Source: Macrolepiota albuminosa
Lineage: Eukaryota > Basidiomycota > Agaricomycetes > Agaricales > Agaricaceae
NCBI GenBank assembly: GCA_027475525.1
Contig: JAMWFC010000049.1
Coordinates: forward strand, 3,704,947 to 3,768,946
DNA: 64,000 bases
Reading direction: 5' to 3'
Below are positions 1 to 64,000 of this stretch, piece by piece (the first letter of the stretch is position 1; every line of letters begins with the position of its first letter). A program made the position numbers and the translations under genes. Under the pieces are notes generated by a model, which did not search any database, was not told the origin of the DNA, and worked only from the letters and a program-made list of their open reading frames with translations.

Positions 1-947
1 CCACCAGTAATTCTGTGAGACCAGCTCCAGTGTCTTCCATCTGCCAGGATGTCCTGCAACTTGAGAGTCATGATGCTGCTCCACAATCCGCCTCTGGAGG
101 TCTGGCAGATTGGGAACATAAATGCATCCCCAGAAGGTGAGAAGACCATTCTCCAAAGCCCACTTGTTGGTGCGGATGGACTTCACTCCAGTTTTCTTTT
201 GAGCATGCAAGGCCATGGCAGTCTTAGCTATCAGATCTTCTTAAGTGCCCTTCCGGTTACCTTGTTGGATGTCTCAAAGGATGCTCACTTCTTCTCCCTG
301 GCCAACTACACCTTCTAGAGCACAGATAGCAAATAGTTCTGGCTTCAGGAGTACAATATTGTCATTGTCACTAGCTCCTGAACCATGGTCTGCTCACCTA
401 GAAAGTGCATCTGGCTTGCCCATGCTCCGTCCAGGTTTGTGATGCAGAAAGAAGTCAAAGTTGGCCAGATACAAGGACCATCGAGCCTGTCGGTGGTCAA
501 GTTTCTTGGCCATCCAAAAGTACTCTAAGTTCTTGTGATCAGTCCACACCTCGAATTTATGCCTGGCACCCTCAAGGAAATGTCACCACTCCTCAAATGA
601 CCGAATAATAGCTAGCATCTCCTTGTCATGGATCTCATAATTTTGCTCCACAGCATTGAGACTCTTGGAGTAGAAAGCCACAGGATGCCACTTACCATCC
701 TCCCTTGACTGTTGAGAGAGAACGGCCCCAGTAGCAAAATCTGAGCTATCAGCTTCGACACGGAAGGGAGAGTCATCATCTGGGAATATAAGGACAGGCT
801 TTGAAGTGACTGCCTGTTTGAGGGCGTCAAAGGCTGTCTGCTGTGCTGCATCCCAGTGCCAAGGAGTGTCCTTAGTGGTGAGATCAAAGAGGGGCTGGGC
901 ATGGTGTGAGAAATCCTGAATAAACCTCTGGTAGAAGTTGGTGAAAC
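1..947 (-). pseudogene. pol: Gypsy pol fragment: RT connection, RNase H, integrase N-terminus (element I, left part)
   Basis: Read on the minus strand from 947 to 1. It enters in the RT-RNase H connection (TNFYQRFIQDF), then RNase H with EADSSDFATGAV and the DKEMLAI helix (down to about 583). A decayed tail follows: NLEYFWMAKKLDHRQARW and finally GHPGRWKTLELV at about 10-45, the HHCC-region motif of Gypsy integrase. The rest of integrase lies off the left edge. It is the continuation of 60034-61060: with H (948-60033) and one copy of GAAAC removed, the two sides join in frame as FLGFTNFYQR. Stops and frameshifts below 583 show it is dead. Confidence 0.9.
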
Positions 948-1182
948 TGTAGTGTAGGCCACTATGTGGCACTGGCCACATAGCTTGCACTTACCATAGT
1001 AGGTAGTATTATATTATATTTATTATATAATATAATATTATTATTTACATTACTATAAATACTTGTACCAGCTGCTTATTCAGCAGCTTATCTTTTGTTA
1101 CACCTACATAGTCAATAGACTGGTCTGGTCTGATTCTGTACTGTGTGACTTAAGCTTTCACAATACCTGTAACTTCGTTACA
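948..1182 (+). repeat. 5' LTR of element H
   Basis: 235-bp LTR starting TGTAGTGTAGG and ending TTCGTTACA. It holds a palindrome at 962-983 (CTATGTGGC, loop ACTG, GCCACATAG), a TATA-like TATAAAT at 1054-1060, and a second hairpin at 1070-1088 (AGCTGCT, 5-nt loop, AGCAGCT). The copy at 59799-60033 has the same length with scattered substitutions. A diverged copy in opposite orientation is at 62458-62690 (element G). Confidence 0.93.
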
Positions 1183-1539
1183 TTTTTTTGAATCTGCCAG
1201 CTAGGATCTATTGCCTAGCATCTGACATCAGTCGCTGAGTTTGTTGACAGAACTCCATCAGCTTCTCGAGCTTCTTGCACAGCCACACCATGCAAATTTC
1301 AAACAGGAAATCAATAAGTAATATCATACCTGCAGTTTCCACTGACAGTGGGTGGAATGCCCATGACCTACGGGGAGACCCAGCAGACACTCAGGATGTG
1401 CCAGCCAGCGTCCAATGCAGGTCAGTCAAGACCCAAGGCTTGAGACCGAGGTCAGAGTGCTGACCTGTCTGGAAATGAAAGTGAGGCCCGGAGAGCTGAG
1501 AGCTCACAATAGGATGGTCAGCAATAGCTATGGGACAAA
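1183..1539 (+). other. Element H 5' leader
   Basis: Between the 5' LTR and the first gag-region reading frame. It begins with a T-run and GAATCTGCC. I see no TGG-type primer-binding site and no 13-nt complement to the LTR like that of B/C, so the primer is unresolved. No convincing coding frame is present. Confidence 0.5.
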
Positions 1540-4030
1540 ATGCCAGAGGGATTAACTCCCTCAGTTACACAGCTGCCAGGAGGACTGCGATGGTCCAGCC
1601 AGCTAGCCTCAAAAGGGCCCCCCAATGAAGGCCAACAGTCAGCAGGCACCCAGGGCATCCCAGGAGATACTGAGTTGTCAGTACAGACTGGGGGAACTAT
1701 TCCCCCAAGCCAGAGTAGGCGGACCAGGCAGGCCACATCAGGTTCAATGCCCTCCAGGATAGCAGAAGCCTGCATAGAGGAGGTACCGGAGGAGGCTGCA
1801 AGTCCTAAAGTAGCCTATGTGGAAAACTGCTTTCTGCACACACTAGCAGTGAAGGAAGTGCCAGAGGTTGCAGAGCTCCTGGAGGAGGTGATTGAGTTGT
1901 TGAGTGACAACAATGCTGGAGCAGAGGAGCAGCAGTTGAAAACTGCGTATACCGTGCACTTGCGGGTATTCTGGGATTTACACCCAGAGATGATGAAATA
2001 CACCACCCAAGCATGACTTGAGCGCTACGCTTCAGTGCATATAGTAGCACTTAGGTGACAAGGGCATGAAGTGCCCAATGTATTCAGTATAAAATATACT
2101 GATTTGATGGTGAGAGTGCTCACTATTGAACTGCAGATGTATTTGCAGTAGAAGGCTGCAAGGCAATTGGGGGTCTCGACCCCCTGGAGCCACACGTCTG
2201 AGGAATGCTTGGCACATCACAATCAAGACGTTGGAGTTGAGCTAGTGGAGGCACTAGCATGGGCACAGGAAGTGCCTGAAGTAAAACTGGTGAGTACTTT
2301 CTATACTCCAGCAGGACAAGGGTAGCATGAGGAGCCCCCACACATGCGTAACTGAGACCTTAGGACAGAGATGTCAGGCCCAGATGGACACAATAGTACC
2401 GTGCTCAAAGTGGAGAGCGAGGCATCTGTGATGCTGCACGTGCCCATGGCAGAAATGTTGAGTGACAGAGTTGCGTATCAACGTATGCCCAATGGCAACT
2501 TCAGGACTAAGGGACAGTCCTTTATTGATGATCAGAGCATTGTTTGAGGGCACTAAGCCCATTGATGAGATGCATTGTCAATTCATCATGCAGGGCCAGG
2601 AGAATCAAGCTTCTCCAGATCCAGGGCGGTGCAATGATCATGATCAAGGAGACTTCCTCGATTGAGATGGCACCACTAGACGTGATGCCCCTGGTAACAG
2701 CCAGGATGATGGCCCTAGATTGACTCCTCAAGACAAGGGCAATTGTGCCCACAGTCAAGGAGGCTTGGGATGTCCGCTGCAGGGTGGACGAGGGAAGTCA
2801 CTTCTTCAAGCCGCTGATTTAGTGACTAGATCCCCAGGTCAGCAGGAGGCCATTCAAATGCATTGTGAAGCCATGCACGATTGCCTGCATTGAGTAGTTG
2901 ATGATGCCCTTGGAGTAACCTTACGGTTATCAGATGGGGTAAAGCTGCATAAGGCAGATAGTAGGCACATTCATGCCTACACAGGTGTGTCCAAGTTCAG
3001 TGACTTGGAGGACTGGGTGATGGATGTATGCACCTTGCCATGTGCTTATATGGAGGTGACTGTATGGAACAAGAATGAATCTTTGTTCTGCCTGAGTTCT
3101 TGGCTGGAGAGGCTATGGGGTGGTTATGACAAGTAGTATTGCACATCAACCGGGTCCAGTATGAGTGGACGGTTCAAAGGAGTCCTCACAGGACTGTATG
3201 ATCAATTTGTGCACCTCTCCACACTACAGGATGCAAGGCGGGACTTCCAGTCTGCCAAGTACACTGAGAAGTTGGGAGTACAAGAGTTCTACAATACCCT
3301 TAATAACCATGCCCAGAATATGGCAGTATATCCAGACGGGTATACGATGCTCGAAACATTCTTGGATGGTATTCCAGCGGATATGCGCTGCTATCTGATA
3401 CATGAGGATGGACTGTCCCCAGAGGTCAATAATGTGAAAGAGTTTGTGGCATATGCCATCAGGTATGAGCAGTCTCTTAAGACTGGTATGAGCAGTCCCT
3501 TAAGACTGCTAACCACTATGAGCATCAGAGTGGCCACAAAGAGGAAGCAGGTGACTACCACCTGCTGGGGCACCCTCACAGAATCAGCATGTGGGGACCT
3601 TCCTGGCCAAGAAGGCTGACTTGGATCATGACCGCAACATGTGGTTTGTGGTACGCAGAACTCCTGCAGCAAATTGAGGGTGAAGCTGCCCACAACTGGA
3701 ATGGGCACCAGACAGAGAATGTCCTAAACCAAGGCCAGAGTTCAAGCCAACCAACCCACCAGGTCAGATGGGGATCTGCTTTGCATGTGGCCAGCCAGGC
3801 CACTACACTATCAATTGCCCCACAAAGATGGGAGCCCTGAGAAAGGGGTATACACCCTACTCGTCAGCCAGCCAGAGCAGTAAACACATGCAGAAGATTG
3901 CAATCAACAACTGATGGCATGGCAACAGCCAATGGGTGGCTGTGCTTGGCAAGGACAAAGATCTTGGCATAAACACTGAGATCACTCCCATCAAATTTGA
4001 TATCATCATCCATGCCCATCAATTTGTCAT
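1540..4030 (+). pseudogene. gag: Degenerate gag of element H
   Basis: Several frames together match the gag of A. An acidic N-terminal frame runs 1540-2016. A stretch at about 2455-2580 (RVAYQRMPNG, then FIDDQS and, two frames on, PIDEM) matches the A frame ending at 14857. The capsid-like core is at about 2930-3500 (YTEKLGVQEFYNTLNNHAQNM, shared in most positions with A). A CCHC zinc knuckle is at 3778-3818 (CFACGQPGHYTINC, spacing C-x2-C-x4-H-x4-C). Stops and frameshifts are frequent. Gag would form the particle and its knuckle would bind element RNA. A duplicated short run is visible at 3475-3505 (AAGACTGGTATGAGCAGT-like). Confidence 0.85.
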
Positions 4031-4650
4031 CCTGAATACACAACTCATTGCTCTCACATCTGCAACCCTTGCCACTACGCCCTCCCATGAGCCCAGACTA
4101 CAGAGACAGCCAGGAGAAGAGCTGGAAGGAAGGAGGAAGGCAAGGAACGAATAGAGGGGAAGGGAGAAGGAATAGCCTACAGATCAAAGCAGGTGTCAGG
4201 AATACAACCACCCAGTGCCCAGACCTGGTAGCACGCTGCCCCAAATAACTGTACGTGGGACATGACACAAATAAACTGACAAAACACGCAGAATACGTGC
4301 AGTCTGTGCATCAAAGAAAGGAGTATAAAAAGGGTGGGATTTCAGGGAGGCCTGGCAAGCAACTCACTTGCCACAGCTTGGAGTCCCCAGAGAGCAGACA
4401 TCTTAGGCCAATGAGCACTTTAGTTGACTTTGGGTTTTTAGTTTTAATACTATTTTGTACCCACCTTTCAAGTGTGAACTTTTTAAGTTAACATTACAAA
4501 CTAAAACAATTAAAATTAAAACACTTTTTACAATGTGTGTGCGCATGTAACTAAGTCCCCAGAACTCTGTGAATACAAGTTTTATATTTACTTGAGACTT
4601 GTTCAATTTCATTTGGGCAACTTAAAACAAATTAAAGCTCATTTCACATC
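4031..4650 (+). other. AT-rich, unassigned block between gag and protease of H
   Basis: After the knuckle the sequence loses similarity to A. From about 4195 (TGTCAGGAATACAACC) to about 4650 it becomes AT-rich, with a TATA-like AGTATAAAAAGG at about 4321, and then the protease starts abruptly with TSLWDSGS at about 4650. The block has no long plausible reading frame. It could be an old solo LTR starting TGTCAGG near 4196, but I could not find a matching TSD, so it stays unassigned. Confidence 0.4.
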
Positions 4651-4996
4651 ATTATGGGACTCTGGAAGTACTATGTCACGTATAACGCCCCAGTTCACCC
4701 ACATGTATGGAATTTCTATGCAGGAGTTGGATATGCCATTGGCATTGCAGCTGGGCACTGTAGGAAGCTGTGCTATGGTGCAGTATGGGATGAATGTAAC
4801 TATCCAGACACTGGGCTCACATAGCTGGGAGTATATGGATGTAGCAAACTTTGATCGCTATGATATGATACTGGGAACACCATTCATGTGGCGTAACAAA
4901 GTCATGCTAGACTTTGATCACTGTCAGGTGCTAGTGAATGGGAAGGTGATCCCAGCCAAACAGGCTACAGCAGACGACACTGATAATCGCCTGTGA
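4650..4996 (+). pseudogene. Retropepsin of element H
   Basis: Aspartic protease domain that would cut the Gag-Pol polyprotein. The catalytic segment LWDSGST is near the start and the second conserved segment YDMILGTPFM is near the end. It matches the A protease (LWDSGSTTTG, YDMIIGTPYM) over about 110 residues in order. The frame ends in TGA at 4994-4996, one codon before the position of the stop that ends the A gag-protease frame. The catalytic aspartate is kept, but the gag frame upstream is broken. Confidence 0.85.
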
Positions 4997-5339
4997 TGTC
5001 ATCGCACTACAGAGAAATGCAAGGATTTGCCATGACTTGGCCAGTGCAAAGTGCCAGCAGTGGAGGATGTGAATGAGGAAGTGCAGGCCATGCCTGGACT
5101 GAGCTCAGACCACAATGTGGTGATGATGAGCAAGGAGGAGTATCAAGCCTCCAAGATGAGAGACAAGCAAATACTCGCTCCTGATGATTGAGGCACAAAG
5201 CCTCCAGACAAGCGCCAGCAAAAGGTGAAACAGCAGGAGGACTCAGTAGATGTATGCCCACCTATGTCCTCACAAGTCAAATTAGATGACTTAAGAGACA
5301 GCAACTGAGAGGCAGAAGCCTCATGTGGGAAGGACACAT
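4997..5339 (+). pseudogene. Protease-to-pol spacer of element H, cut by element A
   Basis: Low-similarity sequence after the protease stop; in frame it begins CHRTTEK, like HRATEK after the A stop. Several stops follow. It ends at the CACAT target site (5335-5339) where A begins. The same element resumes at 27225. Confidence 0.7.
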
Positions 5340-5530
5340 TGAAACAATGTCAAGTATAAGGTTAGCCTTACGGTCACACCAACAGAACCAGATCGGTATT
5401 CGATTCTAGTACTACGAGTATGACAGTAAAATTGGCTGCCTTATGTAAGGCAGCCAGCATGTATGTAGAGTAATAATAATTAATTAATATAAGTGTATAT
5501 TAATTAATTAACTAAGTATAATCTGTTACA
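5340..5530 (-). repeat. 3' LTR of element A
   Basis: 191 bp, plus-strand start TGAAACAATG and end CTGTTACA, identical to 27034-27224. Contains a perfect hairpin at 5434-5455 (GGCTGCCTTA, loop TG, TAAGGCAGCC). AT-rich with few CpG sites. Confidence 0.95.
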
Positions 5531-5541
5531 TGCCCCCCGTT
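5531..5541 (-). promoter_or_regulatory. Polypurine tract of element A
   Basis: In sense (minus) the bases directly before the 3' LTR read AACGGGGGGCA, the expected plus-strand primer site, and fix element orientation. The 225 bases between here and the post-pol stop at 5767 hold no recognised gene. Confidence 0.75.
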
Positions 5542-5766
5542 GAGACTGGTAACCAGTCTCGATGTAAGGAGGGACACGTTTTTGTCCGGGTCACTAATTA
5601 AGTCAATGTGGAGGAGCGCTGGTCCTCCACGGCTCAAAAATGTCCAAGTCATCTGTCAAAAAATACAACGCCGACGTTAACCGACAGTATGAATTGAAAA
5701 GGAGATGAGCCGCCTATGAAATTTACGCAGACAGCGGACGCAACAACTCGTGAGCCGTATCAATCC

Positions 5767-8577
5767 TCATCTCAGTGTCGACATTAACCGAGGATGATGA
5801 GGCGACGGGACCTGATGATGTGAGGCTGTAGGAGCCTGAACTGACGTGGAGGGGTGTGATGGAGAGGGGGGATAGGGCCCGTGTCGAGAGCGGCGTTGCC
5901 ATAAGTCTCGACGGTTGGGGTTCATCCCCACCGGATAATATAGTCCACTTTCAAGGTACTCATGACCTTGATCGGATTTGCGGGCGAGCAGTGCGTGGAG
6001 ACAAATCATATCATCGTCCGTGGGCAATCGCCAATCGTCCCACCGTGTGATGGCTGTGGGCTCTCCATAGAGGTCCAGTCGACGATGACGTTCATCATCG
6101 ACCTCACAGAACTGGTCAATGGAGGCTGTGGCCGCAAGGAATTGGTTTTTGAGGTAGACCACGCCGAAGGTATAGGCATGGTCTACCCACTCGATAGGTA
6201 CGCGGTTGGCTATCATAGCCTGTAGCACGTCAGCATCGGTGATGTTGACGGCATTAGCTGTGTCAAAGTACGGGGGTCGGAACTGGACATCAGTCCAGCT
6301 CATGGGTACGAATGGGTTGCTGGGGTTGGCGGTGTCGTAATCCACGACCGCCTCACGATACAGCCCAGGACGCGCGAGAATCAAGGCTAACAGCCTTGCA
6401 AAGCGTCCCCAAGCTCTTCCCGAAGGGGACAGTCCACGCGTCAGGGCATGGCCCAGCAGAGTACGCCAGTGAATGCGGTAAGCCCGATCCACTGCAATGC
6501 CGTATACCGAATTCATCATCCCTGGTCGACAGAAGTAGAGAACGTTCTGCGCCAGCTTGTCCAGATCGAAGGTGAAACGTACACCTTCGGAGTCAAACCC
6601 GGAGAGAGTAAAGAACGGTCTGCTGGCTCGGTCCTTCCATCGCAGGTACCCGTCTGGGGTTGGCATGACCACGATGTTCATGTGATGGGATGATAAATCT
6701 AGAGGGGGCGAAATGTGCTCGTACTCTGGTGAACACACCAGAGCCATCATCCTATCCCTCACCGATGTATAATAATTAATACTGATGCGCTGAAACTCGC
6801 GCAACAGATAGTAAGCCTCAGTGCATAGAGACACTGAGGTGAACTTGTTCTGCGAAAGCTCATAAAGCTTTCGCAACTGCTGGGGATTCATCGGGAATCC
6901 CCTCGGTACCACTCGATTCAACTCCTTCGAGGTATGGTAATACCTCTCTCCCCTTTCTTCCTCATGCGTCTTCACAGCCAAGGCTTCATCGCTCACAAAT
7001 ACCGTATTGGTGAGCCGGGAGTAATAAAAATGGCGGTTGAGTGCCCCGCCGTAGAACCAGTTGGAACGCTCCACCGACGTTCCGCTGACAAACACCCCAA
7101 GGCCATCAGGAATACGGCCTGTGGCCTGCTCCTCCCGGTCCTTATCGACCTTTGCCTGCCGGGCGGCCTTGTGCTTCCTATGAGCCTCTTTTTTGCGTTT
7201 CTTGTCTAAATGCACTCGGTGTTTAGTGGGGGTTTCTCCTTCCGAGGGGGTCTCATCCAATGACTCCCCATAGTCACTCCCATTGCTCGGTTCATTCAGA
7301 CTGAGCGCAGCCAACATTAGGAGTCGCCCTTCAACCTCGGCGTCCGTCCTCGTGTCCTTTATGGGGACCGCAGACGCATACGCCCTTAGTGGTGCCTCAA
7401 ACTGCACCACTGCTCCGAACCGCATCACAACTCTGTCTGCTCCTTGCGGGACATCTGCTCCGAACTCCACTTCCGACTGGACCACATCATCCTGCCGCTT
7501 CGCCCCTGACTGCTGGGAAGGCGCATGTGTTGACGAGGACAGTCCTTGTAAACTATTGTCAACCTCCACCAGCTCGTCATGTAACTCGGCCGGGCTCGGA
7601 GTGAGTTCTCCAGATTCCCGCACCCCAACTTCCGGTCCTGCATCACGCGCTCTGAGGCGTTTTGCCTCAGGTAGCTCCTCCGATGACGACGGACGCTTCT
7701 TCATAGCGTTCGTGAAAGTTTTGATAGTATTGTCGTTACGCTGCTGCAGCATAATGATCTCATCCAGCAGACCCGTAATCACCACCTGAGCCACTGGATC
7801 CGCTAAAAACGCAGACTCCGGTGGCACTTGCTGGCCAGCAGATATGAGGCGTCTCCAGACTGCCTCTGCCTGGGGGTCCAACACCTCCGACGGCGTTCCG
7901 ATCTCTCTTCCTTTTCCTTTCTCCACGTACGATAAGCACCGCAGAGATGGTGCATGACGGGGTGACGGAGAAGCTCATCGAGGCGGTGTTCGAGGTCGGG
8001 TTTGACCTCGATTTTGCGTCCTCGCTGCCGTCTCATCCCGTCTGCGCCCAACCATTTCCCAAGGCCCGCCTCCTCGTGCCCCGGTACTCCTTGGAGGCGA
8101 TCGCCTCCGGTCTCTTCTATACGTCTCTTGCGGGGGCGGCGTCCTTTCTTGCTGTCGTTGAGGTTGCACCACCTCGCTCTTTACTTGCTGTTGACGCCCC
8201 GCGTCATTGTCCACGTCCATGGGTGCTACCTGTGGCGCAGTTAGTGCTTTCTCATCCGAAAGGAGTGTACTTGCACTCTGGGTCTGCGTCTGCTGCATTG
8301 GCATTGGCATTCCCCACATAACCTGTCCCCCCATCTGCTGTCCAGGACCAGCTGGTCCTGGGAAATACGGCATCTGGAAGAACGGCAGGTAAAACTGCGG
8401 GGGTTGTCCAAATTGGGCTGGGTTCTGCCCAAACTGGGACACCACTGGATACGACGCCACAGTCGGCATCATTACAGGCTGCTGAATGTTTTGCTGGGGG
8501 CGATCCCCCCCTCCTCCAGAACCCTGTGGGTTCTGAGGCTGCTGCTCACTGGTCGTACGCTGGTAAGGGTACGACAT
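5767..8577 (-). CDS. Post-pol gene of element A, unknown function (one in-frame TGA)
   Basis: The function is unknown to me. ATG at 8577 gives 936 codons to the stop at 5767, interrupted by one TGA at 7977-7975. The frame is the same on both sides, so I treat it as one gene. The N-terminal 200 residues are Q/P/M-rich low complexity (QPQNPQGSGGGGDRPQQN, MPMQQTQTQ) followed by an R-rich stretch. Next comes a K/R-rich block (KKRKKEAHRKHKAARQ) and then a conserved domain of about 400 residues containing GRIPDGLGV, FYGGAL, ARPGLYREA and WVDHAYTFGVVYL. The same domain is in H (58140-59753) and G (62736-64000), so it belongs to the family. I see no signal peptide or membrane segment, so its env-like position does not make it an envelope gene. 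Placement next to pol suggests a role in the particle, in nuclear import or in target choice, but that is inference. Confidence 0.75.
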
Positions 8578-8809
8578 GGTATCACCAAAAAACGTCGACG
8601 TGTCGGTGGGAAAAAACACATTAAATTCCCCATCATCAGGTTACATAACCTGATCCGACCCTCTCCTCTGCATCACGATCCGCATTATCTCATCAGATAG
8701 ATCAACTTCCATCTTATCTATCTGGACAACTTGTGATCCGATCAGGATCAGATACTCGGTCGATCCGAGATCCGACTGATCCGGCCTTCATCTTATCACT
8801 GCCATCAAT
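8578..8809 (-). other. Spacer between pol and post-pol gene of A
   Basis: 232 bases with no recognised frame. It contains repeated GATCCGA/TCGGATC-type inverted words at 8700-8790 that could fold in the RNA. Nothing else is supported. Confidence 0.4.
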
Positions 8810-11800
8810 CTAAGCACGTGAGCGCTTAGCAAGCTGATTTGGGCGCTTCACGCCCTGCAGTTCTAAGTACCGATCCAATGCTGCCAACTTGGCACATGTG
8901 TGGTACGACTCCCATGTCGTATCACCTGCACTCCACCGCACCTCGAATTCGAGGTGCGTTCCTTCCTGCCACCGATGGCCCAGGATGTCCTCGACAAACC
9001 ATTCTTGTTCGTCACTGGCACCGAAATCATATGGCTCGGGAGTCACCCGATTAGGGAACATAGCATCATTGTTTGCGTTATACCGCCTAAGTAACGATAC
9101 GTGGAACTTAGGCACAATCCGACATGCTTGCAGAGCTGCAGGCAGCTCCAGGACATAGTTTGACGTGCTTGGTTCCGCGACCAAGACTCTGTATGGTCCA
9201 ATGAATTTTGGACACAGCTTTCTCGCTCTTCCTTTTGGAAGATTCAAGTTCTCCGTCGACAGGTACACTAACGTCCCAGGCGTTAGGTCTGGTTCCTCGC
9301 TTCGCCTATCATTTGCATGTCGTGCCTGTACAACACGCGTGGCAATGATAGCATTGTGTGCATTGGCTAGATTCGCCAATGCTTGCTGTGCAAAGTCCTT
9401 TACCCCTTTGTGAACGGCTCCGTCTGCCTTTAGTTCGCACAGCATGGAGGGCATGTACCCTCCATTGAGCTCGAACGGTGCATATTTCGTGGTTTCAGAC
9501 ACGCTCGTGTTGATCACGAACTCAGTTAGCGGTATTCTATCCACCCAGTCACGTTGGTCTGGTCGGACCACCGTACAAAAGATCTGGGCAATACTTCTAT
9601 TCGCTCGCTCTGTCTGTCCATCCGTCTGCAGATGAAACGAGGTAGACATGAGTAGTTTAGCTCCCAGGAGCTTGTGAAGTTCTCGCCACCAGTGAGATGT
9701 AAACTTGGTGTCTCGATCGCTCACGATCAAACTTGGAAGGCCATGTAGCCTTACAATCTCCTTCAAGTAGATCCAGGATAACGCAGACGCCGTAATGGTT
9801 GTATGCACTGGTATCAAATGTACCATACTCGTCATTTGGCAAATGACCACCCAAAGGTAGTTATACCCTTTGGACTCGGGGAATGGACCAACAAAGTCCA
9901 TTCCAATGGAGTCCCACGGCTTCGTCGGGATGGGCAGGGAATGCAACTTCCCTGCTGGCTTCCTATTGCTGGTCTTTGACCGCTGGCAGGCCTCACAGGT
10001 CTGGCAGAACTGCATCACTTCTTTCTGCATCTGAGGCCACCAGTACCATTGTCTCAGGTATTCTAGTGTTTTGTTGGTTCCAAAGTGACCCACAACCTCA
10101 TGAGCTTGAGTGACAACCTTAGTGAGCAGTGCTCGGTCACGTGGTAAGCACACCACGTCGTGTCCTCGAACATTTGTTATCCAGACTAGTCCTTTCTCAT
10201 CCACGCTGAAGCGTGGATGGGCGTTTGCGTTCTGCCGGATTTCTGTGTAGAACGCATCGTGTCTATAGCCCCTCATCACCTTCTGGAGGTACTCATTGGT
10301 TTGAGGGACAGGAGGGTTACGATACTCTTCTGTAGGCGATAACGCGTCAGCAAGCGTCATGTCGTGGCTATCTGGTCCATGACTGCTTCCAGTCTCACTT
10401 TGGTGTGGCCTTGTCGCCTCCTTTTGCTGAGCCTGCTCCAGTTGCTCAGCCTCTATGTCGCGGCCCTCTTGCTGCTCTTGCAGTTGTTGACTGCGTCGCA
10501 GTTCGGTAGCTTGCATAGCCTGAAGCTCGACCACATGCTCCTTCACCTCTCTGTAGCGATGATACGGAAGATCATCGCCATGAGGATCAATACAAATGTC
10601 CGCATCGACATACTCATGCGTATCATGGTGTTTGCCTGCTCTATCGCTCTCGAAGTACCTCGAGAGACAGTCCGCCACCTTGTTCAGTTCGCCTTTGACA
10701 TATGTGATGTCAAAGTTGTAGCGAGACATATAGTCAATCCACCGGCGTTGCCGGGGGGACAACGTTGCTTGAGTCTTGAAGAACTCAAGTGCTTTATGGT
10801 CTGTAATGATGTGGATCTTATATCCCATCAATTTATCTTCCCACTTAAGTAGCGCCTCAAGTATCGCCAGCGTTTCAAGCTCATGGACCGCATAATTCTG
10901 TTGGGCCGAGGTGAACTTCCTCGACATGAACCCTGCAGGCCGACAATTTTGCCATGAGCTTCCCTGGCCGTACATTGCACCTACTCCGGTCTTTGAGGCA
11001 TCACAGATGAGCCAAATCGGCTCATCACGTCGGGGATCTATGGGACGAATGACTGGTGTCTTTGAGCAGATCCTCTTGATCATCTCAAAACATCGTTGAT
11101 GTATAGGTCTCCATATAAATGGAGCACCATTCTGAGTAATAGACATCAACGGTCCAGTATATGCTGTTATATCAGGCAGACAATTGCCGATATAGTTCAC
11201 TAGTCCCACGAATCTTTGCACATCATTATAGTTACGAGGCACACGCCATTCGCGTATGCGATCAATTTTGTCCTGGTCAGGGTGAATACCCTGACTATCA
11301 ATCTTGTGTCCAAGGCAATCCACTGTCTCGGCATATAGTTCGCATTTCTTCCACTTGAGGTATAGCAAGTTAGACCTCAGTCGCTCAAAAATGACACAAA
11401 GATGCTCTTCGTGTTCTTCGATTGAATCGGAGTATATGAATATGTCGTCCAAATAGATATGGACGAACCTCCCGATAACATCCCGGAAGATGGAGGTCAT
11501 CAACCTCTGAAATGTCGCAGGAGCATTGCAATCTCCTATCTGCATAATGTTGCTCACATATGTTCCTGTGATTGACGAGAACACTGTCTTTGGGATATCA
11601 GACAAGCAAATTCTCACTTGCTCATACGCATCCGTCAGGTCAATTTTCGACCTGAACTTTGCTCTCGCCACATCTTCTCGAATCACTTCCTGATCCGGAA
11701 GTGGCGTCACGTCCTTCACGGTGTTGTCATTGCGTTGGCGTGCATCCAACGCCGTCCTTAATGTACCATCTTTCTTCGGAATGCACAATAGCGGAGCAGC

Positions 11801-12361
11801 TTGGGAGGCTGGTTGAGCCTCCCACCAGTGGGCTCTCAGGTACCGATTGGTCTTGTCTCGGAGCTGCTGCTGCAGCGCCATTGGACATCGAGGCAAATGA
11901 TATTTATACACCTTATTCTCATCAATAAGGTTGATTTCATGGTTGACCTCTCGCCAAGGAGGTAACTCCTCCTTGGTTCCGTTCAAAATATCCGCAAATT
12001 CCTGCTGCCACTGCAATCGTAGGTCCAGAATGTCCTCCTTCGTAAAACCACTGGTTTTACCTTTGCCCTTCCGGTCCACATCCTTGCATGGGCGCCTGGA
12101 CCGCTTTGCTTGTACGGCTGGACGGCCATACTTCTCTCTGAGGGCAGTAATCCTCAGCTCGCTGTCATCCGGCGTGTGCAGTCGCACAGGCACTTCCTTC
12201 TTACTTCTCCGCGACGTCACAGATAGTCCGTCGAAGAACACCTCACTTGGCGACGATATCTCGTCGTCACTAGCCTGATGATACGACTCCTCCTTCGACG
12301 TCCATCGTGGTCCATTCCACGCATACATCGACGCCACTAGGTCATTCCACTCAGCAGGCAT
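8810..12361 (-). CDS. pol: Pol of element A: RT, RNase H, integrase, chromodomain-like end
   Basis: 1183 open codons. Reverse transcriptase spans about residues 140-340 with YLDD at 303-306. RNase H starts at CDAS (453) and reaches KVADCLSRY near 560. Integrase has H754, H759, C786 and C789 in the zinc region and a complete DD35E core: D822, D882, E918. The last 60 residues (EWFVEDILGHRW to TTWESY) have the shape of a chromodomain, used in chromoviruses to guide integration to marked chromatin. The first Met here is not the natural start: without the 77-bp duplication at 12363-12516 the frame continues upstream to about 12762. Separated from gag-protease by in-frame TGA stops. Catalytically intact by motif. 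Confidence 0.93.
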   Translation of the reverse strand: MPAEWNDLVASMYAWNGPRWTSKEESYHQASDDEISSPSEVFFDGLSVTSRRSKKEVPVRLHTPDDSELRITALREKYGRPAVQAKRSRRPCKDVDRKGKGKTSGFTKEDILDLRLQWQQEFADILNGTKEELPPWREVNHEINLIDENKVYKYHLPRCPMALQQQLRDKTNRYLRAHWWEAQPASQAAPLLCIPKKDGTLRTALDARQRNDNTVKDVTPLPDQEVIREDVARAKFRSKIDLTDAYEQVRICLSDIPKTVFSSITGTYVSNIMQIGDCNAPATFQRLMTSIFRDVIGRFVHIYLDDIFIYSDSIEEHEEHLCVIFERLRSNLLYLKWKKCELYAETVDCLGHKIDSQGIHPDQDKIDRIREWRVPRNYNDVQRFVGLVNYIGNCLPDITAYTGPLMSITQNGAPFIWRPIHQRCFEMIKRICSKTPVIRPIDPRRDEPIWLICDASKTGVGAMYGQGSSWQNCRPAGFMSRKFTSAQQNYAVHELETLAILEALLKWEDKLMGYKIHIITDHKALEFFKTQATLSPRQRRWIDYMSRYNFDITYVKGELNKVADCLSRYFESDRAGKHHDTHEYVDADICIDPHGDDLPYHRYREVKEHVVELQAMQATELRRSQQLQEQQEGRDIEAEQLEQAQQKEATRPHQSETGSSHGPDSHDMTLADALSPTEEYRNPPVPQTNEYLQKVMRGYRHDAFYTEIRQNANAHPRFSVDEKGLVWITNVRGHDVVCLPRDRALLTKVVTQAHEVVGHFGTNKTLEYLRQWYWWPQMQKEVMQFCQTCEACQRSKTSNRKPAGKLHSLPIPTKPWDSIGMDFVGPFPESKGYNYLWVVICQMTSMVHLIPVHTTITASALSWIYLKEIVRLHGLPSLIVSDRDTKFTSHWWRELHKLLGAKLLMSTSFHLQTDGQTERANRSIAQIFCTVVRPDQRDWVDRIPLTEFVINTSVSETTKYAPFELNGGYMPSMLCELKADGAVHKGVKDFAQQALANLANAHNAIIATRVVQARHANDRRSEEPDLTPGTLVYLSTENLNLPKGRARKLCPKFIGPYRVLVAEPSTSNYVLELPAALQACRIVPKFHVSLLRRYNANNDAMFPNRVTPEPYDFGASDEQEWFVEDILGHRWQEGTHLEFEVRWSAGDTTWESYHTCAKLAALDRYLELQGVKRPNQLAKRSRA

Positions 12362-12762
12362 TCGTGGATCAAATGCCCATTCAAATGTGGGATGAGGTAC
12401 TGGTCGATCCCAGATTGACCGATTCGTATGTGTGGAGGACGTGGATCAAATGCCCATTCAAATGTGGGATGAGGTACTGGTCGATCCCAGATTGACCGAT
12501 TCGTATGTGTGGAGGATGCCTCATCCTCCATCAGTCCTTGGTCGTCGTCATCTGTTACCAAGTCCTCAACCTTCACTCGCGACAACGTCGGTTGGCACTC
12601 TGTGCTTGCCGCATGCTGAGGCCGCTTGTCCTCAGACTTACTCTGCTTTTCACACTTCATCTCCTTCATCTCGGGGCTCTCCCCCCTCTTCAGAGTACGT
12701 TCGTACTCTACAGCTTCGCTTTCCAGCATCAACACCGCCGGACTATCCATGGGCAAGCTCAC
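12337..12762 (-). CDS. N-terminal part of A pol, split off by a tandem duplication
   Basis: 141 codons, same frame as gag-protease. It is acidic, with motifs such as VEDLVTDDDDQG, and then reads FEWAFDPR, which should run directly into the MPAEWND start of pol. H has the same order at 27262-27320 (YDWAYDPQMPQEWNEL). The extra 77-bp copy at 12363-12516 shifts the frame, so this piece ends after 30 nonsense residues. Confidence 0.75.
   Translation of the reverse strand: MSLPMDSPAVLMLESEAVEYERTLKRGESPEMKEMKCEKQSKSEDKRPQHAASTECQPTLSRVKVEDLVTDDDDQGLMEDEASSTHTNRSIWDRPVPHPTFEWAFDPRPPHIRIGQSGIDQYLIPHLNGHLIHECLLSGMT
12363..12516. repeat. 77-bp direct tandem duplication in pol of A
   Basis: The run beginning CGTGGATCAAATGCC at 12363 is repeated from 12440, with the copies agreeing over 77 bases up to GTGTGGAGGA. 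Since 77 is not a multiple of 3 it breaks the pol frame. The H homologue has a single copy. Confidence 0.9.
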
Positions 12763-12864
12763 ATGAGCTTGCTCTTCATCCTCTCCATCCTCAACCGTAG
12801 GCGCTTTCTTGCCTCTGTCTAGTCAGTGTCGCCTGACTAGCACCTTCTTCTCCGTGGCGCGGTG

Positions 12865-14856
12865 TCAATGGAGACGTCCATCTCCATTATCTATGGTCAC
12901 TCGCACTGCAGGGATGGTGGTGCCATCCACCACTATCTCATTCTTCTTGAAGTTCAGCAGGACGTTGTGCTTCCTCATATACGGCGTGCCTATAATCATG
13001 TCGTAACAATCAAAGTTTGCCACATCAAGGTACTCCCTCGTCCTTGATTTCGCACAGACGATACTCGCCTGCGTACCAAACTGTACTGCAGCTCGGCTGC
13101 CCACAGTACCCAATTGAAGGAGTAGTGGCTCCTTCAACTCACTGACAGAAATATCGTGCACTTGGCAAAACTGGGGTGTCACCCCAGTAGTCGTACTACC
13201 TGAATCCCACAATGTCCACGCCTTGTGGCCATTCACCTCAACGTACGATGCCAGGCACTCCTTATCCTTGCGCTTCAACACCGGTCTCACCAGCTTCTCT
13301 GGAGCCTTGCGAAGGTGTACCTTATACACCTTAACATTGGCTGCTCCAACGGGACGGTCTAATGCGCTGGCCGGGTAGTCCGTCAGAGCTCCCATGAACT
13401 CTGAGTCTGACTCCCAGGCGTAATAATCGTTGTCGTATACGTCAACCTCCACGTATTCATCATCCGACAACTCCTCTACCACAGAGGCATTTTCATCCTC
13501 TGGTGCATCAGGTATGAGGTTCTCCACCTCATCGTCTTCCACATCAGGTTCATTTCCGGAGTCTATCCCTTCAGCATCCGGGATAGCAGTGTGCGCCGCC
13601 CGTACATAGGCACGTGGCTTACCCATAGGCTTTCCACCACCCACTGGGCATGCATTCGCAAAATGCCCAGGCTGACCACATTTGAAGCACTTACTCGCCA
13701 CGAAAGGGCGAGCTGCTTCATACTTCGGTGGCCCAGTCGGTGTCGGCAATTTAGCCTCACCAGCAGCCTGATGCGGTCGAACACCCTCTCGGCGTGGACC
13801 TCTCTGAGCATCCTGTGCCGGTGCATCCCTACGGTCCCCCGGCCGGTCGCTCTGGAAGCGTTGGTCTTGCCGAGGTGCTGCTCTTACCATGAACCTCGGG
13901 TTCGTATTGCCCACCATCTCCTTTCGACGAGCCCAGAAGGTGCCTACCTTCCGAGGCTCGGCCTTGTTTACCGATCGAACCTTTGAGCTATGTAGCCCAA
14001 AGTGTCGCGCTATTTTGTGGGCTTGCTCGTAGCGCAATGCATGCGCTACGAATTCCTCGACGGTATTTACTTCGGGCGATAGTCCGTCATCACAAATGAG
14101 AGACTCTCTCATTGCGTCAGGTATCCCCCGCAGGAAGGTATCAATCATTACCCAGTTGTCTGGGTAAATAGACATATTCTGTGCGTGGTCTATCAAGGTA
14201 TCATAGAAACCTTGAACACCTAATCGTTCGGTGTAGGAGGTTGCAATGAACGCCTCCTGAGCATCCTGCATGGTGGATGCACTCACGAACCGGTTATATA
14301 ATTCAAGGATTACATCCTTGAACGTCCATTGCTGTCGTGCACGATTGTAGTGCAAGACATGATGACGGAACCAGGCTTTGGCTGGTCCATCCAGGAACTC
14401 CGGGAGCACAAACACACGTTCTCGATCCAGACGATCCCCCCCATACTGGCATGCTGCCAGATGGTTGCACACATCCATCGTCCAATTTTCCAAGTCGCTA
14501 AACTTGGACTCCCCTCTGTACGGTTGGATGTGTTTTGACTCCGCCTTACGTGGTTTGATACCTTCGGGCAGGCGTAATGCTATGCCTACTGCATCGTCAA
14601 TTATACTACTGAGGCGCTGGTGCATATTCTCAGTATACACCTTTGTTGCCTCAGTTATTCCAGGCGTTTTATTTCTACCTTCCGCTGGAGGTACCACGGA
14701 AAATGCACGTACAGGTCGGTGACCTGTGTAGTGCACTTTCTCTGCACCCTTCCAATGCAGTGGGCTCTCCTGTCCCCCTAGCTCTTCTATCACCTGCTTT
14801 CCAGGGCCTCGGCTCAGATCCGCCGTGGGCGGGTCCCCTCTCCTGGTGTCAGGCTG
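12865..14856 (-). CDS. gag: Gag-protease of element A
   Basis: Open frame of about 660 codons ending in TGA at 12867-12865. Capsid-like region at about 14500-13990 (FLDGPAKAWFRHHVL, YTERLGVQGFYDTLI, HAQNMSIYP). A CCHC knuckle (CFKCGQPGHFANAC, C-x2-C-x4-H-x4-C) lies at about 13648-13692. An acidic linker follows, then retropepsin with LWDSGST at about 13196-13210 and YDMIIGTPYM near 13000. The frame opens just after a TGA at 14859-14857 and has no early ATG, so the real start lies upstream and that TGA is probably a mutated sense codon. After the stop a second in-frame TGA occurs near 12822 before the pol frame resumes, so pol would need readthrough or another mechanism. Confidence 0.88.
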   Translation of the reverse strand, partial: QPDTRRGDPPTADLSRGPGKQVIEELGGQESPLHWKGAEKVHYTGHRPVRAFSVVPPAEGRNKTPGITEATKVYTENMHQRLSSIIDDAVGIALRLPEGIKPRKAESKHIQPYRGESKFSDLENWTMDVCNHLAACQYGGDRLDRERVFVLPEFLDGPAKAWFRHHVLHYNRARQQWTFKDVILELYNRFVSASTMQDAQEAFIATSYTERLGVQGFYDTLIDHAQNMSIYPDNWVMIDTFLRGIPDAMRESLICDDGLSPEVNTVEEFVAHALRYEQAHKIARHFGLHSSKVRSVNKAEPRKVGTFWARRKEMVGNTNPRFMVRAAPRQDQRFQSDRPGDRRDAPAQDAQRGPRREGVRPHQAAGEAKLPTPTGPPKYEAARPFVASKCFKCGQPGHFANACPVGGGKPMGKPRAYVRAAHTAIPDAEGIDSGNEPDVEDDEVENLIPDAPEDENASVVEELSDDEYVEVDVYDNDYYAWESDSEFMGALTDYPASALDRPVGAANVKVYKVHLRKAPEKLVRPVLKRKDKECLASYVEVNGHKAWTLWDSGSTTTGVTPQFCQVHDISVSELKEPLLLQLGTVGSRAAVQFGTQASIVCAKSRTREYLDVANFDCYDMIIGTPYMRKHNVLLNFKKNEIVVDGTTIPAVRVTIDNGDGRLH

Positions 14857-15531
14857 TCATGTCCATTGGACATATTGCCTTCTCATCTCGTCGATGGGCG
14901 TTATCCCATCGAATACAATTCCCTGGTCATCTATCCAGGAGTGCCCCTGGCGCTTCAGGTCTTGGTTCCGCATGCGCTGATAAGCTACTCTCTCCGCAAA
15001 CTTATCAGCCAACGGCACTTGATTTGTCAGTGGAACATTCTCCACTGATTCCTGTTTTGTGTGAGGGTGCCTTGGCTCCCCCGCTTCGTGTAGGTTGCTA
15101 TCTACCACAGGTATGGTAGACACCGATTCAGTTGTCGACAGAGGTCTCCTTCGCTGACCTCTGAATACATTCTGTCTTTGTGCTGCAGCAAACCTGGCAG
15201 CGAACTGCTCGTCAGACTCTCCTGCTTGCTGGGGCGCATATATATTGCTCATTGCCTCTTCCAGATGGGGAGACAACTCTGGCTTTGCCACCGGGGGTAT
15301 ATTCGGGATCAAGTTTGCCCCTCTGGATTCGAGGCAGCTGATCCTTGATTAGCCTTGCGATACATATATGCTTGGGCTTCCAGCTCAAGAATCTGAACGT
15401 ACAATGTAATGTATTCAACAGTATTCAATTGAGGTACATTTTCACCTCTAGCCTGTATCAACCGTATGTGCTTCAGTACATACAGTCCTAGTCGAGCACG
15501 CGTGGTATCCTTTGTAATGCTAGGGTATCTC
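14857..15531 (-). pseudogene. gag: N-terminal gag region of element A, up to the B insertion
   Basis: A frame from about 15340 to the TGA at 14857 has ARFAAAQRQNVF, ERVAYQRMRN and GITPIDEMRRQY, matched in H at 2455-2580. Upstream, in another frame, are LYVQILELEAQAYMYRKA and LYVLKHIRLIQARG (about 15360-15500). The region joins 26313-26335 once B and one ATCTC copy are removed. One frame change and one TGA separate it from the main gag frame. Confidence 0.7.
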
Positions 15532-16301
15532 TGTCAGGTTCCGCTGAATCGGGGGCTTTCCGGGAAAGCGACGCCCTTACGATGCGGACTTGATCTACGG
15601 ATACTCGGGTGTCTGGAACTCCGGGGCTGGGACTCCAGGGTTCAAGACGGGGACAGGGGTAATCCCAGGAGAGGGGACTAGAGTCCGGGGGCTTTGGATG
15701 AGAGTGGCTGGGAGCTAGAGGGGGTTGAGTCGTGAACCGGAGGTTCTAAGACGAGACCAAGTTAGTAAATTAAGAGTCGCGAAGTGCGTACCAAAACTTA
15801 GAGCACGCGAATACCAAGGCGTGCCAGTCGAAGCGTACCAAACGAGGCGTACCAGTCAAACAGAGGGCACGCAATATCCAAGTAACAGTTATGCAAAGTA
15901 TGTAATATCAAGACTAGCGAATACAGCGGAGAACTACACTATAAGTACTACGGATCGTGTCTCGGGTTTCCGGGGTGTCTGGGATGAGTCCCGGGGGTCA
16001 TTGAGTAGCGGCCAGGGACTGTATACCGCGCGCGATCAATTGGCGCGGAGGGAGTCGTGATGCGTGGGGCGTGATGCGTGATGGTCGGATGCGACTCGTG
16101 TGATCCGATCGTTGGTGGCGGTTGATCCCGGGGTCCGTGATGCAGGGGTCCCGGGGGGCTGGCTGATGGTGGTCGCTGATGCGTGTGATGGCGGCGTCGG
16201 TAGCTGTGGGGGCGGGGTGTGCTGTGGGATTGACGGAAGGGATTCCCGGGCGGGGCTCCGGGGGTGTCCCAGGGAGGTTCCGGGGGGGAGGGGTCGTGAC
16301 A
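15532..16301 (-). repeat. 3' LTR of element B
   Basis: 770 bp, plus-strand start TGTCAGGTTCCGC and end GGTCGTGACA. CpG-rich. Same length as 25543-26312 with about 12 substitutions. The bases just inside (16302 onward, ATCACCCCCCCC) are the complement of the polypurine tract, which makes this the 3' LTR in sense. Confidence 0.95.
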
Positions 16302-16428
16302 TCACCCCCCCCTCAGCGCCAAGACCCTCCGAGGCGTGCGTAGCCGGAGGCTCGGACCGGACCTGGGCGTGGGAACCGGCGCCTGCCCTGCCACGTAACG
16401 AAAAAAATTTTTACCATCAAAGTCAACT
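16302..16428 (+). promoter_or_regulatory. Polypurine tract of B and 5' leader of the antisense gene
   Basis: The C-run at 16305-16312 is the complement of the polypurine tract. On the plus strand the rest is the leader of the antisense gene, ending in an A/T-rich run (GAAAAAAATTTTTACC) before ATG at 16429. C keeps the same layout (28108-28235). The antisense promoter must therefore lie in this short stretch or in the adjacent LTR; I do not see a clear TATA box. Confidence 0.55.
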
Positions 16429-18215
16429 ATGTCGCGAACACCGACGCATTCGCCGACGCCCCCGCAAACAAACGAGGTCGCGCCCCTCATGGCGTGGGAA
16501 GCCCGGGACGCGCGTTACCGGGCTCGCCTTGACCGGGAGCGCGTGGCGGCGCTTGTCGCGCAACGTGAGTACTCCCGCGCCGACCCTTTACCCCACTGAC
16601 CTTTCCTTTTCAGAACAACGCAACGTTCCGGCCCTGGAGGCGGGTCCCAGCCAACTCCCGGAGTCAATTCCCGAGGCTGGCCCCAGCGCCCCCCCGGAGC
16701 CCCATCCGAGCCGCCCTGCGCCGACTTTCGCGCGGATGACCGTGCGCCCTCCTCGTCCCCAGCCCCCTCCCCGCCCGAGATTGCCTGCCCCTCGTTTTCG
16801 CCGCTCCCGGATGGCGGTAGGGACGGTTACGGCGGTCCCCGACGATCGGCGCGTCGCATGGGCGGACGCGTCGCAGGAATTGTTCGAGGAGGCGCTGGAG
16901 AGGCCCTGGGGGTTGCCCTCGCACAACTGGTGCGTGAGCAATGGGCCGGTGAGTGGGTCCTTACCTCGGGTTTCCAGGCTAATTCCGGCTTTACAGTGTC
17001 TGCATTGTGCCCGCCGGGTGGTACCGTGCGAGTTCGAGGTCCCGGTTCCGTCGTCCCGCCGAGACACGTCGGTGTGTGAGGCGTGCCGTGCCAACCACGA
17101 GCGGTGCTCCGTCTCGGCGTTGTGGAGGGCGCGCTGCGTTGCGCGGGAGCAGGGGTGGCCGCTGGAGGGGATCACCCGGAGGATGGGGGTTGAGGAGCGG
17201 AACTGGGTGGTTGAGCCGGTGGACGAGGGGTTGGAGCCGGAGGGGGAGGCGCCCGCTGCGCCCGTGCAGTCGTCCAGCGGGGGGTCGGGGGGTCAGGGGG
17301 TTGTCCGGGTGGGGGGCCGGGGCCGGCCCGTGGTCCTCATTACTCGCCGGGTGACCCGGGCTGGTACTGGGGGTCACGGGGGTCGAGGGGGGCGCCCTGA
17401 CAAAGGGAAAAGGCGGGCGTCGCCCAGCCCCTCACCGGGTCCGTCCAAGAGGGCGCGCCTGCCCGTGGAGACCCCGCCTCCATCCCCGACCCCTTCAGTG
17501 CGCCTGTCCCCGGCGACGTTTTCTCCGTTGTCCGGGCGGCCCCTGAGCGCTGAGGTGAGGGTTTTGCAGGGGCGGTTGGAGCAGGCCGACCGGGAGAGGG
17601 AGGAGCGCGAGGCGGCGGCGAGGGAGGAGGCGGCGCTCCGGCGGGGACTGGAGGAGGATCGGGAGGCGGGCCGCCGGGAGCTGGAGGAGGCGAGGGTGGC
17701 CCGGGGGGAGTCGAGGCCCAGCTGGACGCTATGCGGGCCCGGCTGGAGCAGGGGGTGGGGATCCCGGAGAGGGTCCCCCCGGGGCAGGAGCTGGTGGAGG
17801 GGCTGCGCCGTGATGTGGTGATCGCGCGCATGGCCTCTTTGAGTGAGTCCCCGGTCATCACTTGTCCCCTTTGCTGACGTCTCTAGGCTGGGCCCGGGAG
17901 CACCGCTCGCTCCTGGACGGGGCCACCGCGGCACTGGCTGCGTTGCAGGAGGGGCAACGCCCAGAGTTGACGACCCCCGGGGTGGAACGCGGTCTCGATC
18001 TCCTGGGGCGGCTGGTGGGTGCCCACCGGCGAAGGAACGTGCCTGCCCCGGGATCCTGGTTCGAGCGCGTACTGGACGAGGGCGAGCCGCTTCCATCCTG
18101 GGACGTGTTGGCCGAAGAAGTGTGGCGGGAGCTGGGTCCAGGGGGAATGGGGGAAGGCTTCCGGGGTTGGCCGAGGGGGGGAGAGGGTGAGGGTGGCTCG
18201 GGGCCCCAGCTCTAG
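16429..18215 (+). CDS. Antisense four-exon gene of B with a Zn2Cys6-like cysteine cluster
   Basis: Runs opposite to gag and pol. Exons: 16429-16564, 16614-16948, 16997-17842, 17887-18215. All introns start GTGAGT and end CAG or TAG and are 44-49 nt. The sum is 1646 nt; restoring one G missing from the run near 17705 (C has seven G, B six) gives 1647 nt, 548 residues. Order: proline-rich N-terminus with a short helical stretch (ARLDRERVAALVAQ); at the start of exon 3 a cluster C-x2-C-x6-C-x15-C-x2-C-x6-C; basic P/S-rich segment (PDKGKRRASPSPSPG); E/R-rich coiled coil; and a conserved end with RRNVPAPGSWFERVLDEGE. Zn2Cys6 clusters are fungal DNA-binding domains, usually with a shorter middle loop, so a DNA- or RNA-binding regulator of the element or host is plausible but unproven. 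C carries the same gene. Confidence 0.8.
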
Positions 18216-18474
18216 GGGCCCCGTTTTTCTTGTCGTTCGCGTGTTCTCGTGACCCGGAGCTGTAGTAATATGTAGTCTAGAAAATGTATATACTTGGACG
18301 TGGTGCTCTAATGATGTAAGTAAAGTGGCGGGAAAACGAGAAGGAGTACCTGGTCCAGAGTCCGGGGGGCTACTGTGGGAAAGGTACTCAAAGAAAGCAA
18401 GATCAAGAGAGGGAAAACAGAAGTATACGTGGGAGTTGAATCCCTGTTGAGTCCAGAGGCGGGGGTTACGCCCA
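18216..18474. other. Convergent spacer between antisense gene and pol of B
   Basis: 260 bases where the antisense gene (plus) and pol (minus) end toward each other. TGTAGTAATATGTAG and AAATGTATATACTTGG near 18262-18300 could serve as 3'-end signals. The same words recur in C at 30845-30890. No reading frame. Confidence 0.4.
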
Positions 18475-21400
18475 CTACTGCCGTCTGTGAGTCCTGCGCC
18501 CGGGAGGATCGTTTCCCAGGCGCCGCTGTTGGAAGTCCCGGAGTTTGTCGAGGGTGCCTTCGAGATTTCGGCGTGGTTCCCAAGTGTCGTCTTCCGGGCC
18601 GTATCCCTTCCACCGTACGAGGAAGTGGGGTCGTCCACGAATGTTCCGGAAGTCGAGGATGTCTTCAACCTCGTAGTGGTACTCGTCCTCGACCTCGACC
18701 GGGGGAGGGGGCTCGGGGCGTCGTTCAGGGAAGGGATCCGGGGGGTGTCGTTCCAGGAGGCGGACGTGGAATACCGGGTGCAGACCTTTTAGTCCCGGGG
18801 GGAGCTCGATCTTGTAGGCGTGGGACGAGACCTTCTTCAATATTTTGAACGGGCCGAGGCGCTTGTGATCGAGTTTTGGGGAGGGCCGGCGGGTGCGGAG
18901 GTGTCGTCGATCTAACCATACCTTTGTCCCAGGGGTCCAGTCGGGGGTGTCTTCCCGTTTCCGGTCGGCGTATTTTACGTAGGCCCGGTTCGCGGTGTCG
19001 ATCTCTTCCCGGAGGAACTTGTGGAGGGATTGGAGATCCCGGGCGACCTCGTGGGCGGCGTGCAACAGGATGTCCCGGAGCGAGAGCGTCAGTCGAGGGT
19101 GGTATCCCTTGTTGGCAAAGAAGGGTGATACCCCGGTGGCAGAGTGTGGCGTGTTGTTGTAGGTGAACTCGGCCAGAGGGAGCTCGGCGCGCCAGTCGTC
19201 CTGCAAGTAGTTGACGTACAGCCGGAGATACTGCTCGAGGGACTGGTTGACCCTTTCGGTTTGGCCGTCGGTTTCGGGGTGGTAGGCGGTAGAGAGGTTA
19301 GTCTTTACTCCAAGTGCCTTACACAGGGAAGTCCAAAACTTGGACACGAAGAGAGGGCCACGGTCGGAGACGATGTCGTCCGGGAGACCATGCTTGGCGA
19401 AGACGTGCTCGAGGAACAGCCGGGCGAAGTCCGGGGCGGTATCCGTGGTGTGGCAGGGTAGGAAGATGCCCTGTTTGGTTAGCCTGCACACAACGACGAG
19501 AATGGCATCGAACCCTTCAGATTCCAGGAGCTCGACGATGTGGTCCAGAGATATTGAGGACCAGGGGCGTCGTCCGACCGGCAGGGGTTTCAGGAGTCCG
19601 TACGGTCGGTGTCGGGGGACCTTGGCCCGGAGGCAGGGCTCGCACGATCGAATGTAACGGGTCACGTCCTTCTTCAACCCTGGCCAAAAGTAAGTCCGGG
19701 AGATGAGCTGGAGGGTCTTACGTATTCCAGGATGTCCCCGGAGTTTGTGGTCGTGGTGTTGGCGGAGGACGTCGTAGCAAAGTCGGGCGTGATCCGGGAC
19801 GTAGATGCGGCCGTCCCGGAGGAGGAGTTTCTCGTCGGGGGACAAGGAGAAGGCGGGGTCCCAGTCGGTTCCGTCGGAAGAGTTTCGGGGGTCGTGATCG
19901 GTGAAGTACTTGTCTCGGGGAGCGCGGCGGATCTGGTTCAGGGTTCCTTCGTCGTTTAAGATCAGTACGGCATTCAGATGTTCGGGAGGGATCACCACGC
20001 GATGGTTGAACGCATTGCGTTCCGCCTCGAATGACTTCTTGGGGTAGACGTCCGGTCGACGGGTGAGGGCATCGGGCTTGGCGCCAAGTCGTCCCGGGCG
20101 GTACTGAATTGTGAAGTCGTATTCCGAGAGGATCTCGGACCACCGGGCCTGCCGTCGACTGAGTTGCTTGGTCGTGGTGAAGTACTGCAGGTTATTATGA
20201 TCCGAATAGACCTGGATCCGGTGCCGGGCTCCCTCGAGGTAGGCCCGCCATTGCTTGAAGGCTTCGACGATGGCGAGGAGTTCCTTGTCGTAAATGTCGT
20301 AGTTGAGCTCGGCGTCGATCATGGACCGGGTATAGAAAGCGACTGGCCGGGGTTCCCCACCGTCAGGCTCCATCTGTGAGAGGATCCCGGCGATGGCGTA
20401 GTCGGACGCGTCACATTCCAGGATGATCGGGAGGGCCGGGTCGTAGTGCCGGAGTACCGGGGCGACTGTGAAAGCCTCCTTGAGCAAGTTAAAGACGCTC
20501 TGGCACTTACTGTCCCAGTTCCAGGTGATGTCCTTGCACGTGAGCCGGTTGAGGGGTTTCGTGATCCCGGAGTAGTTGTCTATAAACCTCCGGTAGAAGT
20601 TAGCAAAACCCAGGAAGGACTGTACTTCCTTGACGTTCCGGGGCTGCGGCCAGTTGACGATGGCCTCGACCTTGTGGGGGTCCATGCGAACGCCATTCGG
20701 GGATACTATGACGCCAAGATACTCAACCTCTTCCGTATGGAATGAACACTTCTCGGGCTTGGCGTGGAGGTTGTGCTCCCAGAGGCGCTCGAGGACTTGC
20801 CGGACATGCTTCTGGTGATCCTCCGGTGAGTCGGAATAAATGAGGATGTCGTCCAGGTAGACGATCACGAAGACGTCACTCATGTCGTGGAAGATGTCGT
20901 TCATGAAGTATTGGAACGTGGCGGGGGAGTTAGTCATTCCGAAAGGCATCACAAGGTACTCAAACAGACCATACCGCGTGCGGAACGCGGTTTTCCACTC
21001 GTGTCCCGGGGCGATGCGGACGTTGTTGTAACCGGAGCGGAGGTCGATCTTCGTATAAACCTTGGCACTGCGGAGTCGATCGACCAGATCGCCAATGAGC
21101 GGGAGCGGGTAGCGGTTCTTCTTGGTGATCTTATTGAGTCCTCGGTAGTCAACACAGAGTCGGAGCGAGCCGTCCTTCTTCTTGGCGAATAGAACCGGGG
21201 CTCCGGCGGCGGAGGCGGAGGGTCGGATGAATCCCTTACCAAGCATTTCGTCGAGGTAGTCCTTGAGAGCCCGGAGTTCGACCTCCGACATGTTGTAGAC
21301 CTTGCCAAAAGGGGGGGTGGCTCCTTCCTCGAGGTCAATGGTGTGATCATAGGGGCGGTGAGGGGGGATCTCCTTGGCGTCTCCTTCGGAGAATACGTCA

Positions 21401-22170
21401 GCGAACTCGTGATACTCCGGGGGAACTACTTCTCGGAGGATCTGCTCCTCGGTTTTCGGTTCCGGGGGAATAGCGTCCCCTCGTAGGTGTTCTTCCGGGA
21501 GAGAGGGCGAGGTGTGTAGCTGGAACGTGGGAACTCCATCCCTCATGAGGCGGGCGAAGGGGGTGGCCCCAATGATCCTAATGTCGAGTGCGCTCGGGTC
21601 GATCGGGGTCGCAGAAACATCGGCCGGAGCGGGTGTGGTGCGTGTCTGAGACTGGCAGGGGTAGTTCGGCCCTTTGTACTTGTTCCGAGGAATGTTTGGG
21701 GGTCGATCGGGGGCCTTGCGGTCTTGGACGGGCGTGGGTGGTGCATGCGTGGGGGGCGCGGCAGTCGTCCCGGGGGTGTCGGGCGTCGGGTCGCTTCCTA
21801 GAGCCCGGAGGTGCACGGCGGTCGAGGGGTGGTCTTCGGGTCCCGGGAAGGTCATGGTGAGCGTCCTCCAATCGATGTCGGGGTTCGTGTCGCGCAGCCA
21901 GGGTAGCCCCAGCACCATCGGAGTCGATTCGTGAAGTCGCGTGACCAGGAAGTCGGAAGTGAACTCGTAGTTGTTGTCCAGGGTCACGCGTCCCGAGTGA
22001 GACCTTTGGATGGGGCCGGAGGAGGAGGGGGTGCCGTCGAGGCGTTGCAGGCGGAGGGGCTGGTCGAGGGAATCATGGAGGAGGTCGAGAGCGTCGCTGA
22101 TGAATACTCCGGTGGCTCCACTGTGAGATGAGGGCCGATATTGGTCCCGGGGTGCCGTCCAGCCTGGCAT
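18475..22170 (-). CDS. pol: Pol of element B: second protease, RT, RNase H, integrase, chromodomain
   Basis: 1231 codons. Residues 1-105 are the remainder of a second retropepsin ([10 protein letters not shown] at 16-25, [15 protein letters not shown] at 87-101). Reverse transcriptase is about 250-480, with YLDD at 438-441 and [11 protein letters not shown] before it. RNase H is about 580-705 (CDASD at 586, YSDHNNL at 655). Integrase has H806, H813, C843 and C846 and a complete DD35E core: D876, D936, E972. A chromodomain is about 1163-1217 ([24 protein letters not shown]). This is the Tf1/sushi type of chromovirus. The ATG used is not the natural start; pol should be fused to the upstream protease frame, which one extra base near 22125 prevents here. 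Confidence 0.95.
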
Positions 22171-22876
22171 TGATGACGAAGGATTGGAACAAGCGGGATT
22201 GGAGTCCGGGGGGTGATGGGGGCTCGTCCGGGAGGTCCTTCGGGGTTGGGTTTGAGGAGTGGGGGATGTCGAAGGGGAGTTGCTGGTCGTCGGGGGTCGG
22301 GTCCCGGGTCAGGCGAAGGGTGAGGTGTCGCCAATCGATGCGGGGGTTAGTGTCCCGGAGCCACGGGAGCCCTAGGACCAGGGGTGCGGAAGGGTGGAGT
22401 TTGGTTATCAACATCCGGAGGGTGTGAGTCTGTCCGTTGGCGAAGGTAACGGGCATACGCACAAAATGAGTGATGTCCCCCGCCGTAGAGGCGTCGCCGT
22501 CGAAGAGGCAGAGTCGTACCGGGACCGGGAGTCGCTGGGCGGGTTCCGGGGCGAGGGTAGACCATGCTTTGTCGATGAAGTTGTCGGTGGCGCCGCTGTC
22601 GACGAGGGTGTTGAGGGGAGTTCCGGAGGGGGTGAGGCGGGTTTTGAGGAGGAGGGAGTGCAAAGAGTGGGAGGGTAGGTAAGCCGTGAGGGTGTCCTGT
22701 ATGAGCGTCGTAGAGCGAAGATGTGAGACCGGGGCGGAGAAGACGTCGGGGTCGATTCCGCGATTTAGGGCGTCTTCCGGGTCTAAATTGCCGGGTCGTT
22801 TTCCGAATACTCGTAGGTGGCGTCCTCCCCTTCGAAGGTCCAGGTGGCACGTCCCATGACCTGTCGTTTGGGGCAC
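22073..22876 (-). CDS. First retropepsin of element B and start of the second
   Basis: Frame lying -1 to gag and overlapping its end by about 90 nt, so it would be made by frameshifting. Contains [13 protein letters not shown] (catalytic aspartate) and [18 protein letters not shown]. It then runs into a second protease start (ALI) where C reads ALIDSGATGVF; B has one extra base there (CTGTGAGATGAG against CTGTCGATGAG on plus) so the frame is lost. Both halves share the DSGAT and [13 protein letters not shown] segments, a tandem duplication of the protease domain. I saw no canonical slippery heptamer in the overlap. Confidence 0.85.
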
Positions 22877-25509
22877 TCGGAGATAAAATGATCTTTCTCA
22901 CCACAGAGTATGCAGACACCCTCCCTTCTCCGTCGTTCCTGCACATCCGTCGGGACTTCGATCCAGGGTCGTCCCTTCTTTTGAAGCCGGTTGGCTCGGA
23001 GGGCCTCCTCGTCCCGCTCGTCGTCGACGTCGAAGTCTTCGGGGTCTTCCGGGGGTTCCTTGGGGCTTGGCACGTTGCCCGGGTCGTGGGCGGCCACGGC
23101 GGCGTTGAGTTGGGCCTGGGGGTGGGCGCCGCTGCCGGGGTTAGCATTGGGTGGGCCGCGACTCACCGGGGGTCGGCCGCCAGGGAACGCGGGGGGACCG
23201 GGGTTTCGACCTTGGGGGTTGGGAGCTTCGCCGGAGGGCCAAGGGGGTCCTTCTCTAGGGTTCCAGGGGGGTCGGGAATTCGAATACTCGCTGCGATCTT
23301 CCCAGTAGCGTTGGTCGATCTGCATGACGAGGGCCTTGTATCCGTCGTAGGAGGGTTGTTTCGGGGCGAGTCGGAGGACGTCCTTGATGCGTTGTGGCAG
23401 GGCGCGGCGGAGGGCGTACCGGAGGGCGCTGTAGTTCCAACCTGTTTTGTAAGCTTCCTTCTCAAAACGTACGATAAAGGTGGTGAAACGTTCTTCCGAG
23501 CGCATCCGGAGATTGAAGAGGTTGTCCTCGGCCTCGGCCACGGTGTCGTAGATTCCGAACTTCCCGGAGAACTCGTCGACGAAGGCCTGCCAGCGAGCGA
23601 GTGCCGGATTGTTGGGGTCGAACTGAATGAGGGCCGTGTAGTGATCGAAGGCGATCCCCTGGAGGTATGATGCGGCAAAGGCCATCCGGGAGCTGTCAAC
23701 CTGAAACGTGAGCGGCTTTGCCTGAAACGTATTGAGACATTGAGTGAGGAAGGTACGCCATTTTTGGGGGTCCCGGCCCGTGAAAGCGTCGGGCTTTTGG
23801 ATGTCCAGTCGTCCTTCGCGGGCGAGGGCGTCGCGGGCGTCGTCCGGTCCGGCAGCGTTGCGGGGAGGGGGGCCAGCATTGTAATAGTAGTAATAGTGAT
23901 TACCCCCCCCTCCTTGAGGAGGAAAAGCACCAAGGGCGGGGCCCCACCCGCCGGGAGGTCCTCCTCCGGGTGGCTCACCTGGGGGTCCACGCCCGGGAGG
24001 TCCGTTGTCCCAAGGGGGTTCGTTCCTGCCAGGAGGGGGGCCGGGTCTCCACGCCGGGAGTGGCGGAGGTGGAGGGCCTGGGGGTCGTCCTCGAGGTTCA
24101 GCTGGGGGTGGCGGAGGCGGTCGGGGAGGGTTCGGCGGTGTCGGGTCGGGCGGAGGGGGGTTAGGTGCTGGGTCGGGTGCCGGGTTGCGCGGGGGACGTT
24201 CATTCCGGGAGGGTCGGGCTTGCATCGGGGGTCGCGGGGGGTTCCGTAGGTCGAAGTGGGGTGGCGGATCGCGGCGGAAGTTGCGTTCCGGAGGGGCCGG
24301 GGCGGACGTGGCGGGCGGTGCTGGTGCCGGGGCGGGCGCGGGCGCGGGACGTTGTTCGTTGTTGTCGCGCGTGAGCTCGTCAATGTAGCATAGCGTGTCG
24401 TCCGTACTAGGGGTGTCCGCCCGGGCTCTGCCGGGGCTCGTCGGGGGCGGAGGTCGGGCGTTGTCTGTTCGCGGGAGGGGTTCCAGGGGTCTTTGGGGCT
24501 GTCCCCAGGTCTCGAAGGTGCTAGGGACAGAGTTAGCCCTGCGGCGAGTTGACAAGCCTACCGTGCGGGCCGCGGGTTGATCGAAGAGGCCTCCAGCCGG
24601 ATTGAGGGACCGTAATATGGCTGAGGCGTTCTGCCGTTCTTCCCGTTGTCGTTGCTCCGGGGTGGGGACCGTGGGGGCTGCCGGGACTCCTGGGGCCGGT
24701 TCCGGGGGTTCCCGTTGAATGTGAATCGAGCGACCTGGGTCCGCGGGGTCGTTGATGGGCCGAGGGGAGGGGGATGCGTGGACTTCGTCGAGCAGTTGCT
24801 GTAATTCTTCCTGGAGGATCGTGTTGCGCCTATACTTTACCATGGTTTGCTCCGGGAGTTCTCCTCGCGTGAGGCGATCCCCAAATTCGACCAGGCAGTG
24901 AGCCCATTCCTCCGGAGTGCCTTCGAAGTCGTCGTGTCCGAATTCCACGAGCAGCGTCCTGGTCCGTTGCGCGAAGTCCTCTGGTGAGATCCTGAGGGAG
25001 CGGAGTACCTCGTCCCGTTGCCGTTCGTACTCCTCGAGGCGTCGTCGTCCCATTGGCGAGGGAGGGGTTTGAGCGGGTGGAGCGGCGGCCGGGTAATGAC
25101 GGGGGGGGTAGTCGGGGTAGGGAGGTCCTCGGGGTTCTCGGGGTTGGGGGACGGGGCGCTGATAACCGTAGTAGGGGGTGGGTGCAAAGGGGCCCTCGCT
25201 GGGGGGAATCGGGCGAGGTCCACTGGGTACAGGTGGGGTCTCCGGCAGGCCCCCGGGGATGCTCCGGTACGAGGGGACCTCCACGGGTCGTGCCATGGCT
25301 AAATTGGGCGGAGGGGCCCAGCTGGCTGAGGGCCCCAGGTTGTAGAGGGACGGGTCGGGGGCCCAGTGGCGGTGGAGATATGGAGGTTCGTACGGGAGAG
25401 GTGGGTAGACGGGGCGGGGGGTCTGCGCGGAGTAGTGGTCGGGTACCGGGCGTCCGTAAGGGTCAGTCTGGTACCCGGTGGGGTAGTAAGTGTGAGTATA
25501 CGTAGCCAT
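22783..25509 (-). CDS. gag: Gag of element B
   Basis: 908 residues from ATG at 25509, which lies 33 nt after the LTR in sense. The first 200 residues are Y/P-rich (TYTHTYYPTGYQ), followed by a weakly charged segment with EEFAQRTR-like helices and a long proline/glycine/arginine linker at about 390-560. The capsid-like domain is at about 570-800 (RLDIQKPDAFTGRDPQKW, MAFAASYLQGIAFDHY, EERFTTFIVRFEKEAYKTGW). One CCHC knuckle lies at C866, C869, H874, C879. Longer than most Ty3-type Gag because of the linker. The frame is undamaged. C has a decayed copy at 50229-52799. Confidence 0.93.
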   Translation of the reverse strand: MATYTHTYYPTGYQTDPYGRPVPDHYSAQTPRPVYPPLPYEPPYLHRHWAPDPSLYNLGPSASWAPPPNLAMARPVEVPSYRSIPGGLPETPPVPSGPRPIPPSEGPFAPTPYYGYQRPVPQPREPRGPPYPDYPPRHYPAAAPPAQTPPSPMGRRRLEEYERQRDEVLRSLRISPEDFAQRTRTLLVEFGHDDFEGTPEEWAHCLVEFGDRLTRGELPEQTMVKYRRNTILQEELQQLLDEVHASPSPRPINDPADPGRSIHIQREPPEPAPGVPAAPTVPTPEQRQREERQNASAILRSLNPAGGLFDQPAARTVGLSTRRRANSVPSTFETWGQPQRPLEPLPRTDNARPPPPTSPGRARADTPSTDDTLCYIDELTRDNNEQRPAPAPAPAPAPPATSAPAPPERNFRRDPPPHFDLRNPPRPPMQARPSRNERPPRNPAPDPAPNPPPPDPTPPNPPRPPPPPPAEPRGRPPGPPPPPLPAWRPGPPPGRNEPPWDNGPPGRGPPGEPPGGGPPGGWGPALGAFPPQGGGGNHYYYYYNAGPPPRNAAGPDDARDALAREGRLDIQKPDAFTGRDPQKWRTFLTQCLNTFQAKPLTFQVDSSRMAFAASYLQGIAFDHYTALIQFDPNNPALARWQAFVDEFSGKFGIYDTVAEAEDNLFNLRMRSEERFTTFIVRFEKEAYKTGWNYSALRYALRRALPQRIKDVLRLAPKQPSYDGYKALVMQIDQRYWEDRSEYSNSRPPWNPREGPPWPSGEAPNPQGRNPGPPAFPGGRPPVSRGPPNANPGSGAHPQAQLNAAVAAHDPGNVPSPKEPPEDPEDFDVDDERDEEALRANRLQKKGRPWIEVPTDVQERRRREGVCILCGEKDHFISECPKRQVMGRATWTFEGEDATYEYSENDPAI

Positions 25510-25529
25510 CAAGAACGGTGTAAGGAGAG

Positions 25530-25542
25530 AGTCTTGATATTA
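25530..25542 (-). promoter_or_regulatory. Self-priming type primer-binding site of element B
   Basis: Sense sequence right after the 5' LTR is TAATATCAAGACT. It is exactly complementary to AGTCTTGATATTA in the LTR (plus 25914-25926), which lies 25 nt downstream in sense of a TATA-like element (25951-25956), where transcription should start. In Tf1 of fission yeast the first 11 nt of the mRNA fold back on the primer site and prime reverse transcription. The 13-nt match here fits that mechanism. C has the same pair. Confidence 0.8.
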
Positions 25543-26312
25543 TGTCAGGTTCCGCTGAATCGGGGGCTTTCCGGGAAAGCGACGCCCTTACGATGCGGAC
25601 TTGATCTACGGATACTCGGGTGTCTGGAACTCCGGGGCTGGGACTCCGGGGTTCAAGACGGGGACAGGGGTAATCCCGGGAGAGGGGACTAGAGTCCGGG
25701 GGCTTTGGATGAGAGTGGCTGGGAGCTAGAGGGGGTTGAGTCGTGAACCGGAGGTTCTAAGACGAGACCAAGTTAGTAAATTAAGAGTCGCGAAGTGCGT
25801 ACCAAAACTTAGAGCACGCAAATACTAAGGCGTGCCAGTCGAAGCGTACCAAACAAGGCGTACCAGTCAAACAGAGGGCACGCAATATCCAAGTAACAGT
25901 TATGCAAAGTATGTAATATCAAGACTAGCGAATACAGCGGAGAACTACACTATAAGTACTACGGATCGTGTCTCGGGTTTCCGGGGTGTCTGGGATGAGT
26001 CCTGGGGGTCATTGAGTAGCGGCCAGGGACTGTATACCGCGCGCGATCAATTGGCGCGGAGGGAGTCGTGATGCGTGGGGCGTGATGCGTGATGGTCGGA
26101 TGCGAGTCGCATGATCCAATCGTTGGTGGCGGTTGATCCCGGGGTCCGTGATGCAGGGGTCCCGGGGGGCTGGCTGATGGCGGTCGCTGATGCGTGTGAT
26201 GGCGGCGTCGGTAGCTGTGGGGGCGGGGTGTGCTGTGGGATTGACGGAAGGGATTCCCGGGCGGGGCTCCGGGGGTGTCCCGGGGAGGTTCCGGGGGGGA
26301 GGGGTCGTGACA
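25543..26312 (-). repeat. 5' LTR of element B
   Basis: 770 bp. In sense a TATA-like CTTATA (plus 25951-25956) precedes the putative transcript start at plus 25926. Differences from the 3' LTR include a CGCG site that became CGTG in one copy and CGCA in the other; C keeps CGCG at 53403-53406, so both are independent CpG losses. Confidence 0.95.
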
Positions 26313-26334
26313 ATCTCTTCCATAGCATAGCACA

Positions 26335-26883
26335 CTAAACCTGAAGGGTGGACTCACTCTGTCCACTCTCTTCGTCGTCAGACGTTTCATCTTCCCAATG
26401 TACTGCCGGCGTTCTTTGCTCCGGAATTGTCGTTTCCTGCGGTACTCCGGCTCCCTGCTGACGTTGCGTCATGGGAGTGGATTCAGTTGGAACTCTCCAA
26501 CTGCCCGCCTCTTGCCTCGGCATCTTCCCCAGAAAGTACAACAAAGGTCTGCGACCTTCGATAGGTCCCTGAGCACTACTCCTGCTCTGGAATTGTCGCC
26601 CTGACCTCCCAGTCTGCATGGAAGATTCAGGATCCCTGCCGAACTGCTGTTCCAGGTCTTCCACAATTACCCCTGGTCTTGCTGCACCACTTGGCGCAGC
26701 TGTCGGCCGCACTTCACTCCATTGCGTCCCTCCTGGCATTCCCTGAGGCTGCCGGGAAGGCTCGGCCTCTGTATATTCTGACCCGGGACGACCCGGGTCA
26801 GTCACCACAGATTGAGGATATGCCAACGACTGGTCGATGGTCTCACCATCGCGTGTCGGTTCAGTAGATTGATTGGTCTCCAT
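26335..26883 (-). CDS. Leader frame of element A, probable gag N-terminus
   Basis: 182 codons from ATG at 26883. Acidic and Q/T/P-rich (METNQSTEPTRDGET, VIVEDLEQQFGRDPE), ending in SDDEESGQSESTLQV. No domain recognised. It lies 150 nt after the 5' LTR in sense and just before the B insertion. H has a similarly acidic, low-similarity frame at 1540-2016. It may be a gag N-terminal part or a leader product. Confidence 0.6.
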   Translation of the reverse strand: METNQSTEPTRDGETIDQSLAYPQSVVTDPGRPGSEYTEAEPSRQPQGMPGGTQWSEVRPTAAPSGAARPGVIVEDLEQQFGRDPESSMQTGRSGRQFQSRSSAQGPIEGRRPLLYFLGKMPRQEAGSWRVPTESTPMTQRQQGAGVPQETTIPEQRTPAVHWEDETSDDEESGQSESTLQV

Positions 26884-27033
26884 CCAATCAAGTGTTGCTA
26901 CGTCTTGTTTTACCCGGAAGCGTGCGTCAAAGAAGTTGATACACTGTTCAATGCAATCACAGTCTAGGCTATCAGTCTAGACCCGTAGTCTTTGTCCATA
27001 GTATCAGAATTGAACCCGAAAGGTTCAAAAAAG
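26884..27033 (-). other. 5' leader of element A
   Basis: In sense it begins CTTTTTTGAACC. H begins similarly (TTTTTTTGAATC). There is no TGG-type primer site. A palindrome-rich word, AGTCTAGGCTATCAGTCTAG, is at 26961-26980. The primer used is unresolved. Confidence 0.45.
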
Positions 27034-27224
27034 TGAAACAATGTCAAGTATAAGGTTAGCCTTACGGTCACACCAACAGAACCAGATCGGTATTCGATTC
27101 TAGTACTACGAGTATGACAGTAAAATTGGCTGCCTTATGTAAGGCAGCCAGCATGTATGTAGAGTAATAATAATTAATTAATATAAGTGTATATTAATTA
27201 ATTAACTAAGTATAATCTGTTACA
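27034..27224 (-). repeat. 5' LTR of element A
   Basis: 191 bp, read as identical to 5340-5530, followed by the TSD CACAT at 27225-27229. Hairpin copy at 27128-27149. Confidence 0.95.
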
Positions 27225-27470
27225 CACATGGTCCCTATGGGAATGACCAGCACCCCTTTTCAAGTACGACTGGGCATATGACCCTCAAATGCCACAGGAG
27301 TGGAACGAACTGGTGGCAGCCACGTGTGCATGAAATGCACACCAGCAATGGATGACCGTCATACCAGCGTATTGCCAGCCAGCGTTGGACAAGGTGTCTG
27401 TAGCGTACTCACTTGTACATGAGGGAAAAAGCCTTGTGGCTTATAAGGCAGTGGTAGTGGGTTCCTCGCT
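27225..27470 (+). pseudogene. pol: Element H pol, N-terminal piece between A and C
   Basis: Reads YDWAYDPQMPQEWNELVAA at about 27266-27325, matching the start of A pol (EWAFDPR + MPAEWNDLVAS). Similarity then fades, and at about 27471 the sequence passes without a TSD into a truncated LTR of C. The next H sequence (53530) corresponds to about residue 212 of A pol, so about 500 bp of H is missing. Confidence 0.8.
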
Positions 27471-28107
27471 GGGGGTTCAAGACGGGGACAGGGGTAATCC
27501 CGGGAGAGGGAACTTGGTCCAGGGGTTTTGGGTTGTGGGTAGATGGGGTTGGACGGGGGTCGAGTCATGAACCGGAGGTTCTAAGACAAGACCAAGTTAG
27601 CAAATTACAAGTCGCGAAGTATGTACCAAACTTTAGAGCACATGGTTATCCAAGCGTGCCAGTCAAAGCGTGCCAGTCAGTGCGTACCAGTCAAGCAGAG
27701 GGCATGCAACAATTCAAGTAATTCAAGTTAATATCAAGACTAGCGAATACAACGGGGAACTATGCTATAAGTACTACAGGACCGGGTCTTGGAGTTCCGG
27801 GATGTCTGGGATGGGTTCCAGGAGTCATTGAGTAGCAGGCAGGGACTGTATACTTGGATCGTGCATGTGGGATGCACGATCAATTGGCACGGAGGGAGCT
27901 GTGATGCGTGATGCGTGATGGCCGGAAGCAAGTCATGTGATCTGATTGTTGATCAGGGCTGGTGGCAGCTAATGGCGGTCCTTGATGCACATGATGGCGG
28001 TGTCGGTAGTTGTGATGGCGGGATGTGTCCTGTGGGGTCAGGGGGAGGGTCCCGGATGGTGTTCCGGGTGTGTCCCAGAGTGGGTCCGGAGGGGAGGGGT
28101 CCTGACA
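27471..28107 (-). repeat. 3' LTR of element C, outer end deleted
   Basis: Similarity to the B LTR starts at GGGGTTCAAGACGGGG (27472) and runs to GGGTCCTGACA (28107). The first 110-130 bases of the family LTR, including TGTCAGG, are missing. The adjacent C-run (28108-28117) is the complement of the polypurine tract. Confidence 0.88.
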
Positions 28108-28235
28108 TCACCCCCCCTTCAGTGCTGAGACCCTCCAAGGTGTGCATAGCTGGTGGCCTGGGCCGGGGTCCAGGCATGGGACCCAGCACGTGTCCTGACA
28201 CGTATTGAAAAAAAATTTTACCAACAGACTCAACC

Positions 28236-30798
28236 ATGTTGCGTACGCCGAGGCATTCCCCGACGCCCCCGCAAACTAATGAGGTCATGCCCCTCATGGC
28301 CTGGGAAGCCCGGGACGTGCAGTACCAAGCCCGCCTGGACCGGGAGCATGTGGCGGCATTTGTGCAACAACGTGAGTGCTTCCCGTGCCGCTCGCTTGTC
28401 ACTACTGACCTTCCTTTTTCAGAACAACACAACACCACTGCCCCGGAGGTGGGTCCCAGTCGGCTCCCAGAGTCTGCCCCTGGGGCAGGTTCCAGCCATC
28501 CTGCACCTACCTTCACGCGGATGACTGTCCGCCCCCCCGCCATCGCCCTTCCCCACAGCCTCGTCTCATTGCTCCCCATTTCTGGCGGTCCAGGATGGGC
28601 ACGGAGACCATTTCCGTGGTCCCAGAGGATCAGCGTGTCCTGTGGGTGGACATGTCACAAGAGCAGTTTGAGCATGCCCTGGAGAGGCCCCAGAGCCTGC
28701 CTTCCCATGCCTGGTGCATCAGTAATGGGCCAGTAGGTGGTCTTGTGTTCCTGATTTCGTAGCTGACTTGAGTCTCTAGTGCCTCCACTGTGCCTGCCGG
28801 CAGGTCTCCTGCTTGTTCAAGGCTCTGGCCCCCTCATCTCGACAAGACACCTCAGTGTGCAAGGTGTGTCGCCTCAATCACAAGCGGTGTTCTGTCTCAG
28901 CGCTGTGGAGGGCGTACGGTGTGTCGCAGGAGCAGGGGTGGCCGTTGGAGGGAGTGACCTGGAGGATTGGGGTGGAGGAGAGGACCTGGGTAGTGGAGCC
29001 GGAAGGGGCCTGGAGGAGGAGGTGCCTGCTGGGGGTCCGGGGGGGGTGCCCACGGGAGGTTCGGGGGGTGGGGCGGGAGAGGGGAGAGTCATCCGGGTAG
29101 GGGGCCGGGGCCGGCCCATAGTTTTGATCACGCGCCGGGTCACTCGGTCCAGCACCCAGGGGCAGGGGGGTCGTGGGGGGCGACCAGACAAGGGGAAGCG
29201 GCGGGCATCGCCCAGTCCCTCCCCGGGGCCTTCCAAGAGGGTGCACCTGCCCATGGAGACCCCACCTCCAGCTTCCCCAGCATGCCTCTCCCCGGCAACG
29301 TTCTCCCCACTATCCGGGCGACCGCTGGATGTTGAGGTATGGGCTCTGCAGGAGCGCCTCAAGCAGGCCAACCGGAAAAGGGAGGAGCGCAAGGAGGGGG
29401 CGAGGGAGAAGGCAGCGCTCTGGAGGGGGCTGGAGGAGGATTGCGAGGTGGCCCTCCATGAGCTGGAGGAGGTGAGGGTGGCCTGGGGGGGAGCCGAGGC
29501 TCAGCTGGATGCCATGAGGGCCAGGCTGGAGCAGGGGGTGGAGCTCCCGGGGCAAGGTCCCTCGGGCCTGGGGTTGGTCGAGGCCCTGTGCTGGGACGTG
29601 ATCATTGGGTGCATGGCCTCCTTGAGTGAGTGCCCCTCCTTTCTTGCAGTCAGGTCAGTACTGATATCTTCAGGCTGGGCTCGGGAGCATCGCTGTCATG
29701 ACTCCTCCCCCCCGGAACCTCCCCGGGACACCCCCGGAACCCCGCCCGGGAACCTCTTCCGTCAATCCCACAGCGCACCCTGCCCCCACAGCTGCCGACA
29801 CCGCCATCACATGCATCAATGACCGCCATCAACTGTCAACGATCGCCATCAGCCAGCCCCCCCTGGACCCCTGCATCACGGACCCCGGGATCAACCGCCA
29901 TCAACGATTGGATCATGCGGCTCACATCCGGCCATCACGCATCACGCCCCACGCATCACGACTCCCTCCGTGCCAATTGATCGCGCGTCCCCACACGCGC
30001 GATCCCGGTATACAGTCCCTGACCGCTACTCAATGGCCCCCGGAACTCATCCCAGACACCCTGGAATTCCGAGACACGATCCGTAGTACTTATAGTGTAG
30101 TTCTCCGCTGTATTCGCTAGTCTTGATATTACTTTGGTTATTGTGTGCCCTTTTGCTTGACTGGTACGCCTTGATTGGTACGCTTTGACTGGCACGCCTA
30201 AGTATTCGCGTGCTCTAAGTTTTGGTACGCACTTCGCGACTCTTGATTTACTAACTTGGTCTCGTCTTAGAACCTCCGGTTCGCGACTCGACCCCCTCTA
30301 ACCTCAGTTACCTCCAACCCAAAACCCCCGGACTCTAGTCCCCTATCCTGGGATTACCCCTGTCCTTGTCTTGAACCCCGGAGTCCTAGCCCTGGAGTTC
30401 CAGACACCCAAGTATTTGTAGGTCAAGTCCGCATTGTAAGGGCATTGCTTTCCCGGAAAGCCCCCGACTCAGCGGAACCTGACAATTGCCTGCTCCTAGA
30501 CAGGGCTGCCGTGGCATTTGCGTCCCTTCAAGAGGGATTATGGTCGGAGGCAGGGAACCCTGGGGTGGAGCGGGGTCTGGACTTGTTGGGGAGGTTGGTG
30601 GTGGCATACCGCCGGAGGAATGTCCCAGCCCCGGGATCATGGTTCGAGCAGGTCTTAGATGAGGGTGAGCAGCTCCTGTCTTGGGACCAGCTGGCCAAGG
30701 AGGTGTGGCAGGAACACAGTCTGGAGGGGGTGGGGGAGGATTTCTGGGGCTGGCTGAGGAGAGGGGATGGTGAGGGCGGGTCGGGGACCCAGCTCTAG
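28236..30798 (+). pseudogene. Antisense cysteine-cluster gene of element C, split by a solo LTR
   Basis: Same gene as 16429-18215. Exons 28236-28371 (136 nt as in B), 28423-28732, 28780-29625, and exon 4 in two pieces, 29674-29693 and 30490-30798. Removing the solo LTR and one TSD copy gives 329 nt for exon 4, exactly the B length. Exon 3 again opens with the first cysteine codon: C-x2-C-x6-C, 15 residues, C-x2-C-x6-C, all six cysteines kept. A frameshift near 29005 separates the cluster from the basic/coiled-coil part. The second 5' splice site is GTAGGT rather than GTGAGT. Conserved end: RRNVPAPGSWFEQVLDEGE. Confidence 0.85.
29694..30484 (+). repeat. Solo LTR of the B/C family in exon 4 of the antisense gene
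   Basis: 791 bp, start TGTCATGACTCC and end GCGGAACCTGACA, orientation opposite to C. Flanked by ATCGC (29689-29693) and ATTGC (30485-30489), a TSD with one transition; B reads ACCGC at the uninterrupted site. Carries AGTCTTGATATTA, the self-priming word, near 30119. Confidence 0.9.
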
Positions 30799-31039
30799 GG
30801 GTCCCTGTTTTCTTGTTATTGCTTGTCTTACGGTGCCTGTAACTGTAGAATAGTGTATTTTACAAAAATGTATATACTTGGTCTCCCATGGTCAACGGGA
30901 AGTGTGAGTAAGGGGTGAAAGAAACCGGAAAGAACACCTTGCCCAGACTCTGGGACACTACTATAAAAAGGTACTAAAAAGAGTAAGATCTAGAAAGGGA
31001 AAGCAGAAAGTATACATGGGAGTTGAATCCCTACTGAGC
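30799..31039. other. Convergent spacer between antisense gene and pol of C
   Basis: Matches the spacer of B at 18216-18474, including the AAAATGTATATACTTGG word near 30872. No reading frame. Confidence 0.5.
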
Positions 31040-34000
31040 CTAGAGGCGGGGGTTATGCCCACTACTGCCATCTGTGAGTCCTGCACCCAGGAAGGTCGTT
31101 TCCTGGGTGCTGTTGCTGGAAGTCCCAGAGTTTGTCGGGGGCGCCTTCGAGGTTTTGGTGCGGTTCCCAAGTGTCATCTTCTGGGCCGTATCCCTTTCAT
31201 CGTACAAGGAAGTGGGGTCGTCCACAAATATTCTGGGAGTTGAGGATGTCTTCAACCTTGTAGTGGTACTCGTCCTCAACCTCGACCGGGGGAGGGGGCT
31301 CGGGGCATCGTTCAGGGAAGGGATCCGGGGGGTGTCGTTCCAGGAGGTGGATGTGGAATACCGGGTGCAGACCTTTTAGTCCCAGGGGAAGCTTGATCTT
31401 GTAGGCATGGGATGAGACCTTCTTCAAAATTTTGAATGGGCTGAGGCGCTTGTGATCGAGTTTTGGGGAGGGCCGGCAGGTGCGGAGGTGGCGTCAATCT
31501 AACCATACCTTTGTCCCAGGGGTCCAGTCAGGGGTGTCTTCCCGTTTCTGGTCGGCGTGTTTCGCATAGGCCTGGTTTGTGGTGTCGATCTCTTCCCGGA
31601 GAAACTCGTGAAGGGACTGGAGATCCTGGGTGACCTTGTGGGCGGCGTGCGATGGGATGTCCCAGAGCGAGAGTGTCAGTTGGGGGTGGTATCCCTTGTT
31701 GGCAAAGAAGGGCAATATCCCAGTGGCAGAGTGCGGCGTGTTGTTGTAGGTGAACTCGGCCAGGGGGAGCTCAGCGTGCCAGTTGTCCTGCAAGTAGTTG
31801 ATGTACAGTCGGAGGTACTGCTCGAGAGACTGATTGACCCTTTCAGTTTGACCGTTGGTCTTGGGGTGGTAGGTGGTAGAGAGGTTAGTCTTTACTTACA
31901 CGAAGAGTGGGCCACAGTCAGAGATGATGTCGTCCAGGAGTCCATGTTTGGCAAAGACGTGCTCAAGGAACAGCCAGGCAAAGTCCAGGGTGGTGTCTGT
32001 GGTGTGGCAGGGTAGGAAGATGCCCTGTTTGGTTATCCTACACACAATGACGAGAATGGCATCAAACCCTTCAGATTCCGGGAGTTTGACGATGTGGTCC
32101 AGGGATATGGAGGACCAGGGGCGTTGTCCGACCGGCAGGGGTTTCAGGAGTCCATATGGTCGGTGTCGGGGGATCTTGGCCTGGAGGCAGGATTCACATG
32201 ATCGAATGTAGCGGGTCACATCCTTCTTCAAACCTGGCCAAAAGTAAGTCCAGGAGATGAGCTGGAGGGTCTTACGTATTCCAGGGTGTCCCTGGAGCTT
32301 GTGGTTGTGGTGTTGGTGGAGAATGTTGTAGCAAAGTCGGGTGTGATCTGGGACGTAGATGCAGCCGTCCCGGAGGAGGAGTTTTTTGTTGGGGGACAAG
32401 GAGAAAGCGGGGTCCTGGTCGGTTCCGTCGGGGGGGTTGCAGGGGTCATGGTTAGTGAAGTACTTGTCTTGGGGGGTGTGGCGGATCTGGCTCAGGGTCC
32501 CTTCATCATTTAAGATCAGTACGGCATTCAGATGTTCGGGAGGGATCACCACGCGATGATTGAACACATTGCGTTCCACCTCAAACGACTTCTTGAGGTA
32601 GACGTCTGGCCAACGGGTGAGGGCATCAGGTTTAGCTCCCAGTCATCTCGGGCGGTACTGGATTGTGAAGTTGTATTCCGAGAGGACCTCAGACCATTGG
32701 GCCTGCCGTCAACTAAGTTGCTTGGTTGTGGTGAAGTACTGCAGGTTGTTATGATCCGAGTAGACCTGAATCCGGTGCTGGGCTCCTTTGAGGTAGGCTT
32801 GCTATTGTTTGAAGGCTTCAACGATGGCGAGGAGCTCCTTGTTGTAGATGTCATAGTTGAGCTTGGCATCGATCATGGACCAGGTGTAAAAGGCAACTGG
32901 CCGGGGCTCCCCACCGTCAGGTCCCATCTGTGAGAGAATCCCAGCGATGGCGTAGTCGGAGGTGTTGCATTCCAGGATAATCGGGAGGGCCGGGTCGTAG
33001 TGCCGGAGTATGGGGGCAACTGTAAAAGCCTTCTTGAGCAGGTTAAAGACACTCTGGCACTTACTGTCCCAGTTCCAGGTGACGTCCTTGCATGTGAGCC
33101 GGTTGAGGGGTTTCATGATACTGGAGTAGTTGTCTATAAACCTCCGGTAGAAATTAGCAAAACCCAAGAAGGACTGTACTTCCTTGACATTCTGGGGTTG
33201 CGGCCAGTTGACGATGGCCTCGACCTTGTGGGGGTCTATGCAAACTGTCATGACCCCTTCCCTCTGGACCCACCCCAGGACACCCCTGGAACACTATCTG
33301 GGACCCTCCCTCCGACCCCACAGGACATGCTCCGCCATCACGACTACCGACACTGCCATCACGCACATCAAGGACCGCTATCAGCCGCCACCAGCCCCAA
33401 TCAACAATCGGATCATGCGTATCACGCATTACCGCTCCCTTCGCGCCAATTGATCGCGCGCCCCACACACGCGATCCCAGTATACAGTCCCTGCCCGCTA
33501 CTCAATGACCCCCGGAACCCATCCCAGACACCCTGGAATCCCGAGACCTGGTCCCGTAGTACTTATAGTGCAGTCCCCCGTTGTATTCGTTAGTCTTGAT
33601 ATTACACTGTTACACTGCTTTAACTTGGTTACTTGAATTGTTGCGTGCCCTCTACTTGACTGGCACGCTTGACTGGCATGCTTGGATAATCGCATGCTCT
33701 AAGATTGGTATGCACTTTGCGACTTTAACTTACTAACTTGGTCTCGTCTTAGAACCCCCGGTTCACGACTCGACCCCCACCTGAATCCCCCAACTACTCA
33801 CAACCCAAAACCCCCGGAACAAGTCCCCTCCTCCCAGGACTGCCCCTGTCCGCGTCTTGAACCCTGGAGTCCTAGCCCCGGAGTTCCAGACACCCAAGTA
33901 TCTGTAGGTCAAGTCCGCATTGTAAGGGCGATTGCTTTCCTGGAAAGCCCCCGACTCAGCAGAACCTGACACAAACGCCATTCGGAGATACGATGACGCC

Positions 34001-35391
34001 AAGATACTCAACCTCTTCCATGTGGAATGAACACTTCTTGGGCTTGGCATGGAGGTTGTGCTCCCGGAGGCGTTCAAGGACTTGCCAGATGTGCTTCTGG
34101 TGGTCCTCCTTCGAGTCAGAGTAGATGAGGATGTCGTCCAAGTAGACGATCACGAAGACGTCGCTCATGTCATGGAAAATGTTGTTCATGAAGTATTGGA
34201 ACATGGCGGGGGAGTTAGTCATTCCGAAAGGCATCACAAGGTACTCAAACAGACTGTACCGCATATGGAACGCAGTTTTCCACTCATGCCCCAGGGCGAT
34301 GTGGACGTTGTTGTAGCTGGAGTGGAGGTCAATTTTCGTGTAAACCTTGGCACTGCGGAGTCAATCGACCAGATTGCCAATGAGCAGGAGCAGGTAGCGG
34401 TTCTTCTTGGTGATCTTATTGAGTCCCCAGTAGTCGACGCAGAGTCAAAGCGAACCGTCCTTCTTCTTGGTGAATAGAACCGGGGCTCCGGCAGCGGAGG
34501 CAGAGGGTCGGATGAATCCCTTACCAAGCATTTCATCAAGGTAGTCCTTCAGGGCCTGGAGTTCGACTTCCGACATGTTGTACACCTTGCTGAAAGGTGG
34601 GGCGGCTCCTTCCTTGAGGTCGATAGTATGGTCATAGGGGCGGTGAGGGGGAATCTCCTTGGTGTCTCCTTCGGAGAATACATCAGCGAACTTGTGATAC
34701 TCTGGGGGAACTACTTCTTGGAGGATCTGCTCCTCAGTTTTCTTTTCTGGAGGAATAGTGTCCCCTCATAGATGTTCTTCCGGGAGAGACGGCAAGGTGT
34801 GTAGCTGAAATGTGGGTGTTCCATCCTTCATGAGGTGGGCGAAGGGGGTGGCTCCAATGATCCTAATGTCGAGTGCATTTGGATCGATCAGAGTCATGGA
34901 CACATCGGCCGAAGCAGGTTTGACGTGTATCTGAGACCGGCCAGGGTAGTTCGGCCCTTTGTACTTGTTCTGAGGGATGTTTGGGGGTCGATCAGAGGCT
35001 TTGCAGGCTCGGACAGGCATGGGTGGCGTATGCGTAGGGGGCACGGTTGTTGTCCCGGGGGTGTCAGGCATTGGGTTGCTCCCTAGGGCCTGGAGGTGCA
35101 CGGTGGTCAAGGGGTGGTCTTTGGGTCCCGGAAAGGTCATGGTGAGTATCCTCCAATCAATGTCGGGGTTTGTGTTGTGCAGCCAGGGTAGTCCCAGCAC
35201 CATCGGAGTTGATTCATGAAGTCACATGACCAGGAAGTCGGAGGTGAATTTGTAGTTGTTGTTCACGCATCTCGAGTGAGACCTCTGGATGGGGCTGGAG
35301 GAGGAGGGGGTGCCGTCGAGGCATTGCAGGCGGAGGGGCTGGTCTAGAGAGTCGTGGGGGAGGTTGAGGGCGTCGCTGATGAAAACTCCGG
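31040..35391 (-). pseudogene. pol: Pol of element C, degenerate and interrupted
   Basis: Matches B pol in order on minus: second-protease remainder (LGLPWLHNTNPDIDW, near 35180), RT with YLDD near 34140, then a break at the solo LTR (33246-33971), thumb and RNase H (33245-32600, with ECNTSDYAIAG where B has ECDASD), integrase zinc region and core (32579-31494), chromodomain (31279-31040). With the solo LTR and one CAAAC removed, the RT frame joins as [13 protein letters not shown]. Frameshifts near 34350, 32700 and 31900 and a catalytic D-to-N change in RNase H show it is dead. Confidence 0.9.
33246..33971 (+). repeat. Solo LTR of the B/C family in pol of C
   Basis: 726 bp, start TGTCATGACCCC and end CAGAACCTGACA, flanked by the perfect TSD CAAAC (33241-33245 and 33972-33976). 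Same orientation as the other solo LTR and opposite to C. Contains AGTCTTGATATTA near 33592. Confidence 0.95.
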
Positions 35392-36429
35392 TGATGAGCT
35401 CCCATTATAGATGACCATGGATAGCGCCAACACAAGCACCTCACATTGGCACATTGGTACCACCAGGAGCGGCACGCCTTAGCGCTCCAGGGGCTAATTT
35501 TTGCATATTTTTATGTTAATAACTCGCAGCTGGAGCCTCTAATTACTCCAGGACCACTCTTTATGGCACCATCTATTCTTAGCACTCCTCTTGACACCTT
35601 GCCGCACCTTGCCACTCACCCTTCAGGGCCATACATGGACACAGACACTTGGCACCCATGATGCTCTTAGCCGGTGGCAGCAGGAATGATGAAGTATTTT
35701 ATGACAGACAGCTTGGAGTTTCACCTTAGCACCTGACGTCGCTTAGCTTCTTGCCGACTCAGACTGACAGCATGATTGTGGACTTTTTCACCATATAGTT
35801 TAATTCACGGCATTCACTTACATATAAATACTTACTTTTTGTTAGTAGTACATCATCAATTTGGCAGTAGGGATTGTATCTCACCATTTCGGTCACCCTA
35901 CGCAACAGACTACCTTTTGTTGACCGTGTCGGCAAGGGGACTCTGCTTTAGTTCTCTCTCACTCTTTCAGTCTGCAATCTCTTAGTGCCTTGCAACTACG
36001 GCAAGGCATTTGTGCTTAGATCTGCTAAGCAATCTCGTCATTTTATCATCTCTTTTAGGTGCTAATACTTAGCGCCTCTTAGTGACCCTTTACAGTGTCT
36101 CTTAGCGCCTTTCCTTGGTGACTCTCTCTCGCGCTCCTTAGCGCCTTTCCTTGGCGACTCTCTCTCGCGCTCCTTAGTGCCTTTTCTTGGCGACTCTTTC
36201 CCGTGCCTCTTAGCACCTTTCCTTGGTGACTTTTTAGCATACTCTTGCCGCATTTTTGGGCCTTATATAAGCGCCAATCACCCCCTTTCTCTTACCACCA
36301 ACCTCTTGCCTACTGTGCGTTCTCTGGGACCTGTCCGGGACTCTCTCTAATACTTAGCGCGCCCAAAGCTATATTGACTAAGTAGCTGTACTAGTGATAG
36401 TGCACCTTAGCACAATTTGGGCGTCATCA
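35392..36429 (+). repeat. 5' LTR of element E
   Basis: 1038 bp, start TGATGAGCTCCC and end GGGCGTCATCA. TATA box TTATATAA at 36263-36270. A block of four 36-bp direct repeats lies at about 36100-36235. TTAGCGC words are frequent throughout. Confidence 0.95.
36100..36235. repeat. 36-bp tandem repeats in the E LTR
   Basis: About four diverged copies of a 36-bp unit starting CTCCTTAGCGCCTTTCCTTG, with TTAGTGC and TTAGCAC variants that look like CpG decay of TTAGCGC. It sits directly upstream of the TATA box, so it could be an enhancer-like or protein-binding block. The second LTR has the same block at about 49264-49399. Confidence 0.8.
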
Positions 36430-36432
36430 AAT

Positions 36433-36445
36433 TGGAGCCCACCGC
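36433..36445 (+). promoter_or_regulatory. tRNA-type primer-binding site of element E
   Basis: TGGAGCCCACCGC, three bases after the LTR. TGG is the complement of a tRNA CCA end. The identical site follows the internal LTR at 45964-45976. Confidence 0.8.
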
Positions 36446-36812
36446 AAGGGATCTCTAGGGCAGAATTCCGCCAGAAACCCGTCTCCAGCGTAGGCGCCGC
36501 CTGCTAGAGCAGTCGGCAGAAGGCATAGCTCCTTCCCACCCATCAACTCCACAACCACCTGGTGCCTTACCGGGTCTCTCTCTTGCACAGGAACTACAGA
36601 ACGCCACTGTAGACGCATTTCCTGATCTCTTTCCGCATTCTCTTGACTTTAGCGCCGACGACCTCTTAGCGTCGCCGCTTGCCGTACCGCAACCAGTTAC
36701 CCCCAGCACTCCTTTAACACCGCTTTCACAACTCGTCATTTTGCTCACCCCGTTGCCAACCTCTAGAACTCCTTCCCCACCACCGCTAACCGAACTCGCC
36801 AACACAGTCGCT

Positions 36813-39125
36813 ATGGAACAACAAGTCCAGTGCATGCCGCCACGCAACCACTTCTCAGCACCGAAATGGGACGAGACCAAGCCACGGGAGCTCTCCCAGT
36901 ATTTCAAGGAATTAGAGTATTTATTCAGAGATTGTAACATTACCGACCACACACAGATGAAGGAGTATGCAGCAAGATACGTATCGTATGACATGGCAGA
37001 GACGTGGACAGGTTTGACCGAGTTTGCCGCCTTTGTTCCTGCCGCCCCACCAGTTCCAGCCCGAGGCGCTTCGTATGAGGACTGGAAGACGGCAGTAATC
37101 CAGCTGTACCCTGGCACAGAGGAGGCTACCCGATACACGGTAAATGAGTTGCAGAAATTAGTACAAGAATCTTTCGACAACGGCACATCTTTGCTTCGCG
37201 CATTCTCTACATATTACCGCAAATTCCAGAAAATCGCTAGGTGGCTTCTGCAGAACGGCAAGGTCTATATTAACGAGGAACGTCGCCTATTTCAGCAAGG
37301 CATCCCGACGTCACTGTGGACTCGTATTGCTCGCCGCCTAGAGATAGTCCATCAGGCCCATCACCCTGACGAGCCCTATAACGTTGCCGACGTCTTTGAA
37401 GCCGGTAAATGGGTTCTCAAGGGGACCGACACTGGCGTTGGTATACCACGTGCTAGGGCGAGCCCACCACCTGAGCGAACCAACGGTATTATTCCCATCC
37501 AGCCTCCTACTACCGACTTCGTTAAGAAAGAGGAGCTCAATGCTGCTATTACCGCCGCTGTCGCTTCCACTATGACCCGTATCGAAACTATGATTACCAC
37601 CAACCTGACTGCTAACCGACCCGCTAACGTACCCACACCTGGCCCTTGCCACTTCTGTGGGGAAATTGGCCATACTATGACTAGAGGACGCTGCACGACT
37701 TTAGAGAATTATATTCGGCAAGGGAGAATTCAAAGGGCTATCAACGGCAAGATAGTTCTTACCTCTGGCGCCACCATCCCCAACTACCCAGACAAGAAGT
37801 CCTTCCAGGAGCGAGTTGATGAATGGCATAGGTGCAACCCAGGACAAATCGTTACCGGCACGCTTTCTGGCAATGCCAACCCCGACCCTGAGCAGGCGAC
37901 TCAGCAGCAAATGATTCACGAGGTCTTACACTTCAACAGCGTTGGCGACTGCCCTACCTTCTCATGGGAAGAGCGAATCGCCAAGCTACAACAGGAGCTG
38001 GATTTGCTGAAGAATCAGGTGTTTGATGGGGTTGAAGTTAAGCAGCCCAAACAACCTCTCAAAGGATATAAGCCAATGCCTCCCGCTAGCAAGTTACTGA
38101 CACCTGCTCCTGCCACACCTCCGGCCGCTCCGCCAGCCACTAATCCAGAACCATTGTCGTCCGCTACCGCTCCTGAACCGCCTTTGCCGCCTCTCCATCC
38201 CTACTCAGGGATTCCCGACCGTTATCATGCTCCCGCACAACAAAATTTTGCCGCTCCTGAGAAACGTCCTGAGGGTGGCTACCGACCTACCGTGCCAATC
38301 TTTGACATCGAAAAATCAAACCACGTATTTAGCTGCATTATGAAAACCGCCGTCACCTTGTCAGTTGAAGAACTTTGTAGTATTGCTCCCGACGTTTGCA
38401 ACCAAGTCAAGACGGCAGTCACTCCCCGACGACCCTTGGCGACAGCCGTTGCCGAGGTGGATGAACTCGACAATGCGCTTCCTGGTTTCTCTGTTACCAT
38501 TGACTCTCCCGACACCGAGGAACCTCTAGCCGACACCATTGCCAACGCCGCCTCTGTGGACCCAGTGGAGACCTATCTTAGGTCAGTGGACCATGGAGAG
38601 GACCCCGCAATCCTTACCGTTGCTCAAGAATCGCACGCTATCCGCTCAGTCGCGCTAACCATAGACAATAAGCACGAGGTAGAGGCAATTGTGGATAGCG
38701 GGTCTCAGATCATTTCAATGGCAGCAGAAGTCGCTAATGATTTAGGCCTAATTTATGACCCTACTGTGATACTAAACATGCAGAGCGCTAACGGTACGGT
38801 AGACAGATCCCTAGGCCTTGCCAAGAACGTGCCCTGCACCCTTGGCGACATTACGTTTTATCTTCAGATACACATTTTACGCTCCCCGGCATACGACTTA
38901 CTACTCGGCAGACCTTTCGACGTCTTGGCGCGATCAGTCGTCAAGACAGTTACCGACGAGGAAACGACCCTCACAATTAGCGACCCCAATTCCGGAATCC
39001 GACGAACGGTGCCAACGTTCCCTAGGGGACAACGAAAAGGCGCCCTCGCTAAGCCACCAGAGTTTACCGACCAACACGCCAACAAACGACCCCACAGGTG
39101 TTTTCACAGACCATCGAGGAGGTGA
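36813..39125 (+). CDS. gag: Gag-protease of element E
   Basis: 770 residues from ATG at 36813, chosen because the F gag starts at the equivalent ATG and both continue into RNHF.APKWDETKPREL. The frame is open without an ATG back to about 36459. The capsid-like domain is at about 10-220 (YFKELEYLFRDC, SLWTRIARRLEI). A zinc knuckle with unusual spacing C-x2-C-x4-H-x6-C starts at residue 279 (CHFCGEIGH). A proline-rich linker follows at about 415-490. Retropepsin has IVDSGSQ near 626 and YDLLLGRPFD near 700. It ends overlapping pol by 28 nt in another frame. The frame is intact. Confidence 0.93.
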   Translation: MEQQVQCMPPRNHFSAPKWDETKPRELSQYFKELEYLFRDCNITDHTQMKEYAARYVSYDMAETWTGLTEFAAFVPAAPPVPARGASYEDWKTAVIQLYPGTEEATRYTVNELQKLVQESFDNGTSLLRAFSTYYRKFQKIARWLLQNGKVYINEERRLFQQGIPTSLWTRIARRLEIVHQAHHPDEPYNVADVFEAGKWVLKGTDTGVGIPRARASPPPERTNGIIPIQPPTTDFVKKEELNAAITAAVASTMTRIETMITTNLTANRPANVPTPGPCHFCGEIGHTMTRGRCTTLENYIRQGRIQRAINGKIVLTSGATIPNYPDKKSFQERVDEWHRCNPGQIVTGTLSGNANPDPEQATQQQMIHEVLHFNSVGDCPTFSWEERIAKLQQELDLLKNQVFDGVEVKQPKQPLKGYKPMPPASKLLTPAPATPPAAPPATNPEPLSSATAPEPPLPPLHPYSGIPDRYHAPAQQNFAAPEKRPEGGYRPTVPIFDIEKSNHVFSCIMKTAVTLSVEELCSIAPDVCNQVKTAVTPRRPLATAVAEVDELDNALPGFSVTIDSPDTEEPLADTIANAASVDPVETYLRSVDHGEDPAILTVAQESHAIRSVALTIDNKHEVEAIVDSGSQIISMAAEVANDLGLIYDPTVILNMQSANGTVDRSLGLAKNVPCTLGDITFYLQIHILRSPAYDLLLGRPFDVLARSVVKTVTDEETTLTISDPNSGIRRTVPTFPRGQRKGALAKPPEFTDQHANKRPHRCFHRPSRR

Positions 39126-42083
39126 TTGGCGACAATCACGGAGATGTGGCGCTAACGCTAGAATATGACCATTCAACTGGTCTTGTAAATGTTATGTCTA
39201 CTGCTTTTCTTGCCGAAGACGTTTTAACTACTTTACCCGCTACCGACGCAGAGATTTCCCAGAAAAATCAAAACATTACCGACTCCTCTCTTGCCTACTT
39301 GTACCTTACCGCTTCCAAGTCTTTTCAAATTACTGCGTCTACCAATACTTATCTCACTACCCTTCCCGGAGCCTCGTCTCCTGCCGTTCTTGGACTTGCC
39401 GCTCCTCAGGCTACAGTTCCCCTTTCCACCTCTGTATATAACCAAGCTAACGCTCCCAAAAGGAAAGGGGTTCAAGTTAAAAAGAAATATAAGCCAGTTG
39501 CGCTTAAAACAAAGCCCATCGCTACGCACTCTCCCGAGACGTTTAGGATCGAGCGCCAGATTATTGGCAACCCTCTTGCCGACATGCTGACTTTATCACC
39601 GAATCCGCCACCCTTTCAGCCCACAGGACGTTTTACCGCAGAACGCCAGCAGCAGTTTGCCAAGGAGCACAACACAGGATTTTTGACCAAAGATGAGTTG
39701 AACGTCCTTACCGATCTTGTCGCTAAGCAAGACAAAGCCTTTGCTTGGGAGGACTCAGAATGCGGCAGCCTACGTACGGACTTCTTCCCGCCTGTAGTAA
39801 TCCCGACCATTTCTCACGTGCCGTGGACTGAACACAACCGACCGTTACCACCTGGAATCGAAGCCGAGGTCTGCCAGATTATTAGGACCAAGATACAGGC
39901 TGGCATCTACAAGCCCTCCAATAGTTCTTACCGCTTTAGTTGGTTTTGTGTCCTCAAAAAGAACGGCAATCTACGCATAGTCCACAGTCTTGAACCGCTG
40001 AATAGAGTCACCATACAACACTCTGGCGTACTGCCTTTTCCTGACCACTTTGCCGAGTCCTTTGCCGGGTGCATTTGTGGCGCCACCCTTGACCTCTACA
40101 TTGGCTACGACGAACACCTGATACACCCCTCTTCCCGTGACCTCACCACTTTTCAAACTCCGTTTGGCGCATTACGCCTAGTCACCTTGCCAATGGGCTG
40201 GACAAACTCAGTCCCTATATTTCATGACGACATCACTTTCATCCTCCAACCCAAGATACCGCACCATGTCCTTAGCTTCATTGATGACGTTGGCATCAAA
40301 GGCCCCAAAGACTGGCAACTCATAAACGGCTTACCGGCGACCCACCCCAACAACTCCAACATTCGCTTAGCGCTATGGGAATTTTTCCAGCTGCTCAATC
40401 GAGTTCTCCAACGTATGAAGTATAGCGGTGGTACGTTTAGCAGGACTGGATCGACCGATTACATGGTTTTGTGCACCTCATACAACAACCGATTCCCCTA
40501 CTACGACGGCAACAGCCTACCAGCATATTTTTACATCCCATTGTCCCTTACCGCCCCGAGACCTTTAGCGCACCCCTCACGTTCTACACGGCAAGCATTT
40601 TCAGTCAAAACTCGCCTCCAGTAAAAGTCGTACAGGAACCCCATCCGCTAAGGGAAGACAGCAGAAACCTGACCTACGATGCCGTTCCCTGATTCGCCAA
40701 AGCAAAGGCAGAAGACAGCCGCTTGTTAATCGTTGAACAATGGCTACAAGACCTTAAGCGACCCGCAGGCCTTACCGACGAACAATACGTGACCTTTATC
40801 CGCTATGCTACCCGCTTCTTCTTTACCGACAACCGACTTTGGCAACAAAATCGAGACGGCGCTCACAAGCTGATCATCAAACCAGAAAGTCGCTTACAAG
40901 TCTTGCGCGCTATGCATGACGAGCTAGGACATAGAGGTCTGTACGCTACCTGAGCCTCTTTGTTAGAACAATTCTGGTGGCCACATGCTAGTGCCGACAT
41001 CGCCTGGTACATCAGGACTTGCCACCTCTGCCAAATTCAACAAACATGCCAAGTACTCATACCGCCAACCGTTGCAACGCCAGCTCCCCTCTTCAGCAAA
41101 ATTTATGTCGACACCATGCATATGCCCAAATCTGGTCGCTACAAGTACATCATTCAAGGTCATTGCTCACTAATCTACTGGCCTGAATTTTGAATGCTCC
41201 AAAGAGAAAATACCGAGGCAGTCGCCAAGTGGCTATTTGAGGATGTCATTTGCCGTTGGGGAGCGCTAAGAGAAATCGTCACGGATAACGGTGCACCAAT
41301 TATCAAAGCGCTAACATATCTTGCCAAGAAATACAACCTTCACCACATTCGAGTGTCTGGCTACAACAAACGCGCCAATGGCCTGGTAGAGAGACCCCAC
41401 TTTGACGTTTGGCAAGCGCTCTTCAAGGCAGTCGATGGCGACGAGTCTCGCTGGAGCGAAGCGACCTATTCAGTGTTCTGGTCGGAAAGAGTTACTATTC
41501 GTAAGCGCATGGGTTGCTCTCCCTATTACGCAGCTACTGGCACCCATCCTTTACTCCCTGCCGACATTATAGAAGCGACCTACCTTCAGCCAGCGCCAAA
41601 CAGCATCTTAGCGACTACCGATCTGATCGCCAGACGAGCCATTGATCTCCAACGAAGGAAAGAAGATTTAGAGCGACTCCACGAGGTAGTCTTTAGAGCC
41701 CGTCGCCAAGCAGCCCTGCGATTCGAAACCGAGCATAGCGCTACCATCAAAGATTACAACTTCCGAGGGGTGTGCTAGTGCTTATGCGTAACTCCAAAAT
41801 TGAAACCTCGTACAACAAGAAAATGCGCCCACGCTATCTAGGACCCTTGGTAGTTATCTCTTGTAACCGTGGAGGTGCTTACGTGCTCTGTGAATTAGAT
41901 GGTTCAGTATTGCATCAACCCATTGCCGCTTTTTGCCTATTGCCGCATCTCGCTAGGGAACAAATCGACTTGCTGCTTGAAGCACTAGATATCGACACTG
42001 CCAAGTTAAGAGAACTTGAAGAAACAGAACTATTGGACGATGATGATTTGCCGACTCTAGTTGAAGAAGAAGAAAATGATTAG
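39098..42083 (+). pseudogene. pol: Pol of element E, without RNase H and with three stops
   Basis: An open stretch 39098-40624 carries a reverse transcriptase with RIVHSLEPLNR, TLPMGWTNSVPIFHDD and FIDD (catalytic, near 40280). After about 40470 the frame passes within 200 nt into the integrase region (40723 on), so the thumb and RNase H domain are missing. Integrase zinc region: MHDELGHRG, CHLCQ. Core: YVDTM, VTDNGAP and GLVERPHFD give D, D, E. C-terminal part 41772-42083 in another frame. Stops at 40690, 40951 and 41191 are all TGA, each where CGA (arginine) is likely. Not functional, although the LTRs are young. Confidence 0.9.
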
Positions 42084-42500
42084 AAAAGACTATATATTGA
42101 TAAGCTTTTTCTTTCTATTGCTTACCTTACTTATCTTTCTTGCCGATACTTACTGTACTATATTCAACAGACATTTCTTTACATAGTCAAGTCGCAGTGC
42201 TAGCGTGTCGCCAACGCTTAGCGCATTGCGCAACTCTCGCCAAGGGTTTTTCGCTATGATGATTTACTGAGCATTTCCCCTTTTCCTAAAAATTTGTCTA
42301 AGTCCCTCACCTACTACTCCTCTTACTAAAACCTACCTTAGAATACTTGCCGCTTGCTTTCTCTTTGCTTTCTTGGCTCTGTACTAACTTAGACTATGGG
42401 ACTTATCCGTTCACTTCAAAACAAAACGGCAAAAAGTGTATAACGGGCAGTAACAGAAACTAAACATTTACAGAAGCGGCCTATCTACGCTAAGGTCCGC
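42084..42500. other. Convergent spacer between pol and antisense gene of E
   Basis: 417 AT-rich bases where pol (plus) and the antisense gene (minus) end toward each other. Contains CTTAGCGCATTGCGC near 42219. I see no gene. Confidence 0.5.
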
Positions 42501-44852
42501 TCACTCGCTATCGTCATCTAGCGGCAGGGAATCGTCCAATACTGGCAAGGAGGAGTCGCGAAGGGGGAGAAGGTCGCCAGGTAGAATGTTGTTGGCAGCT
42601 TGCCAATCCATGGCTGCTTGGCAATCCCCCTGGTAATCGCGAAGCACGCAAAGGCTGCGGCCCAAGTTGGAGTAGTGCAAGCGAAGCACCATGAGCTGTC
42701 CCTGCACCCGTTCCCGTTCCCGTTCCATCGACATCGCCATCGTTGCCGCCCTCCTTGAATACCGCTCCAGCATCTCGCGAGGATTTAGCGCTATCACCGG
42801 ATAAACGAGGTCCTGACCCAGCCACTGAAAGGCGTCGCCAGTCACTGTCGGCTGTGGCTGAGGGGTCCAGGCAGGATTAATCCTGGCGATCACGGGGCGC
42901 TTTGGCTCCAGCCCTGCCACGTCCTCAGGATCTGACACCTCCCAAGGGGCGACATTGCCGTAGGGCGGCAGCCATCGCCACTCAGGTTCTTCCCTGGCGA
43001 CTCCTGCCGCTCCCTCACCCTCTCCCGCTACCCCCTCCTCGTCGCCTTGGCACTGCGTCGCCAAGGTTTCATCCTCCTCCCCTCCCGTTGCCGCCCCCTC
43101 TGCCTTTTCATCCCCCATCTCGACGTCGGCGGGGGCTTCTTCCCGCTCTCCCTCCTCCTGCTCCTCGCCAAGAGACCTCACCGCCAAATGAATGGGCAAC
43201 AGGAGGCCACTTGGGCCCGCCTCAGGATCGCGAGGAGGCAGGCGACTCGCCACCAAGGCCTTCTCCAAATCGGCCATTTCGGTATCTTGAGGCGCTGGCG
43301 AGGGGGAAGGCGACGACGAGACCACATGAGGACGTTTTGCTTTGCCCTTCCCCTTGCTTGGGGAAGGGGTTTGTCGTTTTTCTGGGACCGAAGTCCCTTG
43401 GCGCTCTCCAGCGCCTCGATTGCTGACAGATTCTGACCCATCCCCTTGGCGTGTCGGCAACGCCAAGGAGGCCCGTCCAACTACTGCCATACCACCGGCA
43501 GCAACCTTCTTCCTCTGCCCCTCCACAAACTCCCTAGCCCTTCTTACTAACACAGTGCGGGAAAATGTCTTCTCGACGAGGGCATCTGGCACGCCGCCAC
43601 GCTCGCAACTCTTGGCCCCGTTGATGGTGCAGGCGCGCTTGAGGGCGCCACAACGATAACACGGCTGGGCCCCAGTCAGGAACCAGCAGCCTTCTGGGTT
43701 GTTGTCCGCCCAGCACTTGTCACACTAGCGCTACAAGTCAGCAATAGAATAAATGAGACGGAAAAGCCACTTACCGCTCCCCACGCCTCCTTAAATGCTT
43801 GCTGGGTCGCCAGGGAAACAGTTTTCTTCCCCTTCATTTCCTCCATCACGACCCCGGCCTCTTGCCCCTCATCAAGGACTGCCTCCTCGCGACGCGGCAA
43901 CAACAGTCCTTTGAGCTCCTTGTCGTCAAAGGAGCTTTGTGTTGGCGCCTACAAAGACTTAGTAATTTCAGTCCAAAAAGAAAAGACCACTTACTGCGTA
44001 TTGAGGAGCCGCCTTGCGACTCTGCGAATGTCGTTAGCGACTGTCGGCAATGGCAAGCAAAAATCAGCACTTACCTTGTGTTTGGAAGCACCCGCCGGCT
44101 TCCTCGGCGAGCCCGACTTGCTAGCCGGCAGCACTGGGCTCAAAGTGCTGCTGGCGCGACCTACCTTGCCAAATTCTCCAGTCTCCTGCCTCTTGGCGGC
44201 AGGCGCCTTCCCCGCAGCAACTTCCTCCATCTCTGCCGCCAACGCTGCCACCCTCTCTCGCTCCTCTAGCGCCCTGGTGATCTCACGGGCATCTTGAGAA
44301 ACCTCCTCCTGCCTTGCCGCAATCTCCTCTTCCACCTGCATGCGCGCCAAAGGCACCAACACCTCCTGTTTACTATGTGGCGACAAGTCAGACCAAAGCT
44401 AAGTCAAAAGAATGGGTTAGGAATACTCACTCTGCTGCTGGCATGCTTACCGTCATCAGCAAGGCACCAGACAAAATGTCCTCCAACTCGTCCTTGATCG
44501 TTGGGACGGGAGGCGGCGCCTGACAACGCGATCAGCTAGCGACACGGCAAGAGCTGGAGGTACTTACAAAATGAGAAAAAGGCACTAACCACTCCGTGCC
44601 ACGATGATCCAGGTACCGCGATCAGCACCACTCTCGAACCTCTATTTCACAATCCCAGCCCACGCCAAGAACGCGCACCTCCAACCACTGCTCGTACAGC
44701 TTCATAACGGCAACCACCAAATTTACTGGCGCGTCGGTGCCAACGCCATTGATCCGCTTAAGGAAATTGTTTGCCTTCTCGATATAGGCCGAGGCTGCAT
44801 CTTGAGCCTCACGGGATGGAACAGGGGGCGGAGTTGGAATGCGGAAAGACAT
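42501..44852 (-). CDS. Antisense six-exon gene of E with a cysteine cluster
   Basis: Exons on minus: 44852-44568, 44519-44451, 44398-44075, 44021-43995, 43948-43775, 43724-42501. Introns begin GTAAGT or GTAAGC and end CAG or TAG; all are phase 0. The sum is 2103 nt, 700 residues, with one TGA at 44624-44622 (probably a former CGA). N-terminus MSFRIPTPPPVPSR; exon 3 has a long E/R/A coiled coil (ALEERERVAALAAEM); exon 6 opens with cysteine codons in the pattern C-x2-C-x8-C-x8-C-x2-C-x6-C-x7-C; then a basic serine-rich part, an acidic stretch, and a second coiled coil with RYSRRAATMAMSM. Layout resembles the antisense gene of B/C, including the intron directly before the first cysteine. Likely nucleic-acid binding; the role is unknown. 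Confidence 0.8.
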
Positions 44853-45021
44853 TTTATTTTAATTGAGCGCCAGGAAAAGATGGGGAGGTGAAATGAAGTC
44901 CACACTCATGCGCCAGGACTATAAACCAAATCTCAAGAACACACGGACCACTTGTCACAAAAGCGGTAATGGTAGCCTTATTTGGTGACTGAGGACAGTC
45001 AATTTTTCAGTTGGGGGGAGA
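44853..45021. promoter_or_regulatory. Antisense gene upstream region and internal polypurine tract
   Basis: On minus this is the leader of the antisense gene (ending CTCAATTAAAATAAAATG). On plus it ends in GACTGAGGACAGTCA and the polypurine tract TTGGGGGGAGA (45011-45021), directly before the internal LTR F. Almost the same 38 bases precede the outer 3' LTR (48518-48555). Confidence 0.7.
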
Positions 45022-45960
45022 TGATAGGACCCCATACAGGTTAGGCGCATCAACGGCAGGCTCGGCACCAGCTCCGGAAACCTTGCTGCACTCGTTCCGA
45101 ACTTAGCGCACGCGTTCTACCTATTTTAAGCCATTCCTGATGGCCAGACACGGCAAGAAGCAGATCCGATCAATGATAGCGCCGACGGCAGCAAGAATGA
45201 CAACTGACAGATGGCATCAGTCACTGACGACAGCGCTTAGTGAGAAGCCTGATCATCTATCAAAAACTGACGGACAGCTTGGCATTTGACCTTGGCGTCC
45301 GACACCGCTTAGCGCCTCGATTTGGCACCTGGCATCGCTTAGCCTTTTGGACAGACAGAAAGGTGATGGACTGATGGTTTAGCACCGCGATCTGCCGCCT
45401 GGTGGCGCTAAGGGTCTTGAATGGACGGCAGGGATCTGAAACCGTTGGAGCTACCCCTTATAAAATTTTCTAGTTTACCGCTCTTTAGTCACTGGCGACG
45501 GTGAACTCATTGTAGTATAAAAGCACTTACCGACTTGTACATAGAATCATCGAATAACAGACCAAAATTTCCTGCTCCTCTTTTGTCAGTCTCCCTTACG
45601 CTCAAGAGCTCATTTACGGTCGGCAACGTCAAACTCGTCGGCAGTTGCAGACTCTCGCCAACTTTCGACCTATTCGCGCCTTGCAGCTACAGCAGGCATC
45701 ATTGACGCTTAGACTATGCTAAGCTTACCGTGTTCTTGTCACTGTCCTTGCCGTGTTCACTTACCGCATTTTCCTTAAGCGCTTTACCTTAGCGCTTTAC
45801 ACTTGCCGACTCCCCGTACCGACTTTTCCCCTTTTCCACAGACGCGTTCTCTGGGACCTGCCCGGGACTCCTCAAATCACTTATAGCGCGCCCAACGCAA
45901 GCAATTGGTACGGTAACACTATTGTTACATTTGTTACTGACCAAACTTTGGGTGTCATCA
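45022..45960 (+). repeat. Internal LTR F, related to but different from the E LTR
   Basis: 939 bp, start TGATAGGACCCC and end GGGTGTCATCA. It shares with the E LTR only its ends, the GCGTTCTCTGGGACCTG segment near the 3' end and the TTAGCGC words. TATA-like boxes are at 45459-45464 and 45516-45522. It is preceded by a polypurine tract and followed by a primer site, so it has the structure of both a 3' and a 5' LTR and is not a TSD-flanked insertion. Confidence 0.85.
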
Positions 45961-45963
45961 AAT

Positions 45964-45976
45964 TGGAGCCCACCGC
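45964..45976 (+). promoter_or_regulatory. tRNA-type primer-binding site of unit F
   Basis: TGGAGCCCACCGC, identical to that of E at 36433-36445, three bases after LTR F. Confidence 0.8.
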
Positions 45977-46162
45977 GAGGGAATCTCAGGACAGAATTCC
46001 GCCAGAAACCCACCCTTAAAAGGCAATCTTACCTCATTTTTCCAGTGCCTTGCCGCACTCCCCTTACGGTCAGAAACTACAAGACGCTTGCCACTAGCCA
46101 ACTGTAGACGATTATTTCTGATATACGCTTGCCACTTGCCGTGGTCCCTTGCCACTCCCACT

Positions 46163-48163
46163 ATGAGCCAAGCACCACTCCTTCATATGCCCTTTCGAAA
46201 TCACTTTGCTGCACCTAAATGGGATGAAACCAAACCACGCGAGTTACCACAGTACTTCCAAGAACTAGAGCTCCTTTTCCAGGATTGTGGTATTACCGAC
46301 TTTGCCCAAATGAAGGATTACGCTATCCGTTATGTCTCCTATGACACGGCAGAGTCTTGGACAGGTTTACCAGAATTCATCACCTTAGGGCCTGCGCTTG
46401 CCACCTCCCCAGTTCCCTTAGCACCTCGCCAACATAGCTATCAAGATTGGAAAACAGCAGTAATCAATTTGTATCCTGGTGCAGAAGAATCTGCCCGTTA
46501 CAGGCTTAGCGACCTCCAGCAGCTAGTGCAAGACACCTTTGCCACTAGCCTGCACACTCTTGGCACATTTTCTACCTATTACCGTGACTTCCAGCGCATC
46601 TCTAAATGGCTCCAGCAACATGGCAAACTTCACATAAATGAAGAGCGTCGCTTATTTCAGCAAGGTATTCCAACCTCCTTATGGACAAAAATGGCACGTC
46701 GCCTAGAGATTCTCATGCCGACACACCATCCCGACGAGTTCTATGACATTGATCAGGTTTTTAAAGCAGGAAAATGGGTACTTGCCGGTACCACCACTAG
46801 TGCCAACACTCTCAGTCCCCTTAGCACCTCCTATTCCCTTAGCACCTCTGAGCCTCTTAGCGCTCATTCTGAGGGTTTTTCTAGCGCTCCCACGGTAATC
46901 CAAGCGCTAAGTGTTAGCACCTCTGATGATTATAAAGACCTGGAAACTCGAGTTAATGCTGCCTTTGCCACTGCCATGTCGCCAATCAAAAATAGGCTTG
47001 CCGCTGCATTGGCAAGTTACCAGCCCCAGTCGGAAGCACATATAGAGGAAATTTACTATTTTGGGCATGATCAGGACGCCAAGGAACCCACTCAGCAGGA
47101 GTTTAGGGAACTAGCACGGCAGGAACGTATTGTGCAAATAGAGCAGGAACTGGCAAAGTTACGAGGAATTGCTGCACCAAAAACTACTCAGACCCTTAGC
47201 ACCCCTTTGCCAACACTTAGCGCCACTTCTAGCACGTCCAGCGCCAGCCTTAGCGCTGAATTTAGGGTGCCACTGGCGACGCAATCCATGGTTTTTCAAT
47301 CCAAGCCTCAGAACACCTCTAACGTTAACTTAGCTCTTGCCGAGGCTGCCACTGCCGTACCCCTTAGCGCACCACCTAGCACTCATCCAGCAATGCTTAG
47401 CGCCTCTTCAATGCCTCCTAGCGCCTCCCTTGCCGCTCCTGTGAATGCTCAATCTGAAGTTCCCAACATTGCCGTCAATCTTGTTGTTATTGAGAACAGC
47501 TTCAGTGTTTCCCCTAGCGCACCTCTTGAATCCATCAGTTTACCCCCTAGCGCTCCACAAGATCTTGCCGCACCGCCTAGCACCTCCCTAGCCTTGCCTA
47601 GCGCCTCCCCAGTGTCTCTTAGCGCCTCCTGTGAAGACTCAGTCCTTGCCAATGTCAACTCTCGCACCCTAACGTTAGCACCACCTATCATGCCAGCATA
47701 CAATAATCTGCCCACTAGCGACTTCCAGCCCTTAGCGCCAGCTCTTGGCGCTCCTCAGAAGCAGTATGGAGGCAACCACTTGGCGACGTTGCAAGTATTT
47801 GAGGTAGGAACTCAAGTTATTGATTATACTACGGCAACACAAGTCACAGCAACAGTTGGAGACCTCTGCAGGATAGCTTCTAGCGCAAGCGCACCAACAG
47901 GCACTGTCTTAGCGCCTTCTGAGGATAAAGGCGCCACCATTAGCGCTACCTTTGGCGCTTCCAGCTTGGACAATAATCAGCACTACCATGACCTTCCCGA
48001 ACTGGCAGTTACTGGCGACGTTTCAACTTGTTGCCTCAATAGTTCCTCTACTGGCCCTTGCAGCACTACTCTTAGTGATCATAAAGCTTCTGAAGGACCG
48101 CTAAGGACCCCCAATAAGGTGCTAGTACCTGCACTTGCCGACGTTATTTCAGAAAATGGCTAA
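46163..48163 (+). CDS. gag: Gag-like gene of unit F, without knuckle, protease or pol
   Basis: 666 residues from ATG at 46163. The first 230 residues are close to the E capsid domain (APKWDETKPREL, RYVSYDTAESWTGL, RRLFQQGIPTSLWTKMARRL). Where E has the CCHC knuckle, F has only YYFGHDQDAKEP. The rest is S/A/P/L-rich low complexity built largely from TTAGCGC-containing codons (PLSAPPST, LPSASPVSLSAS). No protease, RT or integrase follows. The open frame over 2 kb suggests selection or youth. This resembles gag-only, non-autonomous LTR elements. Confidence 0.85.
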   Translation: MSQAPLLHMPFRNHFAAPKWDETKPRELPQYFQELELLFQDCGITDFAQMKDYAIRYVSYDTAESWTGLPEFITLGPALATSPVPLAPRQHSYQDWKTAVINLYPGAEESARYRLSDLQQLVQDTFATSLHTLGTFSTYYRDFQRISKWLQQHGKLHINEERRLFQQGIPTSLWTKMARRLEILMPTHHPDEFYDIDQVFKAGKWVLAGTTTSANTLSPLSTSYSLSTSEPLSAHSEGFSSAPTVIQALSVSTSDDYKDLETRVNAAFATAMSPIKNRLAAALASYQPQSEAHIEEIYYFGHDQDAKEPTQQEFRELARQERIVQIEQELAKLRGIAAPKTTQTLSTPLPTLSATSSTSSASLSAEFRVPLATQSMVFQSKPQNTSNVNLALAEAATAVPLSAPPSTHPAMLSASSMPPSASLAAPVNAQSEVPNIAVNLVVIENSFSVSPSAPLESISLPPSAPQDLAAPPSTSLALPSASPVSLSASCEDSVLANVNSRTLTLAPPIMPAYNNLPTSDFQPLAPALGAPQKQYGGNHLATLQVFEVGTQVIDYTTATQVTATVGDLCRIASSASAPTGTVLAPSEDKGATISATFGASSLDNNQHYHDLPELAVTGDVSTCCLNSSSTGPCSTTLSDHKASEGPLRTPNKVLVPALADVISENG

Positions 48164-48555
48164 AAGTACAAAAACATCAATACTTTGCTAAGTCACCTTT
48201 CTTGAATCACCTTTTGTTAGCTTTCTTACTCTACATTCATAGACAATCTTTGTCACTACCTATACTGAAAAGTGTCACCAAGATCACTACCATTTTGTTA
48301 CCTACTTGACCCTTGAGTTATTCTTCATTTTTGCACACGTTGTTATATTTTCATTGATTCGTCACTTGTTTCATATTCTGGCTGCCGAGTTTCTAATGTT
48401 TTTAGCGCACCATACATTGCCGACATCGCCAGCACCCAGCACACCTTGGCACCTCCATCTCCTCCTTGCCGACTATGCATTCTCTTACCGACTTTCAGAT
48501 TAGCGACTCTCTGGAAAAGTGACTGAGGACAGTCAGGATTTCAGTTGGGGGGAGA
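48164..48555 (+). other. 3' untranslated region and polypurine tract of E/F
   Basis: AT-rich stretch without a gene, ending in GACTGAGGACAGTCA and TTGGGGGGAGA (48545-48555) directly before the outer 3' LTR. Confidence 0.7.
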
Positions 48556-49593
48556 TGATGAGCTCCCATTATAGATGACCACGGATAGCGCCAACACAAG
48601 CACCTCACATTGGCACATTGGTACCACCAGGAGCGGCATGCCTTAGCGCTCCAGAGGCTAATTTTTGCATATTTTTATGTTAATAACTCGCAGCTGGAGC
48701 CTCTAATTACTCCAGGACCACTCTTTATGGCACCATCTATTCTTAGCACTCCTCTTGACACCTTGCCGCACCTTGCCACTCACCCTTCAGGGCCATACAT
48801 GGACACAGACACTTGGCACCCATGATGCTCTTAGCCGGTGGCAGCAGGAATGATGAAGTATTTTATGACAGACAGCTTGGAGTTTCACCTTAGCACCTGA
48901 CGTCGCTTAGCTTCTTGCCGACTCAGACTGACAGCATGATTGTGGACTTTTTCACCATATAGTTTAATTCACGGCATTCACTTACATATAAATACTTACT
49001 TTTTGTTAGTAGTACATCATCAATTTGGCAGTAGGGATTGTATCTCACCATTTCGGTCACCCTATGCAACAGACTACCTTTTGTTGACCGTGTCGGCAAG
49101 GGGACTCTGCTTTAGTTCTCTCTCACTCTTTCAGTCTGCAATCTCTTAGTGCCTTGCAACTACGGCAAGGCATTTGTGCTTAGATCTGCTAAGCAATCTC
49201 GTCATTTTATCATCTCTTTTAGGTGCTAATACTTAGCGCCTCTTAGTGACCCTTTACAGTGTCTCTTAGCGCCTTTCCTTGGCGACTCTCTCTCGCGCTC
49301 CTTAGCGCCTTTCCTTGGCGACTCTCTCTCACGCTCCTTAGTGCCTTTCCTTGGCGACTCTTTCCCGTGCCTCTTAGCACCTTTCCTTGGTGACTTTTTA
49401 GCATACTCTTGCCGCATTTTTGGGCCTTATATAAGCGCCAATCACCCCCTTTCTCTTACCACCAACCTCTTGCCTACTGTGCGTTCTCTGGGACCTGTCC
49501 GGGACTCTCTCTAATACTTAGCGCGCCCAAAGCTATATTGACTAAGTAGCTGTACTAGTGATAGTGCACCTTAGCACAATTTGGGCGTCATCA
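48556..49593 (+). repeat. 3' LTR of element E
   Basis: 1038 bp, same length as 35392-36429. About 7 transitions separate them, for example CATGG/CACGG, CACGCC/CATGCC, CTACGC/CTATGC, TTGGTGAC/TTGGCGAC and CTCGCGC/CTCACGC; five are at CpG. Confidence 0.95.
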
Positions 49594-50225
49594 CCGGTGG
49601 CTCCGCTGTCGATGAGGGCCGACATCGGTCCTGGGGCACCGTCCAGCCTGGCATTGATGACGAAGGATTGGGACGAGCGGGACTGGAGTCTGGGGGGTGG
49701 TGGGGGCCCGTCCAGGAGTCCTTTGGGGTAGGGTCCAGAGAGCGGGAGATGTCAAAAGGGAGTTGCTGGTCGTCAGGCGTTGGGTCCCAGGTCAGGCAAA
49801 GGGTAAGATGTTGCCAATCGATGCAGGGGTTGGTGTCTCAGAGCCACGGGAGCCCTAAGACCAGGGGTGTGGTGGAGTGGAGTTTGGTTATCAACATCTG
49901 GAGAGTGTGAGTCTGTCCATTGGCAAAAGTAACAGGCATACACACAAAGTGAGTGATGTCTCCTGCCGTAGAGGCATCTCTGTCAAAGAGGCAGAGCCAC
50001 ACTGGGACTGGGAGTCGCTGAGCAGGTTCCAGGGTGAAGGTAGACCATGCCTTGTCGATGAAGTTGTCTGTGGTGCCACTGTCAATGAGGGTATTGAGGG
50101 GGGCTCCAGAGGGGGTGAGGCGGGTTTTGAGGAGGAGGGAGTGCAAGGAGTAGGAGGGTAGGTAAGCCATGAGGGTGTCCTGTGCGAGTGTCGTGGAGCA
50201 AAGGTAGGAAACTGGGGTGGAGAAG
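49594..50225 (-). pseudogene. Tandem retropepsins of element C (first complete, second cut by E)
   Basis: First domain at 50170-49838: TLIDSGTTDNFID and PLVLGLPWL. Second domain begins near 49630 with ALIDSGATG and is cut by E inside that motif; it resumes at 35391 with VFISDAL and ends in LGLPWLHNTNPDIDW. C keeps the second active-site aspartate that the B frameshift destroys, which confirms that the family has two protease domains. Confidence 0.85.
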
Positions 50226-50228
50226 ATG

Positions 50229-52799
50229 TCAGGGTTGATTCCGCGATTTAGAGCGTCTTCCAGGTCTAAATTGCTGGGTCATTTTCCGAATACTCATAGG
50301 TGGCGTCCTCCCCTTTGAGGCACGTCCCATGACCTGTTGTTGGGGGCACTCAGAGATGAAATGGTCTTTCTCACCGCAGAGTATGCAAACACCCTCCCTT
50401 CTCCGTCGTTCCTGCACATCCTTTGGAACCTCAACCCAGGGTTGCCCCTTTTTCGAGAGCCGGTTGGCCCAGAGGGCTTCTTTGTCCTATTCGTTGGTGA
50501 AGTCAGGATCTTCAGAGTCTTCCAGGGATTCCTCGGGGTTTGGCACGTCGCCCGGATTGTTGGCGGCCACAGCGGCGTTGAGTTGGGCCTGGGAGCAGGT
50601 GCCACTGCCGGGGTTAGTATTGGGTAGGCCACAACTCACCGGAGGTTGGCTGCCGGAGAATGCAGGGGGACCGGGGTTTTGATTTTTGGGGTTGGGGATC
50701 TCGCTGGAGGGCCATGGGGGTCCCCCCCTAGGGTTTCAGGGGTCAGGAGTTCAAGTACTCACTGCGGTCTTCCCAGTAGTGTTGGTCAATCTGCATGACG
50801 AGGGCCTTGTATCCATCGTAGGAGGGTTGTTTTGGGGCGAGTCGGAGGACGTCCTTGATACATTGCAGCAGGGCACGGCGGAGGGCGTACCGGAGGGCGC
50901 TGTAATTCCAGCCTGTCTCGTAAGCTTCCTTCTCAAAACGTACGATGAAGGTGGTGAAACGTTCTTCAGAGCGCATCCGGAGGTTGAAGAGGTTGTTCTC
51001 GGCCTTGGCCACGGTGTCGTAGATCCCAAATTTCCTGGAGAACTCATCGACGAAGGCTTGCCAGCAAGCGAGTGCCAGGTTATTGGGGTCAAACTGGATG
51101 AGGGCCATGTAGTGGTCGAAGGTGATCCCCTGGAGGTACGAGGTGGCAAAGGCCACCTGGGAGCTGTCAACCTAAAATGTGAGTGGTTTCGCCTAAAACG
51201 TATTAAAACACTGAGTGAGGAATGTATGCCATTTTCGGGGGTCCTGGCCCATGAATGCGTCAGGCTTTTGAATGTCCAGACGTCCTTTGCAGGTGAGGGC
51301 GTCATGAGCATCATCCGGTCCGGTAGCATTGCAGGGAGAGGAGCCAGCATTGTAGTAGTAGTAATAATGGTTACCCCCCCCTCCTTGTGGAGGAAAGGCA
51401 CTGAGGGCAGGACCCCACCCACCTGGAGGGCCTCCTCAGGGTGGCTCACCTGGGGGTCCATTGTCCCAGGGGGGTTCGTTCCTACTAGGGGGAGGCCCGG
51501 GTCTCCACGCACTGTGGTGTCAGGCCGATTTGAGGGGGGCCAGGTGCCGGGTCGGGTGCCGGGTTGCGCGGGGGGCGTTCAACCCAGGAGGGTCATGCTT
51601 GCATCGGAGGCCATGGGGGGTTCTGCAGATCGAAGTGGGGCAGGGGGTCACAGCGGAAGTTGGGCTCCAGAGGGGGCGGTACCGGGACGGGTGTGGGCAC
51701 GGGGCATTGTTTGTTGTTGCCACGTGTGAGCTCGTTGATGTAGCACAGTGTATCGTCCGTGCTAAGGGTGTCCACGCAGGGTCTACCGGGTTCGCCAGGC
51801 CGGAGGTCGGGCATTGTCCATTTGCGGGAGGGGTTCCAGGGGTCTTGAAGGTGCTAAGAACGGAGTTAGCCCTACGGCGAGTTGACAAGCCTACTGTGCA
51901 GGCAGCGGGCTGATCGAATAGCCCTCCCATCGGGTTGAGGGACCGTAGTATGGCTGAGGTGTTTTGTTGCTCTTCCCATTGTCGTTGCTCCGGAGTGGGG
52001 ACCGCTGGGGCTGCTGGGGCTGCCAGGGCCAGTTCTGGGGGTTCCTGCCTGATGTGAATCGAGCGGCCTGGGTCTGCGGGGTCATTGAGGGGTCAAGGGG
52101 AGGGGGACGCATGGACTTTGTTGAGCACTTGCTGCAATTCTTCACAGAGGATCATGTTATGTCTATACTTTACTATAGTCTGCTCTGGGAGTTCCCCTTG
52201 CGTGAGGCGATCCCCAAATTCGACCAAGCAATGGGCCCAGTCCTCCAGAGTGCCTGCAAAGTCGTCGTGTCCAAATTCCGTGAGTAGCGCCCTTGCCCAT
52301 TGCGCGAAGTCCTCCAGCGAGATCCTGAGCGAGCAGAGCACTTTGTCCTGTTGCCATTTATAGTCCTCGAGACGTTGTTGTCCCATTGGCAAGGGAGGAG
52401 TCCAAGCGGGTGGGGCGGCGGTTGGGTAGTGTCAAGGGGGATAGTCGTAGTTGAGAGGTCTGCAGGGGTGGGTGCAAAGGGGCCCTTGCTGGGGGGTACC
52501 AGACAAGGTCCACTGGGAACTGGTGGTGTCTCCGGCAGGCCTCCGGAGATGCTCCAGTATGAGAGGACCTCCACGGGTCGTGCCATGGCTAGGTTGGGTG
52601 GAGGGGCCCAGCTGGCAGAGGGCCCCAGATCATAGAGAGATGGGTCAGGGGCCCAGTGGCGGTGGAGGTATTGGGGTTTGTATGGGAGAGGTGGGTAGGC
52701 AGGGCAGGGGGTCTGTGCAGAGTAATGATCAGGGACTGGACGTCTGTAAGGGTTGGTCTGGTAGCCCGTGGGGTAGTAGGTATGAGTATACGTAGCCAT
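50229..52799 (-). pseudogene. gag: Gag of element C, degenerate
   Basis: Starts at the same ATG as B (52799, TYTHTYYPTGYQTN). The capsid-like core at 51156-50743 (MAFATSYLQGITFDHY, EERFTTFIVRFEKEAYETGW) and the knuckle near 50360-50400 ([14 protein letters not shown]) are kept. The proline/glycine linker is shorter than in B, and several frameshifts and stops occur. Confidence 0.9.
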
Positions 52800-52819
52800 C
52801 AAGAACGGTGTAAGGAGGG

Positions 52820-52832
52820 AGTCTTGATATTA
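52820..52832 (-). promoter_or_regulatory. Self-priming type primer-binding site of element C
   Basis: Sense TAATATCAAGACT directly after the LTR, complementary over 13 nt to AGTCTTGATATTA in the LTR (plus 53195-53207). Kept despite the age of C. Confidence 0.8.
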
Positions 52833-53529
52833 TGTCAGGTTCCGCTGAGTCGGGGGCTTTCTGGGAAAGCAACGCCCTTACAAGGCGGACTTGATCTACA
52901 GATACTCGGGTGTCTGGAACTCCGGGGCTAGGACTCCGGGGTTCAAGATGCGGACAAGGGTAATCCCAGGAGAGGGAACTTGGTCCAGGGGTTTTGGGTT
53001 GTGGGTAGATGGGGTTGGACGGGGGTCAAGTCATGAACCGGAGGTTCTAAGACAAGACCAAGTTAGCAAATTACAAGTCGTGAAGTACGTACCAAACTTT
53101 AGAGCACGTGGTTATCCAAGCATGCCAGTCAAAGTGTGCCAGTCAGTGCGTACCAGTCAAGCAGAGGGCATGCAACAATTCAAGTAATTCAAGTTAATAT
53201 CAAGACTAGCGAATACAACAGGGAACTACGCTATAAGTACTACGGGACTGGGTCTCGGGGTTCCAGGGTGTCTGGGATGGGTTTTGGGAGTCATTGAGTA
53301 GTGGGCAGGGACTGTATACTTGGATCACGTGTGTGGGGCACGCGATCAATTGGCATGGAGGGAGCTGTGATGCGTGATGCGTGATGGCCAGAAGCGAGTC
53401 GCGTGATCCAATCGTTGATCGGGGCTGGTGGCAGCTGATGGCGGTGTCGGTGGTTGTGATGGTGGGGAGGGTCCCGGATGGTGTTCTGGGGGTGTTCCGG
53501 GGTGGGTCTGGAGGGGAGGGGTCGTGACA
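52833..53529 (-). repeat. 5' LTR of element C
   Basis: 697 bp, start TGTCAGGTTCCGC and end GGTCGTGACA on plus. Shorter than the B LTR by internal deletions. Followed by H pol at 53530 (AATACC, coding NT). Confidence 0.93.
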
Positions 53530-56425
53530 AATACCATAAAGGATGTAACAACTCCTTTACCAGATCAGGAGGTGATCTGGGAAGACGTGGCTCAGGCAAA
53601 GTATCACTTGAAGATTGATCTTACTGACACCTACAAGCAGGTGCGCATTTGCACCGAAGACATACCCAAGACCATATTTGCATTGATCATGGGCACGTTC
53701 ATAAGCAACATAATGCAGATTAGAGACTGTAATGCTCCTGCAACCTTTCAGAGGCTAATGACCTCTATTTTTCAAGACATAATAGGACATTTTATGCATG
53801 TCTACTTAGATGATATATTCATCTACTCAGATTCTATGGAGGAGCATGAGCAGCACCTCAGAGCCATATTTGAATGACTGCGCAAGTACAAATTGTACTT
53901 GAAGTAGAAAAAGTGTGAGCATTACGCTCAGAGTATAGACTGCCTAGGGCATGTCATCAATGAGTGGGGTATCCACCCCAATCAGGACAAGCTCAATCGT
54001 ATTTGGGAGTGGCGCATGCCACAAAACTACGATGATATTTCAACGATTTATTGGCCTTGTCAACTACATATCAAGCTTCTTGCCCAATGTCACTGCCTAT
54101 ACTGGGCCACTTATGGCCATGACACAGAATGGGTCACCGTTCAATTGGAGGCTGCTGCACCAGCAGTGCTTTGAAATGGTCAAACAGATATGTATAGACT
54201 CCAGTTATTTAACCAATTGACCCTCGACGGGATGAGCCTATTTGGCTCATTTGTGACGTGTCTAAGACAGGCGTCAGTGCCATGTATGGCCAGGGGAGTA
54301 GCTGGCAGACCTCCTGCCCAGCAGGGTTCATGTCAAAAAAGTTCATGACTGCCCAGCAAAACTATGCTGTGCATGAGCTGGAGAATCTAGCCATACTCGA
54401 GGCCCTTCTCAAGTGGGAGGATAAGCTGATGGAGTACCCCATCCATATCATAATGGATCACAAGGCACTTGAGTTCTTCAAAACTCAGGTGAACTTGTTG
54501 CCACGTCAGCGATGTTGGATTGACTACATGTCAAGATACCAGTTCGACATCACCTATGTTAAAGGTGAACTCAACAAAGTGGCAGACTGCTTGTCTTGCT
54601 ACTTTGAGAGTGATGTAGTCGGAAAGGCTCATGAGCCTCATGAGTATGTGCAGGCAGACTGCTGCATAGACCCAGATGGAGAGGATCTACCTCTCCACCG
54701 ATACCAGGAAATCAGGGAGCATGTTCTGGATGTATGTGCAATGCATGACGATGAACAGAGGTGAAGTACTTACCTCAGAGAGCAGCGTGAAGAGCAGGAC
54801 GTAGCTGCCCAGCTGCCCAAGGAGCATGAAGTCATGGATCCAGCGTCACCTGGGGAACACAAGCACCCTGACAGACCCGTTACTCTGGCTGAGATGCTCA
54901 AAGGCCAATTGCCTTCATTCCCGCCCCCTAGTCTGGGCAGCAATGACTTCTGCATAGAAGTGGTGCAGGAATATGGTGATGATTCTCTCTTTGCTGAGAT
55001 AATCACCAATCCTGATGACCACCCTCAGTTCAGGCAGGGGACTGGTGGACTGATCACAATGGAAAACCATCAAGGGGTGGCAGTGGTCTGCCTTCCCCAT
55101 ATGCGAACTATTGTTACATGAGTACTGGACTAGGCCCATGCACTGGTGGGGCACTTTGGTGCTGCACAAACATTGGGATATATCCATAGATGGTATTGGT
55201 GGCCACGTATGGCCCAAGAGGTGACCAAGTTCTGCGCATCATGCACAGGTCAGAGGGCAAAGTTGCCCCCTGGATCCCCTGCCGAGAAGCTACACCAGCT
55301 ACCCGTGCCGGTAAAATCTTGGGACTCCATTGGAATGGACTTTGTAGGTCCCTTTCCCAAGTCTAGAGGATTTGATTACCTCTGGGTGGTAATCTGCCAC
55401 ATGATGAGCATGGTGCACCTTATACCGGTGCGAACTACGCTGATGGCTAAGGAGCTGTTGTAGATCTACCTCAGGGAGATCATTAGGCTGCATGGGCTGT
55501 CTAGTACTATTGTGAGCAACCGTGACTCAAAGTTCATGTCTCAATGGTAGAGGGAACTCCACAAGCTGTTAGGTGCTTGACTCCTCATGTCAACGTCATT
55601 CCATTCTCAGACAGATGGGCAGACTAAGCAGGCCAACCGCAGTATAGGCCAGATCTTGAGAGCAGTTGTTCGCCCTGATCAATGTGACTGGGTGGACTAG
55701 TGCCCACTCACTGAGTTTGCGATTAATGCGAGCATCTCAGAGGTGACAGGATATGTGCCCTTTGAGCTCAATGGAGGGTACTTGCCCCCCATGCTGCACA
55801 AAATACGTGCGGAGGTGGTGGCCCACCGAGGAGTTGTCAAGTTCGCCAGGCAGGCCCTGGAGAATATTGCGGTGGTGCATGACGCCATCATTGAGACGTG
55901 AGTCTTTCAGGCAAAAAATGCCAATCACCGTAGGTGAACAGACCTGCCAATATCAGTGGGAGCATTGGTCTATCTGTCAACGCATAACCTGAGACTCCCA
56001 AAGGGATGGGTGAGTAAACTCTGCCCAAAATGGGTAGGCCCATACCATGTGCTAGATGCGGAGCAAAGTACCTCCAACTATGTGTTGGAGCTGCCCCAGG
56101 CATTGCAGAAACAACAAATCGTTCCAAAGTTCCACGTGTCACTGTTGTGACCATATAGTGCATCTGACAATGCGCTATTCTCTAACAGGGCAACCCCAGG
56201 CCCCTATGACTTTGGGGCATGAGACAATGATGAATGGTTCATTGAGTGCATCATAGGGCACCGGTGGACTGAGCATAATATGCTTGAGTTTGAGGTACAG
56301 TGGTCCCTTGGGAACACAACATGGGAGCCACACTCCCATTGCTCCAAGTTGGCAGCACTTAACCGTTATTTGGAGTTGAAGGGTGTTAAGCACCCACATC
56401 AGTTAAGTAAGCATGCTGGCACTTA
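53530..56425 (+). pseudogene. pol: Pol of element H: RT, RNase H, integrase, chromodomain-like end
   Basis: Continues H pol after C. RT from DVTTPLPDQEVIWEDVAQAK with YLDD near 53806; RNase H (ENLAILEALLKWEDK, VADCLSCYFESD); integrase zinc region (GHFGAAQTLGYIHRWYWW, CASCTGQ); core GMDFVGPF kept, but the second aspartate is N (VSNRDSKF, near 55515) and the glutamate is K (DGQTKQANR, near 55625). The C-terminal chromodomain-like part (EWFIECIIGHRW, TTWEPH) is recognisable. More than ten stops. Same order as A pol. Confidence 0.92.
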
Positions 56426-56529
56426 ATTTGATTGGCAGTGCCGATTGCGGCTTGGCTGAGTTGGTCAGCAGCTGTGGCTAAAACACGTCTAAAATTTGAA
56501 ATTTCTTTTTTTCCTTTCTTTTCTTAACC
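56426..56529 (+). other. Spacer between pol and post-pol gene of H
   Basis: About 100 bases ending in a C/T-rich run (TTTCTTTTTTTCCTTTCTTTTC) just before the ATG of the post-pol gene. Confidence 0.5.
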
Positions 56530-59500
56530 ATGGACAACATGCCCGTGGACCCCAGTGAGCAGCAACAGCAGCACCAGTTTGAGTTTGTGCCATTGGTCTT
56601 ACCGTCAGCTGAAGAGGGGGGGCAGATGGCTCTCCCACTGACCCAAAATGCACCCCAGTGGGGACAATCACAACAGGCTGTGGGCTTTCCACAGCAGCAG
56701 CAACAACCAGCGGCAGGCTACCCGCCACAGCAGCTGGTAATCAGTGGCTATCCGCCACACCAACTCATGCAGGGCAACTTTATGCCCCAAAACGCACCTG
56801 TGGGCAGCTATCAGCCTCAACAACCAGTAGTGGGCAGTTATGTGCCACATCATGCAGAGAGCCAATCCCAACAACAGCTGTATGGGGAACTTGTCAGCCC
56901 CCAAGCAGTGCCAGAATGGGGGCAGTTTGCCCCTGTAATAGTGAGGGGGGCAATGGGTGCACATCATTTGCCCCAGTTTACCACCCCAGCACACTACCCT
57001 GGCATGGGTGGTGCACCCGTAATGATGCCATACCCCCCAGCTTGGATGGAGGCTTGGGGTGCGATGCTCCAGTACGATGCCTCGTATGAGGTGCTAGCCA
57101 AGGGAGGCAAGTCAGCTTCCCTGTCAACCACAGTACCAGCCGACAATCTAGAGAGATGCCAAGCATCCCTCATGCAGGCCCCTGTGGCCATTGAGAGCAC
57201 AGAAACTCTCAATACAGAACCAAGCACCAGCTTGTCAGCCAATGCGCCGATGGAGAGCCTGGCCAGGCTTTCCTTGCTACAGCGGCTAGAGATGCTGCAC
57301 CAATCTGAGCCCAGCTCGGAAGAAAAGTCGTGTCCTCGATGCAACAAAGGAAAAGCACAGGCTGTTGAGCCCAGTCTCAACCAGGACTTAGTCCTGGCTA
57401 CTCTTCTCCAATGCCTGAGGGACAACGGGTATGATGTACCCACAGAGTTGTCATTCCTCCATGATGCGGAGGTGGTCATCCTCATCAGCTGGATGATGGA
57501 TCACATGGATCACATGTGTGCTCAGCACAAAACTGATCTCCTTGCCCTCTCAGCTGCTTGTAAGTGGCAGACTACACCCCTGAGTCAGGACACCAACTCC
57601 AGCAAAAGGGCACATCAGCAAGGAGTGAAGGACATGCCCTCCTGCTCGACTCAGTTGAGCGTTGTCGTCTCTGGCTGGGAGGCTGGTCTAGGGTGGGACA
57701 TCCTTTCCTATGAAGATGCCTCTGCTCCAGCAGCCCCCAAGCTCATCCAGCGCCTCACTAGTGGTGCATCTGAGGTCACATCTTCATGACCATTATCCGT
57801 GGTATCCACCATGCACTCTGGGGAGCAGAGTTCCCAGGGCATCAGCACATGCCCCACTGAGGCTAAAGCCTCACAACCCCAAAAGGATTGTCAGGGTAAG
57901 CAACTGGAAGGGCACGCATGCGTCAATGTGCACTTTCCCAAGGATGCCCTGGAAGGGGCTCCAGGAGCTAACATTCCCTTCTTACCCACAATACTGGTAG
58001 AGGGCCCGCCAGCCTGATTCCTGTGGTGTGTGTGGGCAATGGACCCACGTTCTGACAAGTCTGTGCTGGGAGGCTGCCATCCCTGCCCTCCGATGACGAC
58101 TGGTATGAGGAGCCTGAAGAGGCTCATATAGAATCTCCTGTGCCACATGAGATGGCAGCACAACACATGGCACGCAAACAGCGCAACAGCAATCAAAGGG
58201 CCAAGATGGACTGTCAGGCACAAGATAGCGCCAAACAAGGAGCTGCCCTCCTCAAGGACAAAACTGGGCGCATCCCTGATGTGCTCGGTGTGATGATCTA
58301 TCATGATCACACTATTGAGTACCAAAACTCATTCTTTGGCATGGGGTTATCCCCCCAGTTCTATTGGTTGCCAGTGACCAATACTATCTTTATTGGACAA
58401 GAAGCCCACGCAGCCAGGGCCTTTGAGGCCGATAAAGAGGGCAACACCACACAGACGCCCCACAACAGCAAGGTGTACTAAGTGGCACCTTGTGGGTTTC
58501 CCCACAGTCCTTGAGAGCTCTGCAGGCTCCATTCACTGGTGAACAACCAGTTTATGCTGATTTGTCAGCATCAGTTGGGCTATCTCCTGCTCAACAAATT
58601 CAAACAGGTGACGTTGAACTGCCACCCTACTGCCCAAGACAGAGTAATGTCTCACTTGCTCAATGAGGCCCCACATAAGACCATTACAGTACCCTTTGTG
58701 AGTCCTGAGGAGCAGGAGAATGTTCTGTAGATGATTGTTCCTACATGGATCTATTGCCGCAAGGAGGGTGGGAGACTGGCCTTTGTTGGCCTGACTCCCC
58801 CTGATCCAAAGCAACCTTTTGCTTTGGACTACCTGGCTCATATGCCCTCCTCTATAGGTGTTCTGGGACACCCAACATATGGACCGGTCTGGCCATGGAC
58901 TGTGCCATGCGCATTTATTGGTGCAGCCTCTTTGGGTTTGTGCTTGTGCATGCAATTAGCACCAGCTGCCCATCCAAGACCACAGTACACAAGTACCTGG
59001 CCTATGTTTTCACACAGCCAGGCCTCTACAAAGAGGCCATGGCCAAATACAAGGCAGCTATGGGGCAAGCCTTTGTGCCCCTCCACACCGATGACCTCAA
59101 CTTTGAGGCTTGGGCTGTGGACATCCCAAAAGCATCAGCTTCCGTGTTCACCACTTTGGACATGTTACACGTCCTTCTCCACAATCAAATTCCGGTCAGC
59201 TGGGCTGACCATGCTTACACCTATGGGGTCACCTACTTGGCCCACAGCTTCTTCAGCGACAACCGGCTCTACTACGAGACAGCTGCCATCGATGACAAGA
59301 GGCTGCAATGCCAACCATTACAGGATACCCCCATCCCTTGCTCAGTGGGATGGGTGGCACGAGGCCACCATTGGCAATCAACAGCGCCTTATGCTCCAGC
59401 AGCAGGATAGTTGTCATGCATACAACAACGCACTCACAAAGGAGATGTATCTTCTCATCGGGCAAGACATTCATGCCCGCGAGCTCTGGACGCGCCAGTA

Positions 59501-59753
59501 CCTGTCTGACGATGGGGATCTTCCTGATCTCCAACCATCTATCCCAGGGCCAGTTGTCGACCCTACTCTTACACTGTCCCCTTTTTGGGACTATGACAAT
59601 TCACTGCCTGTAGCAGGGCCATCGGGCACTTTCTACAAGCCCGCACCCAAGGATGAACTCCTTGACTACGACATGGACAATGCGACTGCCGATCCATTCT
59701 GGGAGCCCAGGAACTCTCCAATTGCCTCCGTCCCTGACTTACCGACAGCTTGA
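56530..59753 (+). pseudogene. Post-pol gene of element H, degenerate
   Basis: Homologue of the A gene at 5767-8577. ATG at 56530; an open frame of 419 codons with a Q/P/G/Y-rich N-terminus (repeats like GYPPQQL, GSYQPQQP, GSYVPHH), then a helical region ending near 57560. The conserved domain continues in pieces: GRIPDVLGV near 58270, YLLLNKFKQVTLNCHPTA near 58580, VGLTPPDPKQPF near 58785, HKYLAYVFTQPGLYKEAM near 59000, SWADHAYTYGVTYLAHSFF near 59200, end PVPDLPTA-like at 59750. Several stops and frameshifts. G has the closest relative of this half. Function unknown. Confidence 0.85.
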
Positions 59754-59786
59754 CTGTTGGAGTATTTCAAGACCATAGTTCAGTCT

Positions 59787-59798
59787 AATTGGGGGGTG
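59787..59798 (+). promoter_or_regulatory. Polypurine tract of element H
   Basis: AATTGGGGGGTG directly before the 3' LTR; G has the same tract in opposite orientation (62691-62702). Confidence 0.8.
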
Positions 59799-60033
59799 TG
59801 TAGCATAGGCCACTATGTGGCGCTGGCCACATAGCTTGCACTTACCATAGTAGGTAGTATTATATTATATTTATTATATAATATAATATTATTATTTACA
59901 TTACTATAAATACTTGTACCAGCTGCTTATTTAGCAGCTTATCTTTTGTTACACCTACATAGTCAATAGACCAATCTGGTCTTATTCTGTACTGTGTGAC
60001 TTAAGCTTCCACAATACCTGTAACTTTGTTACA
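59799..60033 (+). repeat. 3' LTR of element H
   Basis: 235 bp, start TGTAGCATAGG and end TTTGTTACA, followed by the TSD GAAAC at 60034-60038. Both hairpins are kept. Confidence 0.95.
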
Positions 60034-61060
60034 GAAACCCAGAAAGGCCTGAACCTCCTTCTTGTTCTTAGGCTCTGACCACTCTGCCACACCAGCCACC
60101 TTGACTGGGTCCATCTCAGCCATTCTGTGAGAGATGATCAGTCCAAGATATTCAACCTTAGTCTGCTTAAACTCGCACTTCTCTGGCTTAAGATAGAGCT
60201 GGTATTGGCAAAGACGTTCCAGTATAATGCACATAATCTGACAATGTTCCTCTAGAGTCTTGGTATAGATGAGGATATCGTCAAGGTATATATATACAAC
60301 ACCTTCTGCTATGAGGTTTTGGAAAATGTCATTCATCATGGTCTGGAAGGTGGCAGGGCTATTACTGAGGCCAAAGAACATTACCAGAGGTTCAAAGAGT
60401 CCATCATTTGTTTGGAATGCTGCCTTCCACTTGTCTCCTTCCTTGATGCACACATTGTTGTAGCCTCCAGTGGACATCCAACTTGGTAAAGTAGCGTGCA
60501 CCTTGAAAGTTGTTTACAAGCTCTGAAATGAGTGGTAAGGGGTAGCAATTCTTCACAGTCATCACATTCAAGACTTAGTAGTCCTGAACTAGATGTAGAG
60601 ATCCATCCTTCTTCTTAATGAAGAAGACTGGAGAGGCCATCAGAGACTTTGAGGGATGGATTCAACCAGAGTCTAAATTCTCCTGCAAAAAGGCATCAAG
60701 CTCATCCTGTTCTTTGGGAGAGAGTGGGTAGACCTTGCAGCTAGAGGGCTCAGCATTGGGCATAAGCTCAATTGCATGGTCCCACTGCTTATGCTCTGGC
60801 AGGGAGTCAAATGATGCCTTAGAGAAAACATCCTCAAAGTCTTGCAAGTGATGAGGAACTGCATCTTGGAACGACTTAGGAGCAGAGTTAGCAGCAAATG
60901 CCTGAGCTAGCCGCTGGGAGGTAGCTTGGCTAGCTCTAATCTCTGCTACAGTTGGTGGAGGTCATAACGTAGTTGCATAAATCCTATCACCTGTCTTGAT
61001 AGCCTTGTCTGGAGACTCTGGGTCAGAAGCACACCCAAATTCACCCTCACGTCCATCTAA
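60034..61060 (-). pseudogene. pol: Gypsy pol fragment: protease-RT linker and RT (element I, right part)
   Basis: On minus: TGDRIYATTL and SQRLAQAFAANSAP near 61000-60890, QDFEDVFSKASFDSLPEH at 60845, FFIKKKDGS near 60620, then RT fingers and palm with YLDDILIY near 60290 and KKEVQAFLGF at the H boundary. It continues at 947. Several stops, including TGA where CGA is likely (near 60966). Similarity stops at about 61060, where DIRS-like sequence begins. Confidence 0.88.
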
Positions 61061-61079
61061 GGAGGTGTAGTTCCTTTGG

Positions 61080-62400
61080 TGTGGGTGGCTCCATTGCATC
61101 AACAAGGAACTGCTGGACATCCTGTGGGAGTGGTATTGGTGAGAGGAGTAATCATGTACTTGGATATTTTCCTCTCAATGGTGTATCAGCTGGGTTGTCC
61201 TTACTGGGGATATAGGATGTGTGTATGGTGCCTGATGCATATGCAGCCTTGAGGAATGTGTGCAGTCTCTTAAACACACCATTGACTGCTGTGTTCCTAC
61301 TTCTGCCATTCCACCATCCCTTGATGACACCTTTATTGTCTCCATAGACTCTCTGATGCTGTCCTGTGCCCTCTGTCTGAAGGATGGTATATACCAGGAG
61401 CTCAAAGCCAACTGCCTCAGCCCACTGTATGTTATGCTTGCTGTTGAGTGTCCTCCAATCTGGAGTAAGTCACCAGGCATGCCAGTGGCCATCAATGACA
61501 ACACCGATGCCAATCTCTGAGCTTGCATTGGAGAATGCTCCAAGGTCATGGACTGTGACAGGAGCTGGGATTGGTCTGCATGCCTTGGACTGAAGGGTAA
61601 TGTACCACCACTCCAGATCCTGCTTGAGTCCCCATGTACTGTGGTGTGGTACATGCAGATGGTCACTACCTGTGGGAGCATCCCTTCCAATTTGGTAAGG
61701 TATGCTCGTTCCACAAGAAAGATAAGAGAGGCATGCAGGAGCTTACCATAGAGTCTTTGAACCTTCCTAAAAGTGTGTGTGGGAGAAGAATTCCATTCTT
61801 TGATTGCTCAGAGGTATTTTTCTGCCTTGCCCTCTGCCAAGCCAACTGTTCCATCTCCAAGATCCCATGAGAGTCCGATGAAGGTATTTTTGGCTGCAAA
61901 AGGCTTATCCTTGGCTTTTTCCCATGGGATCCCCAGTGTCCCAGATATCTGATCGATATTGTCCATGCCATACACAAACTTCTTATCTTCTTTCTGCTTT
62001 TATATACATACTAGAAAGGCACAGTTCTCATCAAACTCTTCTACTGTTCCATCCTCAAACTCAAAGCCTCCATACTATACTCTGCCTTCCACTTGGTGTG
62101 GGCCTCTCTGCTTAATGTCCTTGTGCCATTGAAGTCTTTGTTTGTTGTAGTCTGCAATATGCTCTTTCCTAATCCTGAAAAACATGTGGTCATTGACCCA
62201 TCTTGTGACTGGACCAATTCCATGATATTGCATAATGTCCAGTGCAGCATCAGCTACTTTTACATAGTCTCCTGCTGATGGCAAGGCTCCAAAGCACAAA
62301 AATGTATCAATGTAGAATTGGTCCTCTTCAGCTTGTACCACCGCTGCCAGCCATTGTGAGCTATGCAATGGTATAGTTCTACAGTCGAGGACAAGCAAAC
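61080..62400 (-). pseudogene. DIRS-like reverse transcriptase and RNase H relic
   Basis: On minus, in shifting frames: FLCFGALPSAGDYVKVADA, GIGPVTRWVNDHMFFRIR (RT palm, with WVNDH where an active enzyme would have a DD pair), GTLGIPWEKAKD, FIGLSWDLGDG, YLTKLEGMLP, then an RNase H part with YGDNKGVIKGWWNGRSRN and YIPSKDNPADTPLRG. I recognise this order from multicopy agaricomycete retroelements related to DIRS/tyrosine-recombinase elements; the subclass is uncertain because no recombinase is present here. Stops and frame changes show it is dead. Confidence 0.65.
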
Positions 62401-62457
62401 CCTACAAATGGGTTTCTGAGAGGTCTAGTCGGCAGATTCCCAAGATCTTAGTGAGAT
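62401..62457. other. Short spacer and outer flank of element G
   Basis: Possible TSD of G is TGAGA (62453-62457); its partner would be outside the window. Confidence 0.4.
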
Positions 62458-62690
62458 GTAACGAAGTTACAGGATTTGTGGGAGCTTAGTGTGCACACAA
62501 CACTGAATCAGACCAGACCGGTCTATTGACAATGTAGTTTACAACAAAATAAGCTGCTTTGTAAGCAGCTGAATAACTAATTATATACGAATGTAAATAA
62601 ATATTATATTATAATAAATATAATATAATATGTACTAATATACAGTAAGTAACGCTATGTGGCCAACGCCACATAGCGGACTACGCTACA
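62458..62690 (-). repeat. 3' LTR of element G
   Basis: 233 bp, sense start TGTAGCGTAGTCC and end ACTTCGTTACA. Diverged from the H LTR but keeps both hairpins: CTATGTGGC, loop CAAC, GCCACATAG (62655-62676) and AGCTGCTT, loop TGT, AAGCAGCT. Confidence 0.9.
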
Positions 62691-62702
62691 CACCCCCCAA
62701 TC
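62691..62702 (-). promoter_or_regulatory. Polypurine tract of element G
   Basis: Sense GATTGGGGGGTG directly before the 3' LTR. Confidence 0.75.
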
Positions 62703-62735
62703 AGACCGAGCTACGGTCTCGAGATAATACGACGG

Positions 62736-64000
62736 TCATGCCGTCGGTAAGTCTGGGACGGGGGCAATGGGAGAGTCCCCAGGCTCCCGGAATGGATCGG
62801 CAGTCACGTCGTCCATGTCGTAGTCGAGGAGTTCATCCTCGGGTGCGGGCGCGTAAGAAGTACCCGAAGGCCCTGCTACAGGCAGGGAATCGTCATAGTC
62901 CCGGAGGGGGGGCAGTGTGAGATTGGGGTCAATGGTCGACCCCGAGACGGTTGGTTGGGGATCAGGCAGATCCCCGGTGTCGGACGGGTACTGGCGCGTC
63001 CAGATTTTGCGGGCATGAATGTCTTGCCCGATAGAGAGGTACATCCCCTTGGCGAGCGCGTCGTCGTATGCACGACAACTGTCCTGCTGCTGGAGCATCA
63101 GGCGTTGACGATCGCCGATGGTGCCCTCGCGCCACCCATCCCACTGAGGAATGGACTGGGGTGTACCGTAGTGATCGAGGCGTTGTAGCCTCTCGTCGTC
63201 GATAGCAGCCGCCTTGTTGTAGAGCCGGCTGTCGCTGAAGAATAGATGGGCCAAGTAGGTGACCCCATAAGTGTACGCGTGGTCAGCCCAGCTGACCGGG
63301 ATTTGGTTGTGAAGAAGGACGCGTAACGCGTCCGAAGTGGAGAACACGGAAGCTGACGCTTCCGGAATGTCCACAGCCCGAACCTCGAAGGTAGGGTCGT
63401 CGGCGTGGATGGGCTCAAAGACTCGCCCCGTGGCCGCCTCGTACTCGGCCATGGCCTCTTTATAGAGGCCTGGCCTGGCGAAGACGTAGGCCAGGTACTT
63501 GTGTACCGTGGCCTTAGAGGGGCGGCTGGCGCTGAGGGCGCGTACAAGCGCAAACCCAAAGAGGCTGCGCCAATGAATGCGCATGGCTCGGTCCATGGCC
63601 AGACCGGTCCACACATTGGACGTCCCAGGACGTCCATAGAGGAGGGCGTATGAGCCCAGGTAGTCCAAAGCAAATGGTTGCTTTGGATCAGGGGGGGTAA
63701 GGCCGACGAAGGCAATCTTCCCTCCCTCTTTGCAGCGATAGAGCCGCGATGGCACAATCATTCGCAGGAAACTCTCCCGCTCCTCTGGACTCGCAAAGGG
63801 TACCGCGATAGTCCTATACTCGACCTCGTCGAGTAAATGAGACATAGCTCTGTCTCGGGCCGTAGGGTGGCAGTTGAGCGCCACCCGCTTGAATTCGTTG
63901 AGCAAGAGGTAGCCCAACTGACGCTGCCGAAGCGGCGTAAACTGGTTGTTGACCAGTGCGTGAAGTCTGCGGACTTCTCGAGGACTGCGGGGAAACCCGT
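62736..64000 (-). CDS. Post-pol gene of element G, partial, unknown function
   Basis: Open from the window edge to the stop at 62736, about 420 codons, N-terminus missing. In order: GFPRSPREVRRLHAL, YLLLNEFKRVALNCHPTA, VGLTPPDPKQPF, HWRSLFGFALVRAL, HKYLAYVFARPGLYKEAM, SWADHAYTYGVTYLAHLFF, and an acidic C-terminus ending PVPDLPTA. Closest to H; A shares the core (SRAWGRFARLLALILARPG-like, WVDHAYTFGVVYL). No membrane segment or catalytic motif that I recognise. It is the only undamaged copy of this domain from the H/G branch here, and an intact frame in a multicopy element gene argues that the protein matters to the element. Confidence 0.85.
   Translation of the reverse strand, partial: GFPRSPREVRRLHALVNNQFTPLRQRQLGYLLLNEFKRVALNCHPTARDRAMSHLLDEVEYRTIAVPFASPEERESFLRMIVPSRLYRCKEGGKIAFVGLTPPDPKQPFALDYLGSYALLYGRPGTSNVWTGLAMDRAMRIHWRSLFGFALVRALSASRPSKATVHKYLAYVFARPGLYKEAMAEYEAATGRVFEPIHADDPTFEVRAVDIPEASASVFSTSDALRVLLHNQIPVSWADHAYTYGVTYLAHLFFSDSRLYNKAAAIDDERLQRLDHYGTPQSIPQWDGWREGTIGDRQRLMLQQQDSCRAYDDALAKGMYLSIGQDIHARKIWTRQYPSDTGDLPDPQPTVSGSTIDPNLTLPPLRDYDDSLPVAGPSGTSYAPAPEDELLDYDMDDVTADPFREPGDSPIAPVPDLPTA

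Follow-up and report, generated by a model that had tools for sequence, protein, structure and literature searches.

HBZ, encoded by the retrovirus HTLV-1, belongs to the bZIP proteins, and an antisense gene named brtn was reportedly described by Zhao et al. in 2011 in the Boty-like elements of Botrytis cinerea. A review covers plant LTR elements in which antisense ORFs lie between pol and the 3' LTR (PMC7264820), and DNA binding was predicted for the TRP28 antisense proteins of Retand (PMC11963269), a non-chromovirus plant lineage (PMC11963269, PMC7264820). The parts of these texts that were available also place brtn of the Botrytis cinerea element Boty between pol and the 3' LTR, antisense to the element (PMC7264820; also PMC8365987), locate an antisense promoter inside the 3' LTR of HTLV-1 (PMC7264820), and assign HBZ a nuclear role (PMC11963269). 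Boty-like elements have a CHROMO domain, according to the accessible portion of a further report (PMC4227169). As far as its available text goes, the review asks that antisense and spliced transcripts be looked for (PMC7264820). The word "intron" was absent from the available text of both the Retand paper (PMC11963269) and the review (PMC7264820), as was the word "antisense" from that of a survey of fungal LTR elements (PMC3248453); the available text of a rotifer paper on extra ORFs used "antisense" once, for small RNAs (PMC5408684).

A sequence-only reading of the locus studied here had named antisense ORFs in some plant elements and found this one unfamiliar. The category is described in plants, and it proved to be known in fungi too, in Boty. 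What is new in the present case, as far as the literature searched shows, is that the gene has introns, encodes a cysteine cluster and belongs to this lineage.

A four-exon gene antisense to a chromovirus

The DNA analysed, referred to as the window, was a stretch of 64,000 nucleotides from Macrolepiota albuminosa, whose genome assembly holds 100 Mb in 129 contigs. Element B occupied positions 15532..26312 on the minus strand and was flanked on both sides by the target-site duplication ATCTC (left 15527..15531, right 26313-26317). Its 3' LTR (15532..16301, minus strand) and 5' LTR (25543..26312, minus strand) aligned over 770 nt with 12 mismatches (98.4% identity), and from this 1.6% divergence the insertion was judged to be fairly young. 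In Pfam, the pol ORF (18475..22308, minus strand) contained reverse transcriptase (RVT_1, 1.2e-41), RNase H, integrase and a C-terminal chromodomain (Chromo, 5.4e-13), and a gag-like ORF with a zinc knuckle (22783..25539, minus strand) gave matches below the cut-offs. Since these four pol domains were accompanied by paired LTRs and a short target-site duplication, the features by which a chromovirus is recognised within the Metaviridae, B was classified as a chromovirus of the Ty3/Gypsy LTR retrotransposons.

Pol of B is on the minus strand and a four-exon gene between pol and the 3' LTR is on the plus strand, and the gene is therefore antisense. Its ATG stood at 16429, 127 nt inside from the edge of the 3' LTR, and its stop codon ended at 18215, about 260 nt before the stop of pol. 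All its parts were read on the plus strand. Exon 1 (16429..16564) was followed by an intron of 49 nt (16565..16613, GTGAGT...CAG), and exon 2 (16614..16948) encoded a proline-rich stretch and then a conserved lead-in to the cysteine cluster. After intron 2 (16949..16996, 48 nt), exon 3 (16997..17842) encoded the six-cysteine cluster (16997-17107), a GRGRP motif, the stretch KRRA...SKRAR and the start of a coiled coil. Intron 3 (17843..17886, 44 nt) separated it from exon 4 (17887..18215), which encoded a conserved C-terminal domain (WAREHR.LLDGA...HRRRN..PGSW) and the stop; conservation of this domain was seen in dN/dS and in a similar stretch of Termitomyces proteins. The sequence-only reading had proposed a four-exon gene opposite to pol with introns of 44-49 nt, and its coordinates and intron lengths were exact.

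A DNA search of the source genome with this gene yielded at least 66 matches from the best 40 of 698 candidates. Thirty-nine copies were fetched, five exact duplicates over the compared region were dropped, and the remaining 34 together with the window made up 35 aligned rows. The exactly identical pairs came from different places (L010/L011, L025/L046, L031/L044, L032/L045 and L035/L047), and the assembly may therefore hold duplicated haplotypes or segmental duplications. The 127 nt from the LTR edge to the ATG (16302..16428, plus strand), compared in 34 rows, form a leader that is a candidate promoter or 5' UTR. At its start, adjoining the 3' LTR, lay a probable polypurine tract (16302..16314, minus strand), so named for its purine-rich minus strand; all 34 rows compared retained the corresponding plus-strand C run, apart from small changes. 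CGG triplets, the type of DNA site expected for Zn(2)-Cys(6) factors, were not enriched in the 127-nt leader or in the LTR of B, a result that is not decisive for binding.

In the copy of B itself, the frame was lost through a frameshift in the second half of exon 3, and the antisense gene in B is therefore broken. A frame open over more than 530 codons was found in 8 of the 35 rows, one of which (L028) had a shifted tail, and two further rows were open to 524 and 527 codons. A second copy of the gene, located by tblastn and blastn at 28236..30795 on the plus strand, belonged to the minus-strand chromovirus that follows B in the window and was interrupted by an LTR-like insert (29694-30484).

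That second chromovirus spanned 27473-53417; the LTR-like insert within it was inverted, and an apparent nested element interrupted the chromovirus as well. A probable nested plus-strand element was seen at 35392-48855, with repeats 99% identical to each other (35392-35691 and 48556-48855) and, at each end, tandem repeats of 36 nt (36042-36271 and 49206-49435). A further minus-strand Ty3-like stretch (5767-15348) contained ORFs at 8810-12445 and 12865-14856, and its pol was 33-36% identical to that of B. A large inverted repeat was present at 58494-63998, with arms (58494-59835 and 62654-63998) that were 80-83% complementary and about 2.8 kb apart.

Family, splice signals and selection

Three protein queries were run against the source genome: the cluster of B (best 150 of 828 candidates), the cluster of the second element (best 150 of 803), and a Termitomyces protein (best 94 of 1520), from which the rows covering the cluster, chosen by eye among the matches listed, entered the locus count. 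Merging these searches gave at least 259 loci of the antisense gene. Chromodomain loci, taken as the best 150 of 1721 candidates, were paired with them within a distance of 6 kb; among the at least 259 loci, 104 paired with such a chromodomain and 155 were unpaired. The chromodomain was on the opposite strand and downstream of the antisense gene at 103 of the 104 paired loci, placing the gene downstream of pol, and at the remaining one it was on the opposite strand but upstream. Seen from the other side, the gene was found directly at 103 of the 150 chromodomain loci listed. Eight of the 47 others were fetched, and gene parts were present on the opposite strand in all eight; the best rows listed spanned just exons 1, 2 and 4 in L048 and just both ends in L053. 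The gene thus had the position, the opposite strand and the conservation in most family copies expected of an aORF-3R, as additional antisense ORFs lying between pol and the 3' LTR are called; transcription from an antisense promoter of its own, a further feature of this class, is predicted.

Conservation of exon borders in other copies, which the sequence-only reading had set as a check on itself, was evident at all three introns. GT-AG was kept in all 34 rows covering intron 1, in all 34 covering intron 2 and in 33 of the 35 covering intron 3 (the exceptions being L030 and L033), and a branch-like CTRAY motif was present in 34 of 34, 34 of 34 and 34 of 35, respectively. Intron lengths ranged over 49-51, 46-48 and 44-48 nt, a variation of 1-4 bases, with outliers of 126, 30, 30 and 121 nt in four rows. 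The eight open copies shared one spliced frame although intron lengths varied by non-multiples of three. Five divergent copies were also fetched, of which four were readable at the cluster. Reading straight through introns 2 and 3 was open in L056 and L060, as was reading through intron 3 in L057 and L059, and an open frame in these copies therefore does not strictly depend on splicing.

Patterns across the exon junctions, searched in the source genome with up to 3 mismatches, returned 0 intronless matches for exons 3/4 and 0 for exons 2/3, the two patterns being able to detect, in spliced form, 16 of the 35 known rows and 23 of the 34, respectively; a pattern in exon 4, a control for that exon alone, gave 148 matches. 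The earlier proposal that antisense orientation shields the introns is consistent with these two zeros, and as to cause we infer that the introns persist through retrotransposition because, being antisense, they are invisible to the splicing of genomic RNA. Since retrotransposition should erase introns, a selected intron-bearing gene in a retroelement would be a clean natural case of escape by antisense orientation.

The synonymous codon bias that had been named as another check was also found. Over exons 1 and 2 and the cluster, dN/dS was 0.20 in the spliced plus frame (19 of the 35 rows, those without length differences), compared with 0.34, 1.20, 1.34, 1.63 and 1.96 in the five other frames of the same 19 rows. 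Stops numbered 0.21 per copy in the coding frame versus 1.05-5.37 in the others; the 0.34 frame probably takes its signal from third positions of the coding frame. By segment, dN/dS was 0.13 in exon 4 (17889-18110, 27 rows), 0.16 in the cluster (29 rows) and 0.22 in exons 1 and 2 (23 rows). The antisense gene was in this respect comparable with the C-terminus of pol from the same copies, where dN/dS was 0.30 with a median pair of 0.15 (32 rows). In 30 pairs of equal intron length, the p-distance of introns (0.091) lay between pN (0.051) and pS (0.159).

Distances between copies of the gene barely tracked those of pol. The rank correlation of pairwise distances with those of pol was 0.05 for the 5' part of the gene and 0.23 for its 3' part, the two parts correlated with each other at 0.41, and among copies L009-L047 the nearest relatives differed between the two parts. 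For example, the window differed from L010 by 3.9% in the 5' part and 23.1% in the 3' part, and L018 differed from L020 by 20.8% in the 5' part and 1.4% in the 3' part. Because of these low correlations the copies are regarded as mosaic and the pairwise dN/dS values, which are uncorrected for kinship or CpG decay, as non-independent. The likely source of the mosaics is exchange among copies, by template switching or by gene conversion. Among nine rows for which it was computed, the CpG observed/expected ratio was 0.71-0.79 in L014, L030, L031 and L024 versus 0.91 in the window copy, which suggests CpG decay in these four, perhaps through DNA methylation.

The predicted protein and its cysteine cluster

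The predicted protein of about 540 residues consisted of a proline-rich start, the lead-in, the six-cysteine cluster, GRGRP, an NLS-like stretch, a coiled coil and the C-terminal domain. GRGRP is presumably AT-hook-like, and we take KRRA...SKRAR to be a bipartite NLS-like motif. At E<=1 the homologues were 17 proteins, all from Termitomyces, the first with 38% identity over 72%. The spacing C-x2-C-x6-C-x15-C-x2-C-x6-C, read earlier from B alone, was exact in B and the same in 34 of 34 rows covering the cluster, and it recurred exactly in 7 of the 17 Termitomyces relatives (P0001-P0004, P0006, P0008 and P0009), the rest of which had a partial or changed cluster. The NLS-like motif was present in 35 of 35 rows under a loose pattern and in 13 of the 17 relatives under a stricter one. 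An AF2 model of one relative contained long helices at 255-331 and 334-395 (mean pLDDT 62, confident mainly in the first). The model of the cluster alone was poor (54); a helix stood next to each CxxC, at 2-7 and at 28-34, an arrangement that we assume to be that of Zn2Cys6 domains.

The sequence-only reading had called the cluster one of Zn2Cys6 type. The six cysteines, arranged as CxxC-x6-C twice, do fit the pattern of Pfam Zn_clus (PF00172), the family of fungal Zn(2)-Cys(6) factors. However, PF00172 gave no match at E<=1 in exon 3 of the window, and its gathering score (21 bits) was reached by none of the proteins scanned, including six relatives, five of which matched below the cut-off (best P0003, 17.3 bits, E 0.0052) and one of which (P0006) had no match. 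The cluster was then compared as a profile with Zn_clus-type domains of the host, seven of twelve fetched, the other five being without a six-cysteine frame. The six cysteines fell into register in a weak match (probability 22.5%, E 0.00093), compared with E 0.24 for the reversed control; E values as low as 3e-6 were obtained when the host profile was run against the 41 cluster sequences, a very small set. The cluster thus resembles the fungal factors in its six cysteines, in CxxC-x6-C in both halves and in its register with host domains, but differs in its linker (15 residues, versus 5-11 in the seven host domains) and in a Pfam score under the cut-off. The designation is accordingly suggestive: the cluster is similar to Zn2Cys6 domains and may function as they do, including in zinc binding, but we do not count it as a member. 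The 30 Zn_clus matches in the source genome all lay more than 3 kb from the at least 259 antisense gene loci. Neither TRP28 (PF04195) nor bZIP matched at E<=1 in exon 2, exon 3 (to 17707) or exon 4 of the window or in the six relatives.

Possible roles and comparison with known systems

We consider it an even call that the gene is an accessory gene of the chromovirus, with its own spliced antisense mRNA and a nuclear DNA- or chromatin-binding protein that tunes the element in the way HBZ acts on HTLV-1. On this proposal, the spliced mRNA would probably start from a promoter in or beside the 3' LTR, and the antisense introns would travel unspliced in genomic RNA into each new copy. The product of about 540 residues, with its cluster, NLS-like stretch, long coiled coil and C-terminal domain, would most likely dimerise in the nucleus, bind DNA or chromatin at the LTR of its element, and tune transcription or silencing of that element.

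The NLS-like motif and the coiled coil would also suit a factor for integration or nuclear entry, one that accompanies or meets the pre-integration complex and guides it into the nucleus or towards particular chromatin, instead of a regulator of transcription. Conservation comparable with that of pol is in keeping with this, and the available text of the review raises such a role for plant antisense ORFs (PMC7264820). We nonetheless think it rather unlikely, as the chromodomain integrase presumably provides chromatin targeting already, and the cluster appears more like DNA-binding domains than like Gag or integrase partners. A transduced host transcription factor that acts mainly on host genes and keeps the host permissive would be in line with the 30 ordinary Zn_clus matches in the host, and the introns may suggest a cellular gene as origin. 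But no close host gene was found, all 104 paired loci adjoining a chromodomain (155 of the at least 259 loci being unpaired), and the match to host Zn_clus was weak, which makes such a host factor improbable.

The gene's antisense position within the element also fits a role for the transcript itself, which might pair with genomic RNA and limit copy number or feed small-RNA silencing, as the available text of the review discusses for plant and animal elements (PMC7264820). Such a role leaves dN/dS of 0.13-0.22, the spliced frame and the exact cysteine spacing unexplained, and we give it little credence. Finally, long frames are open on both strands of this GC-rich DNA and another frame also has dN/dS below 1 (0.34), as might be expected of chance open frames or of a misread env-like ORF on the sense strand. 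That 0.34 frame carries 2.3 stops per copy, however, and the four remaining frames have dN/dS of 1.20-1.96; low dN/dS and few stops are combined in the spliced plus frame only, and the splice signals are nearly invariant. Chance frames or an env-like ORF are therefore taken as refuted, with hardly any probability left to them.

Returning to an HBZ-like regulator, a broader proposition can be put forward, tentatively and with somewhat less than even confidence: a fungal chromovirus lineage would have kept a multi-intron antisense gene across strongly diverged subfamilies, including those of Termitomyces (known from proteins alone), the gene encoding a zinc-cluster DNA-binding regulator that acts from its own 3' LTR. 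This would be an HBZ-like circuit of independent fungal origin, and its introns would survive reverse transcription owing to their antisense orientation. One genome holds at least 259 loci, and the copies read include both open and broken ones, which makes the function of such genes testable in fungi.

Compared with the plant antisense ORFs and Retand, as these are described in the available texts, the gene is alike in its position, its orientation, its presence in most copies, a conserved protein, and a nuclear or DNA-binding character that has been shown or proposed (PMC11963269, PMC7264820). Unlike Retand, the gene of B has three introns, a six-cysteine cluster, a fungal host and a chromovirus as carrier. 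Boty brtn, compared by its description only and from partial texts, is likewise an antisense gene of a fungal element with a CHROMO domain and likewise lies between pol and the 3' LTR, but it comes from a different fungus. HBZ of HTLV-1 is likewise antisense, linked to the 3' LTR and nuclear, a location that is predicted for the protein of B; HBZ is a bZIP protein, whereas the protein of B had no bZIP match, and the likeness implies no shared ancestry. Taken with Retand/Grande, Boty and HTLV, the gene of B suggests that a nuclear antisense accessory gene beside the 3' LTR arose repeatedly.
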